From contig NZ_CP031310.1 in assembly GCF_004799665.1 (NCBI RefSeq), positions 1,542,887 through 1,606,886 on the forward strand: 64,000 bases of DNA, read 5' to 3'. A program made the position numbers and the translations under genes. Source of the stretch: Halapricum salinum (GTDB lineage: Archaea > Halobacteriota > Halobacteria > Halobacteriales > Haloarculaceae). The notes below the pieces were generated by a model. That model saw nothing but the letters and a program-made list of their open reading frames with translations, was not told where the DNA came from and searched no databases. Positions 1-64,000 of the stretch are shown here, piece after piece. Each line of letters opens with the position of its first letter. Within the stretch, counting starts at the first letter, position 1.

Positions 1-2
1 TC

Positions 3-911
3 GACTACTCTCGCGAGCGCGTCGAGCGCGAACTCCGGGAGCTCCCGGACGGCACCTACCGCGCCAGCGACGTGCTGGAGGGCGACGGCGTGATCGATTC
101 GGACGTCCCGATCGAGGTCACGGTCGAGATCGACGGCGCCGAACTGGACGTGGACTTCGTGGGGACGGCCCCGCAGGTCGAGGGCAACGTCAACGCACCG
201 ATAGCGGTCGCGAAGAGCGCGGTCTACTACGTCCTTCGGTGTGTGACCGATCCCGACGTGCCGCCGAATCACGGCTGCTACGAGCCGGTGACGGTTCGCG
301 CACCCGAGGGGTCGCTACTGAACCCGGATCCGCCCGCCGCAGTGGTCGGGGGCAACGTCGAGACGAGCCAGCGAGTCACCGACGTCGTCTTCGCGGCGCT
401 GGCCGAAGCTGTTCCCGAGCGCGTCCCCGCGGGCGGGCAGGGGACGATGAACAACCTCGTAATCGGCACAGATGCGTTCGCCTACTACGAGACCATCGGC
501 GGCGGCGCGGGTGCGCGCCCTGACGGCGACGGGCTCTCGGGGGTCCAGGTCGGGATGACCAACACCCTGAACACACCGGTCGAGACCCTGGAGGGGGCCT
601 ATCCGCTGCGAGTGCAGACCTACGCCATCCGCGAGGGCAGCGGCGGCGCGGGCCGCCATCGCGGCGGGAACGGACTCGTCCGGGAACTCAGGACCGAGGC
701 CGACGCGACGGTCTCGCTGTTGACCGAGCGGCGTCGCCACGCACCGAAGGGACTGGCCAGTGGCGAGGACGGACAGCCGGGCCGTAATCTGATCGACGGC
801 GAGGTCGTCGGCGCGAAGACCACCCGGGAAGTTCCTGCCGGGACGGTCGTCAGGATCGAGACGCCCGGCGGTGGCGGGCACGGACCGCCTCAAGACAACC
901 TTCAGGATTGA
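3..911 (+). CDS. Hydantoinase B/oxoprolinase family protein, C-terminal part
   Basis: The frame is open from the window edge, so the N-terminus is missing; 302 residues are visible. The segment DYSRERVERELRELPDGTYR followed by a Gly/Asp-rich stretch, then GGNVETSQRVTDVVFAAL and a terminal ETPGGGGHGPP, are typical of the C-terminal half of HyuB / acetone carboxylase alpha-type subunits. These act with an HyuA partner in ATP-dependent cyclic amide hydrolysis. HyuA would be expected upstream, outside the window. Substrate cannot be told from sequence. Confidence 0.85.
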   Translation, partial: DYSRERVERELRELPDGTYRASDVLEGDGVIDSDVPIEVTVEIDGAELDVDFVGTAPQVEGNVNAPIAVAKSAVYYVLRCVTDPDVPPNHGCYEPVTVRAPEGSLLNPDPPAAVVGGNVETSQRVTDVVFAALAEAVPERVPAGGQGTMNNLVIGTDAFAYYETIGGGAGARPDGDGLSGVQVGMTNTLNTPVETLEGAYPLRVQTYAIREGSGGAGRHRGGNGLVRELRTEADATVSLLTERRRHAPKGLASGEDGQPGRNLIDGEVVGAKTTREVPAGTVVRIETPGGGGHGPPQDNLQD

Positions 912-955
912 TCCGATGGAAAACCCTCAAATCGGGGGCCGCCGAAGCCCCGAAA

Positions 956-1888
956 GTGAATCGCAATCGCATCGTCGTCCTGGTGGTCGCGGCGGTCTGT
1001 GTCGCCGGCCTCGCGCTGGCGGCTGCGACGGTCTCGACGCCCTCTGCGGAGGATCGGTCCGGCGACGGGACTGGGTTCGGTCCGGAGACTCCTGACGATT
1101 CCGAGGACGGCCAGCTGACGGGTTCGAAGGGTGGTGGCGACCTACCCGAAATCTTCCTGTACGCGGGGGCAGTGATCTTTACTATCACGGCCTTGACGGC
1201 TCTGTATTTCCTCGCGAAGGCGCTCAACGTACGGACCGTCGTCGTGGTCGTCGTCGCGTTCGCTCTCATCCTCCTCGTCGGGATGCTCGTGCTCTCGGCG
1301 GTGCTGGATCTGTCGGCGTTCGTCGGGGATGGCAGACCCGAAGTGACACCCACACCGACGCCCGTAGACGGCGGCGGTGGTGACGGCAACGGGCGGGTCC
1401 CGACCGAGTCACCGACCCAGAACACCGACGTTCCGATCGTCTTGCTCGGGGCCTTCGGCGTCGTCGCCTTGGCGCTCGTCGCGGCGATCTATCGGTTCTC
1501 CGGGACTGATACCGACGTCGCCGTCTCGACACCTGCCGAAGAAGCCGAGTCCGAGACTGGCGATGTCCAGGCCGTCGGCGAGGCTGCGGGCCGCGCAGCC
1601 GACAAGCTCGAGGGAGACTCCGAGACGGTCGAGAACGCGATCTATCGGGCCTGGCGTGAGATGACCGCTGCACTGGAGGTCGAGAATCCGCGAACGACCA
1701 CGCCCGAGGAGTTCGCCGATGTCGCCATCGACGCCGGGATGGTTCCCGACGACGTCCGGGAACTCACCTGGCTGTTCGAGGAGGTACGCTACGGTGACGC
1801 GGGAGTGACCGACGAGCGCGAACAGCGAGCTAGCGAGGCGCTGCGCCGTATCCAGGAGACCTACGCCGGAGGTGACGACGATGTCTGA
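956..1888 (+). CDS. DUF4129-type membrane protein
   Basis: About 310 residues. An N-terminal hydrophobic helix (VLVVAAVCVAGLALAA) is followed by a linker, two adjacent membrane segments near residues 65-120, a third near residues 155-175 and a soluble C-terminal domain with YRAWREMTAALEVENPRTTT and PEEFADVAIDAGM, the pattern of DUF4129. The GTG at 956 is preferred because the frame upstream overlaps the hydantoinase gene and adds non-hydrophobic residues; a TTG at 908 is the alternative. The stop overlaps the DUF58 start by 8 bases, so translation is probably coupled. In archaea and bacteria DUF4129 proteins accompany DUF58, MoxR and transglutaminase genes; the molecular role is unknown. Confidence 0.8.
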   Translation: MNRNRIVVLVVAAVCVAGLALAAATVSTPSAEDRSGDGTGFGPETPDDSEDGQLTGSKGGGDLPEIFLYAGAVIFTITALTALYFLAKALNVRTVVVVVVAFALILLVGMLVLSAVLDLSAFVGDGRPEVTPTPTPVDGGGGDGNGRVPTESPTQNTDVPIVLLGAFGVVALALVAAIYRFSGTDTDVAVSTPAEEAESETGDVQAVGEAAGRAADKLEGDSETVENAIYRAWREMTAALEVENPRTTTPEEFADVAIDAGMVPDDVRELTWLFEEVRYGDAGVTDEREQRASEALRRIQETYAGGDDDV

Positions 1889-3899
1889 TGGTGAGATGAC
1901 CGACCGACAGAGCGACGACGGACCGGCCGACGCCGCCGGCAAGGCACGCGTCCCGCTGCCGGACGAACAGCGGGACCGGACGCTTTCCAGTGCCGCGCTC
2001 GTCACGCTCGCGATCGCGGTCGTGCTGGTCGGGATCGCAGCCGTCTTCATCGCCGTCCCTGGACTCTCTCCGACGCTCGATCTCACGTTCGTTATCGAAC
2101 TGTTGATGGCGCTGTTCGCGCTCGGCGCGGCGCTCACGTTCACGGTTCGATACCTTCGTGGCGAGCACGACCAGCTCGATCCGCCGCTGGTCGAGTATCG
2201 GTCGACGATCTCCGTCCCGGGAGAGTCCCTCGACGCCGATCTCGTCGGTGCCAGAGCCGACAGCTCCGCCGGGCTCTACAGACAGCTCAAGGACGTCCGC
2301 GAGCGCCTCGAAGACCTCCTCGAACGGGCGCTCGCCCAGACCGGGGCCGCGGCCGAGGAAGCCCAGGAGACGATCCAGTCGGGCGGGTGGACCGACGACC
2401 GGATCGCCGCCAGCTTCTTCACCTCGGGTCAGCCGTTCTCGGCCGTCGAACGGGCGCGCTTGCGTGCCTCTCGGGTCCGGGTGCGCGAGGTCCAGGCTCG
2501 CCACGCGATCGCCGCTATTGCCGATCGTCTCTCGGTCACCGACCGCGAGTGGACCGACCCCGACGACCGCGGTGACATCTCGGCTATCGAGGAGGGCTGG
2601 GTCGGTCGCTTCGAGGACGTCGAGTTTCGAGACCGAGAGACCAATCGGTGGCGACTCGTCGGTGCGCTGACGCTGACTGCGGTCGGTCTGGGTGTCCTCT
2701 TGCGGGCGCCGTCGCTCGTACTTGCGGCCGTTCCCGGAACTGGCCTGATCGCGTATCGATACCTCGGCTCGACGCCCGCACCGGCGCTCGTCGTCGAGCG
2801 GGCCGTCGACGAGGACGACCCCAACCCCGGCGAGGAGGTCCGAGTGACGGTGACCGTGACCAACGCTGGCGACGGGATGGCCTTCGATCTGCGACTGCTC
2901 GACGGCGTGCCGCCCAGCCTGGGCGTCGTCGATGGGTCGCCACGCCACGGGACGACCCTCCAGCCCGGCGCTTCGACCCGCTTTGCGTACGTCGTCGAGG
3001 CCGACCGCGGCGAGCACCGCTTCGAGTCGCCGCTGGTCGTGGCCCGCGATCCCAGCGGCGGGATCGAGCGGACCGCGACTGTCGACGCCGAGGGCGAACA
3101 GTTCATCCGGTGTGAGCCTCGCCCGACCCAGGAGCTGTCTGTTCCGGTTCGGACCCAGACGTCCCGAGACGTCGGTCGCGTCGTCACTGACAGCGGTGGC
3201 AGTGGCCTGGAGTTTCACTCCGTGCGGGAGTATCGCAGCGGTGATCCGATGAAGCGGATCGACTGGAACCGGGCGGCCCGCGGCGGCGGGATGGCGACCC
3301 TGCAGTTCCGCGAGGAACACGCCGCGACGGTCGTGTTGCTGATCGACGCCCGCGACGAGGCGTTCGTCGCCCCCGATCGAAGCTCGTCGAGCGCGCTCGA
3401 GCGCAGCCTCGGGGCCGTCGCGGAGGTCTTCCTCAGTCGCCTCGACAGCGACGACCGCGTCGGGCTGGCGGCGCTGGCGGCCGACGACTGCTGGCTCGCG
3501 CCCGGTGCTGGCCACGGCCACTGGCCGCTGGCTCGCCGGCTGTTGACGACCGACAGCGCCTTCACCGAGACCGGCGGTGACAAGCGCTTCTATCCGATCG
3601 TGGCCATGCGTCGCCTGCGGAAGAAGCTCCCGAAGAACGCCCAGCTCGTGTTGTTCTCGCCGCTGTGTGACGACACGGCCGTCTGGATGGCGCGCCGACT
3701 CCACGCCTACGGGTATCCGATGACGGTCGTCAGCCCCGATCCGACCACGACCGTCTCGCCGGGGCGGACGACTGCGCACATGGAACGCCAACTCCGACTG
3801 TCACGGCTCCGACGAGCCGATGTCCGCGTGATCGACTGGGAGTTCGACGAACCGCTTGAGGCTGCCACGACTCGCGCCACTCGGCGGTGGTCGCGATGA
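1881..3899 (+). CDS. DUF58 domain membrane protein
   Basis: About 672 residues. Two membrane segments lie near residues 35-90, a further pair near 255-295, then an Ig-like/DUF11-type stretch (VTVTVTNAGDGMAFDLRLLD), and the DUF58 signature near residues 450-475 (EYRSGDPMKRIDWNRAAR) followed by a vWA-like beta strand, VVLLIDARDE. DUF58 proteins are partners of MoxR AAA+ ATPases, thought to act in assembly or metal-loading of cell-surface or periplasmic complexes. ATG 1881 is chosen over the GTG at 1872 because of the usual 8-base overlap with the upstream stop. Confidence 0.85.
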   Translation: MSDGEMTDRQSDDGPADAAGKARVPLPDEQRDRTLSSAALVTLAIAVVLVGIAAVFIAVPGLSPTLDLTFVIELLMALFALGAALTFTVRYLRGEHDQLDPPLVEYRSTISVPGESLDADLVGARADSSAGLYRQLKDVRERLEDLLERALAQTGAAAEEAQETIQSGGWTDDRIAASFFTSGQPFSAVERARLRASRVRVREVQARHAIAAIADRLSVTDREWTDPDDRGDISAIEEGWVGRFEDVEFRDRETNRWRLVGALTLTAVGLGVLLRAPSLVLAAVPGTGLIAYRYLGSTPAPALVVERAVDEDDPNPGEEVRVTVTVTNAGDGMAFDLRLLDGVPPSLGVVDGSPRHGTTLQPGASTRFAYVVEADRGEHRFESPLVVARDPSGGIERTATVDAEGEQFIRCEPRPTQELSVPVRTQTSRDVGRVVTDSGGSGLEFHSVREYRSGDPMKRIDWNRAARGGGMATLQFREEHAATVVLLIDARDEAFVAPDRSSSSALERSLGAVAEVFLSRLDSDDRVGLAALAADDCWLAPGAGHGHWPLARRLLTTDSAFTETGGDKRFYPIVAMRRLRKKLPKNAQLVLFSPLCDDTAVWMARRLHAYGYPMTVVSPDPTTTVSPGRTTAHMERQLRLSRLRRADVRVIDWEFDEPLEAATTRATRRWSR

Positions 3900-4378
3900 G
3901 CGTCGAGCGCAGCCCGTCCCGGCAGGGACTGGCGCTGACCGGTGCGACGGCACTTCTGGCGGCGGTCGCCGCGAGTCTCGGTGGCGGAATCGTCGCGTTA
4001 CTCGGGGTACCGCTGGCACTGTTCGGAGTTCGTCGCACGTCGCGGCTCGTCCTCGCCGGCGGGGTGTTCGCGCTGTTCGCCGGCGTCGTTCTCGCCGGCG
4101 TGGCCGAGGCCGATCCAGGACTCGTCCTGCTCGCGATGGTCGGGACGGTGCTGTGCTGGGACGTCGGCGAGAACGCCATCTCGCTGGCCGAGCAGTTGCG
4201 ATCGAGCGCTGGCGGGCGTGTCGAGGCCGTCCACGCCGCGGCGAGCACGCTGCTGGCCGGTGGCGTCGCCGTCGGCGGCTACAGTATCTTTCTGCTATCG
4301 AGCGGCGGCCAGCCGGGCGTCGCGCTGTCGCTGCTCGTGCTGGGGACGGTGCTGGTGTTGCTCGTGCTCGGTGATTGA
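3896..4378 (+). CDS. Small four-helix membrane protein (DUF7519-like)
   Basis: 160 residues, almost entirely hydrophobic: helices ATALLAAVAASLGGGIVALL, LVLAGGVFALFAGVVLAGV and two more C-terminal ones, with a soluble loop LAEQLRSSAGGRVEAVHAAA. The ATG overlaps the stop of the DUF58 gene (ATGA). Haloarchaeal DUF4129-DUF58 operons commonly end with such a protein, which I recall as DUF7519. No catalytic motif is visible. Confidence 0.7.
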   Translation: MSVERSPSRQGLALTGATALLAAVAASLGGGIVALLGVPLALFGVRRTSRLVLAGGVFALFAGVVLAGVAEADPGLVLLAMVGTVLCWDVGENAISLAEQLRSSAGGRVEAVHAAASTLLAGGVAVGGYSIFLLSSGGQPGVALSLLVLGTVLVLLVLGD

Positions 4379-4383
4379 ACGGC

Positions 4384-4402
4384 GGCAAGCTGGAAAGAAA
4401 AA
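4384..4402 (-). terminator. T-rich terminator after moxR
   Basis: Directly after the moxR stop, read on the minus strand, the sequence is AATTTTTCTTTCC. Archaeal transcription commonly ends at such U-tracts. It lies between two convergent genes and may help separate them. Confidence 0.45.
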
Positions 4403-5350
4403 TTAGACCGTCGGCACTTCGACGCTGCCGAGGACGTCGCTGACGACCGACGATTTCTGGATGTCTTCGACGCGGGCGTCGGGCGTGAGCACGAGCCGGT
4501 GGGCCATCCCGGGCTGGGCGACGCGTTTGACGTCGTCGGGCGTGACGAACTCCCGACCGACGATAGTCGCGCGGGCGCGGGCCATCTCGAACAGGCGCTG
4601 GGTCCCGCGCGGCGACACCCCCACTTCGACGTGACGGTGTTGGCGGGTCTGCCGGCAGAGTCGCGCGATGTATTCGAGGACGTCCTCCTCGACGGTGATC
4701 GACTCCGGAGTCGTCCGGAGGGCCCGAACGGCCTCGGAGTCGAGTACTTTCTCGACGGAGGGGCTCTGTTCGGTTCGGCCGGCACGGCGTCGCAGGAGTT
4801 CGAACTCGCCTTCTTCGTCGGGGTAGCCCATCGCGGTCTTGATGGCGAAGCGGTCGACCTGCGCTTCGGGTAACTCGAAGGTGCCCTCCATCTCGACGGG
4901 GTTCTGGGTCGCGATGACGAAGAACGGATCGGGCAGTTCGTGGGTGTCGCCGTCGACGGTGACTTGCTCTTCTTCCATCGCTTCGAGCAGGGCCGACTGG
5001 GTCTTGGGCGGGGCGCGGTTGATCTCGTCTGCGAGGACGACGTTGGCGAAGATCGGGCCTTTCGAGAACTCGAAGGTTCGATCCTTCTCGTTGAAGATGT
5101 GGGTGCCGGTCACGTCCGCCGGGAGGAGGTCGGGCGTGAACTGGATTCGGGAAAACGACAGGCCAAGGGACTTTGCGAACATCCGTGCAGTCAGGGTCTT
5201 GCCCGTGCCGGGCACGTCTTCGAGCAGGACGTGGCCCCGGCCGACGACCCCGAGGAGGACGGTTTCGAGGAACTCTCGGTCGGTGATGACTGCGCCTTCG
5301 ATCTCACTGAGCAGGGATTCACAGGCGGAACTCGCTTCGTCGACGTCCAT
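4403..5350 (-). CDS. MoxR family AAA+ ATPase
   Basis: 315 residues, normal for the family. Walker A GTGKT at residues 48-52, Walker B and sensor region ADEINRAPPKTQSALLEAM, and the MoxR signature ATQNPVEMEGTFELPEAQ. These ATPases act with DUF58/vWA proteins as chaperones. The start is the ATG giving MDVDEASSAC; extension upstream gives residues unlike the family. Unusually, the gene converges on the DUF4129-DUF58 operon instead of being part of it, so its transcription is independent. Confidence 0.92.
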   Translation of the reverse strand: MDVDEASSACESLLSEIEGAVITDREFLETVLLGVVGRGHVLLEDVPGTGKTLTARMFAKSLGLSFSRIQFTPDLLPADVTGTHIFNEKDRTFEFSKGPIFANVVLADEINRAPPKTQSALLEAMEEEQVTVDGDTHELPDPFFVIATQNPVEMEGTFELPEAQVDRFAIKTAMGYPDEEGEFELLRRRAGRTEQSPSVEKVLDSEAVRALRTTPESITVEEDVLEYIARLCRQTRQHRHVEVGVSPRGTQRLFEMARARATIVGREFVTPDDVKRVAQPGMAHRLVLTPDARVEDIQKSSVVSDVLGSVEVPTV

Positions 5351-5464
5351 ACTCCGGGCTGTTTCAGTGCCGTGACTTAGGTGTGTCGGGATCGAATGAG
5401 AGGTATTGCCAGCCCCGTCCCGGATCGAAACGGATAAAGTCGGCTCGCAGGTAGATGGGGATGA

Positions 5465-5549
5465 GCCAGAGTAGCCTAGCCCGGCCAAGGCGGTTGCTTC
5501 GAGAGCAACTGTCCGTCAGGACTCAGGAGTTCAAATCTCCTCTCTGGCG
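5465..5549 (+). tRNA. tRNA-Ser(CGA)
   Basis: Acceptor GCCAGAG (5465-5471) pairs with CTCTGGC (5542-5548), discriminator G at 5549. The anticodon stem GTTGC/GCAAC encloses TTCGAGA, with anticodon CGA at 5500-5502. The long variable arm TGTCCGTCAGGACT marks a class II tRNA. The T stem AGGAG/CTCCT encloses TTCAAAT. CCA is not encoded. A 23-base copy of its 3' end recurs at 5674-5696. Confidence 0.95.
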
Positions 5550-5606
5550 CTTCTGTCGACGCCACACGAAGAGCGAAGCGAGTCGTCGGCGTCGACGAAC
5601 GACAGC

Positions 5607-5696
5607 GGAGATTTGAGCAGGCGAGTCGCAGCCCGGACCGACGCGAAGCGTCGTACGCCCGGAACGCCTCGACGAGTTCAAATCTCCTCTCTGGCG
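5607..5696. repeat. Palindromic element built on tRNA-Ser 3' end
   Basis: The right side (5674-5696) repeats the last 23 bases of tRNA-Ser exactly. The left side, GGAGATTTGAGC at 5607-5618, is the inverted complement of the T-arm part (TTCAAATCTCC). Between them is a GC-rich imperfect hairpin with GACGCGAAGCGTC at its centre. The sequence after each tRNA end is also alike: CCACACGAAGAG occurs just downstream of both. The architecture matches the elements beside tRNA-Tyr at 13.6-13.9 kb. Confidence 0.75.
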
Positions 5697-5747
5697 TTTT
5701 CCACGACCACACGAAGAGTGGAACCGCCGTCGATCGTTCGGCGTCCC

Positions 5748-7604
5748 TCAGGTCAGGAAGAACAACAGGACGCTGACCGCAAGGACGGCCACGATGAACG
5801 CGCCGGCCAGAGCACCGCCGAGCGAGACGACGGCGTTGGCGGTCGAGGCGAGCGTCTCGGTGCGGTCGTTGCCGAAGACGGTCACTTCGGCTCGCTCGGT
5901 GGCCATGCCTGCCTCGACGGGTTCGAGGTCGGCGCGTGCGTCGTCGACGAGCTCGTCGATCATCGCCAGGAGGTCGTCTTCGGGAATCTCGTCGCCGACC
6001 TGATTTTCCGCTTCCATGGTGTTGACCACGTGCGTATCGGAAGTCAGGACTTCGACGAGGTCGGCCCCGCCGACGTCCTCGACGATCCGCTCTCGGAGGC
6101 CGGGCTCCATGTTGTTGCCGTCGACGAGGACGTAGGCGGTGGTGTGATCGTCGACGTCGAGGAGGGCGACCCGGATCCCCAGGGGACCGATTCCTTCCTC
6201 GGGTTTCCAGGAGGTGGGATCGTGGGCCGTTCCGAGCGCGAGGTCGGATCGGGGAGCGTCGGCGAGTCGCTCGCTGAGTTCGCGTGCTCCCTCGATGAGG
6301 TCGAACGAGCGCTGGCTGCCGGGCGTGACGTGGCCCAGGTCCGGTCCGGTGAGGCCGTTGTTGCAGTTGTGCGCGTCCGCGAGCAGGACGTCCTCGATGT
6401 GGCCGTTGCGAGCCTCTGCGATCGCCGAGAGGCCGACGCCGTACTCGACGTCGTCGGCGTAGCCCGGCGAGAAGGTGGCGACCGCCAGCGCGTTGCAGTC
6501 GAAGGCATGGCCGGTCAGCGTCGCCTCGCCGGATTCGACGCGGTGGCCGCGGGTCGCGCTCGCGGTGTAGTCGATCCGCTCGTGGGCGCGGTCGGCGGCG
6601 TCGACGATCCGGCCGACCTCGCGTTCGGTGACGAGGTTGAAGTCGTGGCCGGCGGTGGCGTGCGGCGGGAACGCCAGCCCTTCCGAGTGGCTGGCGATGC
6701 GCTCGGGGAGGTTGCCGCCGCCGATGTCACCCATCGGCCCGGGGTGGATCATCGGGAGGACGAACCGAGCCTTTTCGTCGCCAGCGTTGGCGTCACGGAA
6801 CGAGAGGACCGTGACGGGGACGACGGCGTCCTCGCCAATCTCCTCGAAGAAGTCCTCCAGTTCGCGCGTGCCTTCGGCGACGTGGCCGATGAAGCCCTGG
6901 ATGAAATCGAGAACGCTGACGCCGAGACTGCGCTGCCAGGGGCGGTCGATGACGACTAAAAATAGCCAGACGGCTCCGGCGTAGAGGGCGCACATGCCGC
7001 CGAGTAGGAGGAAGTCTTCCGGTGCGAAGCTCATCGGGAGGTTCGCGTGGTCAGCCCGCGAGAAGAGCCGGTCGACGAGCGCGCCGCCGAACTGGTAGTA
7101 GCGGAGGGTTCCGGTGTAGACGAACAGCAGCGCCGCGCCGGCAACGGTCTGGATGCTCGCGGGGATGGCCGCGACGGCCAATCTGTGTCGGGAGACCGCC
7201 ATCACGATCAGGAGTCGAAAGGCGAAGATCGACGCCAGCGCGACCAGCAGTGCGTCGAAGACGAACGGCTGTTCGAGCGGCGTGACGAGGACGGCTGTCG
7301 CTGCGGCCGTCAGGATTCCGATGACGACGAGTTCGCAGGTCAGCGCCAGCAGCGACGAGCGATTGTAAGTGAGTTGCCCGCCGAGTCGCTGGTCGAAGAT
7401 CGGGGTCAGGAGACTCGCAGCGACGGTGGGAACCCCGACGAAGAACACGCCCTGCCAGGCGTCGTCCAGCACGAACGCCGAGTCGAAGGCGGCGACGCCG
7501 CTGACGGCCGCGATCAGGAGTGCGAACGCGAGCGTCGTGTACCACCGCGGAGCCCTGAAGACGAACCGCGACAGCGCCGCCAGGTCGCCCTGCGTAGCTG
7601 TCAT
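5748..7604 (-). CDS. DUF2070 family membrane protein
   Basis: 618 residues. Seven or so hydrophobic helices occupy roughly residues 25-230 and a last helix closes the protein (GGALAGAFIVAVLAVSVLLF). The large central domain contains HPGPMGDIGGGNLPERI, ATAGHDFNLVTEREV and LADAHNCNNGLTGPDLG, as in archaeal DUF2070 proteins. The His/Asp/Asn-rich motifs resemble a metal-dependent hydrolase-like core, but no activity is established. Single gene, transcribed away from guaAA's end. Confidence 0.85.
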   Translation of the reverse strand: MTATQGDLAALSRFVFRAPRWYTTLAFALLIAAVSGVAAFDSAFVLDDAWQGVFFVGVPTVAASLLTPIFDQRLGGQLTYNRSSLLALTCELVVIGILTAAATAVLVTPLEQPFVFDALLVALASIFAFRLLIVMAVSRHRLAVAAIPASIQTVAGAALLFVYTGTLRYYQFGGALVDRLFSRADHANLPMSFAPEDFLLLGGMCALYAGAVWLFLVVIDRPWQRSLGVSVLDFIQGFIGHVAEGTRELEDFFEEIGEDAVVPVTVLSFRDANAGDEKARFVLPMIHPGPMGDIGGGNLPERIASHSEGLAFPPHATAGHDFNLVTEREVGRIVDAADRAHERIDYTASATRGHRVESGEATLTGHAFDCNALAVATFSPGYADDVEYGVGLSAIAEARNGHIEDVLLADAHNCNNGLTGPDLGHVTPGSQRSFDLIEGARELSERLADAPRSDLALGTAHDPTSWKPEEGIGPLGIRVALLDVDDHTTAYVLVDGNNMEPGLRERIVEDVGGADLVEVLTSDTHVVNTMEAENQVGDEIPEDDLLAMIDELVDDARADLEPVEAGMATERAEVTVFGNDRTETLASTANAVVSLGGALAGAFIVAVLAVSVLLFFLT

Positions 7605-7679
7605 CGCTCTATCAACGCCCGCGAGACGGGATAAAACTACAGTATCTCCTCTTGATCGATATACAGATCCGTACTGGGT

Positions 7680-8252
7680 CTACTGCTCGGCCATAGCCGC
7701 CTTCTCTTCACAGATCGCGATGAAGTTCTCGAAGACTTCCTCGCCGCGCTCGGTGTGGGCGACCTCGGGGTGCCACTGGACACCGTAGAGGCCGTCCTCG
7801 ACGTTCGACATCGCTTCGACGCCACAGACGTCGCTTTTGGCCGTGCGTTCGAAGCCCTCGGGGACCTCCTTGACCTCGTCGGCGTGGCTGGCCCACACCC
7901 GCGTCTCGGGTGCGAGCGATCCCACGAGCGGATCCTCGTCGTCGAGGATCTCGACGGTGACGTCGGCGTAGCCGCCGTACTCGCCGCCACCGACCCGGCC
8001 GCCGCGTTCGTCGGCGATGATCTGCATGCCGAGACAGATGCCGAAGACGGGGATATCGAGATCGAGGTACTCCGGGCAGTTGCCGATGCGGTCGATGTCC
8101 GGTCCGCCGGAGAGGACCAGCCCGTCGGCGTCGATCTCTTCGGGTGGCGTGTCGTTGTCGATCAGCTCGACGTCCACGCCCATGTCGCGGAGCGCGCGTT
8201 GCTCCAGATGGGTGAACTGGCCGTGGTTGTCGATGACGTCGATGTGAGTCAT
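7680..8252 (-). CDS. guaAA: GMP synthase glutaminase subunit
   Basis: 190 residues, a class I glutamine amidotransferase domain alone. The catalytic Cys is in FGICLGMQII, and the His/Glu pair in VQWHPEVAH. It supplies ammonia to the separate PPase subunit, encoded here at 43690-44607, to make GMP from XMP. Start ATG gives MTHIDVIDNHGQF, typical of the archaeal subunit; the open frame upstream is not conserved-looking. Archaea encode the two halves separately, and here they are 35 kb apart. Confidence 0.95.
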   Translation of the reverse strand: MTHIDVIDNHGQFTHLEQRALRDMGVDVELIDNDTPPEEIDADGLVLSGGPDIDRIGNCPEYLDLDIPVFGICLGMQIIADERGGRVGGGEYGGYADVTVEILDDEDPLVGSLAPETRVWASHADEVKEVPEGFERTAKSDVCGVEAMSNVEDGLYGVQWHPEVAHTERGEEVFENFIAICEEKAAMAEQ

Positions 8253-8369
8253 TGGAGGGGGATAGACGGCTTGGAGATAAATATTCGTGGAAATAGGCCG
8301 GCGAGATGCTGGATCGCTGGTGAGCGTGACTGGAAAAGACAAAGTGTGCGTGTCGTGCAGAACTACGTA

Positions 8370-8909
8370 ATGAACGAAGGAACGCGGGTCTTCGACGGCG
8401 ACGACGCCGACCCCGACGAGGCAGTGGTCGTCTGGCGACCCGAGGGGACGACGATCGCCGACTGGGAGTACGAGGCCGACGGCGAGACCTACACGACAGC
8501 CGAATCGAACCCCGACTACGACCCCGACGAGCAACTGGTGCTGCTCAGTTTCGTGGACGATCTGGACGAGCACTGGGGTGCGTGGACGGCCCACGATCCC
8601 GACGAGCTATACGAGGGCGTTCAGGAGCACGACGTTCCCCACTACGGCTTCCCGGAGGGGCGACTCGTCGAGGCCGACACCGACGAGGGGGACGTGGACG
8701 GGGACGACGCGGTCGAGGTCCCCGCCGAGTTCGAGACCATCCGTGAACGCCTCGAAGAGAACGGCTTTACCGTCGAGGTCGACGAGGAGGCGGCCGAACT
8801 CTACGTCGAGAAGTACGGCACGGAGTACGTCGTCGCCGCCGACGGCACTGTCACCGGTGACGAGGGACTCAGGAATCGCGTGACGAGTATCGTCAATCGC
8901 TATCTCTAG
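8370..8909 (+). CDS. Conserved acidic hypothetical protein
   Basis: 179 residues, very rich in Asp and Glu. The N-terminal half contains WRPEGTTIADWEYEADGETY and VLLSFVDDLDEHWGAWTAHD, and the C-terminal part EFETIRERLEENGFTVEVDE. No membrane segment, signal or catalytic motif is seen. It looks like a soluble haloarchaeal protein of unknown function. Transcribed divergently from guaAA; ATG 8370 is the first reasonable start. Confidence 0.75.
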   Translation: MNEGTRVFDGDDADPDEAVVVWRPEGTTIADWEYEADGETYTTAESNPDYDPDEQLVLLSFVDDLDEHWGAWTAHDPDELYEGVQEHDVPHYGFPEGRLVEADTDEGDVDGDDAVEVPAEFETIRERLEENGFTVEVDEEAAELYVEKYGTEYVVAADGTVTGDEGLRNRVTSIVNRYL

Positions 8910-8927
8910 GTCGCTCGGCCGCGCCGG

Positions 8928-9368
8928 TCACAGCTCGGTCGGATCGAACGGCTCGTTTCGACCCTGCCACGCTTGTTGGTCTCGTTCCATGCGAGTGTCC
9001 AGATAGACTTCCAGCCCGTTACCGGCAGGGTCGTCGAAGTAGAGTGCCTTGCTGATCCCGTGATCGACCGGGCTGACCTGGATACCGCGATCTTGCAACC
9101 GCTCGAAAATAGTTCGTAACGCCTCTGGAGTGTCGACCTCGAAGGCGGCGTGGTACATGCCGACGCCGGGGCCGGGAGCGGGTGCGTCCGCGCCGAGGCC
9201 CTGGAGGGCGACGTCGTGGTGGTGCTGGCCCCACGAGCAGAAGGCGTAGCGGCCGTGGCGTTCGGTGACGTCGAGACCCAGGACCTCGGTGTAGAACTCG
9301 AGTGCGCGGTCGACGTCCCGTACTTTGAGGTGGACGTGACCGACGTGGGTGGGGTGGTCGTCTGGCAT
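8928..9368 (-). CDS. VOC family (glyoxalase/extradiol dioxygenase-like) protein
   Basis: 146 residues with the VOC fold pattern: HVGHVHLKVRDVDRALEFYT, EVLGLDVTERHG, MYHAAFEVDTPEALR and a metal-site Glu in AGNGLEVYLD. The His in HVHLKV, the His in MYHAAF and this Glu could form a metal site, as in catechol 2,3-dioxygenase-like proteins. Substrate unknown. The gene converges on the preceding plus-strand gene. Confidence 0.85.
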   Translation of the reverse strand: MPDDHPTHVGHVHLKVRDVDRALEFYTEVLGLDVTERHGRYAFCSWGQHHHDVALQGLGADAPAPGPGVGMYHAAFEVDTPEALRTIFERLQDRGIQVSPVDHGISKALYFDDPAGNGLEVYLDTRMERDQQAWQGRNEPFDPTEL

Positions 9369-9443
9369 ACTCTGTGAGAGGGTGGCTGGCGCGAAAAGTC
9401 TCCGGTAGCCTGGGTGTCACCCCCTCGCTGTCGGTGTGGAGCG

Positions 9444-9980
9444 TCACTCGTCGCCGTAGCGTTCAGCGGCGGACTCGAAGGCCAGTTCGTCGAGTTCCTC
9501 GCCTTTGCGGGTCTCGGCTTCGGCGAGCGCTTCGGGGTCGGGGCTGGCGTCGTCGTCGACGCGCGCCCAGGAGTTGTGGACTTTGGCGTGACACCACCGG
9601 CAGAGCGAGACGGTGATCTCGTGGCTCGGGCGACCCTCGCCCCGGCCGCTGGCCTCGGCGTAGGAGAGGTGGTGTTCCTCCAGGAGTGGGCGGGTGTCCT
9701 CGTGGGCCTGGCGGCGTTCGTCGAGGCCGCAGCGAATGCACGATCTGCCCTCGGTCGTCGAGCGGAAGTGTGGGCAGTCGGCCCAGCCCCACTCGCCGTC
9801 GGGGTCAGCCGCCGGACAGCGGAAGTCGTCGGCGCTGCGGGCGTCGGCGAACTCGGGGTCGTGGTGGCCCCACTCGCGTGCCCAGCGGCACTTGCCCTCG
9901 TCGGTGACGTGGTCGCAGCGCTCGACGTGGGCGTACGGGTCGTCGACGCCGACCGAGGACCCGCCGGGCGCTTTCTCCAT
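9444..9980 (-). CDS. HNH-like cysteine/histidine-rich protein
   Basis: 178 residues, start at MEKAPGGSS. Metal-ligand clusters run along the protein: CDHVTDEGKC, CPAADPDGEWGWADCPHF, CIRCGLDERR, then LLEEHHLSY and CRWCHAKVH. The last part matches an HNH nuclease-like beta-beta-alpha-metal arrangement (EEHH ... SLCRWCHAKVH). The C-terminus is acidic and helical. I recall it as a haloarchaeal conserved family (possibly DUF7097) but cannot verify that. Nuclease activity is inferred only. Confidence 0.7.
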   Translation of the reverse strand: MEKAPGGSSVGVDDPYAHVERCDHVTDEGKCRWAREWGHHDPEFADARSADDFRCPAADPDGEWGWADCPHFRSTTEGRSCIRCGLDERRQAHEDTRPLLEEHHLSYAEASGRGEGRPSHEITVSLCRWCHAKVHNSWARVDDDASPDPEALAEAETRKGEELDELAFESAAERYGDE

Positions 9981-10049
9981 ACCTGCGTCGTTGGTTCGGG
10001 AGTCTTTGAATCTGCCGCTGGGATTGCTCGATCGAATGGTGACTAGTGG

Positions 10050-10515
10050 ATGGCGCGCGCTGGCGAGACTTGTGCGGTCGCTTGCGATCGCGATGCGAAC
10101 GGCGCAGCCGTGAGCGTGTCGAGCCGATTTCGTGTGAGGGACGAGCGAACGTAGTGAGTGAGTCAGCTGGGGAGGGCGTGGTCGTCTGTAGCTGGGGCTT
10201 TCTGGGTGTTCGTAGATGGGTTGTCCCAGAAAGCCCCCGGTCGCTGGAGTCGAGAGGCTGGCGAGACTTCGTTTCACTCGTCTCGCTGCTATCCGCTCGC
10301 TCCGCTCGCGGATACCTCGCTTCGCTCCTCGTCGTTGCACTCCTGTGGTGCTTGCGTCGGCTGTCTTCCTCCAGCGACCGGCCCCTTTCAGTCCCGCCCG
10401 ACGGCACGACAACGAGCCACACCCTCCCCAACCGACTCACGCTCTCACTCCGTTCGAGCGTTCGTCCCTCGCACAGCGTCGGCTCACCACGTGGGTTCGC
10501 CAGCGCGCGCCACGT
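10050..10515 (-). repeat. Long inverted-repeat intergenic element, copy C of RNA-like family
   Basis: No gene fits this 560-base gap. The outer arms (GGCGCGCGCTGGCGA at 10052-10066 and its complement near 10498-10512) are inverted, as are the blocks GAGGGACGAGCGAACG (10136-10151) and its degenerate complement near 10456-10471. Inside, 10369-10389 and 10229-10249 form, on the minus strand, a 21-bp helix that is perfect except for three consecutive G-G mismatches after the GAAAG/CTTTC end. A rival hairpin, GGGGCTTTCTGGG / CCCAGAAAGCCCC (10195-10237), uses the same bases. Confidence 0.65.
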
Positions 10516-10542
10516 TGGAAAATTCACAGACAGAGACACAGC

Positions 10543-11352
10543 CTAGGTCGGATCACGTCGCCCCTCGACCCACGTCTCGTTGGCGAACTTCTCGCGGGCG
10601 CGTGCCTGCGCCCGCTCCAGCTCGTCGTCGCTCCACCCACCCGCTTCCGCGCCGGACCACTCCCGCAGCGCGTCCTCGATCGCGCTCACGGCCTCGTCCC
10701 GGGAGCAGTCCGCGTAGTCGGTGATCGCCCCCACACGGTCACGGAAGTCCGCGGCCGACACTGGGCAGTCCGCGAAGATCCCCAGGTGCGCGTCCGTCGC
10801 ACGCTCGAAGGTGATCGAGCCGTGCTGGACGACCGCCTCGCGCTGGCGATACTGGGCGTTGCCGCTCAGCTTGCGGCCGTCCGGGCCGACGACGTCGTGG
10901 GCGGGATGGAGGTCCCGGAGATAGCAAGCTGGCTCGAAGACCGCTGCTCGTTCTTCGTCGACGAATCGAGCGTCGACTCTCAACTGTGCGAAGGCCGAAA
11001 AGAGTGGCTCACACAGCAGTTGATAGCTCTCCATGAGGTCGCCCGGAAGCTCCGCGGCGGGGGCGACGATCGAGTAGGAGATGTCTCCCCAGTCGTCGTG
11101 ATAGATTGTGCCGCCGCCGGTCTGCCGGCGGGTCACGTCGATCCCGGCCCGCTCACAGAAGTCGAGATCGAGGATGTCCCGCGGCTGGCTGTAGCCGAGC
11201 GAGACCGTGCCGGGCGTCCAGCGATAGACGTGAACTGTGGCTGGCCCGCCAGCGGCGGCGGTCTCGGCGGCGATTTCGTCCAGCGCCATCTGTACGGCCC
11301 CGGGACGGCTCTCCTCGCCGATAAATCGCCACTCCAGCTCCGACAGTGCCAT
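10543..11352 (-). CDS. Lipoate-protein ligase A family protein
   Basis: 269 residues. The signature RRQTGGGTIYHDDWGDISYS and the lysine-bearing GRKLSGNAQYRQ are the lipoyl-AMP/biotinyl ligase family core. It would attach lipoate or octanoate to E2 or GcvH lysines, or act as an amidotransferase. Start at MALSELEWRFIGEESRPGA is chosen because the Trp-Arg-Phe segment near the N-terminus is usual; an ATG at 11409 would add 19 residues. Divergent from the thioesterase gene. Confidence 0.88.
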   Translation of the reverse strand: MALSELEWRFIGEESRPGAVQMALDEIAAETAAAGGPATVHVYRWTPGTVSLGYSQPRDILDLDFCERAGIDVTRRQTGGGTIYHDDWGDISYSIVAPAAELPGDLMESYQLLCEPLFSAFAQLRVDARFVDEERAAVFEPACYLRDLHPAHDVVGPDGRKLSGNAQYRQREAVVQHGSITFERATDAHLGIFADCPVSAADFRDRVGAITDYADCSRDEAVSAIEDALREWSGAEAGGWSDDELERAQARAREKFANETWVEGRRDPT

Positions 11353-11441
11353 GCCCCGATAGCGGGCCTCCGCGCTCAAAGCGGTTGTGTCCCTGCTGTC
11401 TGTCGACATTCCTAAACGCGCGACGACCGCAGACACAGACA

Positions 11442-11858
11442 ATGAGTTTCACGTTCGAAACGACGGTCGACGTCCGCTACACGGACTTCGATACGTACGG
11501 GCACGTCAACAACGCCGTCTACGCGACGTTTCTCGAAGAGGCTCGCGTCGACTACCTCACGCACGTCGTCGGCGAGCACGCTGATATCACGGGCTCTGGC
11601 GAAGGACTGGGGATCGTCCTCGCAACGCTCGAACTGGACTTCCAGGATTCACTCGGCCCGAGCGACAGCGTCACCGTCGCAGTTCGGGTCCCCCAACTCG
11701 GGACCTCTAGTTTCCTCCTCGAGTACGAAGTCCGTGAGGACGGTGCGGTATTGGCGACCGGTGAGACGACGGTCGTCGTCTTCGATCGCGCGAGTCGCGA
11801 GTCACGGCCGATTCCCGACTCCTGGCGCGAGAACATCAGTGAGTTCGAGCAATTGTAG
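11442..11858 (+). CDS. Acyl-CoA thioesterase, 4HBT hotdog fold
   Basis: 138 residues, the usual length. The hotdog motif RYTDFDTYGHVNNAVYATFL carries the catalytic Asp and the GHVNNAVY helix start typical of 4-hydroxybenzoyl-CoA thioesterase-like enzymes, followed by LELDFQDSLGPSDSVTVAV. It hydrolyses some acyl-CoA thioester; the substrate is not deducible. Confidence 0.9.
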   Translation: MSFTFETTVDVRYTDFDTYGHVNNAVYATFLEEARVDYLTHVVGEHADITGSGEGLGIVLATLELDFQDSLGPSDSVTVAVRVPQLGTSSFLLEYEVREDGAVLATGETTVVVFDRASRESRPIPDSWRENISEFEQL

Positions 11859-11866
11859 CGCGCCGG

Positions 11867-12943
11867 TCACGACTCCGTGAGCGCCGCGATGAGCTGGTCG
11901 TTCTCGTCGGGGAGCCTGACCGACACCCGGATGTGTGCGTCTAGCCCGCGGAAGTCCCGTGCGTCTCTGAGGACGATCCCTTCCTCGCGGGCGTGATCGA
12001 TCACTTCGTCCACCCGCTCGCCCGACCCGGCGTCGAGCAACAGGAAGGGTGCAACCGAGGGGTAGATGTCGAAGTGCTCGTCGAGGTGGTCTTCGAGCCG
12101 CTGGCGTTCGCTCTCGACTCGCTGTCGCGTCTCCTCGATGAACTCCGGCTGATTGAGGCAGTAGGTCGCCAGCGAGACGGCCGGCTCGCCCACGCCCCAG
12201 GGCAGGCGCGTGACGTCGAGTCGATCGCGGTAGGTTCCAGTCGCGACGGCGAACCCGATCCGGAGGCCCGGGAACCCGAAGATGTTGGTCAGCGACCGCG
12301 TGACGATGACGCCATCTCTCCCTGCGAGCGACGGAATATCGGTGAAACCCAGGAACGCCTCGTCGACGAGAAGCGGCGTCCCGGCTCGCTGACACCGATC
12401 AGCGAACGCCGAGAGTCCACGCGGATCGTAGGCCTGCCCGGTCGGATTGTTCGGCGTGTCCACGACCACCAGGTCGTGAATCGATGGGTCGACGTCCAGC
12501 ATCTCCGAGTGAGAGACGAACGTCGGCTCGCCACCCTGGAGAGCGACCTCTCGCTCGTAGCCCTGGAAACCCGGCTTCGGGAGCGCGACCGAGTCTCCCG
12601 TTCCGATCGTCGTCGCGATCGCCAGCCGAAGCGCGGCCATCCGACCCCCAGTTGGAATCACCTGCTCGGGCTCACAGCCGACGTACTCGGCGGCCGCGAT
12701 CCGGAAATCACAGTACGAATCGGAGGGGTACGAACGCGACGCGGCGAAGGCACTCTGGTAGGCCTGGACAGCCCCCGTGGGAATCGCCGGGTTCGTCGTC
12801 GAACTGAAATCGAGCAGGAGCCGATCGTCGGGTCCCTCGCGAGCGATTCGCAGACTCGATGTTCCGCGATTACTCTCCGACACATCTGACGCCTGGTCCT
12901 GACAGGGGTGGCTAACCAGCGCGTCCACTGCGTCGGGGTCCAT
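11867..12943 (-). CDS. Aminotransferase class I/II (CobD/HisC-like) lacking PLP lysine
   Basis: 358 residues with the fold-type I pattern: DFSSTTNPAIP, NPTGQAYDPRG, LLVDEAFLGF and GFPGLRIGF. It most resembles threonine-phosphate decarboxylase (CobD) and histidinol-phosphate aminotransferase. The residue expected to be the PLP Schiff-base lysine in RSLTK is Asn220 here (codon at 12284-12286), so the classical chemistry should fail. No cobalamin genes are nearby. It may be an inactive paralogue, a binding protein, or a recent mutation. A TATA-like ATTTAAAC lies about 30 bases ahead of the start. Confidence 0.8.
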   Translation of the reverse strand: MDPDAVDALVSHPCQDQASDVSESNRGTSSLRIAREGPDDRLLLDFSSTTNPAIPTGAVQAYQSAFAASRSYPSDSYCDFRIAAAEYVGCEPEQVIPTGGRMAALRLAIATTIGTGDSVALPKPGFQGYEREVALQGGEPTFVSHSEMLDVDPSIHDLVVVDTPNNPTGQAYDPRGLSAFADRCQRAGTPLLVDEAFLGFTDIPSLAGRDGVIVTRSLTNIFGFPGLRIGFAVATGTYRDRLDVTRLPWGVGEPAVSLATYCLNQPEFIEETRQRVESERQRLEDHLDEHFDIYPSVAPFLLLDAGSGERVDEVIDHAREEGIVLRDARDFRGLDAHIRVSVRLPDENDQLIAALTES

Positions 12944-12965
12944 ACCGATTAGTAGACTGGGTGGC

Positions 12966-12983
12966 GTTTAAATAATACTTTTC
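12966..12983 (-). promoter_or_regulatory. TATA box of the CobD-like gene
   Basis: On the minus strand the sequence is GTATTATTTAAACGCC. Its spacing predicts a transcript starting at or just before the ATG at 12943, so a leaderless mRNA. This supports the chosen start. Confidence 0.55.
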
Positions 12984-13275
12984 CTGCCACACTTTCTGGG
13001 CGAACGACGCCGAGCCACCCCCTGTACTCGTGCGTCACACCTCTGTCTGACACGTATCAGAAAACACGCAATAATCTGCGCAACAACTACCAGTTTGCGT
13101 ATGTGTGTTGCGGATTCTTCTATCAGATTGAGTATTTAAATCGCTATAGTGGGGACGAATCGGAGCGGGAATCACCGTCGTCGTAAAACGGCATTCTCAG
13201 CGCGACCTGAGGTGGCAGACGGTCAATTGGACCATCATTACACCGACCGTAGTACGCGATAGAATTCGTGGCGAG
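12984..13275. other. AT-rich intergenic stretch with orphan promoter-like site
   Basis: No coding frame is convincing. The stretch is AT-rich for this genome. A palindromic GTATTTAAATCGC at 13130-13142 looks like a TATA box, with no matching start about 27 bases to either side, so it may drive an untranslated RNA or be unused. GCGCAACAAC and GTGTGTTGCG form a loose inverted repeat around 13078-13112. Confidence 0.4.
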
Positions 13276-13437
13276 CTACTCGTCGACCCATTTCGCCGCC
13301 CGGATATCGTAGCTCCCACACTCCGGGCAGGAGTGGTATTGCACTGGCAGGGCCGCCTGGCAGGACATGCACCGATAGGGATAGGACTCGGTGTCACTGC
13401 CCCTGGCGAACCACTTTGACCGATCGAGGACACCCAT
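13276..13437 (-). CDS. Small zinc-ribbon protein, 53 residues
   Basis: The frame runs from an ATG (MGVLDRSKWFARGSDTESYP) to TAG and carries two CxxC knuckles: CMSCQAAL at about residue 23 and CPECGSYDIR at about residue 37. A spacing of about 10 residues between knuckles suggests a rubredoxin-like zinc ribbon. The gene is below normal gene-caller size limits. Such miniproteins are common in haloarchaea; the partner is unknown. Confidence 0.65.
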   Translation of the reverse strand: MGVLDRSKWFARGSDTESYPYRCMSCQAALPVQYHSCPECGSYDIRAAKWVDE

Positions 13438-13643
13438 CTGTTACCACACCAGGTGACACGGCCTATCGAGACAAAAAAGGGGCAGACCGTTCACGGCGGT
13501 TCAGTCTGCGGGTTCGGCGCATGCTGATCGCGGACTGCATAGTTCGGGCGCGCTCGCGCGGAACTGAACACACGCAGGTCGCAGAAGATCGCCCACAGCG
13601 TCGCCGCTCGCTTTTCCGGGACTCTCAGTTCGCGACAAAGCAG
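13438..13643. other. Intergenic, no gene seen
   Basis: Upstream of the tRNA-Tyr repeat block. Short frames exist on both strands but have no recognisable composition or start context. The only structure noted is GACCGTTCACGGCGGTTC-type imperfect dyads. Confidence 0.3.
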
Positions 13644-13742
13644 TCCGCGCTCCCCGATTTGAACAGATGACAGACGTTCCGGGCGTGCGGCGCTTCGCGC
13701 CGTTCCAGGGCTGCGACTCGTCTGCTCAAATCGTGTCGGGCG
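13644..13742. repeat. tRNA-Tyr 3'-end palindromic element, copy 1
   Basis: TCCGCGCTCCCCGATTTGAA at 13644-13663 (plus C) matches 20 of 21 bases of the tRNA-Tyr 3' end (13911-13931). It is followed by an imperfect hairpin (GTGCGGCGCTTCGCGCCG) and then GCTCAAATCG at 13724-13733, the inverted copy of the T-arm end. Its centre, CGTTCCGGGCGT...GGCTGCGACTCG, also matches the element beside tRNA-Ser when that is inverted. Confidence 0.75.
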
Positions 13743-13752
13743 TGAATACACA

Positions 13753-13778
13753 CGCGGCGCTCGAAAGTGAGCGCCGCG
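13753..13778. repeat. Perfect 10-bp hairpin between tRNA-end repeats
   Basis: CGCGGCGCTC (13753-13762) pairs with GAGCGCCGCG (13769-13778) around a GAAAGT loop. It lies between the two tRNA-Tyr 3'-end copies and could be a processing or termination structure. Confidence 0.6.
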
Positions 13779-13785
13779 AGAAGTA

Positions 13786-13870
13786 TCCGCCCTCCCCGAT
13801 TTGAACTGAGGAAGACATTCCTGCTCGCTACGCTGTGCGGGCTGTGACTTCCCGGCTCAAATCGGGGAGC
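13786..13870. repeat. tRNA-Tyr 3'-end palindromic element, copy 2
   Basis: The 21 bases at 13786-13806 are identical to the 3' end of tRNA-Tyr at 13911-13931. The inverted partner GCTCAAATCGGGGAGC is at 13855-13870. The loop region contains GGAAGACATTCCTGCTCGCT, nearly the same as 21543-21562 in intergenic copy A. A further perfect stem TCGGCGC/GCGCCGA follows before the tRNA. Confidence 0.75.
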
Positions 13871-13910
13871 GATCTACTTGACAGTCGGCGCGTTGCGCCG
13901 ACAGAACAAG

Positions 13911-13984
13911 TCCGCCCTCCCCGATTTGAACGGGGGACAAGTCGATCTACAGTCGACTGCTCTACCAGTCTGAGCTAAGGGCGG
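13911..13984 (-). tRNA. tRNA-Tyr(GTA)
   Basis: On the minus strand the acceptor CCGCCCT pairs with AGGGCGG, discriminator A. The D arm reads TAGCTCAGACTGGTAGAGCA, the anticodon loop CTGTAGA holds GTA, and the T arm CCCCG TTCAAAT CGGGG is perfect. 74 nt, no encoded CCA and no intron seen. Its 3' end is duplicated twice downstream. Confidence 0.95.
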
Positions 13985-14114
13985 TTGCACTCGAACGTAG
14001 CCCGCCTGGCAGACTTAAGGATTGTTATTCGCTCCGCTCCCCTCTTTCGTTTCCCGGTTCTCCACTATCTATTGTGGATAATAATTATATTAGCCCAGGA
14101 AGTATATTCGCACG

Positions 14115-14342
14115 ATGCAGCAGGCACTCAGGGAGTGTCGGTACTGTGGCAACAAGCTCGCAACTGGTGGCCGGTCGGTCTCGTGTGGCGCCTGTGAAAC
14201 GGGATTTCACGTCGCGTGTGCCGACCGAGCCGACGAACTCCACGTCGAAGTGAACTCTCGCCTGTTGCGGTCTGATACCTACGAGATCGAGTGCCCCAAC
14301 TGCAGCTTTCAGTGGGAGATCGGGTTCGACCCGTCTGACTAG
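14115..14342 (+). CDS. Small zinc-finger protein, 75 residues
   Basis: Three metal-binding pairs: CRYCGNKL, CGACETGFHVACADRA and CPNCSFQWEI. CGAC...HVAC resembles a treble-clef or PHD-like knuckle. No signal or membrane segment. An AT-rich upstream region (AATAATTATATTAGCCC) supplies a TATA box about 27 bases ahead, fitting a leaderless ATG. The gene lies just upstream of the cdrL-like gene and may be co-regulated with it. Confidence 0.7.
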   Translation: MQQALRECRYCGNKLATGGRSVSCGACETGFHVACADRADELHVEVNSRLLRSDTYEIECPNCSFQWEIGFDPSD

Positions 14343-14421
14343 CGTCGTCACACTGGCTAACGATCGTCAGACACTCGGGAAGATTGAAATACCAGGGCTG
14401 ACAAGGTGTAGGACGAATCGG

Positions 14422-15009
14422 ATGAGCAAGATCACGTTCCGCGCAGACGACGATCTCATTGCTCAATTAGAGGAGTTCGACGCCTCTAAGAGCGAAATCA
14501 TGCGTGAGGCTCTGCGCGAATATCTCGGTGAGTCCGCGTCCGCCACTCCGTCGAGGTCGGACACGATGACGAGGAGTGACGACGCCGAGAGTCTCGACGA
14601 GCTGGTCACTGAGCGTGTCGACGCGATCATCGCCGATCGTCTCGACGGGATGGTCCAGCCCCGTCAACCCCAGGATATCAACGTAAACATCGCTCTCGAC
14701 GGCGAATCCGAGACTGACGCCGAGGTCGAACGCGAGGCGTCTCACACTGCGTCGACAGACGCGTCACACGACCCCTCGGAGCGTAAGACGACCGCGGCCA
14801 GGGACGAAACCGACGAGCAAGAGGCGCGTAACACGTGTACTCAATGTGGCGAAACCCTGTCTGAATCCCACGTTTACTGCCCGAATTGCGGCGAAAAAGC
14901 GTCACACAGGGTCTTCTGTGAATGTGGCGACGAACTCCGGTCTGACTGGGGTTTCTGCCCCAGCTGTGGCCGACGGACGCCCGCTGCTGACGTTCTCGAT
15001 CAGACCTAA
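14422..15009 (+). CDS. cdrL: RHH-zinc ribbon regulator, CdrL-like
   Basis: 195 residues. N-terminal ribbon-helix-helix (MSKITFRADDDLIAQLEEFD, then SEIMREALREYL), a long acidic linker, and C-terminal tandem zinc ribbons (CTQCGETL, CPNCGEKA, CECGDEL, CPSCGRRT). Its place directly upstream of cdrS-ftsZ2 and its domain plan fit CdrL, the long regulator reported in Halobacterium to act on the cdrS-ftsZ2 promoter. It should bind DNA as a dimer; the 18-bp palindrome at 15112-15129 is a candidate site. Confidence 0.82.
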   Translation: MSKITFRADDDLIAQLEEFDASKSEIMREALREYLGESASATPSRSDTMTRSDDAESLDELVTERVDAIIADRLDGMVQPRQPQDINVNIALDGESETDAEVEREASHTASTDASHDPSERKTTAARDETDEQEARNTCTQCGETLSESHVYCPNCGEKASHRVFCECGDELRSDWGFCPSCGRRTPAADVLDQT

Positions 15010-15079
15010 TATGCTGAAAACGGGCGTTTTGGGGCGTATACTTCCGTAAACGGCTATTTGTCATACGCTAACCCTAACC

Positions 15080-15087
15080 TTTATTAT
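15080..15087 (+). promoter_or_regulatory. TATA box of cdrS-ftsZ2
   Basis: TTTATTAT lies about 150 bases ahead of the cdrS ATG. Transcription should start near 15108-15112, giving an unusually long leader for a haloarchaeon and placing the start at the edge of a palindrome. Confidence 0.5.
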
Positions 15088-15111
15088 CCCATGGTCTGTG
15101 GTACTTGTTGC

Positions 15112-15129
15112 GTAAGACGGCCGTCTTAC
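15112..15129. promoter_or_regulatory. 18-bp perfect palindrome, probable operator
   Basis: GTAAGACGG followed by CCGTCTTAC is fully symmetric and overlaps the predicted transcription start of cdrS. The half-site CCGTCTTAC recurs at 15209-15217. RHH dimers bind such repeats, so CdrL or CdrS autoregulation is plausible. Confidence 0.6.
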
Positions 15130-15191
15130 ACGGCGGAGTAGATGACGACGGTAACGTCGCTGTCGTGTGATTCCGCTGTGTAAACAGTTGG

Positions 15192-15205
15192 CGAACGAGC
15201 GTTCG
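15192..15205. promoter_or_regulatory. Inverted repeat in cdrS leader
   Basis: CGAACG AG CGTTCG is a perfect dyad just ahead of the second CCGTCTTAC half-site and about 35 bases before the cdrS ATG. It could be a second operator or a leader hairpin. Confidence 0.4.
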
Positions 15206-15237
15206 TCGCCGTCTTACCCAAAGGGGAACGAACAAAC

Positions 15238-15426
15238 ATGGAGCGTGTGACACTACGGATTCCGAAGCAGCAGATCGAAGAGGTCGAACGAATGGTCGAG
15301 ACGGGGGAGTACCCCAATCGCAGCGAGGCGATTCGCTCGGCCGTTCGTGAGATGATCAACGAAGAGGGCACCGGCAAGGAGCGCCCCTCCGAGAAACGAA
15401 AACGCCGGACCTGGGCGAAGGTGTAG
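15238..15426 (+). CDS. cdrS: Cell division regulator CdrS
   Basis: 62 residues, essentially one RHH domain: beta strand [20 protein letters not shown], then [16 protein letters not shown], and a basic tail. Located 4 bases before ftsZ2, the arrangement described for CdrS, which controls ftsZ2 and cell division in haloarchaea. Expected to be a dimeric DNA-binding regulator of its own operon and other genes. Confidence 0.93.
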
Positions 15427-15430
15427 ACCA

Positions 15431-16645
15431 ATGCAAGATATCGTCAAAGAAGCCCTCGAACACGAGGAAGCCGAAGACCGATCGATGGACGACGTCGACG
15501 GCGATAGTTTCGGTGACCCACGGATCGTCATTGTCGGCGCGGGCGGCGCCGGCAACAATACCGTCAACAGACTCTACAACATCGGCGTCGATGGCGCCGA
15601 CACTGTCGCGATCAACACTGACAAACAGCACCTCAAGATGATCGAAGCCGACACGAAGATCCTCGTCGGCAAGTCCCTGACCAACGGACTCGGTGCGGGT
15701 GGCGACCCCAGTATGGGCGAGCGCGCCACCGAGATGGCTCAGGGCACGATCAAAGAGGTACTGGGCGACGCAGACCTCGTCTTCGTGACCGCCGGGATGG
15801 GCGGCGGCACGGGGACAGGCGCGGCTCCCGTCGTCTCGAAGATCGCCAAAGAGCAGGGCGCCATCGTCGTCGGCATGGTGTCGACGCCGTTCAACGTCGA
15901 GCGCGCCCGCACGGTGAAGGCCGAGGAGGGTCTCGAGAACCTCCGCAACGAGGCCGACTCGATCATCGTCCTCGACAACAATCGACTGCTGGACTACGTG
16001 CCGAACCTTCCCATCGGGAAGGCCTTCTCGGTGATGGACCAGATCATCGCCGAAACAGTGAAAGGGATCTCCGAGACCATCACCCAGCCGAGTCTCATCA
16101 ACCTGGACTACGCGGACATGACTGCCATCATGAACAAGGGTGGCGTCGCCGTAATGTTGGTCGGCGAGACACAGGACAAGAACAAGTCCGACGAGGTGGT
16201 CAAAGACGCGATGAACCACCCGCTGCTGGACGTCGACTACCGCGGTGCGTCCGGTGGACTGGTCCACATCACCGGTGGCCCCGACCTCACACTCAAGGAG
16301 GCCGAGGGCATCGCCGAGAAGATTACCGACCGGCTGGAAGCCGACGCCAACGTCATCTGGGGCGCACGGATCCAGGAAGAGTACAAGGGCAAGGTGCGGG
16401 TCATGGCGATCATGACCGGCGTCCAGAGCGCCCAGGTGCTCGGTCCGACGACCCAGAAGCAGGCCGACAAGTCGCGCCAGGCTATCGAGGATCCGGACGA
16501 CGTCGACTTCGACGCCAGCCAGAACGTCGAGGGTGACCTCGCCGGATCAAGTAGTAGTAGTCAGCGTAACTTCGGCGAGACCGACGGCGGTCGCAGTGAC
16601 CTCGAACGCAACAACGGTCTCGACGTTGTCCGAACGGATCACTGA
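15431..16645 (+). CDS. ftsZ2: Cell division protein FtsZ2
   Basis: 404 residues. GTP-binding motifs: [20 protein letters not shown], tubulin signature [17 protein letters not shown], and the T7 catalytic loop NLDYADM. The C-terminal tail is Ser/Gly/Asp-rich ([20 protein letters not shown]) and probably disordered, as in FtsZ2. In Haloferax FtsZ2 drives ring constriction while FtsZ1 scaffolds it. Co-transcribed with cdrS. GAAGGTG ahead of the ATG may act as a ribosome-binding site. Confidence 0.97.
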
Positions 16646-16810
16646 GAGCACTCGCGGCCGCCAGGCGTACTGACGCGCCGTCGGCCATCACACGCCGTCC
16701 ACAGAACAGGGGTGGTACGGCGTGCCACTTTTCCATATTTCGCGGCCGAAAGCGAAGCTATCGTGTCAGGTATCGGTACGTTCATACTGTCGGATGTTGA
16801 TCACGCGAGC

Positions 16811-17839
16811 ATGTCGCACGAATCGATCGTTGCACAGTTCCGTCTCGGGCGACTCGAAGGCTGGCGGCTCGATTCGGCCGTCGCTTCGCTCTCGATACTC
16901 CTGCTGGTGGGGATCGCACTCGACGCACGAGCGCACGCCTCGGGACTCAGTTTCGCCGAAGAGGGGTTTTTCACGCCAGAACACGCGCTCTTCTACAGCG
17001 CGTTTCTCGGTATCGCGGGGGTCATCGGACTCGCGACGGTCGGTAATCGCTCGGCTGGCGCTGACTGGATCGCGGCTGTTCCGGTCGGCTATCGCGTCGG
17101 CGTCCTCGGCGTTCTGGTGTTCGGATTCGGCGGTGTCGGTGACTACGTCTGGCACAGCACGTTCGGCTTCGAACAGGGGACCGAAGTTCTGACGAGTCCG
17201 ACCCATCTGATGCTGGCGGTCGGTGGTATCCTCTTTTTGTCCTCGCCACTCCGGGCCGCCTGGCGTCGTGACGGTGAGCCGACGCGCCAGGCGATGCTCG
17301 CAGCTGTGCTGTCTGGGGCGTTCACGTTCGGTCTGTTCGGCCTGTTTTCGGGGATTCTCAACCCGATCGCGAATCCGAACATGACAGAGCGATTTACCGT
17401 GTTCCACCAGCTCGCAATCGCCCAGCTCATGGTGTATCCGGGGCTGTTCGTCGGTGTCGGGGTCGCCCTCTCACGACGCTTCGATCTCTTTCCCGGGTCG
17501 CTGACGGTGATCTTCCTCGGTCCCGCCCTGATGGGGATCGCACCGAATCCCCAGAATCTGCCCCTGGTCGGTGCGGCCCTCGCTGCCGGCGTCGTCGCCG
17601 ACGTGCTCGTTCAGGTAGCCCCACCTCGTGCCGGTCGTGCAGCACCGTTGCGGGTGTTCGGTGCGGCGGTGTCGCTCGCGTTCGCCGGCTCGTACGTGCT
17701 GCTCGTCAGGTACGTGCTCTCCGAGCCGCTGGCGCTGAGCGTCCATCTGTGGGCCGGCGTGATCGCACTGGCGGGGCTCGGCGGACTCGTCGTTACGTAT
17801 CTGATCGTTCCGGACGCCGCTCGCGAGTCGACTGCATGA
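16811..17839 (+). CDS. Polytopic membrane protein of unknown function
   Basis: 342 residues from MSHESIVAQFRLGRLEGWRLD; the frame extends upstream, but that part is hydrophilic. Nine or so helices are seen, e.g. SILLLVGIALDARAHA, LGVLVFGFGGVGDYVWHSTF and LMVYPGLFVGVGVAL. His residues sit within membrane segments (YVWHSTFGFEQ, TSPTHLMLAVGG, FTVFHQLAIAQ), suggesting metal or heme ligands. The stop overlaps the next ATG. Together with the two small proteins it may form a membrane complex. Confidence 0.75.
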   Translation: MSHESIVAQFRLGRLEGWRLDSAVASLSILLLVGIALDARAHASGLSFAEEGFFTPEHALFYSAFLGIAGVIGLATVGNRSAGADWIAAVPVGYRVGVLGVLVFGFGGVGDYVWHSTFGFEQGTEVLTSPTHLMLAVGGILFLSSPLRAAWRRDGEPTRQAMLAAVLSGAFTFGLFGLFSGILNPIANPNMTERFTVFHQLAIAQLMVYPGLFVGVGVALSRRFDLFPGSLTVIFLGPALMGIAPNPQNLPLVGAALAAGVVADVLVQVAPPRAGRAAPLRVFGAAVSLAFAGSYVLLVRYVLSEPLALSVHLWAGVIALAGLGGLVVTYLIVPDAARESTA

Positions 17840-18084
17840 GACGAGTCAGTGTCCTCTCGGTGCTCGTCGTGGCCGTTCAGCCGACGCTCGCACACACGAC
17901 TGAGACGGCCCACCACGAACCGTCGCCTCTTCCGCCAGTGATGTTTCTGGCCGGCGTCTTCGTTCTCGGGACTGCGGTCTACCTGGACTCGCGTGATGCG
18001 CTCGATCGATGGCTTGCCGATCTCGGTGTCGGCGTCGGTGTGCTGGCGATCCTGGCTGGAATCGCACTGCTGTTCGTTCTGTGA
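17836..18084 (+). CDS. Small two-helix exported/membrane protein (paralogue 1)
   Basis: 82 residues. A signal-like N-terminus (RRVSVLSVLVVAVQPTLAH) is followed by HTTETAHHEPSPLPPV, then two membrane helices with a charged loop DSRDALDRWLADLG. It overlaps the preceding gene (ATGA). The next gene shares the same layout and several motifs, so the pair arose by tandem duplication. His-rich extracytoplasmic segment may bind metal. Confidence 0.7.
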   Translation: MRRVSVLSVLVVAVQPTLAHTTETAHHEPSPLPPVMFLAGVFVLGTAVYLDSRDALDRWLADLGVGVGVLAILAGIALLFVL

Positions 18085-18129
18085 CTCCAGATCGACACGC
18101 ACATTCTCACGCGTATCTAACGGGGCTCT

Positions 18130-18375
18130 ATGCGGCGACTCAGCACTATCGTGCTACTCATACTCGCGGTCCAGCCGGCACTGGGGCACACGACCGGGCA
18201 GCCCCACACGGAGACTTCACCCGTGCCGCCGGTGGTCTTGGCGGCCGGTCTGTTCGTCTTCGGGACGACCCTCGTGCTGGAGTATCGCGATCTGCTCTCG
18301 CGTCGACTCACGATTGCTGGCCTCGGCGTCGGCGTCGTCCTGTCGGGGGTCGGTGCCGGGCTGTTTTTGACCTAA
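18130..18375 (+). CDS. Small two-helix exported/membrane protein (paralogue 2)
   Basis: 81 residues, aligned end to end with the preceding protein: MRRLSTIVLLILAVQPALGH / HTTGQPHTETSPVPPV / two helices separated by EYRDLLSRRLTIAG. Conserved between the two are MRR.S, AVQP.L.HTT, SP.PPV and D.L.R. Its stop overlaps the convergent VCBS-protein stop by 3-4 bases. Confidence 0.7.
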   Translation: MRRLSTIVLLILAVQPALGHTTGQPHTETSPVPPVVLAAGLFVFGTTLVLEYRDLLSRRLTIAGLGVGVVLSGVGAGLFLT

Positions 18376-19661
18376 CTCACGCCCGTCTCACCGGATCCGT
18401 CGATCTTGTCGCCGTCCCGGTTCCGGAGGAACTCGATCTCGATCGTCCCGCCGATGTCGTCGAGATATTTGAGATCACCGTTGGCGTTGCCGACGTACAC
18501 CAGCTCGGGCCGGTCGTCGCCGTCGACGTCTGCCGCGGCGGTCGGGGCCTTCTTGGCCTGTGGCGCGCTCGTCCCGGAGACGTCCCCACTGGTCACCGTC
18601 TCACCGCCGCCGTCGTCGACCAGCAGGATGTCGTTGCCGCCATCCACGACTGCGACGTGGGTCTGGCCGTCGCCGTCGAAGTCAGCGAGCGTCCCGGTTC
18701 CGATCCCGTTGTTCGAACCCGTCGAGACGCCGGTCGTCCGTACGCTCCCGCCGGGTTCGAGATACCGGAGCGTCTGACTGGCGTCGCCGAAGACGAGTTC
18801 GTCGGTCCCGTCACCGTCGATGTCGCCAGTACCGACGATCGACTGCGCGCCGTCGCCCGGTGTCGCGACTACAGTCGGTGATCCCGAGGGTGTCGCCCGG
18901 TAGATCGTGTCGTGATTCTGGTTGACAAAAAAGACCGCGGGTGGGCTTCCCTGCCAGCTCGTGACCGCCAGTCTCGTCTTCTGCTGGGCGACGTTGCCCG
19001 GGATCGAGCTGCTGTCAGCCACCGTGATGACGTCGCCGTCCTCGTCGACGACATTGACGTTCCCGTTGCTGGTGACGAACGGTAGTTCGGCGTTGCCGTC
19101 GCCGCTGACGTCTTCGCCCCGCGAACCGAGCCCCTCGACGGTGCCGGCGTCGAGGAGAGTGCTCACGGTCCCACCGTCGCCAGTGATCTGGATCACATCG
19201 CCATCGCGTCCGGTGAAGAGGGCGCCGTCGGGGAAGCCGCCGTTGGACAGTGGCGACCGGCCGGTCCCGGGGTCGACGTCGAACGTCTGGAGGGTGTAGG
19301 TGACGCCGTCGGCCGCGTCTTCGGACCAGACCACCCGCACCGTTTCGCGGCTCGGGTCGACCCGGACGGATCGCCCGGCTGTGAGCTCGCTCCCGGCCAG
19401 GACATCGGGAGTGGCGATCCCCTGGATCCGGAGCTGGTCGCCGTCGATTCGCTCTCCAGAGTGCATCCTGAGGACGTAATCGTCGCTCCCTTCAAGTGGT
19501 TCGAGCTGGAGGCTGGCTTCCGGTGCCGGTGGCTTGGTATCCGTCGCTCCGAAGATGAGGACGGCCGACAGTGAGACCAGCACGACGACGATCGCGACCA
19601 ACAGCGTCGTCCCGACGACGGGCGAGAGACCGCGTCGCTCGCGCTGGCGGGCTCGGTACAT
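18372..19661 (-). CDS. Pilin-signal protein with VCBS/FG-GAP repeats
   Basis: 429 residues. The N-terminus RERRGLSPVVGTTLLVAIVV is an archaeal type IV pilin signal with cleavage expected before the hydrophobic helix. The body has repeated Asp-rich calcium-loop motifs (GDIDGDGTDELVFGD, LADFDGDGQTHVAVVDGG, ADVDGDDRPELVYVGN), the marks of FG-GAP/VCBS beta-propeller repeats found in adhesins. It probably sits at the cell surface or in a pilus-like filament as a binding head. No pilus machinery adjoins it. Confidence 0.82.
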   Translation of the reverse strand: MYRARQRERRGLSPVVGTTLLVAIVVVLVSLSAVLIFGATDTKPPAPEASLQLEPLEGSDDYVLRMHSGERIDGDQLRIQGIATPDVLAGSELTAGRSVRVDPSRETVRVVWSEDAADGVTYTLQTFDVDPGTGRSPLSNGGFPDGALFTGRDGDVIQITGDGGTVSTLLDAGTVEGLGSRGEDVSGDGNAELPFVTSNGNVNVVDEDGDVITVADSSSIPGNVAQQKTRLAVTSWQGSPPAVFFVNQNHDTIYRATPSGSPTVVATPGDGAQSIVGTGDIDGDGTDELVFGDASQTLRYLEPGGSVRTTGVSTGSNNGIGTGTLADFDGDGQTHVAVVDGGNDILLVDDGGGETVTSGDVSGTSAPQAKKAPTAAADVDGDDRPELVYVGNANGDLKYLDDIGGTIEIEFLRNRDGDKIDGSGETGVS

Positions 19662-19731
19662 CCGTTCGGTGTCACGAACTCGCGGTTGTTAGGACTGGTT
19701 CGTGGTTTCGCGGACTGAAAACGCCGTCCGG

Positions 19732-20694
19732 TCAGACCGCGTCGACGGCCTCGACCAGCGCACACTTCCGGCAGATGTCTCTGGCTGTACGGGCGCCACA
19801 GGAGTCACACTCCCCGAACTTCTCGTCGTCGCCACCGTAGGCCTCGGCCGCGAGGGCGGCCATCTCCTCGTAGCCGGCCATGATCGAGTGCCGAGTCCCG
19901 GGGTGGTCGTCTTCGAGGCCGAGCATGAGTTCCTGGATCTCTCCCCTGAATGCTTCCTCGGCGTGAGGGCACTCGGTGATATGAGCGGGGAGGTCTTCGA
20001 GGTGGGCGTACAGCGCCACTTCCTTCTCGGGGACGTCCCGGAGTGGTTTGGCACGCGGGACGTGGTGGTCCTGGTCGGTGCGTTCGTCGAGTGGCCCCAG
20101 ACTGGCGTCGAAGTGTTTGGCCATCTGCTCGACGTTACCTTCGAGGAAGTTCATCAGTGCCGTCTCGGCCTCGTCGTCGAGGTTGTGGCCCGTCAGCATC
20201 AGGTCGGCGTCGTACTCTTCTGCGTAGCGTGAGAGGACGTCCCGGCGGAAGACCCCGCAGTACGCGCAGGGGGCCATGTTCTCGGGATCTTTCTCGACGA
20301 CGTTGTCCATCTGGAGGTCGAATTCGTCCTCGTAGGTGACGACCTCGTGGCGGATGTCCAGATCCGCGGTGAGTTCCTCACAGGCGTCGAGACTCTCGTC
20401 GCGGTAGCCTTCGATACCCTCGTGGATCGAGAGGGCGATCATCTCGATCCGGGGGTCTTTCGCGAAGGTGTCGTCCAGAATCTTCGTGAGGACGACGCTG
20501 TCCTTGCCGCCCGAGAGGCCGATCACCCACGTGGTGGGATCGTCGGGCGTGGCGTCGTCGGGGACCAGGCCGTCCTCGCGGATGCGTCGGCGGACGCGCT
20601 TGTCGACGCTGCGGACGAGGTGCTCCTGACAGAGGTGGAGCCCGGAGTAGGCGGCGTGCATGACCGCCTCCTCGCCGCACTTGTCGCAGTTCAT
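19732..20694 (-). CDS. ncsA: tRNA 2-thiolation enzyme, NcsA/TtuA family
   Basis: 320 residues. N-terminal zinc site CDKCGEEAV...CQEH, PP-loop SGGKDS at residues 61-66, catalytic CAYCGVFRR, GHNLDDEAETALMNF, and a C-terminal zinc ribbon CDSCGARTARDICRKC. It adenylates U34 (or U54 in TtuA) and inserts sulfur delivered by a SAMP-type ubiquitin-like protein. Start ATG 20694 is used; a GTG precedes it. Gene symbol assigned by family and not certain between ncsA and ttuA. Confidence 0.9.
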   Translation of the reverse strand: MNCDKCGEEAVMHAAYSGLHLCQEHLVRSVDKRVRRRIREDGLVPDDATPDDPTTWVIGLSGGKDSVVLTKILDDTFAKDPRIEMIALSIHEGIEGYRDESLDACEELTADLDIRHEVVTYEDEFDLQMDNVVEKDPENMAPCAYCGVFRRDVLSRYAEEYDADLMLTGHNLDDEAETALMNFLEGNVEQMAKHFDASLGPLDERTDQDHHVPRAKPLRDVPEKEVALYAHLEDLPAHITECPHAEEAFRGEIQELMLGLEDDHPGTRHSIMAGYEEMAALAAEAYGGDDEKFGECDSCGARTARDICRKCALVEAVDAV

Positions 20695-20745
20695 CACTCT
20701 TGGTTATCGTATGGGGAGGGGTGAGCGTTTCGCTTGCGGCCGGGG

Positions 20746-21444
20746 TTAGGCGAGCGCGTCGATTCCGTCTTCGAGCGCCGCCAGCAGCGTCTCGATGTGG
20801 TCCTCCCGCGAGCGCGAGGAGAACAGTTCGTGGCCGCCGTCGTACAGTCGGATCTGGTCGCTGTCGAGTCGGTCGCCGATGGCCCGCGTCGAGACCACGC
20901 GATCCGACAGCGAGCAGAAACAGGCCGCGTCCTCGCGAGCGTCCGGAAGCCCGCTGTGGGCACGTCTGACCGCGCGGATGAACCGTGGTGAGACCAAATC
21001 GGGAGCGTCGGCGATCTGCTGGGCGGTCGCGTGTTCGCCCAGCAGCTGGGTGTCGTCGATACTGCTCGGCAGGAATCGGCGGTCGGTCGGGAGTTTCGCG
21101 AGCAGATCGAGCAGGGGGCTTTCGGTCGCCGGCGGGAACCCCCACCAGGGGCTCAGGTAGGTCGTGGTCCGGGCGTCGAGGTCGGCGTGGGCCACGGTGA
21201 GGCCGCCGGCGCTGTGGGCGAGGACTGCGGGCTCGTCGAGGTCGGCAGCGTAGTCTTCGACGGGCCGGACCCACTCCCGGGTGACGTCGGTGACGTGGGC
21301 CGGGAGCGTGGCGGTGTGGACGTGGTAGTCGTGGCTGAGGTGGTCGAGTAGCCAGCGGACCGGGGCGTGACTGGGGCGGTTGCCCCAGCCGAGGACGAAC
21401 AGTAGGTCGGGATCGGCGTCGTCGCCGAAGCGGTCGAACTCCAT
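20746..21444 (-). CDS. Alpha/beta hydrolase
   Basis: 232 residues. The nucleophile elbow is AHSAGG (Ser about residue 80), and GGHELFSS near the C-terminus gives the catalytic His. LLFVLGWGNRPSHAPVRWLL at the N-terminus forms the oxyanion strand. Probably a soluble esterase or peptidase-like enzyme; substrate unknown. Just downstream of ncsA's promoter region and on the same strand upstream of ncsA, it may be co-transcribed with it. Confidence 0.82.
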   Translation of the reverse strand: MEFDRFGDDADPDLLFVLGWGNRPSHAPVRWLLDHLSHDYHVHTATLPAHVTDVTREWVRPVEDYAADLDEPAVLAHSAGGLTVAHADLDARTTTYLSPWWGFPPATESPLLDLLAKLPTDRRFLPSSIDDTQLLGEHATAQQIADAPDLVSPRFIRAVRRAHSGLPDAREDAACFCSLSDRVVSTRAIGDRLDSDQIRLYDGGHELFSSRSREDHIETLLAALEDGIDALA

Positions 21445-21479
21445 GGCCCTCGTTTGCGTGGCCTACAGAAAAGATTCTG

Positions 21480-22090
21480 GCTCGGACCAACCGCGATTGC
21501 TACAGACAACAACGTCTCGAAAGCCCTCACCACGATCGCACCGGAAGACGTTCCTGCTCGCTTCGCTCGCGCCTCCCGCACCCCCGGTCGCGGCTGTCGC
21601 CGCGAGAGCAAGCTCTCGCGAGCCCTGCGTCGCTTCGCTCCGCAGGACGCCGCGACACGCTTCCTGACCGCCCCGCGGTGGCCGAGAGTGAGTGCCACGA
21701 CGACAGTCGTGGCCGAGCGTAGTGAGAGAGCGACGCTCTCTCGGACCTCGCGGTGTAACCGCGAGAACCCGGGGAAGGGCAGGCCTGCTGTGCGGTTCTG
21801 TTGCGGAACCTGGCGGATGAAAGGGCGAGGCTCGCGTGGCGGCAGGGAGACGGCGTCGCCGTCTCCATTCGAGGCGGTGAAACCGCCTCGCAGCCGCCAC
21901 GTTTGAGGAGGTCGGTGCAACCGACCTCCCGCTGGCGCTGAAAGAGCGTCGCTGAGCGACCTCTATCCGAATCCAGTGAGGATATGTCGCTCAGCGGCCG
22001 CCAGCGAGTCGAGGGCTTTCCCGCGTTGTTGAACCCTGCTGTAACACCTCAGTCTCCTAGCCAGCGAGTGGAGGGCGTTCCGTGCTTGTT
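21480..22090. repeat. Palindrome-rich intergenic block, copy A of RNA-like family
   Basis: No coding frame with normal composition. Perfect or near-perfect hairpins are packed end to end, e.g. CGAGAGCAAGCTCTCG and GAGGTCGGTGCAACCGACCTC. The conserved helix is GAAAGGGCGAGGCTCGC (21819-21835) with GCGAGTCGAGGGCTTTC (22004-22020): GAAAG/CTTTC, two G-G, C-G, tandem G-A/A-G, G-C, G-U, then stem. A hairpin with a CTCTAT/ATAT loop precedes the 3' strand. GCGAGTGGAGGGCGTTCC follows as a second tail copy. An inverted tail copy is at 21517-21530. Confidence 0.65.
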
Positions 22091-22153
22091 CACGTTGCAG
22101 TACCGACTACTTCGAGGAAATCGTTTTCCGGGTCGACCGCCCACACCAACCCA

Positions 22154-22819
22154 ATGACCGATTTCACACGCGAGGCGGCCATCGACCGCGCCGAGGCGAT
22201 CGTCGACGCGGTCGAAACGGAGCCGATGCCCGTGCCCGTCCGGGAGGTCTGGGTCTACGGCGACGTCGCCCTGGGGATGGACCCGATCGAGCGCCTGGAC
22301 GTCTACGTGACCAAGGACATCCTGTTCGGTCGGGACGGCGACGCGGCCGAGCGCTTCCGGGAGAGCCACGGCGTCGAGGGCGTCGGCGAGACCGTCAGCG
22401 CCGAGTGGGCCGACCAGTACCCCGAGCACATCCGCACCAACCCCAGCGGCCACGTCGCCCCCGAGAAGTGCCTGGCGGCCCACCTGCTCGAGGACGACGA
22501 ACCGATCCACCTCGAAGTCTGCAACGCCAGTTTCGAGGACAACGTCACCCAGCGCCTCCGCGGAGCACAGACCAGAGACAACTGGGAGCAACTACTGGAC
22601 CCTCGCGGCGTCTGCCTGTGGCTGAGCGACGGCGAGGAGAGTCAGCGCAGCGACGACGCCTTCGAAAAACTTCGTAACGGTGAGCTGGTCTTCCCGACGC
22701 TCTCGGAGTCGTTGACGATGCTCGGTCTCGACGAGGGGCAAGCGAGCGAGGCCGCCGAAGCAGTCGAGGCCTTCAGACAGCGCCAGGACGGTCGTTCGGT
22801 CCGGGGCGACGTGGTGTGA
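22154..22819 (+). CDS. Conserved haloarchaeal hypothetical protein (DUF7095-like)
   Basis: 221 residues, acidic. N-terminal half has VREVWVYGDVALGMDPIERLD and VYVTKDILFG, reminiscent of a nucleotidyltransferase-like GD-x-A strand-turn. Further motifs are HVAPEKCLAAHLLEDDEPIH and WEQLLDPRGVCLWLSDGEES. I recall this as a conserved haloarchaeal family (possibly DUF7095). Function unknown. ATG 22154 fits the family-like start MTDFTREAAIDRAEAIVD. Confidence 0.75.
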   Translation: MTDFTREAAIDRAEAIVDAVETEPMPVPVREVWVYGDVALGMDPIERLDVYVTKDILFGRDGDAAERFRESHGVEGVGETVSAEWADQYPEHIRTNPSGHVAPEKCLAAHLLEDDEPIHLEVCNASFEDNVTQRLRGAQTRDNWEQLLDPRGVCLWLSDGEESQRSDDAFEKLRNGELVFPTLSESLTMLGLDEGQASEAAEAVEAFRQRQDGRSVRGDVV

Positions 22820-22840
22820 TCCCGAGTAACGACTGGCCTC

Positions 22841-23626
22841 TCACACGCGGCCGACGGTGACGTAGAAGGGGACGACTTCGCGGCGACGGTACTCTTCGGC
22901 TTGCATCTGCTCGACCACCGACCGGCCCATCTCGCGCCACCGTTCGCGGAGGCGTTCGTAGCTCTCGGCACTGTCGCCAGCGACGATCTCGGCGCGGTTG
23001 CTCGCCAGTCCGTCACCAGTCACTTTCCGGCGGGCGGCTTCCAGGGCCTGTTCGGAGTAGGGGGGTTCGACGGTCCGCTCGTGGTCGTACCGTTGGGTTC
23101 GAACGTCGGTGAGGCCAGCGTCCTCGAACAGTCTCCGGGTGTCTGCACCCATCGCCACGTCGGTCTCGACCCCGGCGAGGTAGTGCCGACGGGCGCGACG
23201 AGCCAGCGCGGGCTCTGCCTCGACCGTCGAGTCGACGGTGACGGCGCTGTTGTCCGGTTCGATCGCAGCGACCAGCTCCGACGACACCCGACACAACTCC
23301 TCGACGGCGGCCGCTGGCTCGGGGAGGTTGATCAGCAGTGCCTGACAGACGGCCAGATCGAAGGCGTCCTCATAGAAGGGGAGTCGCGTGGCGTCGCCGA
23401 GCACGCGCGGGGGGTCGAGATGAGCCAACAGTTCGGAGTCGGCGTCACAGCCGACCACGGATCCGGGCGTCTCCGCGCGGAGGACGCGCGTGAGTTCGCC
23501 CGTGCCACAGCCGACGTCGAGCACGCGCTCGCGGGTTTCCAGTTCGAGGTCCGCGAGCGCGTCGCGGCTGTCGGCCCACATGCCCTCGCGGGTGGTTTCG
23601 AGGTACTCGGCGCTGAACTGGCGCAC
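22841..23626 (-). CDS. SAM-dependent methyltransferase, class I
   Basis: 261 residues. Motif I LDVGCGTGELTRVL, motif II GCDADSELL, acidic GDATRLPFYEDAFDLAVCQA and motif post-II LLINLPEP. Type UbiE/Methyltransf_11. The start is a GTG (VRQFSAEYLETTREGMW), the usual N-terminal pattern of this haloarchaeal group. Substrate unknown. Confidence 0.85.
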   Translation of the reverse strand: MRQFSAEYLETTREGMWADSRDALADLELETRERVLDVGCGTGELTRVLRAETPGSVVGCDADSELLAHLDPPRVLGDATRLPFYEDAFDLAVCQALLINLPEPAAAVEELCRVSSELVAAIEPDNSAVTVDSTVEAEPALARRARRHYLAGVETDVAMGADTRRLFEDAGLTDVRTQRYDHERTVEPPYSEQALEAARRKVTGDGLASNRAEIVAGDSAESYERLRERWREMGRSVVEQMQAEEYRRREVVPFYVTVGRV

Positions 23627-23748
23627 ATTCGGGGTAGCCGGCGTGGCGGCAAAAACGAACCGGGTTCGGGGTGGCTGCTGTAACGAGTTACCGCGACGAC
23701 CGAACGCTGTCCTGTGATCGATGCGGGACAGACTTCCAGCGATCCCTC

Positions 23749-24486
23749 TCAGCGCTCTCGGAGCGTCACTTCGTAGCCTTCGACGTCTTCGACGAACGCA
23801 CCGGGCCCGCCGACGGTCACGACGTCGTCGTCGGCCGTGCGGACGAAGAGGCTGTTCTCGACGGGAAAGGAGTTGGTGATCGGCGAGACGAAGCTCTGTC
23901 TCACGTTGCAGACAGCACCTTCCAGCGTCACTTCCTCGGTCGTTCCCACGTACTTGCCACGGACTGCCGCGTCGAGGTCACGACCCTCTCGGAGGTGCAG
24001 GGTCGCGTTGACGACCGTCGTCGGGAAGTTTCGGTAGGTCGCGGGGAGCGGATCCGGCTCGCCGATGTACTCCTCGGTGGCCCGGTTCCAGGTGTTCCCG
24101 ATGACGGTGCTGAACAGGTGCGTCCGAACGAGCGGGTGGCTAAACAGGACGCCTTCGTCGTCGTTCAGCGGCTCTTCGAAGACCAGTTCGTTGGCACAGA
24201 GACCGTCGCGGTCGTCGGCCGTGCAGATGACCGACAGCGGACCGGCGTCCTCCCAGACGTGGACCACGCGAGCGACGTCTTCGAAGCGGTCGTCCTCCAC
24301 ACCGCTGGTCAGCAACAACACGAGCACGCCTCGGTCGAGCGCGTCTTCGAGCGCGGGTCGTACCCGATCTAGAATCGCGCTGGATCCCGAGAGGAGTAGC
24401 TCTTCGTCGGCGCTCTCGACGAGCACGCGGAGCGCCGACTCGGCGGCTTCGGGTGTGCTGAACGGCTCGAACCGATAGCTCGCCAT
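23749..24486 (-). CDS. TrmB-type effector-domain protein without HTH
   Basis: 245 residues. The N-terminal half resembles the PLD-like part of TrmB regulators (FSTPEAAESALRVLVESADE, then a strand-helix GVLVLLLTSGVEDD) and the second half a TrmB C-terminal beta domain (NATLHLREGRDLDAAVRGKY, VGTTEEVTLEGAVC). The usual N-terminal winged helix is absent, because a shared divergent promoter lies directly ahead of MASYRFEPF. It may sense a ligand and partner another regulator. Confidence 0.75.
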   Translation of the reverse strand: MASYRFEPFSTPEAAESALRVLVESADEELLLSGSSAILDRVRPALEDALDRGVLVLLLTSGVEDDRFEDVARVVHVWEDAGPLSVICTADDRDGLCANELVFEEPLNDDEGVLFSHPLVRTHLFSTVIGNTWNRATEEYIGEPDPLPATYRNFPTTVVNATLHLREGRDLDAAVRGKYVGTTEEVTLEGAVCNVRQSFVSPITNSFPVENSLFVRTADDDVVTVGGPGAFVEDVEGYEVTLRER

Positions 24487-24504
24487 ACCCCTCTCTCGGA
24501 GCGA

Positions 24505-24542
24505 GTGGATAAAAAAGTGTGAGCAGTCAAGCTTTATCACAC
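24505..24542. promoter_or_regulatory. Divergent promoter pair
   Basis: GATAAAAAA at 24508-24516 (minus-strand TATA box TTTTTTATC) sits about 25 bases from the TrmB-like ATG, and GCTTTATC at 24531-24538 about 27 bases from the kinase ATG. Both genes therefore appear leaderless and are driven from a 75-base shared region. Confidence 0.6.
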
Positions 24543-24562
24543 ACAGACGTACACTAAGAGAC

Positions 24563-26086
24563 ATGACGACCGCGGCGGCCACGGTACTCGTCGTCGACGA
24601 CACAGCGGCGGCCGCGGAGACGGCGTCGCGGCTCGAAGACGGACTCGACAGCGTTCGGACGGTGACTGCGGCGACCATCCCCGAGGCGATGGCGGTCGTC
24701 GAGACCGACGACATCGAGTGCATCGTCAGCGGCTACGAGATTCCCGACGCCGATGGACACTTGATGCAGGGTGGCGAGCGGTTTCTCAATGCCGTCCGCG
24801 GGTACGACGACTCGTTGCCGTTCATCTTGTTCACCGAAGTCGGCAACGACGCGATCGCCCGGAAGACGATCGCCGAGGGCGTCACCGACTACATCTGGCA
24901 CTACGACACTGGTGCGGCCCACCAACAGCTCGTCGACCGCGTTCGGACGGCGATCGAGACTCGCCGAACCGAACGCCGGGCCGAGCACCTCCACCGCCTC
25001 AACGAGACGATGCGGCTCGTTCATCAGGGGGTCATCCGCTCCTCCGAATCCGGAGCGATCGACCGTGCGGTCGTCGATCGGATCGTCCGCCACGATCTCT
25101 ATCGGCACGCTGCCGTCGGCGACGTCGACGACGGGACGTTTCGAGCGCGTGCGACCGCGACGGCCGAGGGTGTGACTGGCAGGTGCCCCTGGGCTGACCT
25201 GGCCGTCGAGGGGCCGATCGAATCCGTCCAGCGTTCCCCGATCGATGGGCACAGACTCGTGCTCGTTCCCATCGTCCACGACGAGGTCCACAGGGGTGTG
25301 CTCGCGCTCGCGACTGCGCGATCGGACGCGTTCGGCGAAACCGAACGCGCCGTCCTCAGAGACCTCGGCGAGACGGTCGCCCACGCCTACGAGACCGTCG
25401 AGACGAGGCGACGACTGGAGGCTCACGAACGCGAACTGCGCGAGAAAAACGACCGCCTCGATAGGTTCGCGAGCGTTCTCAGTCACGACCTGCGCAACCC
25501 ACTTCAGGTCGCCAGCGGCCACCTCGATCTGCTGGCTGAGGACGTCGAGTCCGATCGCGTCGAGCGGATCGAGGGCGCACTCAGTCGGATGTCGGCGTTG
25601 ATCGACGACGTGCTCACGCTGGCACGCGGCGATGAGCAGGGACTGACCGTCGAGACGGTCGCGCTCGGCGACATCGCACGCAGCGCCTGGGAGGAGATCG
25701 CGACCGACCACAGTTCACTCGACGTCGATTCCGCCGTCGAAGCGATCGAGGCCGACCGCTCACAGTTGCGGCGCTTGCTGGCTAATCTGTTCAGAAACGC
25801 GATCGAGCACAGTCCGGCTGGTCCTGAGGATCACGTTGCGGTTCGGCTCGACTGGATCGACGACGGCGATCGCCGCGGGTTCGCAATCGAGGACGACGGT
25901 GTCGGTATCCCGACCGAAGACCGCGAAGTGCTGTTCGAGCTCGGACGGACGACCGACGAATCTCACACCGGGCTCGGACTGGCGATCGTCACCGAGATCG
26001 TCGACGCTCACGGCTGGGAAGTCACGGCTACCGAGAGCAACTCCGGCGGCGCTCGCTTCGAGATCACCGGCGTCGAATCCGCCTGA
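24563..26086 (+). CDS. Hybrid receiver-GAF-histidine kinase with degenerate receiver
   Basis: 507 residues. Residues 8-125: receiver fold (VLVVDDTAAA, LPFILFTEVGND, ARKTIAEGVTDYI), but the phospho-acceptor Asp is Gly57 in CIVSGYEIPDADG. Middle: GAF-like or bacterio-opsin activator-type domain. Residues about 310 on: HisKA with phospho-His in SHDLRNPLQVASGH, N box LLANLFRNAIEHS, G boxes EDDGVGIP and GLGLAIVTEIV. A cytosolic sensor kinase; the receiver part can no longer be phosphorylated in the normal way. Confidence 0.87.
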   Translation: MTTAAATVLVVDDTAAAAETASRLEDGLDSVRTVTAATIPEAMAVVETDDIECIVSGYEIPDADGHLMQGGERFLNAVRGYDDSLPFILFTEVGNDAIARKTIAEGVTDYIWHYDTGAAHQQLVDRVRTAIETRRTERRAEHLHRLNETMRLVHQGVIRSSESGAIDRAVVDRIVRHDLYRHAAVGDVDDGTFRARATATAEGVTGRCPWADLAVEGPIESVQRSPIDGHRLVLVPIVHDEVHRGVLALATARSDAFGETERAVLRDLGETVAHAYETVETRRRLEAHERELREKNDRLDRFASVLSHDLRNPLQVASGHLDLLAEDVESDRVERIEGALSRMSALIDDVLTLARGDEQGLTVETVALGDIARSAWEEIATDHSSLDVDSAVEAIEADRSQLRRLLANLFRNAIEHSPAGPEDHVAVRLDWIDDGDRRGFAIEDDGVGIPTEDREVLFELGRTTDESHTGLGLAIVTEIVDAHGWEVTATESNSGGARFEITGVESA

Positions 26087-26091
26087 GCAAT

Positions 26092-26957
26092 CTACTCCCG
26101 CAATTCGCGAACGCGCTCGACGTTCCAGGCGAAACTCTTGCCGTCCTCGGTCGGAGTCTCGAGGACGTACGGACACCCGCGCAGCCCTTCGTGGTTGATG
26201 ACGGCTTTCATGCCCTCCTCGCCGATGAGACCCTCGCCGACGTGGGCGTGTTCGTCCTTGTTGGTCCCACACTCGTGTTTGGAGTCGTTGAGGTGGATAC
26301 ACGCGAGGTTGTCCAGGCCGACCACGTCGTCGAACTCCTCGACTGTGTCCTCGACACCCTCGGCGGTCGAGATGTCGTAGCCTGCGGCGAACATGTGGGC
26401 GGTGTCCAGACAGATCTCCAGATCTTGCTCGGAGCGGTCGAGGACGCCCGCGAGGTGCTCGAATTGCCCACCCAACTTCGTGCCGCTGCCGGCGTCGGAC
26501 TCGATCAAGACGGTGACGCTCTCGGGGATGTCGAGTTCGTCGAGTGCGCTGGCGGCGTTGTCCAGCCCGCCCTCGACGCCCGCGCCCGTGTGTGCGCCCA
26601 GGTGGACGTTGACGTACTCGATTCCTAACTTTTCGGCGGCGTCGACCTCCTTCTGCATGGAGTCGATGGACTTCTCGCGGAGGTCGTCTTTGGGCGTACA
26701 GAGGTTGACCAGATAGGAGGAGTGGATGACCCACGGGCCGACACCCTGTTGGTCGCTTCGCTCGCGGAATTTCTCGGCCTCGTCGTCATCGATGTTCGGA
26801 TCTTGCCAGACCTGTGGGGAGTGGCTGAAGATCTGGCCGCAGTTACCACCGAATTGTTTCTGTCGAAATATTGCATTGCTAATATTGTTGTATGGGGGTG
26901 CCGCCTCGTCAGATGAGACTCTTGATCCGGAGATGGATGTGTGTGCGCCAATCAGCA
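26092..26957 (-). CDS. nfo: Endonuclease IV (apurinic/apyrimidinic)
   Basis: 288 residues. AP endonuclease 2 signatures: [67 protein letters not shown] and DEHAHVGEG, which carry the His/Asp/Glu ligands for three zinc ions. It cleaves DNA 5' of abasic sites in base-excision repair. Start at [11 protein letters not shown]. Residues 12-36, just after the start, are encoded by AT-rich codons (ATA, TTT, AAA, CAA), unlike the rest of the gene and the genome. Confidence 0.93.
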
Positions 26958-27196
26958 TATCCGTAGCAAATCGTTCGTCTGTCAAAGCCACTTCGATATA
27001 CCGAACGTTTCTAACTCCCGAAAATAGGGGCACAAACGTCGATCGCTGGCGGAGTCTAGCTTCAACCGCGTATCGCGTCCAGCGGAACTAGCCCCCGATC
27101 GATTACCCCTCAGCCGACTATTCTGACGGGTTCGTATTTAAAAATAGACCCGCTACTGCCGACAGTGTTTTGCCCGCCCTCTACGATAGCCCGGCC

Positions 27197-27589
27197 ATGC
27201 GTGTCGTCCACGAGTCGGCCGACGGCGAGGCTGTCCTCGCCAGCGACGTCGACGTCGCCGAAGGATTCGTCCAGACCTCGAAGGGCCTGATGTTTCGGTC
27301 GTCGATCCCCGACGACTACGCGCTGGTCTTCGAGTTCGATCCGCCCTCGGGGCTAGAGGCGAAACTCCCATTCACCCGAGACGACGCGGTCGCGCGGCGG
27401 TTCATCCACATGCTGTTCGTCCGGTTTCCGATCGACGTCCTCTGGCTGCAGGGCGAAGAGGTCGTCCACGTCAAGACGTTACGATCCTGGCTCGGTGTCG
27501 GGATGGGCAAGGCCGACCGAATCATCGAACTCCCGAAGGGGGCGGCCGAGGATGTCGACGTCGGCGATGTGGTCCGTGTTACCGAGTGA
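27197..27589 (+). CDS. DUF192 family protein
   Basis: 130 residues. DUF192 pattern: SKGLMFRSSIPDDYALVFEF, then FIHMLFVRFPIDVLWLQGEE and VVHVKTLRSWLG. The family is widespread, small and of unknown biochemical function, often exported in bacteria; here no signal peptide is present. ATG 27197 chosen as MRVVHESADGEAVLASDV. Confidence 0.9.
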   Translation: MRVVHESADGEAVLASDVDVAEGFVQTSKGLMFRSSIPDDYALVFEFDPPSGLEAKLPFTRDDAVARRFIHMLFVRFPIDVLWLQGEEVVHVKTLRSWLGVGMGKADRIIELPKGAAEDVDVGDVVRVTE

Positions 27590-27604
27590 AGTGGAACCCG
27601 TCAG

Positions 27605-27613
27605 TTTAATTAA
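27605..27613 (+). promoter_or_regulatory. TATA box ahead of leuA leader
   Basis: TTTAATTAA lies about 27-30 bases upstream of the ATG at 27640, not of the leuA ATG at 27710. This spacing predicts a transcript that starts at the small leader frame. Confidence 0.5.
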
Positions 27614-27639
27614 CGAGAACAGCCTTACTGACGGTCACG

Positions 27640-27717
27640 ATGTCGGATTTCCACGACACGGAGGATAGAGGAAGTCGCCACACGGCGGCTGGCCGCGAAA
27701 TTCTACCCCATGACTGA
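27640..27717 (+). CDS. Possible 25-residue leader peptide of leuA
   Basis: ATG 27640 opens a frame, MSDFHDTEDRGSRHTAAGRE then ILPHD, whose TGA overlaps the leuA ATG by 8 bases. The upstream TATA box is placed for a leaderless start here, so ribosomes would traverse it before reaching leuA. It is not leucine-rich, so classical attenuation is unlikely; translational coupling is the simplest role. It could also be a chance frame. Confidence 0.4.
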   Translation: MSDFHDTEDRGSRHTAAGREILPHD

Positions 27718-29263
27718 CGGCTCCGGCGACCGAGCGAGGCTGTTTGGCAGCGGCCTCGGAACGTCGCCCGACGACGTCGGCGTACAGTTTCTCGATACCA
27801 CGCTACGCGACGGCGAGCAAGCGCCGGGTGTCTCGCTGACTCCCGAGGAGAAAGCCCGGATCGCACGGGCGCTCGATCGCGCCGAGATCGACGTGATCGA
27901 GGCCGGCAGCGCCTGTACCGGCCCCGGCGAACGCGAGACCATCTCCCGGGTCGCCGAACTGGATCTGGACGCGACGGTCACCAGCTTCGCCCGCGGCGTC
28001 CAGAACGATATCGACCTCGCGCTGGAGTGTGACGTCGACGGGATCGATCTGGTCGTCCCGGCCAGCGACCAGCACATCGAGGACAAGATCGGCACCTCCC
28101 ACGAGGACAACGTCCGTTCTACTGTGGAACTGGTCGAGTACGCCACAGACCACGGCCTGTGGGTCGAGGTCATCGGTGAGGACGGCTCGCGGGCCGACCT
28201 GGACTACCTCGAAGAGCTGATGGGCGCGGCGCTGGACGCCGGTGCAGATCGGGTCTGCTACGCCGACACCGTCGGCCACGCCACGCCCGACCGCACCTTC
28301 GAGGCCGTCTCGCGACTCGCAGCGCTGGGGCCGACGAGCACCCACACTCACGACGATCTCGGACTCGCTGTGACGAACGTGATGGCCTCGTTGTCGGCGG
28401 GCGCGGAGATGGTCCACGGGACGATCAACGGGATCGGCGAGCGCGCCGGTAACGTCGCCCTCGAAGAGGTCGCCATCGCGCTCGATCACGGCTACGGGAT
28501 CGAGACGCTGGCTCTCGAACAGGTGTACGACCTCGCGCAACTGATCGCCTCTGCCACGGGTATTCCGTTGGCTCCCAACAAGGCCGTCGTCGGCGAGAAC
28601 GCCTTCACCCACGAGTCGGGCATCCACACCGACGGCACGCTCAAAGACGAGTCGATGTACGAGCCCTATCCCCCGGAGAAGGTGGGTAGGGAGCGTCGGC
28701 TCGCCCTGGGCAAACACGCCGGACGCGCGGGCGTAAAGGCCGCTCTCGACGAGCACGATATCGAGGTTTCCGAGGACGATCTGGCCGAGATCGTCGCTCG
28801 CGTGAAGGAACTGGGCGAGCGCGGCAAGCGCGTCACCGACGCCGACCTGCTGACCATCGCCGAGGAGGTCCAGGGCCGCGAGCGCGAGCGCCGCGTCGAA
28901 CTCCTCGAACTGACTGCCGTTTCGGGATCGTCGGTCCCGACCGCCAGCATTCGACTGGAAGTCGACGGCGAGGAACGCGAGGAAGCCGCGACCGGGACCG
29001 GGCCGGTCGACGCCGCCATGCAGGCCGCCGAGGCCGCCCTCAGCCACACCGCGGATGCCCAGCTGGAGTCCTATCACGTCGACGCGATCACCGGCGGCCA
29101 CGACGCAATCGTCACCGTCGAGGTCGAGATGTCCCGCGGCGACGACTACGTGACCGTCAGCGCCAGCGAGGCCGACATCACCCGCGCGTCGGTCGAAGCC
29201 ATGGTCGACGCGATGGATCGCCTCGTCGCGAGCGATCCCGAGGCCGCGATCGCTGACGACTAG
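27710..29263 (+). CDS. 2-isopropylmalate/citramalate synthase family
   Basis: 517 residues, normal size. The DRE-TIM active-site motif is FLDTTLRDGEQAPGVSLT. Metal and substrate residues occur in STHTHDDLGLAVTN, GTINGIGERAGN and HESGIHTDGTL, and a LeuA dimer (allosteric) domain fills roughly residues 390-510. It condenses acetyl-CoA with 2-oxoisovalerate (leucine pathway) or pyruvate (citramalate route to isoleucine). The two activities cannot be separated by eye, and no leuB/C/D gene is adjacent. Confidence 0.9.
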   Translation: MTDGSGDRARLFGSGLGTSPDDVGVQFLDTTLRDGEQAPGVSLTPEEKARIARALDRAEIDVIEAGSACTGPGERETISRVAELDLDATVTSFARGVQNDIDLALECDVDGIDLVVPASDQHIEDKIGTSHEDNVRSTVELVEYATDHGLWVEVIGEDGSRADLDYLEELMGAALDAGADRVCYADTVGHATPDRTFEAVSRLAALGPTSTHTHDDLGLAVTNVMASLSAGAEMVHGTINGIGERAGNVALEEVAIALDHGYGIETLALEQVYDLAQLIASATGIPLAPNKAVVGENAFTHESGIHTDGTLKDESMYEPYPPEKVGRERRLALGKHAGRAGVKAALDEHDIEVSEDDLAEIVARVKELGERGKRVTDADLLTIAEEVQGRERERRVELLELTAVSGSSVPTASIRLEVDGEEREEAATGTGPVDAAMQAAEAALSHTADAQLESYHVDAITGGHDAIVTVEVEMSRGDDYVTVSASEADITRASVEAMVDAMDRLVASDPEAAIADD

Positions 29264-29265
29264 CA

Positions 29266-29276
29266 ACCACTTTTTC
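29266..29276 (+). terminator. T-tract after leuA/cimA
   Basis: CCACTTTTTCT follows the stop codon by a few bases, a usual archaeal termination signal. It separates the gene from the palindromic block that follows. Confidence 0.45.
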
Positions 29277-29935
29277 TCGCTCGGGTGCTCGCTGCGAGCG
29301 CCCACAAGCGCTCGCGCGAGCACCACTTGCGAGAAAAACTTGGGGAAAAAGGCCGGAATCGCCTTCGAGGGCGATTCCGGGGGTCTGCGGAGTGCAATGA
29401 CGTGGTCCGAGACGGCAAAGCCGTCTCGTCATCCGGAAAATCTTCGATTTCTCCGACAGACGCCGTCAGAGCAGTGCTCTGACGGAAAAACACGCCTTCG
29501 GCGCGTATGCTGGTCTCTACAGCAGGCCTGCCTTTCCCCGGGTCGCTCGATCACGCGCAGTTCTGCGCGCGATACTCGCTCCCGGCCACCACGGAGCGGT
29601 AAGGAAGCGTGTTCCGCGCGACCAGCGCGGAACCGGGGAGGAGTGGGGTTACGATAATGCGGTTGCGGTGCCTGGAGGACTGAAAGGGCGAACCACGTCT
29701 TCGAGCGGGCCGGCGGCCCGCTCGAATGGTCTGAGAGAGCTTTGCTCTCTCACTAGTCGCGCCGAAGGAGCGTCGCTCTGTCGGCCCTATCTGAGGGAGC
29801 GAAGCGACCGAAGATATCCGACAGAGCGACCGCGAGCGAGGTGAGGGCTTTCGAAGCTGTGTCTGCGGAACCGCACCAGACACCTAGCGAGCGAGGTGAG
29901 GGCGTTCCTGTATTCACCATCCTATCACTCGTTCT
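29277..29935. repeat. Palindrome-rich intergenic block, copy B of RNA-like family
   Basis: About 660 bases without a plausible gene but with many hairpins (GTCAGAGCAGTGCTCTGAC, GAGCGGGCCGGCGGCCCGCTC). The helix GAAAGGGCGAACC (29682-29694) pairs with GGTGAGGGCTTTC (29840-29852) by the copy A plan: GAAAG/CTTTC, two G-G, C-G, tandem G-A/A-G, then A-U and C-G pairs where A has G-C and G-U. A hairpin with a CCTATC/GATAT internal loop precedes the 3' strand, and GCGAGGTGAGGGCGTTCC follows. The 29-base block 29583-29611 matches 26 bases of copy A at 21656-21684, inverted there. Confidence 0.65.
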
Positions 29936-29947
29936 CAGCCCCGACCA

Positions 29948-30697
29948 TCACTTCCGGAGCGTCCAGACCTGCGTCGAATCGCCGTCCCGGAGCGGCCGAT
30001 CTTCGAAGTCACCCTGAACCGACCACTCCGAAAACGGCGAGAGGCGTGCCAGGAGTTCGACCTCGCGTGTGGGGAGCATCGTCAGGTCGTGCCCGATCGA
30101 GAAGACGACCTCGCCGTCGGCGGCGCGGAGTTCGCTCTCGAAACGGAACTGCTGGGCGACCTCGTCGACGACCCGCGATCGCTCCCGGTACTCGTGGGCC
30201 TTGTCGCGGTAGTCGACTTCGGTCGTGCTCCACTCGCCGTACTCCTCGCAGATGACGTCGAAACCCGGGACGAACACGTCGAAGACGAACGCACCGCCGG
30301 GGGCGAGGGCGTCGTAGACGGACTCCAGGGCCGCGAGCTGGTCCGCGACCGTCAGGAGGTGCTGGAACGTGTTGAACGGGCAGATGAGCAACTCGTAGCG
30401 CCGGTCGACCGCGAAGCCGGCCATGTCGGCCTGCCAGACCGTCGGGTCTAGATCCCGATCTACGGCCTTCTCCCGGAGCCGCGCCAGGGCGTCGGCCGAG
30501 GCGTCGAAGCCGTCGGCGTCGACGCCCGCCTCGAGCAGGTCGAGGTAGATCCGCCCAGTCCCGCAGGCCAGCTCCAGCACAGGTCCGTCGACGTCGTTCG
30601 CGCGGTCGACGTAGAACTCGGTGTCCCCGCGCTCGGCCAGGACCGGGAGGGCGTCGTAGAACTGTGCGTGCTCGCCTTCGTAGCCCTGATCGACCAT
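29948..30697 (-). CDS. SAM-dependent methyltransferase, class I
   Basis: 249 residues. Motif I VLELACGTGRIYLDLLEAG, motif II DGFDASADALARL, ICPFNTFQHLLTVADQ and the motif LAPGGAFVFDVFVPGFD, as in small-molecule methyltransferases. The C-terminal half is a beta-rich extension. Substrate unknown. Same strand as the amylase gene but separated by about 140 bases. Confidence 0.85.
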   Translation of the reverse strand: MVDQGYEGEHAQFYDALPVLAERGDTEFYVDRANDVDGPVLELACGTGRIYLDLLEAGVDADGFDASADALARLREKAVDRDLDPTVWQADMAGFAVDRRYELLICPFNTFQHLLTVADQLAALESVYDALAPGGAFVFDVFVPGFDVICEEYGEWSTTEVDYRDKAHEYRERSRVVDEVAQQFRFESELRAADGEVVFSIGHDLTMLPTREVELLARLSPFSEWSVQGDFEDRPLRDGDSTQVWTLRK

Positions 30698-30834
30698 CTC
30701 ACGATCACCCTCTCGACACTCGATGAAACGTCTTCTGGTGGTCTGAGAACCATTCTCACCACTGGATCGGCCACTACGAAATTCTTCGTACGAGGTTCGA
30801 GTGACCTTCTAACCCCCCTATTTCCGGTCGAACT

Positions 30835-32994
30835 CTACTCCTCGTCGTCTCCTCGTCGCGCGGCGGCGAGGCCGGCACCGGCCAGCCCGGTGAGTGCCGT
30901 GACGGTCGTGAACCCGGGGCCGTCGCCACTCCCCGAGGGGGTCGTCTCCTGGTCGTCGTCCGTGGTCGTCGAGTCCGATTCGGTCGTCGTGGTCGTCTGC
31001 TCGGGCTCGTCTGTCGTGGTTGTCGGATCTGACTCCTCTGCTGACTCGACCACGACCTGCGTCGTCGTCGAAGCGTCCGCGGTCGATTCGCTGCCGTCGG
31101 CGACGGTCAGCGCGACCTCGTAGGTGCCCGGGGCGTCGAAGGTACGAGTCACTTCCTCTCCGGTCGCACTGTCCGTCTCGTCGCCAGTGAACTCCCACTG
31201 GTAGGACTGGATGTCGCCGTCCGGATCCGAGGAGGCAGACGCGTCGAAGGTGATCTGCTCGCCCACTGTCGGCTCGGATGGCGTGACGGAGAACTCGGCA
31301 GTGGGGGGGCTCGCGCTGCCGCCGAAGCCGTCTTCCCAGCCCTGATGGGTGGGTTCGAGCGTCGTGTGGTCGTGATTCTCGCCGTCCTCCCAGACGTCGC
31401 CCGATCCGCCGGCGGGGCCGCGACGGGTCTTCCACTCGAAGCGTCCCGGATCGTCGATCGTGACCTCCCAGACGCCGTCGTTCTCGGTTCCTTCGACGCC
31501 GCCGCCCCAGTTCGTTAGCGAGGACGTGCTCCCCGTGAAATACACCGACTCGTCCTCGGCAGTCGGGGCCTCGACACGGAGGGTGATCTGGGGGACCTCC
31601 CGCCCGATTCCGTCGGTGGGCTCGCCCTGTCCCGTCTCGGCGTAGAACACCCAGCCGTCGGCAGGGACGGTGATCTCGACCGAGCCGTCACCGGCGGTAG
31701 TGACGTTTTCGGCGTTGCCGGCGTAGTCGCGGAGTTCCTGCTCGGTCCACGAGGTCTCGACGGTCACCGTGCGGTCCGAATCGCCGTTGTTCAGCCCTGT
31801 GAGGAGGTTCCCCTCGCGCTCGAACACGGCGAGGTCCTCGTCGGTGTGTCGCCAGATGGTCTGGCCGCCGGCGAGGTTCTTCTTGACCCACACCGCGTTC
31901 ATGATGTTGTCGTTTGCCAACAGATTGTCGGCGAAGAGATTGTACAGCATCGGATATCCTTCGCTGCTGAGCATGAACGCGTGGGCGAGTTCGTACTGAC
32001 TGGGGGCCGCTACGTCGTGATTCTCGACGAACGGCATCGACTTGCCCGGATCCGTCGCGATCAGTCCGGCCCCTTCGAGACGGCTCATGTCGCCGCCGTC
32101 GAAGACGCCTTGCATCGTGTAGTACAGCGCGAAGTCGAAGACGTACATTCCCGGGCCGGTGTTCGCGTAGCCGCGCAGGTACTCGCGGTTGCCCGAATAC
32201 ACCTCGCCGACCCGGAACATCCCGTTGTCCGCGGCCCACTGGTTAGCGTAGTTCGCGAAGAACGATTCGGGCATGTGTTTCGCGCCGTCGAAGCGGTGGC
32301 CGTCGGCGCCGAGGCTGGCGATCTTGTCGACGTAGTTCTTCAGTTGCTCGCGGACGTACGCCTGGTCCTGGTCGAGGTCCCGGAGGCCGAGCAGCGCCGA
32401 GTTCTCGATGATAGACGGATCGCACTCGATCCGATCGGGATCCTTCGGTGTCCCGCCCGTCTCTCCGTTCTCGAAACAGCGGCTGTCACCCGAATCGAAG
32501 CTGTAGGCCCACTGCTCGATCCCGCCCTGATTGTGGAAGTGCTCGCGTTCGAACTGCGGGAAGGCGTCGGCGCTGGCGTTGGCCATGTGGTTCAGGACCG
32601 TGTCGACGATGACCTCGACGTCGTTATCGTGGGCCGTGTCGATCAGCGTCTGCAGTTCCGCTTCGGTCCCGAACGAACTATCGAAGTTGCGGTAGTCGAC
32701 CGGCTGGTACCCGAGCGGCGGCTCGTTGCGGCCGCCCTGGTCGGACCAGTCCAGCATCGACTCGGCCGGTTGCTGGATCCAGATGGCGTCGAACCCCAGC
32801 GACCCGACGCGGCCGAGGTCGTCCGTGATCGTCTGCCAGTCCTCGTGGAAGTACTGGAGGGCGACCGACTCGCCCGCGTCCGCCGTTGCGGACTGTGCGA
32901 AGCCGACGCCTGCTGTCGCTGCGGCGACCGCTCCCCCGATCCCCTTCAGCACGCCCCGGCGTGAGATACCCGCCTGTGGTTCGGAATCTGCCAT
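30835..32994 (-). CDS. Secreted GH13 alpha-amylase with PKD domain and PGF-CTERM-like anchor
   Basis: 719 residues. Tat signal ISRRGVLKGIGGAVAAATAG; GH13 regions DTVLNH, GHRFDGAKH (nucleophile Asp), RVGEVY (acid Glu) and FVENHD; then a starch-binding-like domain (QITLRVEAPTAEDESVYFTG), a PKD domain (ASSDPDGDIQSYQWEFTGDE), a Thr/Asp-rich linker and a C-terminal PGFTTVTALTGLAGAGLAAA-RR tail. It should be exported folded, then processed by archaeosortase and lipid-anchored, degrading alpha-glucans outside the cell. ATG 32994 is selected for the twin-arginine position (12-13). Confidence 0.92.
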   Translation of the reverse strand: MADSEPQAGISRRGVLKGIGGAVAAATAGVGFAQSATADAGESVALQYFHEDWQTITDDLGRVGSLGFDAIWIQQPAESMLDWSDQGGRNEPPLGYQPVDYRNFDSSFGTEAELQTLIDTAHDNDVEVIVDTVLNHMANASADAFPQFEREHFHNQGGIEQWAYSFDSGDSRCFENGETGGTPKDPDRIECDPSIIENSALLGLRDLDQDQAYVREQLKNYVDKIASLGADGHRFDGAKHMPESFFANYANQWAADNGMFRVGEVYSGNREYLRGYANTGPGMYVFDFALYYTMQGVFDGGDMSRLEGAGLIATDPGKSMPFVENHDVAAPSQYELAHAFMLSSEGYPMLYNLFADNLLANDNIMNAVWVKKNLAGGQTIWRHTDEDLAVFEREGNLLTGLNNGDSDRTVTVETSWTEQELRDYAGNAENVTTAGDGSVEITVPADGWVFYAETGQGEPTDGIGREVPQITLRVEAPTAEDESVYFTGSTSSLTNWGGGVEGTENDGVWEVTIDDPGRFEWKTRRGPAGGSGDVWEDGENHDHTTLEPTHQGWEDGFGGSASPPTAEFSVTPSEPTVGEQITFDASASSDPDGDIQSYQWEFTGDETDSATGEEVTRTFDAPGTYEVALTVADGSESTADASTTTQVVVESAEESDPTTTTDEPEQTTTTTESDSTTTDDDQETTPSGSGDGPGFTTVTALTGLAGAGLAAARRGDDEE

Positions 32995-33078
32995 GTCTAG
33001 CAACTGTGAAAGTCCGTTGTATGAATCTGTGGTTTTGGGATTCAGGGCAGTTCGCCTGTTCGGACGGTTGCCGGCCCG

Positions 33079-33753
33079 CTACAGGCGGTCGGCCAGTTCC
33101 CGGAGTCGCCGGCTGCCGTTCTCGCGGAACGGGACGCCGTGGCCCATGGCGGCCACCTCGAAGTCGGGTGCGTCGTCGGCCAGCCGTCGGATACTCGCCC
33201 GGACCTGATCGGTGTCTTCGCTCAGCGCCCAGGGTGAGGCTTCGAGTCGGCCGCCGGATTCGCGGACGAGGTCGCCGAGAAACGCGACTGAGAGGGATTC
33301 GCTGACGTAGCAAACGTGCCCTGTCGTATGCCCGGGGGTGTGGTAGACGGTGAAGCTGCCGACGGTGTCCCCGTCGTCGAGTGGCTCGACGGGATCGGCA
33401 GGTGCAGAGAGCAGCGGGGCGGTGACGCGCTGGGAGAAACCCTTGTGGGTGCGCCACTCGGGTTTCCGGTCGCCAGCGATCAGTGGGGCGTCTGGTGCGC
33501 CGGCGTAGATCGTTCCGTCGAAACGGGGGAGTCGTCCGAGACCACCGACGTGATCGAAGTCGTAGTGGGTGACCAGCACTCGGTCGAGATCACGTGGGGA
33601 GTACCCGAGCTGGTCGAGTCCGCCGACCAGTCTCCGGTGGTCGTATGGGATCCCAGCGTCGACCAGCGTCACGGCCTCGCCGTCCTCGACGAGGTAGGCG
33701 TTCACCCCGCGGAGGTCGAACCACCAGACCCCGTCGGTCAGTTCTGTCACCAT
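33079..33753 (-). CDS. Metallo-beta-lactamase fold hydrolase
   Basis: 224 residues. Metal motif THYDFDHVGG, where the second His of the usual HxHxDH is Asp, then YHTPGHTTGHVCY, GDLVRESGG and AAMGHGVPF supply the remaining ligands. Glyoxalase II-like subgroup; substrate unknown. ATG 33753 (MVTELTDGVWWFDLRGVNAY) fits the family better than the upstream alternative. Confidence 0.88.
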   Translation of the reverse strand: MVTELTDGVWWFDLRGVNAYLVEDGEAVTLVDAGIPYDHRRLVGGLDQLGYSPRDLDRVLVTHYDFDHVGGLGRLPRFDGTIYAGAPDAPLIAGDRKPEWRTHKGFSQRVTAPLLSAPADPVEPLDDGDTVGSFTVYHTPGHTTGHVCYVSESLSVAFLGDLVRESGGRLEASPWALSEDTDQVRASIRRLADDAPDFEVAAMGHGVPFRENGSRRLRELADRL

Positions 33754-33950
33754 AGCTGGAGATAGGTGGGCCACTCCTGAAAAACTAGCTCCTGTTCCCA
33801 CCGACTGGTGGACGGTTGGGCCGGTCTCTGCACGGTTGTCGGGTGCTGCCGTTTTTCGAGGCCACGTTCGGATAGCAGATTCACGCTATCGTTCGTGGTA
33901 GTCAGCCACACACGCTTATTACGGAAGATTCGAGACGAAAGACTCGCGCT

Positions 33951-34154
33951 TCAGCGCGGGGGGATGTTCACGACCAGGGCGCGAACGCGTTCGGCGGTGT
34001 GACGCTCGTTCCATCGGGCGAATTCGTCTTCGCGCCGTACAACGCCGGAACAATAGGTGTCTACGATTCGAACGCCCAGACCCAGAAACCGCGCGTGACG
34101 GCCGCCCATCCCCTCGTGAACAACACCTGAGAAACGGTCGCAGTATACTTGCAC
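33951..34154 (-). CDS. Possible small hypothetical protein
   Basis: 67 residues, starting 30 bases after the moaB stop on the same strand: MQVYCDRFSGVVHEGMGGRH, ending with ERVRALVVNIPPR. Two Cys and a plausible codon pattern, but no recognised motif. It ends next to GCGCTTCAGCGC-type dyads that resemble insertion-sequence ends, so it could be a remnant. Weakly supported. Confidence 0.3.
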   Translation of the reverse strand: MQVYCDRFSGVVHEGMGGRHARFLGLGVRIVDTYCSGVVRREDEFARWNERHTAERVRALVVNIPPR

Positions 34155-34183
34155 ACCCGGCCGCCCCGGCCACGAGCCTCATC

Positions 34184-34840
34184 TCACTCTCGGGTCGCCA
34201 GCCCTGCCAGGTGGCCGGCTTCCGCGACGACAATCTCTTCGGCACCCAGTCTGGCGGCGTTTTCACTCCCTGGGAGACAGAACACGGGGACGCCGTCGGC
34301 GACCCCCGCGGTCGCGCGGGTCCCGACGACCTTCGTCCCGATCTCCTCGAAGGAGAGTCGTCGGAAGAGTTCGCCGAATCCCGGCAGTTCCTTCTCGAAG
34401 AGCGGCCGTACTGCTTCGATCGTCACGTCGTCTGGCGTGACGCCCGTGCCGCCCGCCGTGACGACGGCGTCGACGTCGCCGCGGCCGACCACGGCGTCGA
34501 CGGCGGCTTGGACGTTGTCGTAGTCGTCGCGGACGACCTCTCGTGTGGCGATCTCGTGGCCCTCGGTTTCGAGTGCAGCCACGATCGCGTCGCCCGCGGG
34601 ATCGTCCTTCGTCGTCCGGGTCGAGGAGACCGTCAGCACCGCCGCGCCCAGCGTCTCGACGTCGTGGTGATGATGATCGTGATCGGTGTGATCGTGTTCG
34701 TCGCCCTGCTCGTGAACTTCGCGGTCCTCGTCGCGGCCGTTCGCTTCACCTTCGCCACCGTGTTCGTCTTCGACCTGTTCGGTGTCGTCGCCGTCGTCGC
34801 TCACCCCGCGGGTGGTGTCGCGCTCCTGGAAGTCGATCAT
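34184..34840 (-). CDS. moaB: Molybdenum cofactor biosynthesis protein MoaB, His-rich N-terminus
   Basis: 218 residues. The MoaB/Mog fold starts at LGAAVLTVSSTRTTKDDPAG and includes VVTAGGTGVTPDDVTIEAV and PGSENAARLGAEEIV, the MPT-adenylylation motifs. It adenylates molybdopterin before metal insertion. The first 60 residues are an acidic extension ending in HDHTDHDHHHHD, a probable metal-binding strip. No other moa genes are in the window. Confidence 0.92.
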   Translation of the reverse strand: MIDFQERDTTRGVSDDGDDTEQVEDEHGGEGEANGRDEDREVHEQGDEHDHTDHDHHHHDVETLGAAVLTVSSTRTTKDDPAGDAIVAALETEGHEIATREVVRDDYDNVQAAVDAVVGRGDVDAVVTAGGTGVTPDDVTIEAVRPLFEKELPGFGELFRRLSFEEIGTKVVGTRATAGVADGVPVFCLPGSENAARLGAEEIVVAEAGHLAGLATRE

Positions 34841-34876
34841 AGCGGTCGTTCGGCTGCAATCGGCAAAAAGGGCCTG

Positions 34877-35203
34877 TCACTCGGTTTCGTCGCCGATCCA
34901 GCTGCGGGCGGCCATCGCCTGCGGGAACCCCAGCGTCGGGATCGACAGCAGGGCGACGTGTTCGAGAGCCTCTGGATCGACGCCCTCTTCGAGGCCGCGT
35001 CGGACGTGTGAGTGGACCGCACCCTCCGATTCGGCCCCGATCGCCAGCGCCAGCTTCACCAGTCGTCTGGTCTCGCCGTCGATCGGACCCGCGTCGGCAC
35101 AGGCCGCCCCGAGTTCGTTGTATTGTTCCCACACGCTGGGATGTTCGCGGGCGAGTTCGCTCGGTACTTCCGGCAGGTCGTCGACGTCTGGGTCGTCTAC
35201 CAT
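34877..35203 (-). CDS. Carboxymuconolactone decarboxylase family protein
   Basis: 108 residues, an AhpD-like helical unit: ELGAACADAGPIDGETRRLV, KLALAIGAESEGAVHSHVRR and ALEHVALLSIPTLGF. The AhpD CxxC is absent, the Cys positions being Ala and Ser in GAVHSHV, so it resembles the decarboxylase branch. Start at MVDDPDVDDLPEVPSE, divergent from the oxidoreductase gene. Confidence 0.85.
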   Translation of the reverse strand: MVDDPDVDDLPEVPSELAREHPSVWEQYNELGAACADAGPIDGETRRLVKLALAIGAESEGAVHSHVRRGLEEGVDPEALEHVALLSIPTLGFPQAMAARSWIGDETE

Positions 35204-35290
35204 ACACGACGGTTCGACGGCAGTGCCCTTGTAGGTTGTCACCAGGGGACTATCGCCACCGTTTTGCGCGCGCCGTCCTCAGATTCTGCC

Positions 35291-36337
35291 ATGCAGGCCG
35301 TCCAACTGACCGACCACGGGGGCCGGGAGGTCCTCACCTACGGCGAGGTTCCCGACCCCGAACCTGACGCCGACGAGGTGCTCGTCGACGTCCGGGCAGG
35401 CGCGCTGAACCACCTCGACGTCTGGACCCGCCGCGGTCTCCCGGGCCTCGACCTCGACTTTCCACATATTCCCGGCAGCGACGCGGCGGGCGTAGTCACC
35501 GCGGTCGGAAGCGAGGTCACGCGATTCGAACCCGGTGATCACGTCACCGTCTGGGCCGGGGTCTCCTGTGGCTCCTGTGAGTTCTGTCGCCGCGGCGAGC
35601 CGACGCTGTGTGTCGACTATCACGTCCTCGGCGAGCACGTTCCGGGCGTCCACGCCGAGCAGATCGCCGTCCCCGAGGACAACCTCCTCCCCGTGCCCGA
35701 AGGCGTCGATTGGTCGACGGCGGCGGCCGCGCCGCTGGTGTTCGGGACCGCCTGGCGGATGTTGATCGAGCGCGGCGACCTCTCGGCGGGCGAGTCGGTC
35801 CTCGTGCTCGGGGCCAGCGGCGGGGTCGGCCACGCGGCGGTCCAGATCGCCGCCCACGCCGGCTGTGAGGTGTTCGCGACCGCCGGCACGGCCGAGAAGC
35901 GAGCGTACGCCGCCGAGATCGGGGCCGACCACACGATCGACTACACCGAGGACGACTTCGCCCGGGCGGTCCGGGCGGAGACGGGCGAGCGCGGGGTCGA
36001 CGTCGTGGTCGATCACGTCGGCGCGGACACGTGGGACGACTCCTTGCGCGCGCTCGCTCGCGGCGGGCGCGTGCTCACCTGCGGGGCGACCACGGGCGGG
36101 CGGCCACAGACGAACCTCGATCGAATCTTCTGGAGCCAGCTGTCGGTGATCGGCTCGACGATGGCCGCGCCGGGGACCGCCGAGCGCGCCTGCCAGTCGG
36201 TCTGGGACGGGACCTTCGAGGTCAGAATTCGCGAGACGCTGCCGATGAGCCGCGTCGCTCGCGGGCACGAACTGCTCGAAGGTCGCGAGGGGTTCGGGAA
36301 GGTTGTCGTCGTTCCGGACGGTGCGTACGATGGGTGA
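35291..36337 (+). CDS. Zinc-binding alcohol dehydrogenase/quinone reductase (MDR)
   Basis: 348 residues. GroES-like half with catalytic-zone HIPGSDAAGVVTAVG, structural-zinc cysteines CGSCEFCRRGEPTLC, and Rossmann half LVLGASGGVGHAAVQIAA. NADPH-type MDR enzyme acting on unknown alcohols or quinones. The stop overlaps the next gene's ATG by 8 bases. Confidence 0.9.
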   Translation: MQAVQLTDHGGREVLTYGEVPDPEPDADEVLVDVRAGALNHLDVWTRRGLPGLDLDFPHIPGSDAAGVVTAVGSEVTRFEPGDHVTVWAGVSCGSCEFCRRGEPTLCVDYHVLGEHVPGVHAEQIAVPEDNLLPVPEGVDWSTAAAAPLVFGTAWRMLIERGDLSAGESVLVLGASGGVGHAAVQIAAHAGCEVFATAGTAEKRAYAAEIGADHTIDYTEDDFARAVRAETGERGVDVVVDHVGADTWDDSLRALARGGRVLTCGATTGGRPQTNLDRIFWSQLSVIGSTMAAPGTAERACQSVWDGTFEVRIRETLPMSRVARGHELLEGREGFGKVVVVPDGAYDG

Positions 36338-36641
36338 GGGTGGCGAGGACACTGGTGAACCAGACGACGACACGTACGTCCACCGACCCTCCGGAGAGCC
36401 GCCACGCAAGGCCGCGGCGACCGACGACGACTTCGGCTGGCGGGGCTGGCTTCTGGTCGTCGTGCTCGTCTTCTCGTTTCTGGTCGTCCCGTGGGCGTTG
36501 ATCCTCCTGCCGAGTGCCCAGTCCGGCGTGAGTGCGCTGGGGCTGTCCTGGCGGGACACGTATCTGGCGCTGCCGATGATTCCAGCGCTGGTGCTCGGCG
36601 CGCTCGGCGTCTGGACGGCGTTGCACGCGCGCCGGGAGTAA
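36330..36641 (+). CDS. Small two-helix membrane protein
   Basis: 103 residues. Acidic N-terminal 40 residues (GEGGEDTGEPDDDTYVHRPS), then helices WLLVVVLVFSFLVVPWALIL and LALPMIPALVLGALGVWTAL. Translationally coupled to the MDR gene. No known domain; probably a membrane accessory protein. Confidence 0.7.
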   Translation: MGEGGEDTGEPDDDTYVHRPSGEPPRKAAATDDDFGWRGWLLVVVLVFSFLVVPWALILLPSAQSGVSALGLSWRDTYLALPMIPALVLGALGVWTALHARRE

Positions 36642-36739
36642 TGCTTCTTCGCGTGTGTCGTCGCTAGATCCCCAATCGTCAGAACTGAAAATCGGAGGTA
36701 ACGCTTTTTGAATCCGACCGGCGAAGCTACGAGCCAGCG

Positions 36740-38398
36740 ATGCCATCTTCGTTCTATCTCCCGCTTGTACTCCTCGTCTCTCTCTCGGGTGTCGGGCTGG
36801 CGCTGTTCGCCTGGGTCAACCGCGAGACGCCCGGAGCGGGCCCCATCGCGCTGTTGCTGTTCGCGGCGAGCCTCTGGACGCTGACCGACGCGCTGAGCGT
36901 CTTCTCTCTGGAGACGGTCTTCTGGGCGCGGATGAAGCTCTCGGTCTCGGCGGTGCTCCCGCTGGCGTGGCTGCTGGTCGTCGTCGAGTACACTGGGCGC
37001 GAGCGCTGGCTCGCCGGGCCTCGGCTGCTGGCGCTGCTGGTCGAACCGCTGGTCTTTGCGGCGCTCGTCTGGAGCAACGACAGCCATCACCTCGTCTGGG
37101 AGACGACCCGGGTCGTCCGGGGCGGCGATCAGCTGGTCTTCGCCGGCGTCGAGGGCCTGGCGTTCTGGGGCCATCTCGTCTACGCGTACGCGCTGGTCGC
37201 GATCGGGGCTGCGATCCTCCTTCGGCTGTTGTTGCGGACCGACGGGATCTTCAGATCCCAGAGCACGGCGCTGCTGGCGTCGATCGTCTTTCCGATGACG
37301 GTCAACGCGCTGTACGTCTTCGACTATCTTCAGCCCGGGGTCGATCCCACCGGGATCGCGTTCGTGCTCACCGGGACCGTCCTCGCGGGGTCGATGCTCC
37401 GCCAGCACCTGCTCGACGTCAGCCCCGCGACACGCGAACTCGGACGCGAGGAGGTGATCGAGCAACTCGACGATCCGGTGTTCATCGTCGACGGCTCGGG
37501 AACTGTCGTGGACCTCAATCCCGCCGGCGAGTCGTTGCTGGAGACGTCGGCGACCGAGGCGATCGGCCGCGAGCTCCCGGCGCTACTCCCCGCGCTCGAA
37601 TCGGCACTCGACGCAGGCGGTGAGATATCCTTCGAGTCGGCTGGTGTCCGTCGCCACTACGACGTCAGTGTCTCGGAACTGGACCGCGCCTACGGGCGGG
37701 TAACCGGCCGGATCGTCAGCCTCCGAGACGTGACCGAGCGCACCCAGCGCGAGCAACGCCTGGACGTGATGAATCGCCTCTTCAGGCACAATCTCCGCAA
37801 CGAGATGAACGTCGTCCGGGGCAATGCCGAGTTGCTCCGATCCCGTGTCGACGACGAGCAGCGCGAGCGGGCCGACCGAATCATCACGACCGTCGACGAA
37901 ATCGTCGGGCGGAGCGACAAGGTCAGAACCCTCTCTCAGTCGCTCGAAGGCGACCCATCCCAGACGCTGGATCTGGGGTCGATTCTCCGGTCGATCGTCG
38001 CGTCGATTCGCTCGGAGTATCCCGACGCGAGGGTGACGCTGGACGCGCCCGAGGCGTGTCAGGTCACCGGCGATCCTTCGATCGAGGTCGCCGTCGTCGA
38101 ACTCATGGAGAACGCTATCGAACACGCGAGCGGTGAGGTAGCGGTCTCGGTGACGTTGACGGCGCTGGACGACACTCGCGTCGAGGTGCGCGTCGAAGAC
38201 GACGGGCCAGGGATTCCCGAGCAGGAGCTGCAGGTCCTCCAGTCTCGAACCGAGACGCCGATGGAACACGGCAGCGGCTTCGGGCTGTGGCTGGTGACCT
38301 GGGTGGTCGAGCGCGTCGGCGGGTCGATCGAGTTCGATGTCGGCGAGACTGGGACGACGGCTACCGTCCGGCTGCCACGCGCGGGCCCGGACGACTAA
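36740..38398 (+). CDS. 7TM sensor histidine kinase with PAS domain
   Basis: 552 residues. Seven N-terminal helices (about residues 1-225) of the histidine-kinase 7TM sensor type, a PAS domain (DPVFIVDGSGTVVDLNPAGE), HisKA with LFRHNLRNEMNVVRGNAELL, N box ELMENAIEHA, and ATPase boxes VEDDGPGIPEQE and GSGFGLWLVTWVV. A membrane sensor likely signalling to an unlinked response regulator. Single gene. Confidence 0.93.
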   Translation: MPSSFYLPLVLLVSLSGVGLALFAWVNRETPGAGPIALLLFAASLWTLTDALSVFSLETVFWARMKLSVSAVLPLAWLLVVVEYTGRERWLAGPRLLALLVEPLVFAALVWSNDSHHLVWETTRVVRGGDQLVFAGVEGLAFWGHLVYAYALVAIGAAILLRLLLRTDGIFRSQSTALLASIVFPMTVNALYVFDYLQPGVDPTGIAFVLTGTVLAGSMLRQHLLDVSPATRELGREEVIEQLDDPVFIVDGSGTVVDLNPAGESLLETSATEAIGRELPALLPALESALDAGGEISFESAGVRRHYDVSVSELDRAYGRVTGRIVSLRDVTERTQREQRLDVMNRLFRHNLRNEMNVVRGNAELLRSRVDDEQRERADRIITTVDEIVGRSDKVRTLSQSLEGDPSQTLDLGSILRSIVASIRSEYPDARVTLDAPEACQVTGDPSIEVAVVELMENAIEHASGEVAVSVTLTALDDTRVEVRVEDDGPGIPEQELQVLQSRTETPMEHGSGFGLWLVTWVVERVGGSIEFDVGETGTTATVRLPRAGPDD

Positions 38399-38793
38399 CC
38401 CCCGGTCAGCACCTCGTCGGCCCGAATCCGCAGGATCACGCGCTCGGTTTCGATGGGATTCGGATACTCGGATTTGCCCATGTATCGCTCCGCCAGCGCG
38501 TCGATGTGTTCGCGCGCACCCTCGGTCGTTATCTCGGTCACTTCGCCCGTCACCGAGAGGAACCGATAGGGATTGTCGGGATCGACCATGCTCACCGACA
38601 CCGTCGGATCGGTCGCGACGTTGCGTTCCTTTCGACGGCCGCGCTCGGTGTTGACCAGCACTCGGTCGTCGTCGGCGTCGTAGTCGATCCAGACCGGCGT
38701 CGTGTGGGGCTTTCCTTCGGAGGTCATCGTCGTTACGTGTGCGAACGTCGCCTTCTCGAAGAGGTCGTGGTATACTGTGGGTATCGATGGCAC
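38395..38793 (-). CDS. Pyridoxamine 5'-phosphate oxidase-like (PPOX class) protein
   Basis: 132 residues. Split beta-barrel flavin-binding pattern: YHDLFEKATFAHVTTMTSEG, HTTPVWIDYDADDDRVLVNT and RKERNVATDPTVSVSMVDPD, matching F420/FMN-dependent PPOX class proteins. The GTG start gives MPSIPTVYHDLF, the usual N-terminus; ATG 38841 would add 16 unusual residues. Overlaps the divergent promoter of the next gene. Confidence 0.85.
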   Translation of the reverse strand: MPSIPTVYHDLFEKATFAHVTTMTSEGKPHTTPVWIDYDADDDRVLVNTERGRRKERNVATDPTVSVSMVDPDNPYRFLSVTGEVTEITTEGAREHIDALAERYMGKSEYPNPIETERVILRIRADEVLTGG

Positions 38794-38818
38794 ACGTAGT
38801 CGTAGCGACGCCGGCGGG

Positions 38819-38824
38819 ATATAC
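38819..38824 (+). promoter_or_regulatory. TATA box of the DUF2250 gene
   Basis: ATATAC at 38819-38824 lies about 45 bases before ATG 38868. It supports that start over the in-frame ATG at 38787, which precedes the box. Confidence 0.4.
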
Positions 38825-38867
38825 GTACGCGGTGGATTCAAACGCCGTCAGCCAGTACGAGCCGACG

Positions 38868-39731
38868 ATGGTCTCGCAGGCCGAGATCGACCGCCTCCGT
38901 CTGGAAGCGGACACGATCATGACTCGCTACCAGACGGTCGAACGAGCCCTGGAGCGCGCCCGCTCGGAGTCAGGTGAGCACTGGGAGACGGGCGAGCTGC
39001 CCATCTCGCTGGAGACGCCCCACGGCGAGTCGATCGACGTCACGCTCGATCTGGAATCCAGTCCCGCGGACAACGCCCAAGTCAGGTACGACCGAGCGAG
39101 CGAACTCGAAGCCGAACTCGAACGCCAGCAACGGATCGTCGGCCAACTCGCTCCTCTCCCAGCGGATCCGGTCGCCTACTTGATCTGCTACCATCTCGAT
39201 GCCGTCGAAGGAAACTACCCGCGGTCGATGGCCGGCCACCTCGACGCCGAACGGGGGCAGGTCGAGGATCTGTGCGAGGAAATGGAGACGGCGGGCGTGC
39301 TCGAACGCGTCGAATCGGGGACGGTCAAGCAGCGCCGCGTGAAGGCAAAGCAGGCCGAAGAGGTTCGCCAGCACCACACCTACTACCGGCTCTCGCGGCA
39401 AGGCGACCACCTCCTGCGGTTTCTCGACGATCCGGAGGGGAAACGAAACGTCCTGCGACATCTCCCCGACGGGAAGACGCTCGTCGAGCGACTGGCTCGT
39501 GGCGGACCGGACTATCCGCGGATGACTGCCGAGGAACTGGAGATGGGCTTCGAGTACGTCCGCCACCTCTACCGGGCGCTCCGGCAGGTGGGGCTGGTCA
39601 CCGAGTACGAGGGCAGCACGATCAAAGCCAGCGAGCGAAAATTGAAACCGAAAGACGAGACCCACCGCAAGCACACCTACTACGTCGCGACCGATCACGG
39701 GGAGACGGCACTGCGAGAACTGGATGAGTGA
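38868..39731 (+). CDS. DUF2250-type winged-helix protein
   Basis: 287 residues. A coiled segment with ASELEAELERQQRIVGQLAP is followed by a winged-helix DUF2250 domain (DPVAYLICYHLDAVEGNYPR, GQVEDLCEEMETAGVLERVE) and a second helical repeat (GFEYVRHLYRALRQVGLVTE ... KHTYYVATDHGETAL). HTYYRLS and HTYYVAT recur, suggesting duplicated domains. Probable transcription regulator. Confidence 0.78.
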   Translation: MVSQAEIDRLRLEADTIMTRYQTVERALERARSESGEHWETGELPISLETPHGESIDVTLDLESSPADNAQVRYDRASELEAELERQQRIVGQLAPLPADPVAYLICYHLDAVEGNYPRSMAGHLDAERGQVEDLCEEMETAGVLERVESGTVKQRRVKAKQAEEVRQHHTYYRLSRQGDHLLRFLDDPEGKRNVLRHLPDGKTLVERLARGGPDYPRMTAEELEMGFEYVRHLYRALRQVGLVTEYEGSTIKASERKLKPKDETHRKHTYYVATDHGETALRELDE

Positions 39732-39749
39732 CAGCGGATCACTCGGCGC

Positions 39750-39947
39750 TCAGGCGCTGGCGTCGTAGCCCGAATCGACGACCGCCTGCACGAGCGCGTC
39801 GACGTCCGCGTCACCTTCGACGGTCGCACTGTTGGTTTCGCGGTCGGCCTCGGCGTGTGTGACGCCCGATACGGATTCGAGCGCCTCGACGACGGTCTGT
39901 TCGCAGCCGCCACAGCTCATGCCTTCGACGGTCAGTGTCGTGGACAT
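39750..39947 (-). CDS. Heavy-metal-associated domain protein (copper chaperone-like)
   Basis: 65 residues, one HMA domain: MSTTLTVEGMSCGGCEQTVV with the metal-binding CGGC, then VSGVTHAEADRETNSATVEG and VDSGYDASA. Delivers Cu(I) or a similar ion, normally to a P1B ATPase; none is nearby. Confidence 0.92.
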   Translation of the reverse strand: MSTTLTVEGMSCGGCEQTVVEALESVSGVTHAEADRETNSATVEGDADVDALVQAVVDSGYDASA

Positions 39948-40024
39948 ACCCGGAACTACGGGGGGCTGCTTTTTCTCGGTTTCTCCTTCGATTCCCAAGT
40001 GGAGTCGGCTTTCGAGTTTGGAAC

Positions 40025-40342
40025 CTAGCTGTCGAGCTCTTCGGCGACCGTCTCGGCGTCGATGAGATCGGGATCGACGACGAGATCGGCCTGCCCGCGG
40101 GCGAAGTCCGGCAGCGACTGACTGGCGTAGACGACGACTTTCAGGTCGGGGTTGATATCTTTGGCGACGGAGATCGACGTGGCCTGTTCGACTTCGGTGA
40201 GGACGAAGACGGTGGCGTCGTGGATGCCGGCCTCTTCGAGCGCTGGGCGGTTGGCGACGTCGACGAACGCGACGTCGTGGCCCTCCGACTCGATGGCCTG
40301 GCCGATCTCTTCGCGGTCCACCCCCGCGACGATCACGTGCAT
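40025..40342 (-). CDS. Small Rossmann-like protein (DUF7126-like)
   Basis: 105 residues resembling the first part of a TrkA-N/RCK domain: MHVIVAGVDREEIGQAIESE, VAFVDVANRPALEEAG, TVFVLTEVEQATSISVAKDI, LKVVVYASQSLPDFARGQAD. The Gly-rich loop is weak (AGVDREEIG). I recall this as a conserved haloarchaeal family; ligand unknown. Confidence 0.78.
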   Translation of the reverse strand: MHVIVAGVDREEIGQAIESEGHDVAFVDVANRPALEEAGIHDATVFVLTEVEQATSISVAKDINPDLKVVVYASQSLPDFARGQADLVVDPDLIDAETVAEELDS

Positions 40343-40450
40343 ACTCCGAGGTGGGCGAGCGCGGATTAATGGGTTTCGTCCCTGGCTTCCCACGGGCTAC
40401 CTGTGAGTCGCGATAGAAGAGCCTTTTTCGCTCGCTCGCCTCGCGACGGT

Positions 40451-40915
40451 ATGGTCGATCCGCTCGCGCTCGTCGGCATCCCGTTTTTGCTAGTCGGTGG
40501 GGCCGTCCTGCAGTACGGGGCTCGACTCTCTATCGGTCTCTACCGTCGGTCCCGGGAGGCACGCGAAGTCGACGCCGAGATCGTCGAGACCAGAATCGAC
40601 GAACGTGAGGACGGTGACTTCGAACCGACTGTCCGCTTTCGGTACGACTTCGACGGCGAGACCTACGAGTCGACGTTCGTCACCGAGGGTCAGGACCCGC
40701 CCGCTGGCAGTCGCGATGTCGTCGAGTCGTATCTCTCGAACTACTCCGAGGGCGACCGGGTTCGGGCGACGCTGTTGACGAGCATGGCCGACCAGGCCGT
40801 CCTCGAACGCTCGACGGCCACCTGGCCGTACGTCGTCGCCGTCGTCTCGACGCTGCTTGGTGGTGTCTTCACCATCCTCGGGGCCGGGATTCTCGTGGGC
40901 GGACTGTTCGGGTAG
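40451..40915 (+). CDS. DUF3592 membrane protein
   Basis: 154 residues. N-terminal helix ALVGIPFLLVGGAVLQYGAR, a beta-rich soluble loop (VRFRYDFDGETYESTFVTEG) typical of DUF3592, and a C-terminal helix VVAVVSTLLGGVFTILGAGI. Function unknown. Confidence 0.83.
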   Translation: MVDPLALVGIPFLLVGGAVLQYGARLSIGLYRRSREAREVDAEIVETRIDEREDGDFEPTVRFRYDFDGETYESTFVTEGQDPPAGSRDVVESYLSNYSEGDRVRATLLTSMADQAVLERSTATWPYVVAVVSTLLGGVFTILGAGILVGGLFG

Positions 40916-41011
40916 GGCCGACAGCCGCGTCTGACGGCGGAGAAACTTTGATAGTGACCTAACGTTTCCTCTTCCGAAGGGCGTTTGCGTAGGGGGACGA
41001 TAGCACGGGTT

Positions 41012-42031
41012 ATGACGGATACCAATCGTGTGTTCACGCTGGCGAAGCGCCCGGAAGGCAAACCGAACCGCGACACGTTCGAACTGGTCGAACGGGACGT
41101 CCCCGAGCCCGGACCTGGCGAGGCGCTCGTCCGGACGCTGTATCTCTCGGTCGATCCGTACATGCGCGACCGGATGCGCGCCGGGGAGTCCTACGCCGAG
41201 CCGTGGGGCGTCGGCGACCCGCTCGAAGGCGGCGTCGTCGGCGAAGTCGTCGCCGACAACGGTACCGAGTTCGAAGCCGGCGATGTCGTCGCCGGGAACC
41301 TCCGGTGGGCCGATTTCTCGACGGCCGCCGGCCCCGACCTCCAGCGGGTCGATCCCGACCTCGCGCCCATCTCGACCGCCCTGGGCGTCCTCGGGATGCC
41401 GGGTCGGACCGCATACTTCGGGACGCGCGAGGTCGCCCAACCCGACGCCGGCGACACCTTCGTCGTGACCGGCGCGGCCGGGGCGGTCGGCTCGGTCGCC
41501 GGCCAGGTCGCGAAACTCCAAGGCGCGCGCGTCGTCGGCTTCGCCGGCTCGGCGGAGAAAGTCTCCTTCCTCGAAGACGACCTCGGTTTCGACGCCGGGA
41601 TCAACTACAAGGAGACCGACGACTACCGGGCGGCCCTCGCGGAGGCAGCGCCCGGTGGTGTCGACGCGTACTTCGACAACGTCGGCGGCCCGATCACCGA
41701 CGCCGTCTTCACACAGCTCAACGTCGACGCCCGGGTCGCCGTCTGCGGGCAGATCTCCCAGTACAACGCCGAGGAACTGCCGACCGGACCGCGGAAACTC
41801 GGTCAGCTCATCCAGAAACGGGCGACTGTCGAGGGCTTCCTGATTCAGGACTTCGCCCCGCGGTTCGAGCAGGCGACCCGCCAGCTCGGCCGGTGGGTCC
41901 AGAACGGCGATATCACCTATCGCGAGACCGTCACCGAGGGTCTGGAGAACGCGCCCGAGGGGTTCCTCGGGCTGTTCGAGGGCGAGAACATCGGGAAACA
42001 ACTGGTCAAAGTGGCTGACCGCGAGGAATAG
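41012..42031 (+). CDS. NADP-dependent oxidoreductase, MDR superfamily (zinc-free)
   Basis: 339 residues. N-terminus RPEGKPNRDTFELVERDVPE and YLSVDPYMRDRMR, Rossmann VTGAAGAVGSVAGQVAKLQG, and VDAYFDNVGGPITDAVFTQL, matching prostaglandin reductase/YncB-like enzymes that reduce alpha,beta-unsaturated carbonyls with NADPH. No zinc cysteines. ATG 41012 is used; an in-frame start 27 bases upstream is less likely. Confidence 0.92.
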   Translation: MTDTNRVFTLAKRPEGKPNRDTFELVERDVPEPGPGEALVRTLYLSVDPYMRDRMRAGESYAEPWGVGDPLEGGVVGEVVADNGTEFEAGDVVAGNLRWADFSTAAGPDLQRVDPDLAPISTALGVLGMPGRTAYFGTREVAQPDAGDTFVVTGAAGAVGSVAGQVAKLQGARVVGFAGSAEKVSFLEDDLGFDAGINYKETDDYRAALAEAAPGGVDAYFDNVGGPITDAVFTQLNVDARVAVCGQISQYNAEELPTGPRKLGQLIQKRATVEGFLIQDFAPRFEQATRQLGRWVQNGDITYRETVTEGLENAPEGFLGLFEGENIGKQLVKVADREE

Positions 42032-42254
42032 CTACCTGTAACAGTGCGAGAGTCCCGCCCTTCCCGTGAGGGATGAGTGTTCCGACATGCGGTCGGAACC
42101 GAGGACCGAACAGGGCGGGCGTGAAGCGCGTAAGCTCTAATGAGATTCTGCCGAGAGATCGCTGGCCCTGAGTCTCCAACAAGACGGACGAGTTCCACTT
42201 CCACTGCGGATGGCTGACATTCAAACCCGAAGCGAACGTATATAGGATTGGCTG

Positions 42255-43592
<1,338 letters not shown>

Positions 43593-43689
43593 GCCGGCTG
43601 AGACTCCCACGGAGGAAACCGCGCCGTCGTCGGGCTTTGCCCGACTGCCTGAGGGACGTAGTCCCTCTCTGTTCACGGCGCGGAGGATG

Positions 43690-44607
43690 TCATTCGTACT
43701 CGATGGTCGCGGGCGGCTTGTGGGTCACGTCGTAGACGACGCGAGCGACGTTCTCGTGTGCGCCGGTGATCCGGCTCTGGATGCGCTGGAGGGTCTCCCA
43801 GTCGATCTCCTGGGCGCGGGCAGTCATGCCGTCCCGGGACTCCACCGAGCGCACGGAGACGACCCAGCCGTGGACGCGGTTGTCGCCCTTGACGCCTGTG
43901 GCCTTGCCGATGACCGCCGCGAGGGCCTGCCACGGTTCGTACTCCTCCAGTTCCTCCTCGACGACGTGGTTGGCCTCGCGGGCGACTTCGAGCTTCTCCT
44001 CGGTGACGGGACCGATGATCCGCACTGCCAGCCCGGGCCCGGGGAAGGGCATCCGCTCGGAGATCACCGCTTCGAGGTCGAGTTCGCGCGCGACTTCCCG
44101 TACTTCGTCCTTATAGAGGTCGCGCATCGGTTCGACGATGCCGTCGAAGTCGATGCGCTCGGGCAGGCCGCCGACGTTGTGGTGGGACTTGATCGTCCCC
44201 TCGCTCTCGATGCGGTCGGGGTAGATGGTCCCCTGGACGAGGTAATCGGCGTCGACTTCACGGGCGACCTCCTCGAACTCCCGGATGAACTGCTCGCCGA
44301 TGATGTGTCGTTTCTCCTCGGGGTCGTCCTCGCCTTCGAGGGCGTCGAGGAACCGATCCTTGGCGTCGACGATCCGCAGACTCTCCATGTAGTCGAAAGT
44401 CTCGCGGATCTCCTCGGTCTCGCCTTTGCGCATCAGGCCGGTGTCGACGTAGACCGCAGTCAGTTGCGTGCCGATGGACTCGTAGGCCAGCGCGGCCGCG
44501 GTCGAGGAGTCCACACCGCCCGAAAGGCCGATGACGGCGTTCGCGTCACCGACCTCCTCACTGATCTCTTCGATCTTCTCCTCGATGAAGGAATCGACGT
44601 CGACCAT
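43690..44607 (-). CDS. guaAB: GMP synthase ATP-pyrophosphatase subunit
   Basis: 305 residues. PP-loop [40 protein letters not shown], and the C-terminal dimer domain [20 protein letters not shown] and [13 protein letters not shown]. It adenylates XMP and aminates it with ammonia from the glutaminase subunit (7680-8252). The start overlaps the pyrG stop by one base, so both are translated from one mRNA. Confidence 0.96.
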
Positions 44608-46262
44608 CAGGCTTCGACCTCCGTTTCGGGTGCGCTCCGGTCACGTTCTCCCAGCACCGCTTCGAGCAGGCCGACAAAGGGCGGTGAGGCTCGCGTGGGT
44701 CGCGAGCGGAACTCGGGGTGGAACTGTGTCCCGATGAAGTAGGGGTGGTCTTCGAGTTCGAGGATCTCCATCCGCCGACCTGCGCGGCCGGAAAAGACCA
44801 TGCTGGTGTCGGCAAAGTCCTCGAAGTACTCGGGGTTGACCTCGTAGCGGTGACGATGGCGTTCCGTACAGACCGTCGACTGGTAGAGGTCTTCCGCTAG
44901 CGTCCCGGGCGTGATGTCGGTCTGATGTGCGCCCAGGCGCATCGTCCCGCCCATGTCGTCGGTGTGTTCCTGCTCGGGCAAGATGTCGATGACGGGGTCG
45001 GGCGTGTCTTCGTCCATCTCCGCTGAATGAGCCTCGGGGTAGTCGAGGACGTTCCGGGCGACCTCGACGACGGCCATCTGGAAGCCCAGACAGAGTCCCA
45101 GGAAGGGAACGTCGTGTTCGCGGGCGTAGCGGATGGCTTCGATCTTTCCCTGTGTGCCCCGGGAGCCGAAGCCACCGGGGACGACGACGCCGTCGGCTTC
45201 CGTGAGATTCTCGCTGTCGGTGACGTCCTCTTTGTCCGAGTCGACCCAGCGGATGTTGACGTCGACGCCCTTCTCCAGGCCGGCGTGTTTCAGCGCCTCG
45301 TTGACGGACATGTAGGCGTCTTCGAGATCGTACTTGCCCACGAGGGCGATGTCGACCTCACCGGTCGTCTCCTGGGTCACGAGTTCGCGCCAGCGGTTGT
45401 CCCGTTCTTCGGCGGGGAGGGCGCGCTCGGCCAGGCCGAGTTGCTCCATCACGTACTCGTCGAGTCCTTCCTCCTCGACCATCAGCGGGACGTGATAGAT
45501 GTCATCGACGTCGGGGTTCGAAAAGACGGCGTCGGTCGGGACGTCACAGAACAGCGCGATCTTCTCCTTGACGTCGGGGTCGAGTTTGTCTTCACAGCGC
45601 CCGACCAGAATATCGGGCTGGAGACCGATCGAGCGGAGTTCCTTGACACTGTGCTGAGTGGGCTTGGTCTTCTGCTCGCCGTTTTTCGAGTAGGGGACGA
45701 GCGTGACGTGGGTAAAGAGAATATCGTTCTCGTCTTGCTCGTGGGCGAACTGTCGCAGTGCTTCGAGATAGGGCATCCCCTCGATGTCGCCGACCGTGCC
45801 GCCGACCTCGACGAGACAGACGTCGGTGCCTTCGGCCGCTTCCCGAATCCGGCGCTTGATATCGTCGGTGATGTGCGGGATGATCTGCACCGTCTTGCCG
45901 AGGTAGTCGCCCGCGCGTTCCTTCTCGATGACGTGTTTGTAGGTCTTGCCGGTCGTGACGTTGTGGTCGAAGGTCATGTCCTCGTCGAGGAATCGCTCGT
46001 AGTTCCCCAGGTCGAGGTCGACCTCGCCGCCGTCTTTCAGGACGTAGACTTCCCCGTGCTGGAAGGGGTTCATCGTGCCGGCGTCGACGTTCAGATACGG
46101 GTCGATCTTCACCGCGGTGACGTCGAACCCGGCGTTCTTGAGGAGACGGCCGGTGCTGGCGGCCGTGATTCCCTTGCCGAGACCGGACATCACCCCGCCG
46201 GTGACGAAAACGAACTTGTTCCCGAGTGTGGGGTCGTACCCCGTTTCGGATTCCGTGGGCAT
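44607..46262 (-). CDS. pyrG: CTP synthase
   Basis: 551 residues. Synthase domain [40 protein letters not shown] and [20 protein letters not shown]; glutaminase domain with Cys in [18 protein letters not shown] and His/Glu in [12 protein letters not shown]. Converts UTP to CTP. ATG 46262 begins [16 protein letters not shown]. Paired with guaAB, so two glutamine-dependent nucleotide steps share an operon. Confidence 0.96.
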
Positions 46263-46341
46263 ACTGACGGTGCGCGAGGAGGCGTCAAAACGGTTTCGGG
46301 ACCGCTCGCGTTCGTGACCGCGTGTCAAATCCTGGGCCGAT

Positions 46342-46671
46342 CTAGGCTTCGCTCAGCGCCTCGAAGTCAATCTGGAACGTGGGTCGACCGGCGGCGACCT
46401 CCCGCTGGACGGGCACCTTCTTGCCTTTCAACTCCTGGACCTCGTCGGGACCGAGACCGAAGGCGTCGAGCAACCGTTTCAGGTCGCAGTTCGGCCCCCA
46501 GATCGGCGGTCGTTTCAACTCGCGCCGGAAGACGTTGTTCGCGGGCGTCTTCAATTCGATCGTCACGGTCTGACCGTCGTCCTGTACCGAGGAGACGGGA
46601 AGCCGTGAGAGGTCCCCACCCGCTCTGACGGCCCCCAGGGCGTCGGCGATGTCGTCGATGTCGTCGGGCAT
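46342..46671 (-). CDS. Conserved haloarchaeal hypothetical protein
   Basis: 109 residues. [20 protein letters not shown], a beta-rich middle ([20 protein letters not shown]), then [20 protein letters not shown] and [12 protein letters not shown]. No known motif. Located upstream of pyrG on the same strand and could share its transcript. Confidence 0.72.
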
Positions 46672-46775
46672 GGCCGTCCGTACGACCGGGCCCCATACAA
46701 AACGGTCGGGTCACGTCTCCGTACTCGAACCGACCAACAGCAGGAACTTTTGCCCGGGACGACGTAGACGCATCT

Positions 46776-46883
46776 ATGATGATTGAACTCGGGTACGCGA
46801 TCGCTGTCGTCGTCGCGCTCGGTTTCGGCTACGGGACGGTTCGCCTGCTCTGGGGCGCGGATATCCCGAACGTGATCGGCTGA
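46776..46883 (+). CDS. Tiny membrane protein, 35 residues
   Basis: ATG 46776 opens MMIELGYAIAVVVALGFGYG followed by TVRLLWGADIPNVIG and TGA: one transmembrane helix with a short tail. AACTTTTG about 28 bases upstream could be the TATA box of a leaderless transcript. Too short for usual gene finding. Confidence 0.5.
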   Translation: MMIELGYAIAVVVALGFGYGTVRLLWGADIPNVIG

Positions 46884-46915
46884 GTCGCGTCCGACAGGGC
46901 GTGTGCTCGCGGCGC

Positions 46916-46975
46916 TCATTCTGCCAGTCGCTCTGTGAACCACGACGCGACCGTTTCCGCGGCACGCTCACTCTG
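46916..46975 (-). pseudogene. Detached 3' end of the alpha/beta hydrolase gene
   Basis: The minus-strand codons read QSERAAETVASWFTERLAE and stop. They align with QRARAAEAVASWLTGRLRSR at the end of the intact hydrolase (47793-48389), including CCACGACGCGACCG present in both (46940-46953 and 47820-47833). No start or upstream part is present. This looks like a gene end left behind by an insertion or duplication. Confidence 0.65.
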
Positions 46976-47010
46976 CGGACTGCTACCGGCCCGGGGGCTC
47001 GTACTCGGCG

Positions 47011-47328
47011 TCACGCCCACTCGTGGTTGTCCCAGCCTTCGTAGTGCTTTAGCCGTAGCTGTATCTCGAACGGTTGCCACTCGCATTCGTGATAGAGAAC
47101 GTCCGCGAGATCACCGAACGCGCTGTTGTCCAGTTCGATCCCTTCTTTCCCCCGGTTCGTGACGTAGGATGCGCTTCGGAGGTCGTCGAAGACGGTCCGT
47201 GCGCGTGGGTACTCATCACTGTCGATCGCGGCCACCGCGACGAGACCCTCCTCGTCGATCGGGGTCCCCCACCTGTGCTTTGCGATCATCGCTGCGAGCA
47301 ATACACACTTCACCGACGGCTTCCGCAT
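47011..47328 (-). CDS. Hypothetical protein of a two-gene cassette
   Basis: 105 residues: MRKPSVKCVLLAAMIAKHRW, TVFDDLRSASYVTNRGKEGI, then a C-terminal DVLYHECEWQPFEIQLRLKH. It looks like a small winged-helix-type or RNase-barrier protein but is unassigned. Minus-strand TATA GATATTGAAATA at 47351-47362 lies ideally for a leaderless start at 47328, which rules out the ATG at 47358. Divergent from the HTH gene and flanked by the hydrolase-end duplication. Confidence 0.65.
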   Translation of the reverse strand: MRKPSVKCVLLAAMIAKHRWGTPIDEEGLVAVAAIDSDEYPRARTVFDDLRSASYVTNRGKEGIELDNSAFGDLADVLYHECEWQPFEIQLRLKHYEGWDNHEWA

Positions 47329-47344
47329 ACACGCCGTTCCTGCG

Positions 47345-47425
47345 GATTCATATTTCAATATCGTGGTAATTGTGATTAACGCGAGTGTGTATGTTTATAT
47401 ACGGTCGAGTTGTATATTGATACCA
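47345..47425. promoter_or_regulatory. AT-rich divergent promoter of the cassette
   Basis: About 80 bases with far lower GC than the surroundings. TATA-like boxes GATATTGAAATA (minus use), TTTATATA (47394-47401) and TGTATATTG (47411-47419, plus use) each lie about 27 bases from a leaderless start. The HTH protein may bind here. Confidence 0.6.
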
Positions 47426-47446
47426 CGGACGAGACTACAGGTCACG

Positions 47447-47791
47447 ATGAGCAGACAGACTCAATCTCACGATACCGACGACCGCGACACGAAGGAGGCC
47501 CGCCTCCAGCATCCGAGTGGCTTTCTCTATCTCACCCAGCACGAGAGCGTGCCGATCCTGATCGACGCGTTACTCGATCTCCCGCCGGGTCGGGAGTTCA
47601 ACAAGACCGAACTGGCCGACCACGCTGGTGTCACGCGCCAGACTGTCGGGGCGTACATCGATGTCCTGATTGAGACGGGAGTCCTCGAGGAGGTTCCGAA
47701 GACATCGCCCCAGCGCTACCGTCTCGCCGAGAGCGAGGTCGTCGAGGAACTGTTCGCACTCAACAGTGCGCTGAACGCTATCAGAGAGTAA
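47447..47791 (+). CDS. Winged-helix transcription regulator of a two-gene cassette
   Basis: 114 residues. HTH LLDLPPGREFNKTELADHAG / VTRQTVGAYIDVLIETGVLE, with N-terminal PSGFLYLTQHESVPILIDAL. This haloarchaeal wHTH type is common beside small partner genes. The stop lies 2 bases before the end of the convergent hydrolase gene. Likely regulates the divergent partner. Confidence 0.8.
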   Translation: MSRQTQSHDTDDRDTKEARLQHPSGFLYLTQHESVPILIDALLDLPPGREFNKTELADHAGVTRQTVGAYIDVLIETGVLEEVPKTSPQRYRLAESEVVEELFALNSALNAIRE

Positions 47792-47792
47792 G

Positions 47793-48389
47793 CTACCGGC
47801 TCCGGAGTCGACCGGTCAGCCACGACGCGACCGCCTCCGCGGCCCGGGCACGCTGGCCCACGAAGAAGTGGTCGGCCGCCATCGACTCGACGGTGGCCCC
47901 GTGCTCGCGGGCCGTCTCGACGATGTTCTCCCACTCGGCGGAGTCGTCGCGTTCGCCGTAGATGACCTGCAGCGGGCAGTCGAGATCGGCGACTGCCGGC
48001 GTGGCGTCGCGCTCGCCGACGGCCGCGTGCGGGGCCAGCACCGACACCGCGAAGGGGTCGGTTTCGAGTGCAGCGAGCAGCGCGACCCCGCCGCCGAAAC
48101 TGTAGCCGAACAGGCCCAGTCGGTCGTAACGCTCGCGCCCCCACTCGCAGGCCGCCACGGCGTCGCGGACCTCGCCGTGGCCGTCGTCCCAGGGGCCGTA
48201 ATCGAAACGCAGGCAGGCGGTCCCACGGTCGGCGAGAGCGTCGGCGACGGCCGTCAGGCGCGAGTCCGTCCGGGAGCCCCCCATCTGGGGGTGGGGCGGG
48301 CAGGCGACCACCAGTGTGTCTGCGTCCGCGGGACCGTCCAGCGTGGCTCGAACGTCTCGTGGGCCGGGGATCCGGAGGCGCTCGCTCAT
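47793..48389 (-). CDS. Alpha/beta hydrolase, dienelactone hydrolase-like
   Basis: 198 residues. DTLVVACPPHPQMGGSRTDS (HxxxGG oxyanion strand), LGLFGYSFGGGVALLAALET with nucleophile Ser, QVIYGERDDSAEWE with the acid, and AADHFFVGQ with the His. Complete triad. Its last 20 codons are repeated, diverged, at 46916-46975 on the far side of the wHTH cassette. Confidence 0.88.
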   Translation of the reverse strand: MSERLRIPGPRDVRATLDGPADADTLVVACPPHPQMGGSRTDSRLTAVADALADRGTACLRFDYGPWDDGHGEVRDAVAACEWGRERYDRLGLFGYSFGGGVALLAALETDPFAVSVLAPHAAVGERDATPAVADLDCPLQVIYGERDDSAEWENIVETAREHGATVESMAADHFFVGQRARAAEAVASWLTGRLRSR

Positions 48390-48483
48390 ATCGGGCGTGG
48401 GACTGGCGCGTGCCTAACGGTTGTGGTCGGCCGTCGGCCCGGCCTCAGTGAACCGAGTAAACGACTCTGAAACACTGCTCTCC

Positions 48484-48490
48484 TTTTTAT
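48484..48490 (+). promoter_or_regulatory. TATA box of the ABC exporter operon
   Basis: TTTTTAT about 29 bases before ATG 48516, giving a nearly leaderless mRNA and supporting that start over the in-frame start at 48495. Confidence 0.5.
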
Positions 48491-48515
48491 GTAGGTGGCG
48501 GGAGGACGGTCGGAC

Positions 48516-49490
48516 ATGGTCGCAATACAGACCGATGGATTGACCAAGCGCTTCGGCTCGGGTGAGGCCGGAGTGCTGGCGTTGAACGACCTCGATCTCA
48601 CGGTCGAGGAGGGAGAGGTGTTCGGCTTTCTCGGGCCGAACGGCGCGGGCAAGTCGACGACGATCAACATCCTGCTGAACTTCATCGATCCCACGGCAGG
48701 GAGCGCGGAAGTGCTCGGCCACGACGTTCAGACCGAGTCCAAACAGGTCCGCCAGCGGACGGGCGTCCTCCCGGAGGGCGCGGAGGTGTTCGAGCGCCTC
48801 ACGCCCCGCGAGCACATCGCGTGGGTCGAAGACGCCAAGGGGATCGACGCCGACACCGATGCCATCCTCGACACGGTGGGGATCGCCGACGCGGCAGATC
48901 GGAAGGCAGGGGGCTTCTCGAAGGGAATGCAACAGCGACTCGGCCTCGGGATGGCCCTCGCCGGCGATCCCGACTTGCTGATCCTCGACGAGCCCTCCTC
49001 GGGACTCGATCCGACGGGGATGAAGGAGATGCGCCAGCTCATCCGCGAGCAGGCGGCGTCGGGGACGACGGTCTTCTTCTCGTCGCACATCCTCAGCGAG
49101 GTCGAAGCCGTCTGCGATCGCGTGGCGATCCTCAGCGGCGGCGAACTCGCGATCCAGGACACCATCGAGAACCTCCGCGATCAGAACGAGGGCGTCTGTA
49201 CGATCGACGTCGAGGTCGACTCGGTGCCCGACTCGCTCGGGCTCGACGGCGTCGCGGGCGTGCAGGACGTCGGGGTCGCCGACGACGAGCTCATCGTCAC
49301 CTGCGAGTCCCCGTCGGTGAAAGTCGACGTGGTCCGGGCGATCGACGAGCGGACGACCGTCACGGACATCGTCTCGGAGGACACCTCTCTGGAGACGCTG
49401 TTCGAACGGTACACCGGCGAGAGCGTCGAGGCAGCCGGCGAGCAGACCGACGATAGCACCGAGGCTGCCGAGGCGGAGGTGGTCGCATGA
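48516..49490 (+). CDS. ABC transporter ATP-binding protein
   Basis: 324 residues. Walker A GFLGPNGAGKSTTINIL, Q-loop GVLPEGAEVFERLTPREH, signature FSKGMQQRLGLGMALAGDPD, Walker B LLILDEPSSGLDP, H-loop TVFFSSHILSEVE. A C-terminal accessory domain follows. ABC-2-type exporter ATPase, overlapping its permease by 4 bases. Confidence 0.95.
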   Translation: MVAIQTDGLTKRFGSGEAGVLALNDLDLTVEEGEVFGFLGPNGAGKSTTINILLNFIDPTAGSAEVLGHDVQTESKQVRQRTGVLPEGAEVFERLTPREHIAWVEDAKGIDADTDAILDTVGIADAADRKAGGFSKGMQQRLGLGMALAGDPDLLILDEPSSGLDPTGMKEMRQLIREQAASGTTVFFSSHILSEVEAVCDRVAILSGGELAIQDTIENLRDQNEGVCTIDVEVDSVPDSLGLDGVAGVQDVGVADDELIVTCESPSVKVDVVRAIDERTTVTDIVSEDTSLETLFERYTGESVEAAGEQTDDSTEAAEAEVVA

Positions 49491-50335
49491 GCACGCTCGC
49501 CGTCGCCAGACGGGACTTCCTGAACGTCCGGCGCGCGAAACTCGTCTGGGCGCCGGTCGCACTCTATTCGCTGTTCATGGTGTTGTTCTTCTACGGGCAG
49601 AGCAGCAATACCGATCCGGACTTCCACATGGTGCTGTTTTCGTTACTCGGTATCGGAAGCGTGCTGGTCATTCCCCTCATTGCACTCGTTGCCGCCTATC
49701 TGTCGGTCGCGGGCGAGCGTGAATCGGGGACGATCAAGTTCACGCTCGGTGTGCCAGTCGATCGGGCTGCGGTCGTGACTGGCAAGCTCCTCGCACGATC
49801 GATCGTCGTCGTCGCCGGTGTGTTAGTCTCGTTCGTCGTCGGCACGATCGCCGCGAAGGTGTTCGTCCCCGGGATGGCGATCGCCTACGGAGATTATCTA
49901 CGGTTCATCGCCATCACCGTGCTGTATGCGACGGCGTACGTCGCTATCGCCGTCGGAATCTCGGCCGCTACGTCCGCTCGATCACGGGCCATCGCCGGCT
50001 CGATCGCGTTCTTTTTCGTGTTCAACATCGGCTGGTTCTCCCTGCCGATCAGCCCCATGGAAGTGTTTGAGTTCGTCCTCGAACAGCTCGGCCGCGACCC
50101 CGAGAACTATCAGCACTTCATGGAGTTGATTTGGAGTCTCAGCCCGACCGGCGCGTACCTGAACACGATGGACTTCTATCTGCCCGCGCGGATAGCGAGC
50201 CAGCAGGCCCCGGTGTCGACCGCCAGTGATCCCTTCTACATCCAGCCGTGGTTCATGCTGGTTATCCTCGCGGCCTGGGTTGTCGTTCCGCTGGCGTTGG
50301 GTATTCGACGCTTCCAGAAGGCCCAGCTCGGGTAG
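49487..50335 (+). CDS. ABC-2 type permease
   Basis: 282 residues with six helices: LVWAPVALYSLFMVLFFYG, VLVIPLIALVAAYLSVAGER, SIVVVAGVLVSFVVGTI and others; the motif AGERESGTIKFTLGVPVDRA is typical of NosY/ABC-2 permeases. Works with the preceding ATPase to export an unknown substrate. Confidence 0.93.
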   Translation: MSTLAVARRDFLNVRRAKLVWAPVALYSLFMVLFFYGQSSNTDPDFHMVLFSLLGIGSVLVIPLIALVAAYLSVAGERESGTIKFTLGVPVDRAAVVTGKLLARSIVVVAGVLVSFVVGTIAAKVFVPGMAIAYGDYLRFIAITVLYATAYVAIAVGISAATSARSRAIAGSIAFFFVFNIGWFSLPISPMEVFEFVLEQLGRDPENYQHFMELIWSLSPTGAYLNTMDFYLPARIASQQAPVSTASDPFYIQPWFMLVILAAWVVVPLALGIRRFQKAQLG

Positions 50336-50370
50336 GCCGGTCCGCTCGCGGTTGCCCTCGTTGAATGTGT

Positions 50371-50378
50371 AAGTGATT
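50371..50378 (+). promoter_or_regulatory. TATA box of pspA-like gene
   Basis: GATTTAAG about 32 bases before ATG 50407 predicts a leaderless or 5-base-leader mRNA, separate from the ABC operon. Confidence 0.5.
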
Positions 50379-50406
50379 TAAGGATGGCCGTACCCAAAGC
50401 ACGAGC

Positions 50407-51264
50407 ATGGGAATCCTCTCACGCGCGTCCTACATCATCCGCTCGAAGCTCAACGCGGTCCTCAATCGGGCGGAGGACCCCTCCCAGACCCTGGACTACT
50501 CCTACGAGCAGCTCCGGGATCAACTGCAGGACGTCAAGCAGGGTATCGCCGACCTGACGACCCAGAAAAAGCGCCTGGAGATCCAGAAGCGCCGGCTCGA
50601 ACAGAACGTCGAGAAGCACAACGACCAGGCCCGTGAGGCCGTCCGGCAGGACCGCGAGGACCTCGCTCGCAAGGCTCTCGAGAAGAAAAAGCAGAAGATG
50701 AACCAGATCGAGCAACTGGAGACCCAGATCTCGAGTCTTCAGCAACAGCAGGATCGACTGGTCCAGCAGAAAGACACCCTCCAGAGCCGGATCGAGGAGT
50801 TCCGCACGAAAAAGGAGACGATGAAGGCCCGCTACGAGGCCGCCGAGGCCTCGACGAAAGTCAGCGAAGCGATGACTGGCGCCGGCGAGGAGTTCGAGGA
50901 CGTCGGCCGCGCGATCGAGCGCGCCGAGGAGCGGACCGAGGACATGGAAGCCCGCGCGCAGGCGATGGACGAACTGCAGGAATCGGGCGCGTTCGAGGAC
51001 GTCCTCTCGGACAAGGACGACATCGACCGCGAACTCGAAGCGCTCAGCAACGACAGCGAGGTCGACGCCGAACTGGAGACGCTCAAATCCGAGATGGGCA
51101 AGGGGTCGAGCGAGTCTGAGAAGGCCGCCACAGAGAGCGAGACCGCAGCCGACGCTGCGGATGTCGACCCGGCGGACGTCGAAGACGTGGACGTCGACGC
51201 CGAGATCGAGCAGTCGGAGGTCGACGCCGAACTCGAAGAACTCAAAGAGGAAGAGACGAACTGA
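50407..51264 (+). CDS. PspA/IM30 family membrane-stress protein
   Basis: 285 residues. MGILSRASYIIRSKLNAVLN is the amphipathic membrane-binding helix, then DPSQTLDYSYEQLRDQLQDV and about 150 residues of coiled coil rich in Gln, Lys and Glu, ending in an acidic Ala/Asp-rich tail (VDPADVEDVDVDAEIEQSEV). ESCRT-III-like, it probably coats and repairs the membrane. Its neighbour is an exporter, in line with a membrane-stress role. Confidence 0.93.
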   Translation: MGILSRASYIIRSKLNAVLNRAEDPSQTLDYSYEQLRDQLQDVKQGIADLTTQKKRLEIQKRRLEQNVEKHNDQAREAVRQDREDLARKALEKKKQKMNQIEQLETQISSLQQQQDRLVQQKDTLQSRIEEFRTKKETMKARYEAAEASTKVSEAMTGAGEEFEDVGRAIERAEERTEDMEARAQAMDELQESGAFEDVLSDKDDIDRELEALSNDSEVDAELETLKSEMGKGSSESEKAATESETAADAADVDPADVEDVDVDAEIEQSEVDAELEELKEEETN

Positions 51265-51384
51265 TCGCTCGACAGGACGGGTGAGAACGCGGGCCGCTAC
51301 CGATATCGGTCGCGATGGTTCGGTTTCCGAGAGGGTGGTACGAGCACGTACAACTATGACGTCGGCCCCCGAAGCATCGTCTCG

Positions 51385-51822
51385 ATGTACGATCGGATTC
51401 TCGTGCCGACCGACGGGAGCAAGGGGACGCGACGGTCGCTCGAACACGCGGCCGCGATCGCTCGGGACAACGACGCCACCGTCCACGCGCTGTACGTCGT
51501 CGACCAGCGCCTCTACCGGGCGGCCTCCAGAGACACTAAAGACGAAGTGATCGCCTCGCTGGAAGAGGAGGGCGACCTCGCTCTGGACGAGGCCGTAACG
51601 CGACTGGAGGAAAACGGCGTCGAGGTCGTCACGGCCCGCCGGGAGGGGATTCCCTACAAGTCGATTCTGGCCTACGCCGACGAGGAGGGCATGGACCTCG
51701 TGGTGATGGGAACGCACGGCCGGACCGGCCGCGACCGGATGGCCACGCTGGGGTCGGTCACCGAGCGCGTCGTCAAGAACGCCGACGTCCCGGTACTCGT
51801 CGTCGACATCGGCGAGGAGTAG
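51385..51822 (+). CDS. Universal stress protein UspA family
   Basis: 145 residues. MYDRILVPTDGSKGTRRSLE, VHALYVVDQRLYRAA, and the ATP-binding loop VVMGTHGRTGRDRMATLGS. Likely a dimeric, ATP-binding cytosolic protein. Single gene 120 bases after pspA. Confidence 0.94.
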   Translation: MYDRILVPTDGSKGTRRSLEHAAAIARDNDATVHALYVVDQRLYRAASRDTKDEVIASLEEEGDLALDEAVTRLEENGVEVVTARREGIPYKSILAYADEEGMDLVVMGTHGRTGRDRMATLGSVTERVVKNADVPVLVVDIGEE

Positions 51823-51884
51823 CACTCGTATTCCCTCGCACGTCCGCCGAGGCGTTTTACCCCGCGGCCGACTAACACTCGCCC

Positions 51885-52586
51885 ATGGACGTCGAGCCGG
51901 TCGCAGTCGCGAGGGAGTTGCTGGGGGCCGTTCGAGACGGCGATCCGACCCGGGAGTACGAGGATGCGCTGGCAGAACTCGATGCGGACGCGCTCGCGCG
52001 TGCTCTGCACTCGGACGAGCGGCGACTGGCGTTCTGGCTGAACGTCTACAACGCCTACGCCCAGCTGTTGCTCGATCGCTGGCCCGGCGAGTACGAGCGG
52101 AGCCGGCGGCGCTTCTTCGGCCACGAGGCGATCCCCGTCGCCGGAACGTGGCTCTCGCTGGACGACGTCGAACACGGGATTCTTCGGGGCTCTCAATCGA
52201 GTCTCGGGCTGGGGTATCTCCCGCGACTCATGCCCTCGCGGTTCGAGCGCCGCCATCGGGTCGAGGCGCGCGACTGGCGGATCCACTTCGCGCTGAACTG
52301 CGGGGCGCGGAGTTGTCCGCCGATCCGGGTCTACGAGGTCGAGCGGATCGACGCGCAACTGGATCTGGCGACCGCATCGTATCTCGAACAGGAAGTCGAG
52401 TACGACTCGGAGCGTGGTGTGGCGAGGGTACCGCGATTGATGTTGTGGTATCGCGGTGACTTCGGTGGCGGGTCGGAGATTCGGGAGATACTGCAGGAAT
52501 TTGGGTGTGTGCCGGAGGGTGAGTCGTTTCGGGTACGGTATCAGGGGTACGACTGGTCAAGGGAGCCGGGGACGTTCGTTGACTAG
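51885..52586 (+). CDS. DUF547 family protein
   Basis: 233 residues. DUF547 hallmarks LAFWLNVYNAYAQLLLDRWP, SLDDVEHGILRG, IHFALNCGARSCPPIRVYEV and a terminal GYDWSREPGTFVD. The Cys-His-containing motif NCGARSCPPI suggests a transglutaminase-like fold. No signal peptide. Overlaps the convergent pilin-like gene by 4 bases. Confidence 0.9.
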   Translation: MDVEPVAVARELLGAVRDGDPTREYEDALAELDADALARALHSDERRLAFWLNVYNAYAQLLLDRWPGEYERSRRRFFGHEAIPVAGTWLSLDDVEHGILRGSQSSLGLGYLPRLMPSRFERRHRVEARDWRIHFALNCGARSCPPIRVYEVERIDAQLDLATASYLEQEVEYDSERGVARVPRLMLWYRGDFGGGSEIREILQEFGCVPEGESFRVRYQGYDWSREPGTFVD

Positions 52587-54280
52587 AGCCGCGGCGTTAT
52601 CAGATATGTCACCCGTTGGTCATCGAACTCCAGTACGAGACTGAACCATTCTCCCTGGAGTGGCTCGAAGTTGTCCCCGGAATTGTCGACCATCTCGAAG
52701 GTGTACGTCTGCTGGCCGCCGTTTCTCGTCAACGAGTCCAGTTTATCACTGTCACTGACGTTCGTCACTGCATAGTCACCGCTGCGGATCAGTTCGTAGC
52801 TCTCGCCCACTGACTCTTCGGTGTCGTACACGAGTGCCTTTGCTGGTGGGCCGCGGGCGTGTCCACCACCTTGTTGGTTCCGTGATGCGTACATGACTAA
52901 CCGCGCCCGATCGATGTCGATGTCTTTGTCGGTGTGCGTGTTCGAGAACGTGACCTGAATCACTTGGACATCGTCGTTCCCCCGTGAAGTCCCGCGATCA
53001 TTCTCGACGATGACGGCGTCTTCGAGTTGGACGGTGTTTGGCCCGTACGGGTTGACGTCGGAACTGGAATCGTCACTGTCGCTCCCGGATTGATCGCTGT
53101 CGACGATCGTGAGATCGAAGCGAACACGGCGCTCCGTGGCGACGCCACCGCTTCCGTCGCCGATTTCGACCAGGGCCTCGACTGTCTGTGCACCGTCGAC
53201 GTTCTCAGGTGCGTCGTACTGGAACGTCACTTTCCCCTCGCTGTCCGTCTGGATAGTTCCCGTCGGTTCGAGGCTCCCGGGTCCGCTCTCGATCGTCCCG
53301 GTCACGTCTACGTCACTCACTGGGTTGTTGAAACTGTCGCGGACTTCAGCCGAGAGTTGCAGCGAGGTTCCCTCGGCGACGGCGGTGTTGTTGCCGTCGA
53401 TATCCGTGATGTACGCCGCATCGGGCTGCTCGACGCTACTCGAACCGACACGAATCTTCGACATCGTCAGCTCGTAGGTCCCGTCTTCCAGGATCATGGT
53501 TGCGGTGTTTCCAGTCTTGGTAATCTTCTCGACTCTGGTAGTGTTGACGTCGAAGATTTCGTTCCTGAGTGTCGGTGTGTCCAGTTCGGTCTGGAATTCG
53601 ATCGTGATCGGATCTCCGTCGTCTTCGATCGTGATCGTCCGTCGCTGGTGGCTGATCGGCGCGAGTTCGACCGACGTCGAGAGGCCACCCCGCGAGACGT
53701 TGCCGGTCAGTAGTGTCAGCCTGATCCGATTCCCGTCGATGAAACTCGTGGGATCGTCGAAGTAGCGGTTTCCGCCCTCGAAATTCCGATAGACCATCGA
53801 GTGTTCGAGGTGGAGCGTTCCCGCGCTCTGAAGCTCGTTGTAGTCCGGTCGATACGCCAGTCCGGTCGTGGCGTAGGTGCGCCTGTCTCCAGTCCAGAAG
53901 TCGCCGACGTTGCCACTCGACTGAGCGTTCTCGATGGTCAGCGGCTGCTGGCCCGTGGTCCGTATCGTCCCCGTGGCTGGGCCGGGATTCAACAGAAAGA
54001 ATCGCGGCGGGTAGGAGATCCCGGTCTCGACCGGGATCGCGGCTTCCTGGCCGGTCGCGCTCGTGCGGAAGAGGCCGTCCTGCAGCGACTGGAAGTCCTG
54101 AACGACGCGCTGGTTGTGTTCGAACTCGACCTGCTCGTTGGCGGCGGGGACGGCATTGACCTGGATCAACACCAGCAGGAGGATCAGGAGTGCGAAGACA
54201 AGGATCGCACCGAGGACTTCCGAGACCCCGCGGTCGTCGTGTCGGAACTGTCGGTCGGAGATGTGGGTTTTTGCTTTCAT
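52583..54280 (-). CDS. Large pilin-signal surface protein with Ig/Big-1-like domain
   Basis: 565 residues. Pilin-type N-terminus HDDRGVSEVLGAILVFALLI followed by LLVLIQVNAVPAANEQVEFE; a long beta-rich region; then a Big-1-like domain (LSAEVRDSFNNPVSDVDVTG, SEGKVTFQYDAPENVDGAQT) and a C-terminal CARDB-like domain. Encoded directly after tadC and the ATPase, so it is likely the main substrate: a filament subunit or tip adhesin. Far larger than a normal pilin. Confidence 0.85.
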   Translation of the reverse strand: MKAKTHISDRQFRHDDRGVSEVLGAILVFALLILLLVLIQVNAVPAANEQVEFEHNQRVVQDFQSLQDGLFRTSATGQEAAIPVETGISYPPRFFLLNPGPATGTIRTTGQQPLTIENAQSSGNVGDFWTGDRRTYATTGLAYRPDYNELQSAGTLHLEHSMVYRNFEGGNRYFDDPTSFIDGNRIRLTLLTGNVSRGGLSTSVELAPISHQRRTITIEDDGDPITIEFQTELDTPTLRNEIFDVNTTRVEKITKTGNTATMILEDGTYELTMSKIRVGSSSVEQPDAAYITDIDGNNTAVAEGTSLQLSAEVRDSFNNPVSDVDVTGTIESGPGSLEPTGTIQTDSEGKVTFQYDAPENVDGAQTVEALVEIGDGSGGVATERRVRFDLTIVDSDQSGSDSDDSSSDVNPYGPNTVQLEDAVIVENDRGTSRGNDDVQVIQVTFSNTHTDKDIDIDRARLVMYASRNQQGGGHARGPPAKALVYDTEESVGESYELIRSGDYAVTNVSDSDKLDSLTRNGGQQTYTFEMVDNSGDNFEPLQGEWFSLVLEFDDQRVTYLITPRL

Positions 54281-54282
54281 TG

Positions 54283-56421
54283 TTAGACGAGCGCGAAGGC
54301 TGCGACGGCGATCAGGAGCAGGACGATGCTGTACTTCAGGCCGCTGAAGGCGTCGTCGTCGGCGAGTTTCCCCGCGATGACGCCGCTGCCCAGCGCCTGC
54401 AAGATCGCGGCGTGCAAGAACAGCGCCTGGTAGGCCGCCACGGGCGTGTTCGCGAGGCTGACCGGCAGGCGCGGGCCGTCCTCGACCGGCGTGGCGGGAT
54501 CGGCCGCGGCCTGTGCCTCCGCGATGGGCGTCAGGTAGGCCGAATCGAGCAGGACGACCACCAGCAGGAAGACCAGAAAGCCGATGACGACGACTGCGAT
54601 GTAGGGCGTCAGTTCCTGGCGGCGCTCGCGGTCGAGTTTGAACCGTTCTTTGGTGTCACGTGCGGCGATCGTCAGGACTGCGGCGACATCGCTGCTCGAG
54701 CGAATCCCCTCGCCGATGAGTGTCATCGTCCGGGCCAGTTGCGGGACGGCGACCCGGTCGGCGAGGTTGCGCATGGCCGCCCGGGTGTCGAAGTTCCAGC
54801 GCAGGTCGTTCTGCAGGAGTTTCATCTGTCTCGCGAGTGGCCCCGTCGACCACCGCGAGAGCAACCCGAGGGCGTCGTCGAACTGGACGCCCATCTTGTT
54901 GGCGCTGGCCAACACTGACAGCGTATCGGGGAACTTATCGGAGAACTGTCGCTCTCGACGTCGTTTCCGTTCGTGGAACATCGACAGCGGGATCATAACC
55001 ACCAGCAACGGGGCGACGACGAGCCACGTCGTCGTCGGGACCGGCCGTTCGAGCATCGCCTCCTGTGTCGGTGTGGCGACGCCGAGTCCGACGGCGGCTC
55101 CGAGCGCGAGCAGCGCCAGCGGGACGGTGATCACGAGCGAGTAGACGGGCCGTTCCCGAAACGCTGCGAGCGGATCCGACACCGCTTCGATTAGCGCCTT
55201 CCGGCGCCGATGCTTGAGATATTGCCCCTGCTGTGCTTCGAGGGATCCGTCGATCGTGGTCGCGCTGGCCGGGCGCGGTTGGAGGCCGGGGAGCAGGTCC
55301 CAGAGGACCGTTGCGACGAGCGTGAAGCCGCTCTCGATATCACTGTCGTTCTCGCCGAAGTGAACTGCGGGCTGTTTGTACGGCTCCGAGACCGTGTCCA
55401 GCAGGACCAGAAAGCCAAGCATCGACAGCGGCAGAACGGCGTAGACGAGCAAGACGAGCTGGGCGAGCGTGTTGCCGCCGAGCAGGCTCATCACGACGAG
55501 GATGACGATAATGAACAGCGGAGCGGCGACGAACAGGACGATGAAGAACTCGCTCAAGACAGCGAGCGTCTCGAGGAAGGAGTGCTGCTCGTCTCTGGCC
55601 TCTTCGAGGTAGTCTTCGGCCTCTGTCTCGAAGAAGGTCGTGAGGTCCCCACCGGAGTCGAGGACGCCGATCAGGTCGTCGAGGAACTGCTCGAAGTTAT
55701 CACTCGGCGTGAGGTTTCGCACGTTTCGCAGGGCGGTGTTGACGTCGTTGCCGAAGAACTCGACCTCGCGGACGATCATCTCGGCCTCGTTGGCGATCTC
55801 GCCGTAGGTCCCCTCGTTGTCGGCGAGGATGTCGAACACCTCCATGAGGTCCATCCCGCCGCGCGAGAGTGCGTACATGAATACGATCGCGTGTGGGAGC
55901 GTGACGTCGATGTTTCGACGGCGACTGGAGACGACGAACCTGGGATAGTGATACCGCAAGTACCAGGTCCCGAGACCGAAGATCACTGCCGAGGCGATCG
56001 TGAGCACGCCGCCAGCGACCAGCACCTCGTTCTCGGCGATCAGGTAGACGATCTCGCCGTCGTAGTCCAGTGGGTTGGAGAGCCCTTCGATCAGTCCCGC
56101 AGAGACCAGCAGCCACGAGAAGACGATCCCGATGACGACACCGGCAATCGTCGCGCCCACTGCGAGCAGTGCGCTCCGCTTGAGATAGACATCGTAGCTC
56201 TGGCCGTAGCGGGCCTGATTAAGCCACTCCTGGAGATCGACGTACCGCTGTGGTCGGGCCTTGTAGTAGGCCCGCATCCAGTCGTACTGCTCGCGGAGCT
56301 CACGCTCGCCGACCCCGCGGCGCTCCTGGACGTACGGGAACTGCCGCAGCTCGTACTCGCTGGGTTCGGTGTCGCCTGCGGAGTGCCGGTCTGTGTCCCG
56401 TTCGGCCGGTTCACCGCTCAT
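54283..56421 (-). CDS. Type IV pilus inner-membrane platform, TadC/PilC family (double T2SSF)
   Basis: 712 residues. Two T2SSF modules: the first near residues 190-320 (VVSSRRRNIDVTLPHAIVFM, MDLMEVFDILADNEGTYGEI) and the second near 480-610 (RRERQFSDKFPDTLSVLASA, DLRWNFDTRAAMRNLADRVA), each with flanking membrane helices; nine to ten helices in all. It anchors the ATPase and drives filament assembly. Overlaps the ATPase gene by 4 bases (ATGA). Confidence 0.92.
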   Translation of the reverse strand: MSGEPAERDTDRHSAGDTEPSEYELRQFPYVQERRGVGERELREQYDWMRAYYKARPQRYVDLQEWLNQARYGQSYDVYLKRSALLAVGATIAGVVIGIVFSWLLVSAGLIEGLSNPLDYDGEIVYLIAENEVLVAGGVLTIASAVIFGLGTWYLRYHYPRFVVSSRRRNIDVTLPHAIVFMYALSRGGMDLMEVFDILADNEGTYGEIANEAEMIVREVEFFGNDVNTALRNVRNLTPSDNFEQFLDDLIGVLDSGGDLTTFFETEAEDYLEEARDEQHSFLETLAVLSEFFIVLFVAAPLFIIVILVVMSLLGGNTLAQLVLLVYAVLPLSMLGFLVLLDTVSEPYKQPAVHFGENDSDIESGFTLVATVLWDLLPGLQPRPASATTIDGSLEAQQGQYLKHRRRKALIEAVSDPLAAFRERPVYSLVITVPLALLALGAAVGLGVATPTQEAMLERPVPTTTWLVVAPLLVVMIPLSMFHERKRRRERQFSDKFPDTLSVLASANKMGVQFDDALGLLSRWSTGPLARQMKLLQNDLRWNFDTRAAMRNLADRVAVPQLARTMTLIGEGIRSSSDVAAVLTIAARDTKERFKLDRERRQELTPYIAVVVIGFLVFLLVVVLLDSAYLTPIAEAQAAADPATPVEDGPRLPVSLANTPVAAYQALFLHAAILQALGSGVIAGKLADDDAFSGLKYSIVLLLIAVAAFALV

Positions 56422-58250
56422 AACTCCTCGACTATATCGGTGACGTTCAGGTCACTTGGCTCGATCTCCGAGGGCGCGGGCCCCTCGTCGGTGAGGTCCT
56501 CGTGTGTCAGCGTCCCCGCTTCGATCGCCTTGAGCAGCCGATCGGGGTCGCGGACGTACCGTTTGAGCGCTTTCGAGACCGCCTCGTAGCCGGTGATATC
56601 GTTGTCGAGGAGATACCGGAGGACGCTCTTTCGGCGGTCGAACTCGGTCTGCAATTCCTTGTCGGTCCACCCACGGTCGTCGGCGATCTCCACGAGGAGT
56701 TCGGAGTCTGCGACCATCTCGTGGCTGTCGTCTTTGGCGTTGCGGCGGAACACTTCGTGGGTCTCGATGGCGTTGGGATCGGCCGGGTCGGCCCGTAACT
56801 CGGTGATCGTGCGATTCCGCCGAACGCGCTGATCGTCCAGAAACGTCTGTTGCTGGACGGAGACGACGTCTAGCTCCTGGACCATCTGGGTCGGAACGTT
56901 CAGCGGCGGGTTCAGGAGGCGCGACAGCACCGTCTCGATGGAATCGGCGTGCAGCGTCGTGTAGGAGGTGTGGCCGGTCGACATCGCCTGGAAGAACGTG
57001 AGCGCGACTCGTTCTTCCGTACGGATCTCCCCGACGAGCAGATACTCCGGCCGCTGGCGAAGGGCGGCCTGCAACAGTTGATACATCGTGACTTCGCCGC
57101 GACCCTCGCTGGTGACTGCGCCGCGGGTGACACTCTGGATCCAGTTCTCGTGGGGCAGGTCGATCTCGCGGGTGTCTTCGATGGTGACGACCTTGCTCGA
57201 CGGCGGGATGAAAAACGAGACGGCGTTCAGACTAGAGGTCTTCCCGGAGCCGGTACCTCCGGCGAAGATCAGCGACTTGTTGTTCTCGATGGCAAGCCAG
57301 AAGTAGGCCATCTGCTCGACGGAGAAAGTATCCCACTCGATCAGTTCGATCGGCGTGAGCGGAATCTCCGCGAACTTCCGGATCGTGAAGTTCGAGCCAC
57401 GCGTCGAGATGTCGCCGCCGAGGGTGAGCTGGATCCGCGAACCGTTCGGTAGTGTGGCGTCGACCAGGGGGTTCGAGACGGTCATCTGCTTGCCCGAGCG
57501 CTGGGCCAGCCGGAAGGTGAACGCGTTGAGGTGTTCGCTGTCGAAACTGACGTTCGTCTTGAGGTCGCGATACCGCCGGTGGTAGACGAACACGGGGATG
57601 TCCGCGCCGTCACAGGAGACGTCCTCGATGGCGTCGTCGCTCATGATGGGATCGATCGGCCCGTAGTCGATGAAATCGCGGATGAGATAGTACAGCAGTT
57701 TGTGGATCGTCCCCGACTCGACGGCCGCGGCCTGTTCCTCGATCAGGGTCCGGGCCTCTCGGCGGAAGGCAGCTTCGCGGTCGTGATCGTCGAAGTCCCG
57801 GTACATGAGATTGTTTCGGAGCATCTCGATCAGGTCGCCCCGGACGTATCGCTCGAAGTCGTCCAGCACTGGCTCGACGACGTGGTAGCGATACTCGTTC
57901 TCGGCCTCGTCGTGGAGGATCGTCACGTACGCGAACGGTTCTGCGACCCACTTCCAGGAGACTTCCTCGTAACGGTCCAGATAGCTAAAATCGAAAAACT
58001 GTGAGGCGATGAACGCAGCCTCCGGCGGATCGACGACGCTTCCCGAGAGCTCCTCGAAGTACTCGTAGACGTCTCCGAGCACCTGGGTGACCGTCGGATG
58101 ATCGTAGAGGACGATCTCACTGCCGGTCGATTCGTCGAGGTCGAGTTCGCCCTCGAGTACCGCTGTCGCCTGCGTCTTTGAGACGTCCTCTGGAGAGACA
58201 CCCTCGCCGCTCCCACTCTTTGGCTCCGGGGCTTGGCCCTGCTCACTCAT
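56418..58250 (-). CDS. Type II/IV secretion ATPase (TadA/PilB/GspE-like)
   Basis: 610 residues. Walker A LIFAGGTGSGKTSSLNAVSF, Asp box VVTIEDTREIDLPHENW, Walker B region QRPEYLLVGEIRTEERVALT and His box MSTGHTSYTTLHADSIETVL. N-terminal linker is acidic. It powers pilus assembly with the adjacent platform protein. First gene of the three-gene operon; no prepilin peptidase gene in the window. Confidence 0.94.
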   Translation of the reverse strand: MSEQGQAPEPKSGSGEGVSPEDVSKTQATAVLEGELDLDESTGSEIVLYDHPTVTQVLGDVYEYFEELSGSVVDPPEAAFIASQFFDFSYLDRYEEVSWKWVAEPFAYVTILHDEAENEYRYHVVEPVLDDFERYVRGDLIEMLRNNLMYRDFDDHDREAAFRREARTLIEEQAAAVESGTIHKLLYYLIRDFIDYGPIDPIMSDDAIEDVSCDGADIPVFVYHRRYRDLKTNVSFDSEHLNAFTFRLAQRSGKQMTVSNPLVDATLPNGSRIQLTLGGDISTRGSNFTIRKFAEIPLTPIELIEWDTFSVEQMAYFWLAIENNKSLIFAGGTGSGKTSSLNAVSFFIPPSSKVVTIEDTREIDLPHENWIQSVTRGAVTSEGRGEVTMYQLLQAALRQRPEYLLVGEIRTEERVALTFFQAMSTGHTSYTTLHADSIETVLSRLLNPPLNVPTQMVQELDVVSVQQQTFLDDQRVRRNRTITELRADPADPNAIETHEVFRRNAKDDSHEMVADSELLVEIADDRGWTDKELQTEFDRRKSVLRYLLDNDITGYEAVSKALKRYVRDPDRLLKAIEAGTLTHEDLTDEGPAPSEIEPSDLNVTDIVEEL

Positions 58251-58426
58251 ATGAATGGATCACTAAACGACCGCGACTATAGTAAACTGTTTGGCTAAAA
58301 ACAGTACAGATCTGTCAATTCGTACTGCTCGTCTCGAATTCCGACATCCGCGTCGCTGTAGCACGGCTGAATCGGCGGATCACTCTCCAGCCTGTCGGCG
58401 GCACGATCTCGTTTGTACCTGTTCGT

Positions 58427-59782
58427 TCACGCAGCGGCCACGAGTCGCTGGCGGGCGACGCCGACGAGCAGTGCGAGGACACCGACCGTCAGGAGCGCGC
58501 CGGCGACGAACGGCGACCAGCGTGCGAGCACGACGTACAGCGCCGTCATCACTGGTGGGCCGACCGTGCGTCCGAGGCTGCCCGCACCCTGGGTGACGCC
58601 GAAGGCGCTGCCCTGTTCGGCGTCGCTTGCGGCCATCGAGACCAGCGCCGCGAGCGCGACGTTCAAGAGTGCGTTACCGATCGAGAGGACCGCGAGGACG
58701 ATCACCAGGACGAGTACTGCCGGCGTGAGGCCCGCCACCGACGGCAGCGAGAGCGTCGTCCCGACGGACGGGGAGAACGGGAGGACGGCGAGCGATCCGA
58801 CCAGCAGTGTCGCCCCGCCGACGGCCAGCTGCGTCGGCTCGAAGCGTCGGGAGAGTCGGCCGACGAGGACGCCCTGATTGAGGACACTGAGTACGCCGAT
58901 GTAGGTCAGAAAGAGCCCAGCGCCAGCGGCGTCGTAGCCGTAGACGTCCGCGAGGTAGGGAACGAACGCGATCTGGACACCCGAGAAGGCCAGCGACGCG
59001 ACGAAGAACGCGAGCACCAGCGGTCTGAGCGTCGGACTCGCCAGCGCCCCGCGGAACTGATCGAGCAGTGACTGCCGGGCCCGACCGCGCGCCCCCGCTC
59101 GCTGGGCAGCCGTCCGGGTTTCGGGGAGGAACCGCCAGGCTGCTACCAGTGCGAGTCCGCTGGCGGCCGCCGCGCCGAAACTCGGGAGCGTGAACTGGGT
59201 CGTCGGAATTACCGCCGGCAGCACCTCGCGAGCACCCGAGACGACTGGGTCGCTCGCGAGGACGGCACCGAGCGCCGGCCCGACGACGAACCCCAGTCCG
59301 AACGCCGCGCCGACAAGTCCGAGCGCGCCGGTGCGTTTCTCGGCGGTCGTCACGTCCGCGACGTAGGCCTGCGCGGTCGCGATGTTACCGCCCATCGCCC
59401 CGCCGAGCATCCGGGCGGCGAACAGCGTGAGTAGCGCGGCGGTCGGCCCCAGCAGCGTCCCGACCTGCGTCCCGAGCCCGAAGACGATCCACGCGAGGAC
59501 GCTCCCCGCGAGCGACAGCATCAACACCGGGCGTCGGCCGTAGGCGTCACTCCAGCGACCCAGCAACGGCGCGAAGCCGAACTGCAGCAGCGAGTACGAC
59601 GCCGCCAGCAGACCGTAGACGACGTCGCTCGCGCCGAAACTCCGGACGTAGAACGGCAGGATCGGGACGACGATACCGAACCCGACGAGGTCGATGAAGA
59701 CGATGACGAAGACGGTCGCCAGCGCCCGGCGACCACCGACGACTGGATCGGCCGAGGCCGTCCCGACGCGCGGATCTTCCAT
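58427..59782 (-). CDS. MFS transporter (TetA-like)
   Basis: 451 residues, twelve helices. Motif A GRWSDAYGRRPVLMLSLAGS, FIDLVGFGIVVPILPFYVRS in TM1, and AFGLGFVVGPALGAVLASD near the motif-C position typical of drug/H+ antiporters. Probably effluxes a drug or metabolite. Start MEDPRVGTASADPVVGGRRA. Divergent from the DUF2249 gene. Confidence 0.9.
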   Translation of the reverse strand: MEDPRVGTASADPVVGGRRALATVFVIVFIDLVGFGIVVPILPFYVRSFGASDVVYGLLAASYSLLQFGFAPLLGRWSDAYGRRPVLMLSLAGSVLAWIVFGLGTQVGTLLGPTAALLTLFAARMLGGAMGGNIATAQAYVADVTTAEKRTGALGLVGAAFGLGFVVGPALGAVLASDPVVSGAREVLPAVIPTTQFTLPSFGAAAASGLALVAAWRFLPETRTAAQRAGARGRARQSLLDQFRGALASPTLRPLVLAFFVASLAFSGVQIAFVPYLADVYGYDAAGAGLFLTYIGVLSVLNQGVLVGRLSRRFEPTQLAVGGATLLVGSLAVLPFSPSVGTTLSLPSVAGLTPAVLVLVIVLAVLSIGNALLNVALAALVSMAASDAEQGSAFGVTQGAGSLGRTVGPPVMTALYVVLARWSPFVAGALLTVGVLALLVGVARQRLVAAA

Positions 59783-59876
59783 CCCGTGGGTCGTGGCGGC
59801 GGATCGGTGTATAGGTTCGGGGAAGGCGAACATCATCGGCTCAATCCTCTCACTGCTGGGACCGCTCGATTCGTCC

Positions 59877-60113
59877 ATGAGCAGTGGCAGTGCTGCGGAG
59901 GCGGATCGTCGGCTGGACGTGCGGACGATCGACGGCGAACCGTTCGGTGACATCGTCGCGACGCTGTCGGACCTCGGGCCCGAGGAGACACTTCTGTTGA
60001 TCAATAGCTTCGAGCCGGTTCCCCTGTACGACGTGCTCGAACAGCGCGGGTTCGTCTACGAGACGACCCAGGTCGCCGACGACGAGTGGCACGTTCGGAT
60101 CGACCACGCCTAG
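59877..60113 (+). CDS. DUF2249 family protein
   Basis: 78 residues: RRLDVRTIDGEPFGDIVATL, ETLLLINSFEPVPLYDVLEQ and RGFVYETTQVADDEWHVRID, the complete DUF2249 signature. The fold is TusA-like, related to sulfur-carrier proteins and found near denitrification or redox genes. No TusA-type CPxP motif. Confidence 0.9.
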   Translation: MSSGSAAEADRRLDVRTIDGEPFGDIVATLSDLGPEETLLLINSFEPVPLYDVLEQRGFVYETTQVADDEWHVRIDHA

Positions 60114-60659
60114 ACTACCTCACCCTACTCGCTCACAGCTCTCCTCGAAAACTAGTTGACAGCCATCGACCGCCGCCGACGGGCAGCGGCGGCTGGGTCG
60201 ATAGCCGAAAAATGGGTCCAGCACCCATGAAACTGGACCCTGGCGATCGTCGGGGCACAGACGATCGAATGGCGTCGTCGAACTCCGTCGAACACAGCCG
60301 ATGCAGTGTCGTCAGCCGTCGTCAATCTGCTTTTGCGTGATCGTTCATACTTTCTCGCGATTCTGCTACGATACGGTCTATATATCCTGCGTCTATACCT
60401 CTTCCTTGTTTTTCCATTGCGTTTTGTACGATATTCTGGGACCATATAAGGCTACTGTGTAGATGGACTTACTCAATGCTATTGTCCTAATATTGTATTA
60501 GTGCGCCAGCCGGCCGGTTTTCTCCATCTCGACGTCGGTGGATAGAAACAATTAAGTCTATGATTCAACAATATCGAGGCGATAATTACCGCTCTCGGCG
60601 GTAGCAAATCATTCGGGGCCGTCGCCGGAGATGACGGCCGCCGTGGTGGGGAGTAACTC
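60114..60659. other. Intergenic region, AT-rich, upstream of the giant frame
   Basis: About 545 bases with no convincing gene. 60340-60600 is strongly AT-rich: CTATATATCC, TTGTATTAGTG, ACAATTAAGTCTATG and AACAATATCG. A hairpin GGCCGTC/GACGGCC spans 60617-60638, just ahead of the GTG at 60660. The region likely holds promoter elements for the long gene; composition differs sharply from both sides. Confidence 0.45.
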
Positions 60660-63600
60660 GTGCCAGCAGAGTCAGGGGGGGAAGACCTCTCACGAGTCGT
60701 GCGTTCGATCGGAGTGACAGAGCCGTGGGGGAGCGATCACGGACTGGGGACACTCCACTCGGGAGCGGCGAGCATGACGGTCTCGGGAGCCCTCGATCCG
60801 CTTGGATCGGCGCAACTGGCGGGTGGGGTCGGTCGCTTCGGTGGCCTGCTCTCGCTGGGGATCTCCTGGCGGCGGCCGCGTCTGGGGCTGACGTTTCTCT
60901 CCCCGTCTCGGGATGGACCCGATCACGACAGTTCTGGGGGCGTCGAGACCGTCGAGGCGGTATCCTCTAGCGACACCGACCACGTTTCGAGAAGCGTTCC
61001 CGCGACGGCTGTCCCGCGGATGGACGTCGGGTCCGGGCGGTCCGTACCCGCGCAGCCCGCCTCACGGACCGGTGTCGGTGCTCGTCGGTCCGAATCCGTT
61101 CAGCCCGTGTCGCCCCTCCTGGCGAGTGAGGACACGGCTCGGTCCGGGAGGGCGGGAGTGCTCGACCAGGGTGGTGCTCGTGCGTCCGACGGGACCAGTG
61201 TCGAGAGCCCGCCGTCGCCGACACACCAGCGCGCTCCCTCCGGCCGGCAGGGCGTCGTCGGATCGCTCGACGCCGTGACTCGTCCCCGAAACGCGAACGC
61301 CGCGTCGTCGGATCGATGGCCAGCGACGGCCGGTACCTCGCCGATACAGCCCGCGTCGGTCGATCACGCCTCACGGTCGCGAGTGTCCGACAGCGGGTCA
61401 GTTGCGTTCGAGCGTCGGTCGCAGCACAGGCCGGCTGCACCGGACCAGCCCATACTCTCGGTCCCGGAGACGTCGGGGGTCTCCGAGCCAGCAGCGACCT
61501 CGAAGTACTCTCCACGCACACGGACGTTCGGTCGCCAATCCGTCTCCAGTCGTCACTTCGAATCCGATCGTCCTCCTCTGTCTGGGTCCGGACACGAGGG
61601 ACGTGAGACAGCCCCTTCGATCGACGCACGGCGAGGCGGGTCCGTGTTCGGGGCCGAAGACCGACAGCTGCCGGGGGCTCAGCGTCGCCTGGCGACCGAT
61701 GACGACCGGTCGTCCCGAGAGCAACTGCGCTATTCGTCGCTGGGGCAGCACCGCCATCTCTCGACAGGGCAGTACCGACAGCCCTGGCAACCGGTCGGTC
61801 CTCGAACGTCCCACATTTATCGCCCGTTCAGCGCTCGCTCTCGCCCGTCGGCGTCACCCGTCACACCGTCCGTGGAAGGTGACGATCCGCGGCTCGTCTC
61901 GGTCGAGCGTCGTGTGTCACCGATTAGCCTGCCGACGTCGTCCCTACCGGCCGCCCAGTCGGAACCGGGGGCCGTCCAGCCAACGTCGCTGCCAGTGGGG
62001 CGGCAATGGAACAGCCGACGGTCGCCGGAGTCGGTGGTTCGATCCCCGATCCGCTCGCGTCTTGGGCGGGGGACAACGGCAGCCAAAGGAGCTGGTGACG
62101 GCTTCGACTCCGGTACTGAATCCCTCCATCGATTCAGAGCGGACGCCGATCGGTCCCCGAGACCGACCACGGTCGACCGAGGGGGTTCGGCTGCCCAGGA
62201 GCGATACCGAGAGCTGCCCGGGGCAGCGCGGCCACCACCGCACACGACCGATCTGTCGCATCCATTCGCTCGCCCGACGACGACCGGGGCGACGCCGAGA
62301 CGAGCAGGGTCCCTCCCGTCGGAGACGCACGGACGTGTCGGTCCGGGGACGAACGCACGTGCGAGCGCGCCCCCGACGAGAGGTGGGACGCGGGCCGATC
62401 TGTCGGCAGTCGGGGGCTCCATGGCGAGCGACCGTGCTGGACGACGCCAGCCTGACGACAGCGGCCTGTCCGTCCCCCGCTGGGACGGTGCTGCTCGGCT
62501 AGGGGTCGTCTCTCGTCGCCAGCAGCGCTCCCAGCAGCCCGTGTCGAGAGTGCCGGTGAGTGGTCGCCCATCGGCGCATTCGATCGACGTGTCCGACTCG
62601 GGAAGTCGCGCTGACGTGACGCACGCGCTCGAAGCTGTCGGCCAGCGTCCGATCGGAGCGATTCCCGCTTTCGGAGCGGTCCGCGACGCACCGCCGCGGT
62701 TCGAAGAGCGCCCAGTCTCACGGCAGCGATCGGGCGTCGAGACGACCAGGGCGGCCGTCGACCGTCCGATGCCAGCCGTTTCAGGGACGAGTTCCGGGCC
62801 GGGATCGCCGCGGGTGCGCTCGACACGGTCTGAAGTCTCCGCTGGAGCGTCACGGGGACTCTTGCGGGAGCAGTCCGGCTCGGTGTGGTCGTCACGGCCA
62901 GTCCACACCGCCCCGGCACGGGCAGACGTCTACAGGGGTACGTCGACGTCGCGACGAGAGTCACGCCCGTTCGATACGGTCGGACCGCCGACGTCGGACC
63001 GGTCCGAACAGAGGTCGTCAGAATCCGACGCTGGGCATCCCTTCACGGACCACAGCGTCGAGACGATCGCTCAGGACCCTCGAGCGAGGCGCCTCGTCCG
63101 GCAGACGGCGTATTCCGGAATGAAAGCGCCACTGTCGCCGAATACTGTCCACGCCGGTCCCGAGATATCGAAGTCGGGTCGCGCTGGAGTGGGATCCTTC
63201 AGTCCCGCTCGCCCCGTGGTCGCTCGACGTCTCGGTTCGAACGCGATCTCGCGTCGGTCGGTCCTCGGAGCGTCGACGCCGGACCGTTACTCGAGGGGGG
63301 CTGCCGGTCGCCGACGGCCGACACTGCAGCCACTCGCCCGTCCGGCGTCTGACGATGTCCCTGCACATACGCAGTCACTTTCAGCGCCCGCGTCGTTCGA
63401 ATTCGATCACACGGGTATAGTCCCTGTCGCACACGCTACCTCGCCCACCGGGATCGGTCTATCCGCCGCAGACGGGCCGACTGCTGGCGACCAGATCTCG
63501 ACGCCGCTGGCGAGGTCGCCACTGACGTCGTCTTCTCGTTCGGCCTCTCGCTCTCGCGTGGTGTCGTCTCGCTCGCCTGATCAGGGGGCGGCCGATGTGT

Positions 63601-64000
63601 CACCGAGTGTTCCCCAGACGGCGTCGGACCGGCCGTCGCCTCAGTCGCCTCGATTCTCGGGGGTCACGACGGAGCGCGCTGTCCAGACACGTGCCTCCGC
63701 CACTCGGACGGTGGTCGACTGGTCGTCCGATCCGGCCGATCGCGTCGGGAAGTCTCCTGCACCCGGGTCGCCCAACCTGTCCGTGAGTCACCGTCCTGTC
63801 TCGCCTGGCGCGTCGCCGCTGGTTCCCGAGCGGTCCGATCGGGTCTCGCACCGGAGCTTCTGTCGCTCTTCGGGGGCCCCCGCGGTCGATTCGCTGACAG
63901 GCGATCCCGCAGCCGGGAGTGGGTCTCTGCTGGCTGGTTCAGTCTCTCCCTCGGCACCCTTCGACGCTCGAGCCGCTGGTGAGGCACCGTCCACTACCGG
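60660..64000 (+). CDS. Giant Ser/Arg/Pro-rich, probably disordered protein (5' part)
   Basis: After an in-frame stop at 60654, the frame from GTG 60660 runs to the window end without a stop: 1113 codons and continuing. N-terminus MPAESGGEDLSRVVRSIGVT ... GSAQLAGGVGRFGGLLSLGI then a change to low-order sequence rich in Ser, Arg, Pro, Thr, Val and Asp, with hardly any Lys, Cys or hydrophobic runs (e.g. ARPVVARRLGSNAISRRSVL; SPLTSSSRSASRSRVVSSRS). In a sampled 137 residues Arg (20) exceeds Asp+Glu (14), unlike normal halophile proteins. No known domain. Translation could also begin at ATG 60774. Function unknown. Confidence 0.72.
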   Translation, partial: MPAESGGEDLSRVVRSIGVTEPWGSDHGLGTLHSGAASMTVSGALDPLGSAQLAGGVGRFGGLLSLGISWRRPRLGLTFLSPSRDGPDHDSSGGVETVEAVSSSDTDHVSRSVPATAVPRMDVGSGRSVPAQPASRTGVGARRSESVQPVSPLLASEDTARSGRAGVLDQGGARASDGTSVESPPSPTHQRAPSGRQGVVGSLDAVTRPRNANAASSDRWPATAGTSPIQPASVDHASRSRVSDSGSVAFERRSQHRPAAPDQPILSVPETSGVSEPAATSKYSPRTRTFGRQSVSSRHFESDRPPLSGSGHEGRETAPSIDARRGGSVFGAEDRQLPGAQRRLATDDDRSSREQLRYSSLGQHRHLSTGQYRQPWQPVGPRTSHIYRPFSARSRPSASPVTPSVEGDDPRLVSVERRVSPISLPTSSLPAAQSEPGAVQPTSLPVGRQWNSRRSPESVVRSPIRSRLGRGTTAAKGAGDGFDSGTESLHRFRADADRSPRPTTVDRGGSAAQERYRELPGAARPPPHTTDLSHPFARPTTTGATPRRAGSLPSETHGRVGPGTNARASAPPTRGGTRADLSAVGGSMASDRAGRRQPDDSGLSVPRWDGAARLGVVSRRQQRSQQPVSRVPVSGRPSAHSIDVSDSGSRADVTHALEAVGQRPIGAIPAFGAVRDAPPRFEERPVSRQRSGVETTRAAVDRPMPAVSGTSSGPGSPRVRSTRSEVSAGASRGLLREQSGSVWSSRPVHTAPARADVYRGTSTSRRESRPFDTVGPPTSDRSEQRSSESDAGHPFTDHSVETIAQDPRARRLVRQTAYSGMKAPLSPNTVHAGPEISKSGRAGVGSFSPARPVVARRLGSNAISRRSVLGASTPDRYSRGAAGRRRPTLQPLARPASDDVPAHTQSLSAPASFEFDHTGIVPVAHATSPTGIGLSAADGPTAGDQISTPLARSPLTSSSRSASRSRVVSSRSPDQGAADVSPSVPQTASDRPSPQSPRFSGVTTERAVQTRASATRTVVDWSSDPADRVGKSPAPGSPNLSVSHRPVSPGASPLVPERSDRVSHRSFCRSSGAPAVDSLTGDPAAGSGSLLAGSVSPSAPFDARAAGEAPSTT

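Follow-up and report, generated by a model that had tools for sequence, protein, structure and literature searches.

Behind the tRNA-Ser(CGA) gene of Halapricum salinum, the last bases of the gene occur a second time, preceded by an inverted copy of the same sequence. The locus raises the question of whether such a palindrome is a signal that serves the tRNA, a scar of an ordinary integrated element or a mobile unit in its own right. We analysed it within a window of 64,000 nucleotides, part of the 3.45 Mb haloarchaeal chromosome; coordinates below refer to this window unless stated otherwise.

Units behind two tRNA genes

The tRNA-Ser(CGA) gene (5465..5550, plus strand), located by ARAGORN, ends in GAGTTCAAATCTCCTCTCTGGCG. 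As an earlier note on this DNA had claimed, a 23-nt exact second copy of this end lies downstream, with its last base at 5696 and an inverted arm upstream of it. Along the plus strand, the proximal tail (GTTC...GGCG; 5529..5549) is followed by hairpin A (5550..5606), the inverted arm GGAGATTTGAGC (5607..5618), hairpin core B (GAGTCGCAGC ... CGGAACGCCTC; 5619..5675), which belongs to the covarying class 1 described below, and a displaced tail (5676..5696) that equals the tRNA-Ser tail at 21 of 21 positions. The tail-to-tail distance suggests an inserted unit of 147 bp (5530..5676), with a probable crossover between G5529 and T5530, a boundary deduced from the aspS loci described below. At 5540-5549 the tail of this gene reads CTCTCTGGCG, an unusual form common to both tail copies; the majority of relatives have CTCCTCGGCG or similar.

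Behind tRNA-Tyr(GTA) (13910..13984, minus strand, as are all features at this locus), the pattern occurs twice, in tandem. The first unit contains the inverted arm CTCCCCGATTTGAGC (13855..13869), a core B (13807..13854) and a displaced tail (13786..13806) that repeats the 21 nt of the tRNA-Tyr tail with 0 mismatches. The second comprises an inverted arm (CGATTTGAGC; 13724..13733), a core B that is the counterpart of the Ser core (13665..13723) and a displaced tail with 1 mismatch (13644..13664). The Ser core and the second Tyr unit are 89% identical over 60 nt (E 1e-14; own-genome BLAST, query 156-215 against G000:C1:1556558-1556618), which bears out the claim of a hairpin core common to two tRNAs, each unit having its local tail. 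A further claim, that the core read inverted matches a copy at tRNA-Tyr, holds for the match itself; there are two Tyr units, and the cores have equal orientation relative to both tRNAs, appearing inverted because tRNA-Tyr sits on the minus strand.

Anatomy and occurrence in Halobacteria

Units of this kind have the order gene tail, hairpin A, inverted tail and hairpin core B, span about 100-180 bp, are gene-free and are sometimes arrayed. Among 197 units collected by a rule that used the tail copy alone, the median tail-to-tail length is 123 nt (5-95% range 101-173), and an inverted T-loop matching in at least 7 of 9 letters is present in 184, 182 of which were analysed further. A longer-range scan found a tail-to-tail distance above 1 kb in just 1 of 127 cases. 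Displaced tails mostly differ from the local tRNA by 0-1 mismatches. No terminal inverted repeats were seen at unit ends by inspection, and in an Rfam search of window positions 5000-15000 the tRNAs alone exceeded the family threshold, with no match for the units.

Two variants of the tail copy were observed. At four loci of the same genome (L011, L012, L023, L038) the displaced tails have in common an unusual T-loop that contains one additional C, GTTCACAATCC, and continue into the local tRNA tail. At tRNA-Gly(CCC), tRNA-Asp and tRNA-Lys(TTT) (L009, L025, L010), a second type of copy contains just ~14 nt of tail, and the preceding hairpin ends near GCTCA, not in a T-loop.

A direct copy and an inverted T-loop follow in order at 19 of the 43 tRNAs of the genome, compared with 0.3% of 860 shuffled downstream regions. 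The earlier note's reading, a trace of integration or a palindromic element that targets tRNAs, is supported, and the counts run against the outcomes it had named as contrary, namely that other tRNAs never carry the core or that matches stay at shuffled level. Across the class, the palindrome GATTTGAA-N32..62-GTTCAAATCC is found in 240 of 292 Halobacteria genomes (0 for a reversed-pattern control). Sampling across the phylum, by a tally of result rows, gave a similar pattern in 41 of 43 Halobacteria versus 16 of 203 non-Halobacteria; among seven non-Halobacteria matches listed, most run into tRNA genes. At least 120 named stretches with the palindrome carry labels of halophilic archaea. A pattern search for targets other than tRNAs gave matches in 12 of the 292 genomes. 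Six of the matching loci were inspected and comprise one aspS, four tRNAs whose tail copies are altered and a last locus (L367) with neither a tRNA nor a clear direct repeat; the six remaining matches were judged, from their letters alone, to be chance. A literature search with poor coverage of subscription journals found no description of such units, and the hairpin units point to a kind of miniature mobile DNA so far undescribed.

Fold, covariation and polarity

When folded as single-stranded DNA, a unit takes a two-hairpin form: tail and inverted arm pair around A, and B has its own stem (fold z -2.5 for the Ser unit and -5.8 for the Tyr unit). Our first idea of a universal inverted arm proved too simple, as the T-loop type of the arm follows the local tRNA (CAAAT with CAAAT in 127 units, CGAAT with CGAAT in 19). 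GATTCGA is present in nearly all matches listed with GTTCGAATCC. Beyond the T-loop, the arm also tracks the acceptor part of the tRNA, weakly but significantly (z 7.4).

The stems of core B covary. In 83 class-1 cores, two neighbouring inner pairs are 100% paired through several pair types, versus 0.59 and 0.49 in shuffles, with pairing fading in the positions that follow. GNA within a GA...GA frame is a frequent apical loop. Among 173 distinct cores, the asymmetric motif GTCRCAGC lies in the tRNA-sense orientation in all 94 that bear it and is reversed in 0. G.T mismatches exceed A.C mismatches on the sense strand, the excess being weak. Likeness of hairpin A mostly stays within one tRNA, with 59 of 64 similar pairs (similarity at least 0.65) at the same tRNA, and likeness of core B less so, with 51 of 281; both counts are bin sums and some of the pairs are within-genus orthologues. 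Similar cores B are found at many different tRNAs.

Turnover and transfer between genera

The orthologous tRNA-Ser(CGA) locus is empty in four same-genus relatives (G001, G002, G004, G005) and holds a degenerate copy in a fifth (G003). At the tRNA-Gly(TCC) locus of genus g5, empty, single and double states of the unit coexist among genomes. In 81 arrays, drawn from a set that includes related genomes and is not fully independent, the first copy is nearer to the tRNA tail sequence in 41, the last in 4 and the two tie in 36 (p 9e-9). The better preservation of the tRNA-proximal copy indicates that new units enter next to the tRNA. Displaced copies decay and cores turn over.

Units are also shared between genera. 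A tRNA-Gly(TCC) unit is 98% identical between Haloparvum sedimenti and Halorubrum lipolyticum (L220/L242) with unrelated flanks, the downstream comparison being short where the stored locus of the latter ends. Halopenitus persicus and Halorubrum xinjiangense (L270/L290) have a 97% identical unit. Here the upstream sequence is unrelated and the 5' part of the tRNA differs; identity extends from the T-arm to 4 nt past the displaced tail, with weak similarity further downstream.

Replacement of the aspS gene end

The genome has a unit behind aspS, which encodes the aspartate--tRNA(Asn) ligase. Beyond the tRNAs considered in the earlier note, aspS is a second target. Units at aspS are shorter (~80-110 bp). 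In 44 relatives, 30 aspS loci were fetched and 29 parsed; 14 of these hold 20 displaced gene ends within ~350 nt, and a control gave 0 matches in 51,849 nt. Between displaced ends and the own gene end, 106 of 127 codon differences are synonymous, where random substitution would give ~18% and at most 29% (non-synonymous 0.82, minimum 0.71), although the copy filter, which required the stop and no fewer than 7 of 11 residues, itself favours synonymous copies. In ten copies, 11 of 11 residues are retained despite sequence differences from the own gene end, and the first copy at L441 has many base differences and an unchanged peptide.

TTC is preceded by C in 15 of the 29 aspS genes and by G in the other 14, but 12 of 13 displaced copies of full length have G at this position, which places the unit boundary at G|TTC. 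The inverted arm fits the proximal end better than the displaced end in 9 of 11 cases (p 0.01) and better than the ends of other genomes (p 0.001); L441 and L464 oppose this rule. The fit indicates that the inverted arm came in with the proximal end and that the resident end was displaced. At aspS, synonymous copies and the pairing of the arm indicate that an element-borne 3' end replaces the resident one. They also speak against the proposal that the element is rebuilt from the local tRNA, favouring instead a unit with its own gene-end copy. Import of gene alleles by homologous recombination could produce a similar picture for part of the aspS data.

A cassette model

Our data are best explained, at a probability of roughly 60%, by miniature gene-free integrative cassettes; these would recombine at G|TTC, bring along a copy of the end of the target gene and use a folded hairpin as attachment site. 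Such a cassette would consist of a TTC-gene tail, hairpin A, inverted tail and a hairpin core B ending in G. Site-specific recombination would take place at G|TTC of the tRNA T-arm, or at a TTC codon near the end of aspS, whereupon the functional copy of the cassette would replace the 3' end of the gene and shove the resident end downstream. Repeated insertion at the gene-proximal site would build arrays. The cassette might be excised as a circle, the attachment site may be a folded single strand in the shape of a dumbbell with the gene tail as stem, and a recombinase, most likely a tyrosine recombinase, would be supplied in trans. Against this model stand the cores B common to tRNAs with different tails, which call for an extra exchange step beyond simple cassette insertion; moreover, no recombinase, circle or free vehicle turned up in the searches described below. 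A bolder and less likely extension of the model envisages class-wide archaeal DNA dumbbells, independent of integrons: single-stranded circles of ~100-180 nt, with a copy of a host gene end as stem and two hairpin caps, that would integrate into that gene in a structure-specific manner.

Candidate integrases and alternative explanations

Four genes in the genome match Phage_integrase, three of them above the family cut-off, and these genes are candidate partners of the units. Two of them neighbour what are likely integrated elements, one at tRNA-Phe and one at tRNA-Val, and a unit lies immediately past the far end of each element. The first of these, outside the window (G000:C1 ~211,550-281,900; L051, L106, L027), is likely a ~70 kb element stretching from tRNA-Phe to a 13/14 tail copy, whose far end holds the integrase gene and is closely followed by a hairpin unit. 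At the second site (G000:C1 ~44,180-54,600; L108), also outside the window, tRNA-Val(CAC) likely harbours a 10 kb element; an integrase gene is present, and a hairpin unit follows directly after the end of the element.

Such neighbourhoods lend some weight to the view that ordinary integrated elements (of SNJ2-type or other integrases) lost their interior and left the units behind as attL/attR scars, or that such integrases move the units as minimal att derivatives. Integrases of this kind restore the gene end on integration. This origin nevertheless seems unlikely, as the tail-to-tail lengths are tight, unlike those of random remnants, distances above 1 kb are nearly absent and the hairpins are conserved and covarying.

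Insertion at the tRNA 3' end by a MITE-like or casposon-like element, with a target-site duplication that draws both tails from the local tRNA, would account for tail copies that mostly match the local tRNA, for similar cores at many tRNAs and for the four units that share GTTCACAATCC before their local tails. We regard it as decidedly unlikely. A duplicated target would start identical and decay randomly, which fits poorly with aspS copies that are non-identical and mostly synonymous variants; moreover, it is the proximal copy that the inverted arm pairs with, similar hairpins A mostly keep to one tRNA and the unit ends lack visible terminal inverted repeats. A locally duplicated host RNA element for tRNA trailer processing, termination or regulation, in line with the strong RNA-capable structure directly behind tRNAs and the slight sense-strand G.T excess, is highly improbable in view of the empty orthologous tRNA-Ser(CGA) sites, fast core turnover, decaying displaced copies, units behind a protein gene and Rfam matches to tRNAs alone; the earlier suggestion of an RNase Z or other processing signal is likewise not supported.

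Other candidates were set aside on general knowledge of their properties: IS200/605 and PATE-like elements, for which target copies are not expected; IS91-like GTTC targeting, which would leave a single GTTC; casposons, whose duplication model fails at aspS; and tRNA-primed reverse transcription, since the inverted arm does not start with CCA.

Possible vehicles were sought with one unit (L220), which gave no match in a plasmid collection and at most chance-level matches in a phage collection, and no haloarchaeal core with an outer palindrome was found in IMG/VR viral contigs. Prophages with tRNA-end palindromes proved to be a different thing. At six IMG/VR loci (L194, L198, L202, L204, L209, L211), both strands read GGATTTGAACC...GGTTCAAATCC in the arms of a long palindrome, which is probably an attachment site at a tRNA end.

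Comparison with known systems

Like the attC sites of integrons, the units present an imperfect hairpin of conserved fold, variable sequence and fixed orientation, and arrays of units and of integron cassettes alike grow at the anchored end. The integron crossover is GTTRRRY with the boundary between G and TT, according to the available part of PMC8876359. The G|TT boundary of the units agrees with attC, whereas their core is GTTCAAAT, GTTCGAAT or GTTCCCG (GTTC plus gene tail) rather than GTTRRRY. Integron cassettes usually carry a gene, in contrast to the gene-free units of median 123 nt, which are archaeal, anchored on tRNA and aspS ends and without a linked integrase. By analogy, the units appear to work like integron cassettes, though we do not file them as members.

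The attP of the phage CTXphi is a folded single-stranded site. Its single-stranded genome is integrated by a host tyrosine recombinase system, as described in the accessible text of PMC3089051, a likeness to what is proposed here. CTXphi differs in being a bacterial phage with genes; there is no phage evidence for the units. SNJ2 and related integrases of Halobacteria are likewise tyrosine recombinases acting at tRNA 3' ends, but those in the accessible portion of PMC8371274 belong to kb-sized elements with their own integrase, and the units of ~100-180 bp encode none. The SMRs and PATEs of Haloquadratum are also tiny, gene-free haloarchaeal mobile repeats, some palindromic; tRNA tails or gene-end restoration are not described for them in the available part of PMC3119063.

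Implications

If the cassette model is true, miniature mobile cassettes have supplied the terminal sequence of many aspS genes and of a large share of the tRNA genes in haloarchaea, and the stacked displaced gene ends are a natural record of horizontal transfer. The folded-site recombination logic of bacterial integrons would then extend to archaea with essentially zero cargo, and in tractable organisms such as Haloferax the units would lend themselves readily to tests of structure-specific recombination.

Follow-up and report, generated by a model that had tools for sequence, protein, structure and literature searches.

tRNA-anchored palindromic modules downstream of tRNA genes in Halobacteriales and a two-module array at tRNA-Tyr of Halapricum salinum

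The window analyzed here, a stretch of 64,000 nucleotides of the Halapricum salinum genome, contains two tRNA genes. The gene for tRNA-Tyr (GTA) was located with ARAGORN and Rfam (RF00005) on the minus strand at positions 13911–13984, with tRNA positions 53–73 corresponding to 13931–13911. Two units lie downstream of it on the same strand and consist, in transcript order, of a trailer hairpin, an inverted T-arm, a core hairpin and a copy of the tRNA end. Unit 1 starts with a trailer hairpin at 13877–13910 that was found among the inverted repeats and has a perfect stem (13884–13891 with 13895–13902); its homologue in genome G003 differs by a paired change. It is followed by the inverted T-arm CTCCCCGATTTGAG (13856–13869, minus strand; inverted repeats I3 and I7), of a type that is host-specific across the family, by a core of the short form (AGTCACAG ... 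GGAATGTCT; 13807–13855; 81.9 bits with covariance model R2), and by a copy of tRNA-Tyr positions 53–73 (13786–13806) that is identical in 21 of 21 bases. Unit 2 (13785–13644) follows the same plan with a longer core. It comprises a trailer hairpin with a perfect 10-bp stem (13753–13778; inverted repeat I11), the inverted T-arm CGATTTGAGC (13724–13733, minus strand), a core of the long form (AGTCGCAG ... CCCGGAACGTCT; 13665–13723) and a copy of positions 53–73 with 20 of 21 bases matching (13644–13664). The core scored 99.2 bits with model R1, to whose training set unit 2 belonged.

Both copies and the inverted T-arm ends had been proposed in a sequence-only reading of this DNA and were confirmed at these positions. 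The same reading described the unit as tRNA end, hairpin and inverted tRNA end; these parts are real, but their order on the tRNA strand starts with the inverted arm. The extra perfect hairpins that it placed between the units are present (13884–13902 and 13753–13778) but are not specific to the units. The data do not support the trailer hairpin as a hallmark of the element, as hairpins at module-free tRNA genes are nearly as long. When RNA folding was compared with that of shuffled sequences, unit 1 was far more stable (z = -5.1); unit 2 reached z = -3.7 with its trailer, and its hairpin alone was not unusual (z = -1.1).

The other tRNA gene of the window, encoding tRNA-Ser (CGA; 5465–5549, plus strand; positions 53–73 at 5529–5549), is followed by one equivalent unit (5550–5696) which the earlier reading had not listed. 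It is composed of a trailer hairpin region recognized from the sequence (5550–5606), the inverted T-arm GGAGATTTGAGC (5607–5618), which matches tRNA-Ser and not tRNA-Tyr, a core of the long form (5619–5675; 91.9 bits with R1, whose training set included it, and 51.4 bits with R2), and a 21/21 copy of tRNA-Ser positions 53–73 (5676–5696), all on the plus strand.

In a plain DNA search, pieces of the unit were found to adjoin other tRNA genes in relatives. The two covariance models, R1 for the long and R2 for the short form, were built from 28 units. At E ≤ 1e-5 the short-form model matched 69 of 72 Halobacteriales genomes and none of 223 other genomes of the phylum. Relatives with matches had up to 34 each, part of which are reverse-strand echoes of the palindromes. 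A tRNA gene, which itself lies outside the model, was present at 89 of 100 fetched loci; since these loci were picked by model match, they are not an independent sample of the link to tRNA genes. Altogether, 130 units were parsed as lying downstream of a tRNA on the same strand, and their hosts include tRNAs for Ala, Arg, Asn, Asp, Cys, Glu, Gly, Leu, Lys, Phe, Pro, Ser, Thr, Tyr and Val. Model matches beside tRNA genes occur, for example, in Haloferax gibbonsii (tRNA-Leu), Halosimplex carlsbadense (tRNA-Lys), Halorubrum salipaludis (tRNA-Lys) and Haloarcula amylolytica (tRNA-Ile). The initial pattern GATTTGA-N-AGTCRCAG was too loose and matched mainly unrelated bacteria; only matches that also had a covariance-model match were kept. 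It is secure that a family of tRNA-anchored modules is widespread in Halobacteriales. No family described in Rfam covers the units, and no description of the repeats was found in an open-access collection of papers, which lacks most subscription articles.

Specific core patterns had no match in viral contigs, the model found none in 80 viral loci matching the loose pattern, and the tRNA-Tyr region had no match in a phage collection; a viral origin was rejected. Plasmid matches of this region fall in the tRNA part.

With at least 16 of 20 matching bases as the criterion, 28 downstream copies were counted at 18 of the 43 tRNA genes of H. salinum, all with an inverted arm. A control in which tRNA ends were swapped between loci of this genome gave a mean of 1.15 copies and a maximum of five. 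One more match, at a distance of 802 nt, lacks an arm. One ARAGORN call, to which the only two upstream matches belong, is apparently a degenerate copy. Every tRNA gene examined in this genome, with modules or without, has a pyrimidine at position 74, directly following the discriminator. No copy was found at 35 tRNA genes of genome G027, whose congener G059 has 16 matches. An outgroup genome had four copies only, all without arms; judging by their positions, these are probably tandem duplicates of whole tRNA genes.

A typical module measures about 105 bp (median insert, 105 bp), contains trailer, inverted T-arm and core, and has positions 53–73 of the host tRNA on both sides. The copied end proposed earlier for tRNA-Tyr holds at that locus; elsewhere the end is that of each host tRNA itself, and its span is 53–73. 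Identity between copy and host is approximately 0.9 to 1.0 within this span and drops to 0.27 at position 51 and 0.51 at position 74. Both values are near the shuffled expectation. The copy is sharply bounded, by position 53 in the T-loop and by the discriminator (73). Pairing of the inverted arm extends over tRNA positions 53–64, and where these are variable (57, 59 and 62–64) the arm tracks the host; modules at Lys and Gly tRNAs with TTCAATTCCC, for instance, have the arm GGGAATTGAA.

The stem formed by arm and copy (11–12 bp) is followed by a spacer and then by a second stem in the core, made up of AGTCR and YGTCT and continuing outward with double-sided changes. This stem contains a conserved T.T mismatch (82 of 108). 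Its R-Y pair was G-C in 102 and A-T in six cases; the collection script demanded R and Y, so this pair could be broken only by G.T or A.C. At the two outer pairs, five G.T stood against 203 Watson-Crick pairs. The last parts of the core are an asymmetric loop and a tip whose length varies greatly. Aligning the units and testing covariation had been suggested by the sequence-only reading, and the paired stems do covary: in a MAFFT alignment, which was not fitted to the structure, covariation exceeded that in all 500 shuffles. As relatedness alone can at times beat shuffles, a control with slid partners matters too, and it gave at most 0.12 as compared to 0.35 for the true pairs. Some units (L331, L334) are reduced to arm, short hairpin and copy.

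A one-base insertion in the T-loop of the copy, TTCAAATC to TTCACAATC, recurs in 13 of the 130 units in different isotypes and genomes (e.g. L329, L330, L352, L364, L392, L394 and L404); the arm is still complementary to the unmutated tRNA. The same core with other arms (GGGAAC/GTTCCC) and without a tRNA was seen in H. salinum (L327, 635–715; G000:C1:1760334-1760414), directly after an ORF whose C-terminal end resembles an aminoacyl-tRNA synthetase.

Sister species differ by whole modules with their flanks intact. At tRNA-Leu(GAG), G001 exceeds G002 by one module, which adjoins the tRNA; the arm of this new module fits TTCAAAT while the tRNA reads TTCGAAT. In a module common to both genomes, arm and copy have changed together at position 57. 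At tRNA-Tyr, a module is present in G003 and absent from G001, and the sequence past the G003 copy is what directly follows the tRNA in G001. At tRNA-Ser(TGA), a G001 module lies proximal to one that, like the tail, G001 and G002 have in common, and at tRNA-Phe the two genomes have a common tail and modules of different similarity clusters. Tandem duplication also enlarges arrays, as seen from ABAB patterns, and in the Lys-CTT arrays the common module is the proximal and not the distal one. Two genomes alone do not allow a gain to be distinguished from a loss. Where a gain could be placed, it mostly separates the tRNA from older modules.

The tRNA-distal copy was the most diverged, with 1.70 as compared to 0.21 mismatches (p = 6e-5), and this bias remained when arrays of near-duplicate modules were left out (21 to 3; p = 6e-4). 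In 26 units the copy and the tRNA end that precedes it upstream are not the same, and in 21 of these the arm fits the upstream version. This mainly shows decay of the copy, given that the upstream end is mostly the tRNA itself.

With respect to candidate machinery, the reverse transcriptase domain RVT_1 was found in none of 23 genomes. Cas1 is absent from eight module-bearing genomes (G000, i.e. H. salinum, and G003, G005, G010, G024, G058, G207, G331) and the Y1 transposase (Y1_Tnp), whose past activity is not excluded, from five (G000, G055, G058, G207, G331). As they are missing from module-bearing genomes, reverse transcriptase, Cas1 and Y1 transposase were rejected as standing requirements. 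A retroelement that copies tRNA 3' ends would need a reverse transcriptase, which these genomes lack (RVT_1), and in the copies seen trailer sequence comes after position 74. A search for the Phage_integrase family detected tyrosine recombinases in all 23 genomes, including five without model matches. Since module-free genomes have them too, this is permissive evidence only.

Several orphan modules have a tyrosine recombinase gene within about 1 kb, with a tRNA-end fragment between gene and module (tRNA-Phe type in G000, G060 and G254; tRNA-Tyr type in G254). Because of this intervening fragment, such modules were taken as displaced by an integrated element and not owned by it, and the integrases were rejected as owners of the neighbouring orphans. 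One displaced module, in G017, lies 12.5 kb downstream of its tRNA-Tyr gene; in H. salinum the sole tRNA-Phe gene is 70 kb from the orphan module and in the right orientation. We read these cases as integrated elements that pushed existing modules away from the tRNA. Integrase-bearing elements use the same tRNA ends as the modules. In the G060 element, GGCATTTGAACC-CCT-GGTTCAATGC directly precedes TGGGAGGCGGCA, i.e. an inverted T-arm stands beside the element's own att site (attR). Modules for which no tRNA is nearby (L320, L346, L348, L370 and L383) come after a fragment of the tRNA 3' end and mostly lie beside a tyrosine recombinase gene, as though integrated elements had moved the array away.

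Observed are, in summary of the genomic comparisons, the family, its matching to the host, the boundaries, the covariation, whole-module differences between sister species and, in most cases, polarity. The reading of the tRNA-Tyr feature which we favour, at a probability of roughly 0.4, is a two-module array of short, ORF-less, tRNA-anchored cassettes of Halobacteriales put in by site-specific recombination. According to a review, archaeal integrases target the T stem-loop and the 3' end of tRNA genes, and several of them probably cut where a tRNA loop begins or ends (PMC8371274). A module would enter between tRNA positions 53 and 54, at the T-loop's 5' edge, where T-loop-class tyrosine integrases are presumed to cut. 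The tRNA would stay intact, with positions 54–73 restored and the old 3' end displaced downstream. The putative recombination site consists of arm-copy stem, spacer, T.T-mismatch stem, asymmetric loop and variable tip, and may be used as a folded single strand like integron attC. The enzyme would be a tyrosine recombinase of the host or of an element acting in trans. Both the crossover at the T-loop edge and the action of such an enzyme on the module hairpin are inferred.

Recombination is supported by the sharp 53/73 boundaries, which match a T-loop att block, by the empty and filled tRNA-Tyr sites of G001 and G003 and the extra proximal modules at Leu-GAG and Ser-TGA, and by the divergence of distal copies, the host-specific arm and the covariation. 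The presence of tyrosine recombinases in 23/23 genomes, with RVT_1, Cas1 and Y1 transposase being dispensable, and the integrase-bearing elements on the same tRNA ends, one with an inverted T-arm beside attR, point in the same direction. Against it speak the lack of any observed excision or circle, the very small size of a double-stranded circle of about 125 bp, the need of 53/54 integration for an isotype-specific acceptor end, yet similar cores occur at many isotypes, the misfit of arm and tRNA at Leu-GAG of G001, and the proximal module in common in Lys-CTT arrays. Moreover, recombinases occur in module-free genomes, and the fit of the arm to the upstream end comes mostly from copy decay.

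The main rival, unlikely in our estimate and nonetheless accounting for host-matched copies at least as simply, is target-duplicating, MITE-like transposition. Here, an unknown transposase would put a palindrome of trailer, arm and core just 3' of the tRNA by a 21-bp staggered cut; the host 3' end would be duplicated automatically, and the arm would be fitted later by quasi-palindrome correction. This is the simplest account of host-matched copies at most isotypes, and it agrees with the joint change of arm and copy at position 57 in the G001/G002 module and with casposons, whose insertion at tRNA 3' ends duplicates the target (PMC4046053). However, the module has no recognizable constant termini, Cas1 and Y1 transposase are missing in several module-bearing genomes (no other transposase families were examined), and cuts exactly at the T-loop edge and the discriminator better fit recombination or recognition of structure.

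A role in RNA seems improbable; no transcription data are available. Transcription of the tRNA precursor would continue through the array, and its hairpins would, for example, mask displaced 3' ends from competing with the real one, give rise to small RNAs or serve as processing signals. The constant strand and distance to the tRNA, the covarying stems with conserved mismatch and loop, and the stable fold of unit 1 all speak for it. Against it stand the scarcity of G.T pairs in the second stem, the decay of copies without matching changes in the arm, the lack of modules at most tRNA genes of H. salinum and all examined in G027, and whole-module turnover between sister species. When masking was tested by RNA folding, pairing with the copy was favoured even with a shuffled arm, probably an effect of the multiloop terms, which made this test unusable.

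We consider it quite improbable that modules are scars of larger tRNA-integrated elements, in which deletion of the interior brought both element ends together between attL and attR, and that they later spread only via homologous recombination and tandem duplication. Integrase-bearing elements do occur at module-bearing tRNA genes, one with an inverted T-arm next to attR, and ABAB duplications are found in arrays, but the cores form one family across the order in constant orientation to the tRNA. Also, in the cases seen, the larger element adjoins an intact module with attR in between, and the module is thus not the end of the element. Finally, a local accident by tandem slip of the tRNA-Tyr locus, which the sequence-only reading would have inferred if relatives lacked the unit, is refuted by units after tRNA genes of most isotypes throughout Halobacteriales (69/72 genomes) and by 28 copies against 1.15 expected, even though tandem duplication does enlarge arrays.

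Returning to site-specific recombination, among the closest parallels are archaeal tyrosine-integrase elements, which like the modules target the T-loop to 3' end, leave the tRNA whole and displace a partial copy downstream (PMC8371274). In contrast to these elements, the modules are only about 105 bp long and contain neither ORF nor integrase, for which the median insert is too short. They also form one sequence family at most isotypes, occur in tandem arrays and carry a host-matched inverted arm. Integron cassettes likewise form arrays beside a fixed site with apparent gain at the anchored end, and attC resembles the module hairpin in its outer stem, spacer, inner stem with unpaired bases and variable tip. 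The attC site has the sequence GTTRRRY and folds into an R-L-loop-L-R hairpin. GTTRRRY is unmatched in the modules, whose copy begins with GTTCAAAT or GTTCGAAT. Unlike integron cassettes, modules lack genes and ORFs, are anchored on a tRNA gene and have a host-dependent outer stem, and no integron integrase (IntI) has been shown for them (only the general Phage_integrase family was searched).

Like the modules, CRISPR arrays consist of direct repeats separated by inserts, seem to grow next to a fixed leader and have a decayed distal repeat, and casposons are found at tRNA 3' ends with target duplication (PMC4046053). Module inserts, however, are related palindromes and not spacers, and eight module-bearing genomes lack Cas1. 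Modules combine an integron-like layout with CRISPR-like polarity and are members of neither group, as defining features of both were tested and are lacking. SMR-A of Haloquadratum is also haloarchaeal, palindromic, about 110 bp long and without ORF, has an unknown mobilizer and uses palindromes as targets (PMC3119063). SMR-A targets IS605-type elements and PATEs without target duplication (PMC3119063), whereas modules target tRNA genes and give a 21-bp repeat of the tRNA end. For palindromic elements derived from IS200/IS605 (PATE, REP), the Y1 transposase is unavailable in five module-bearing genomes. MITEs and SMRs are short, ORF-less and dispersed and have constant terminal inverted repeats; the modules are short and dispersed, and the only clear inverted repeat in them is the host-matched arm and copy.

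Tentatively, and with more doubt than trust, the modules may represent a distinct class of polarised tRNA-anchored arrays in which a gene-less cassette, by a hairpin matched to the T-arm of its target, steers a recombinase to the T-loop. If true, one element family could colonise most tRNA isotypes of a genome without damage to the tRNAs. The sequence after many haloarchaeal tRNA genes is a changing landscape of small modules and not a plain trailer, and offers a natural system for studying tRNA gene targeting and the use of most isotypes by one element family. Searches for genomic islands that rely on tRNA-end duplications as landmarks can be misled by module copies. With H. gibbonsii carrying modules, tests in the genetically tractable archaeon Haloferax look feasible.

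Two minor observations concern the remainder of the window. A weak match of the short-form model (27 bits; 21521–21593, minus strand) has no tRNA nearby and shares the GAGCGAAGCGAGC tip and GGAACGTCTTCC with the modules, but has no T-arm. At 27654–27706 on the plus strand, the leuA-Halobacteria RNA (RF03001) was detected with 72 bits.

Follow-up and report, generated by a model that had tools for sequence, protein, structure and literature searches.

The analysed window is a 64,000-nucleotide stretch of the 3.45-Mb single-contig genome of Halapricum salinum (NZ_CP031310.1, positions 1542887-1606886), and positions below follow its numbering, which is continued beyond its end where necessary. 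The right end of the window contains a giant open reading frame (ORF) that opens the operon of a contractile injection system (CIS) of the archaeal type VI-like kind. The features at this end are as follows.

56418-58250, minus strand: type IV pilus-type secretion ATPase, by sequence appearance
58427-60004, minus strand: MFS transporter
59694-60113, plus strand: DUF2249 ORF, overlapping the 5' end of the MFS ORF as listed
60114-60659, plus strand: AT-rich intergenic region and presumed promoter region of the CIS operon (role inferred), with a GGAG-like sequence just before the GTG of the giant ORF
60660-64000, plus strand: in-window part of the giant ORF (codons 1-1113 of 1942)
60660-60914, plus strand: conserved N-terminal segment of the giant ORF (residues 1-85, with LSRVVRSIGVT and GGVGRFGGLLSLGISWRRPRLGLTFLS)
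60915-64000, plus strand: disordered, fast-evolving Ser/Arg/Ala/Gly/Pro/Thr-rich middle of the giant ORF, continuing beyond the window
66396-66485: last 30 codons of the giant ORF, the conserved C-terminal predicted helix
66488: end of the giant ORF (contig position 1609374)
66489-67154: cis7
67155-68905: two spike genes
76815-78074: cis13
78171-79910: sheath
79964-80419: tube
80553-81089: tail-assembly chaperone-like gene
81340-81810: second tube

The frame is open from the GTG at 60660 to the window end, and the other five frames hold 10-20 stops over the same stretch. On the extended contig it runs to 1942 codons, against 21-29 stops in each of the other frames. About 40 stops are expected at the observed base composition, and the probability of none is about 2e-18. 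The longest overlapping frames encode 366 aa on the plus strand and 363 aa on the minus strand. The protein contains 16% Ser, 13% Arg, 11% Ala, 10% Gly, 9% Pro, 8% Thr and 0.7% Lys, with a net charge of +82, or +0.042 per residue. The preceding AT-rich boundary is real, with a GC content of about 0.53 at 60000-60750 against 0.63-0.72 on either side. The observation made in the first-pass annotation, a giant Ser/Arg-rich frame open past the window end behind an AT-rich boundary, is therefore confirmed. One detail does not hold. The first 60 residues, which were taken to be ordered, are conserved among relatives, but AlphaFold2 gives them no fold on their own (mean pLDDT 54). The description of the ORF as unrecognised is right, since it has no match in Pfam, PHROGs or NCBIfam. 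No tandem repeats were found in it.

The base following the stop codon is the ATG of cis7, which encodes a 221-aa hub adaptor with a C-terminal LysM domain. It is followed by a GPD-like hub, Phage_base_V, PAAR-like, gp25-like, two Baseplate_J proteins, a Tail_P2_I protein, a CIS13-family protein (E 9e-166), sheath, tube, a chaperone-like gene, a DUF6760-like ORF and a second tube. The sheath, both tubes, GPD, base_V, both J proteins, P2_I and CIS13_fam are supported by Pfam/NCBIfam hits, and the LysM, PAAR-like and gp25-like ORFs lie in the expected order. The cluster is a contractile injection system, and its parts are split over three chromosomal places. The DUF4255 cap (cis16) lies next to a 443-aa multi-TM, membrane-anchor-like protein at contig positions 872225-874442, and the AAA ATPase (cis15) lies at 2245617-2247710. 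Downstream of the CIS operon, a long CARDB/Big_1-type protein and an archaeal pilin-like protein with four PKD domains are encoded (positions 16878-20000 and 60-1631 of the extracted segments L003 and L004, respectively).

A search with cis7 identified the CIS in 46 of 392 sampled Halobacteria genomes, including this one. In all 46, and on a Haloferax larsenii plasmid, a same-strand Ser/Thr/Arg/Ala/Gly/Pro-rich ORF ends at or just before cis7; in the 46 genomes it encodes 381-2365 aa. Both ends of the protein are conserved. The last ~30 residues follow ADVDRxVxRLYRxLERKxRIERERRG and are predicted as one helix in a relative from Halostella (AlphaFold2 pLDDT 92-96). The first ~80 residues are recognizably conserved, whereas the middle drops to roughly compositional background between genera. 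A search of plasmids with the 36-aa C-terminus gave no match, but this search is insensitive because H. larsenii carries a relative. Phage records gave only weak LysM-region matches to cis7.

Codon usage had been proposed beforehand as a test of whether the frame is coding, and the ORF comes close to failing it. Its G+C content by codon position is flat (0.68/0.67/0.70, against 0.66/0.42/0.85 for the sheath gene), and its codon usage differs from that of its neighbours. The flat G+C content probably explains why annotation fails. In H. larsenii (NZ_CP078064.1, 335228-342187, minus strand), RefSeq annotates only the last 177 residues of a 2319-codon ORF, and the rest of the ~7 kb holds only two tiny hypothetical ORFs on the other strand. 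These features could suggest that only a short C-terminal ORF is translated and that the long frame is a GC-rich accident. Evolutionary comparison of relatives settles the matter. In eight close pairs, all 100 alignment gaps upstream of the last 200 codons are multiples of three, although two of the pairs share a species and the gaps are not all independent. The dN/dS ratio is 0.47-0.90 by thirds of the ORF, against about 0.8-1.25 in shifted frames. Together with the absence of stops and the conserved N-terminus, these results make the accidental-frame reading very unlikely, and the coding nature and CIS membership of the ORF are near-certain.

The interpretation offered in the first-pass annotation is partly supported. 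A long disordered protein belonging to a large phage-tail-like assembly is supported by the operon. Binding of nucleic acids or polyanions, inferred from the Arg excess, is not supported. Net charge is not conserved in sign among 47 orthologues (-0.076 to +0.053 per residue, median +0.014), and the idea that the Arg excess itself is functional was rejected on this basis. What is conserved is a near-neutral charge in halophiles. The strict linkage to the CIS hub gene also argues against a binder acting outside the machine, and this reading is very unlikely despite the 13% Arg, under 1% Lys and net charge of +82 in this genome.

The length of the ORF falls into two classes. It is 1096-2365 aa in all 34 genomes that have a 6-TM protein matching the published description of the putative membrane anchor, and 381-625 aa in all 12 genomes without it. 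The assignment of this protein rests on architecture: the published anchor, Hbor_38620, is described as a 6-TM membrane protein with a ~150-residue cytoplasmic domain. A 376-aa protein of that architecture (6 TM by eye) lies next to the giant ORF in Natrinema and has a 41% identical relative beside cis16 in this genome. The correlation may reflect a single evolutionary split. In Natrinema-type clusters the gene order is sheath, tube, chaperone, DUF6760, second tube, anchor, giant ORF, LysM and hub, as in contractile phages. Here the ORF abuts cis7, but the tube and chaperone genes lie downstream. The chaperone-like gene matches the phage tail-assembly chaperone family phrog_508 (5/5 members, best E 1.7e-11), and such a gene was found in 45/45 genomes. 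In phages this chaperone coats the tape measure.

Outside haloarchaea, ORFs in the same neighbourhood with a similar basic C-terminal helix motif occur in Firmicutes (516 aa and 369 aa at two loci, L101 and L102, and 532 aa in Paenibacillus), in Streptomyces clavuligerus and in the cyanobacterium Kovacikia minuta. The resemblance is short and was judged by eye, and common descent is not proven. The S. clavuligerus ORF (locus L120, 16792-20937) encodes 1381 aa, is Pro-rich, lies between the DUF6760-like ORF and the second tube gene, and is absent from an incomplete plasmid gene table. Kovacikia has a 2316-aa disordered ORF before the hub genes (locus L121, 19162-26112) and a separate 68-aa ORF with a similar C-terminal motif (18431-18637), so roles may differ between lineages.

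Two published systems are reported to lack a tape-measure gene. In the Halogeometricum borinquense cluster, structural homologues of all parts were found except plug, tape measure and crown (PMC11566945). Streptomyces coelicolor particles are identical in length (268 nm, 60 tube layers), although a tape-measure gene is said to be absent (PMC12237407). The giant ORF is the best candidate for the part that sets tube length, and no other long candidate was seen in the clusters compared. In the short-ORF clade, the extra ORF between cis15 and the short form looks, by its N-terminus and by eye only, like a DUF4157-type cargo gene rather than a separate tape measure. In the favoured model, the C-terminal helix would be anchored in the Cis7/Cis8 hub at the bottom of the tube, the disordered middle would run up the lumen, and the N-terminal segment would meet the growing or capped end of the tube. 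The number of residues would then set how many tube/sheath rings are stacked. The analysis establishes that the ORF is coding over its whole length, that it belongs to the CIS, that it lies immediately before the hub gene, that its ends are conserved and its middle variable, that it co-occurs with a phage-type tail-assembly chaperone, and that its two length classes track the gene of a putative membrane anchor as described above. Location in the lumen, hub binding and length control are inferred, and the ruler role is about as likely as not.

The lengths fit the assemblies roughly. At 1.5 A per residue, the rise of an alpha helix, 381-625 aa corresponds to 57-94 nm in the anchor-less clade, near the ~22-ring tail of the Anabaena CIS. 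In the anchored clade, to which H. borinquense (220 nm contracted sheaths) belongs, 1096-2365 aa corresponds to 164-355 nm, near the sizes expected for long anchored systems. If S. coelicolor resembles S. clavuligerus, 1381 residues over 60 rings would be about 1.7 A per residue. A near-neutral charge among acidic neighbours also suits a tube lumen that is reported as negatively charged in other CISs. Other observations count against the model. Known tape measures are largely helical, whereas this chain has a disorder-type composition at or below the charge-hydropathy boundary, is Pro/Gly-rich, and has no Pro/Gly-free stretch over 64 residues in any member. Sister species with 78% sequence identity differ by 302 residues, so length is not tightly held. 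The H. borinquense subtomogram average showed no extra density in the lumen, and its sheaths are called heterogeneous, although a disordered chain filling perhaps 15-20% of the lumen (our estimate for three copies) could be invisible.

ALTERNATIVES. The known plug Alg6 has an N-terminal strand, a flexible loop and a C-terminal helix, and it sits as a trimer in the spike cavity (PMC8894135). In Anabaena a flexible loop reaches into the lumen (PMC8894136). The giant protein could be a Cis6/Alg6-like plug with an enormous loop and no ruler role, its N-terminal segment lining the hub cavity, its C-terminal helix trimerizing there and its loop hanging into the lumen. It occupies the cis6 slot before cis7, its C-terminal helix is predicted with high confidence in the Halostella relative, and no separate short plug gene was seen in the haloarchaeal clusters examined. 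However, PDB searches with the C-terminal sequence alone, with its profile and with two Kovacikia C-termini as possible plug relatives returned nothing relevant and no detectable similarity to any solved plug chain. A 10-residue loop would have had to grow to about 1900 residues, and the two length classes tied to the anchor are not explained. This alternative is possible but unlikely, and plug and ruler are not exclusive.

A role as effector carrier or cargo, holding or ferrying toxins in the lumen or on the spike, is also unlikely. It is suggested by the variable, fast-evolving middle and by resemblance in position and partial disorder to Tme, the tapemeasure-related effector of Streptomyces davawensis (PMC11126660). 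However, no DUF4157 match, no transmembrane-like segment in any of 47 members and no enzyme domain at either end were found. The conserved C-terminus is a short helix rather than an enzyme, and DUF4157 cargo genes exist separately.

A broader and more tentative reading, somewhat less likely than not, is that CISs said to lack a tape measure do have one, in the form of a giant intrinsically disordered chain anchored in the hub by a short C-terminal helix. In this view its length class switched together with the mode of action, being short in CISs without the membrane anchor and long in membrane-anchored archaeal T6SSs, and it has been overlooked because gene finders drop it. A conserved giant protein in the tape-measure slot, which annotation can miss, makes the question of length control directly testable in haloarchaea. 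If the ruler reading is right, an unstructured chain can serve as a molecular ruler, and a key part of these machines is missing from current gene catalogues.

Compared with known systems, the cluster has the same kind of gene set as the haloarchaeal CIS, or archaeal type VI secretion system, of H. borinquense, and a multi-TM protein that by its architecture matches the published description of the putative membrane anchor. It differs in the dispersal of its parts over three chromosomal places, and the giant ORF is not mentioned in the published text that was read. With phage and Afp14-type tape measure proteins the giant protein shares the gene slot between tube/chaperone and hub genes (in Natrinema), great length, conserved ends with a variable middle, and the presence of a tail-assembly chaperone gene, but it is a disordered Ser/Arg/Pro/Gly chain rather than helices and has no sequence similarity to any tape-measure family. 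With the Cis6/Alg6 spike plug it shares the slot before cis7, a C-terminal helix, a flexible middle and a possible N-terminal strand, but it is far longer and has no detectable sequence similarity. Like Tme, it is the largest ORF just upstream of baseplate genes and is mostly disordered, but the DUF4157, transmembrane helices, coiled coils and C-terminal nuclease of Tme are not found here.
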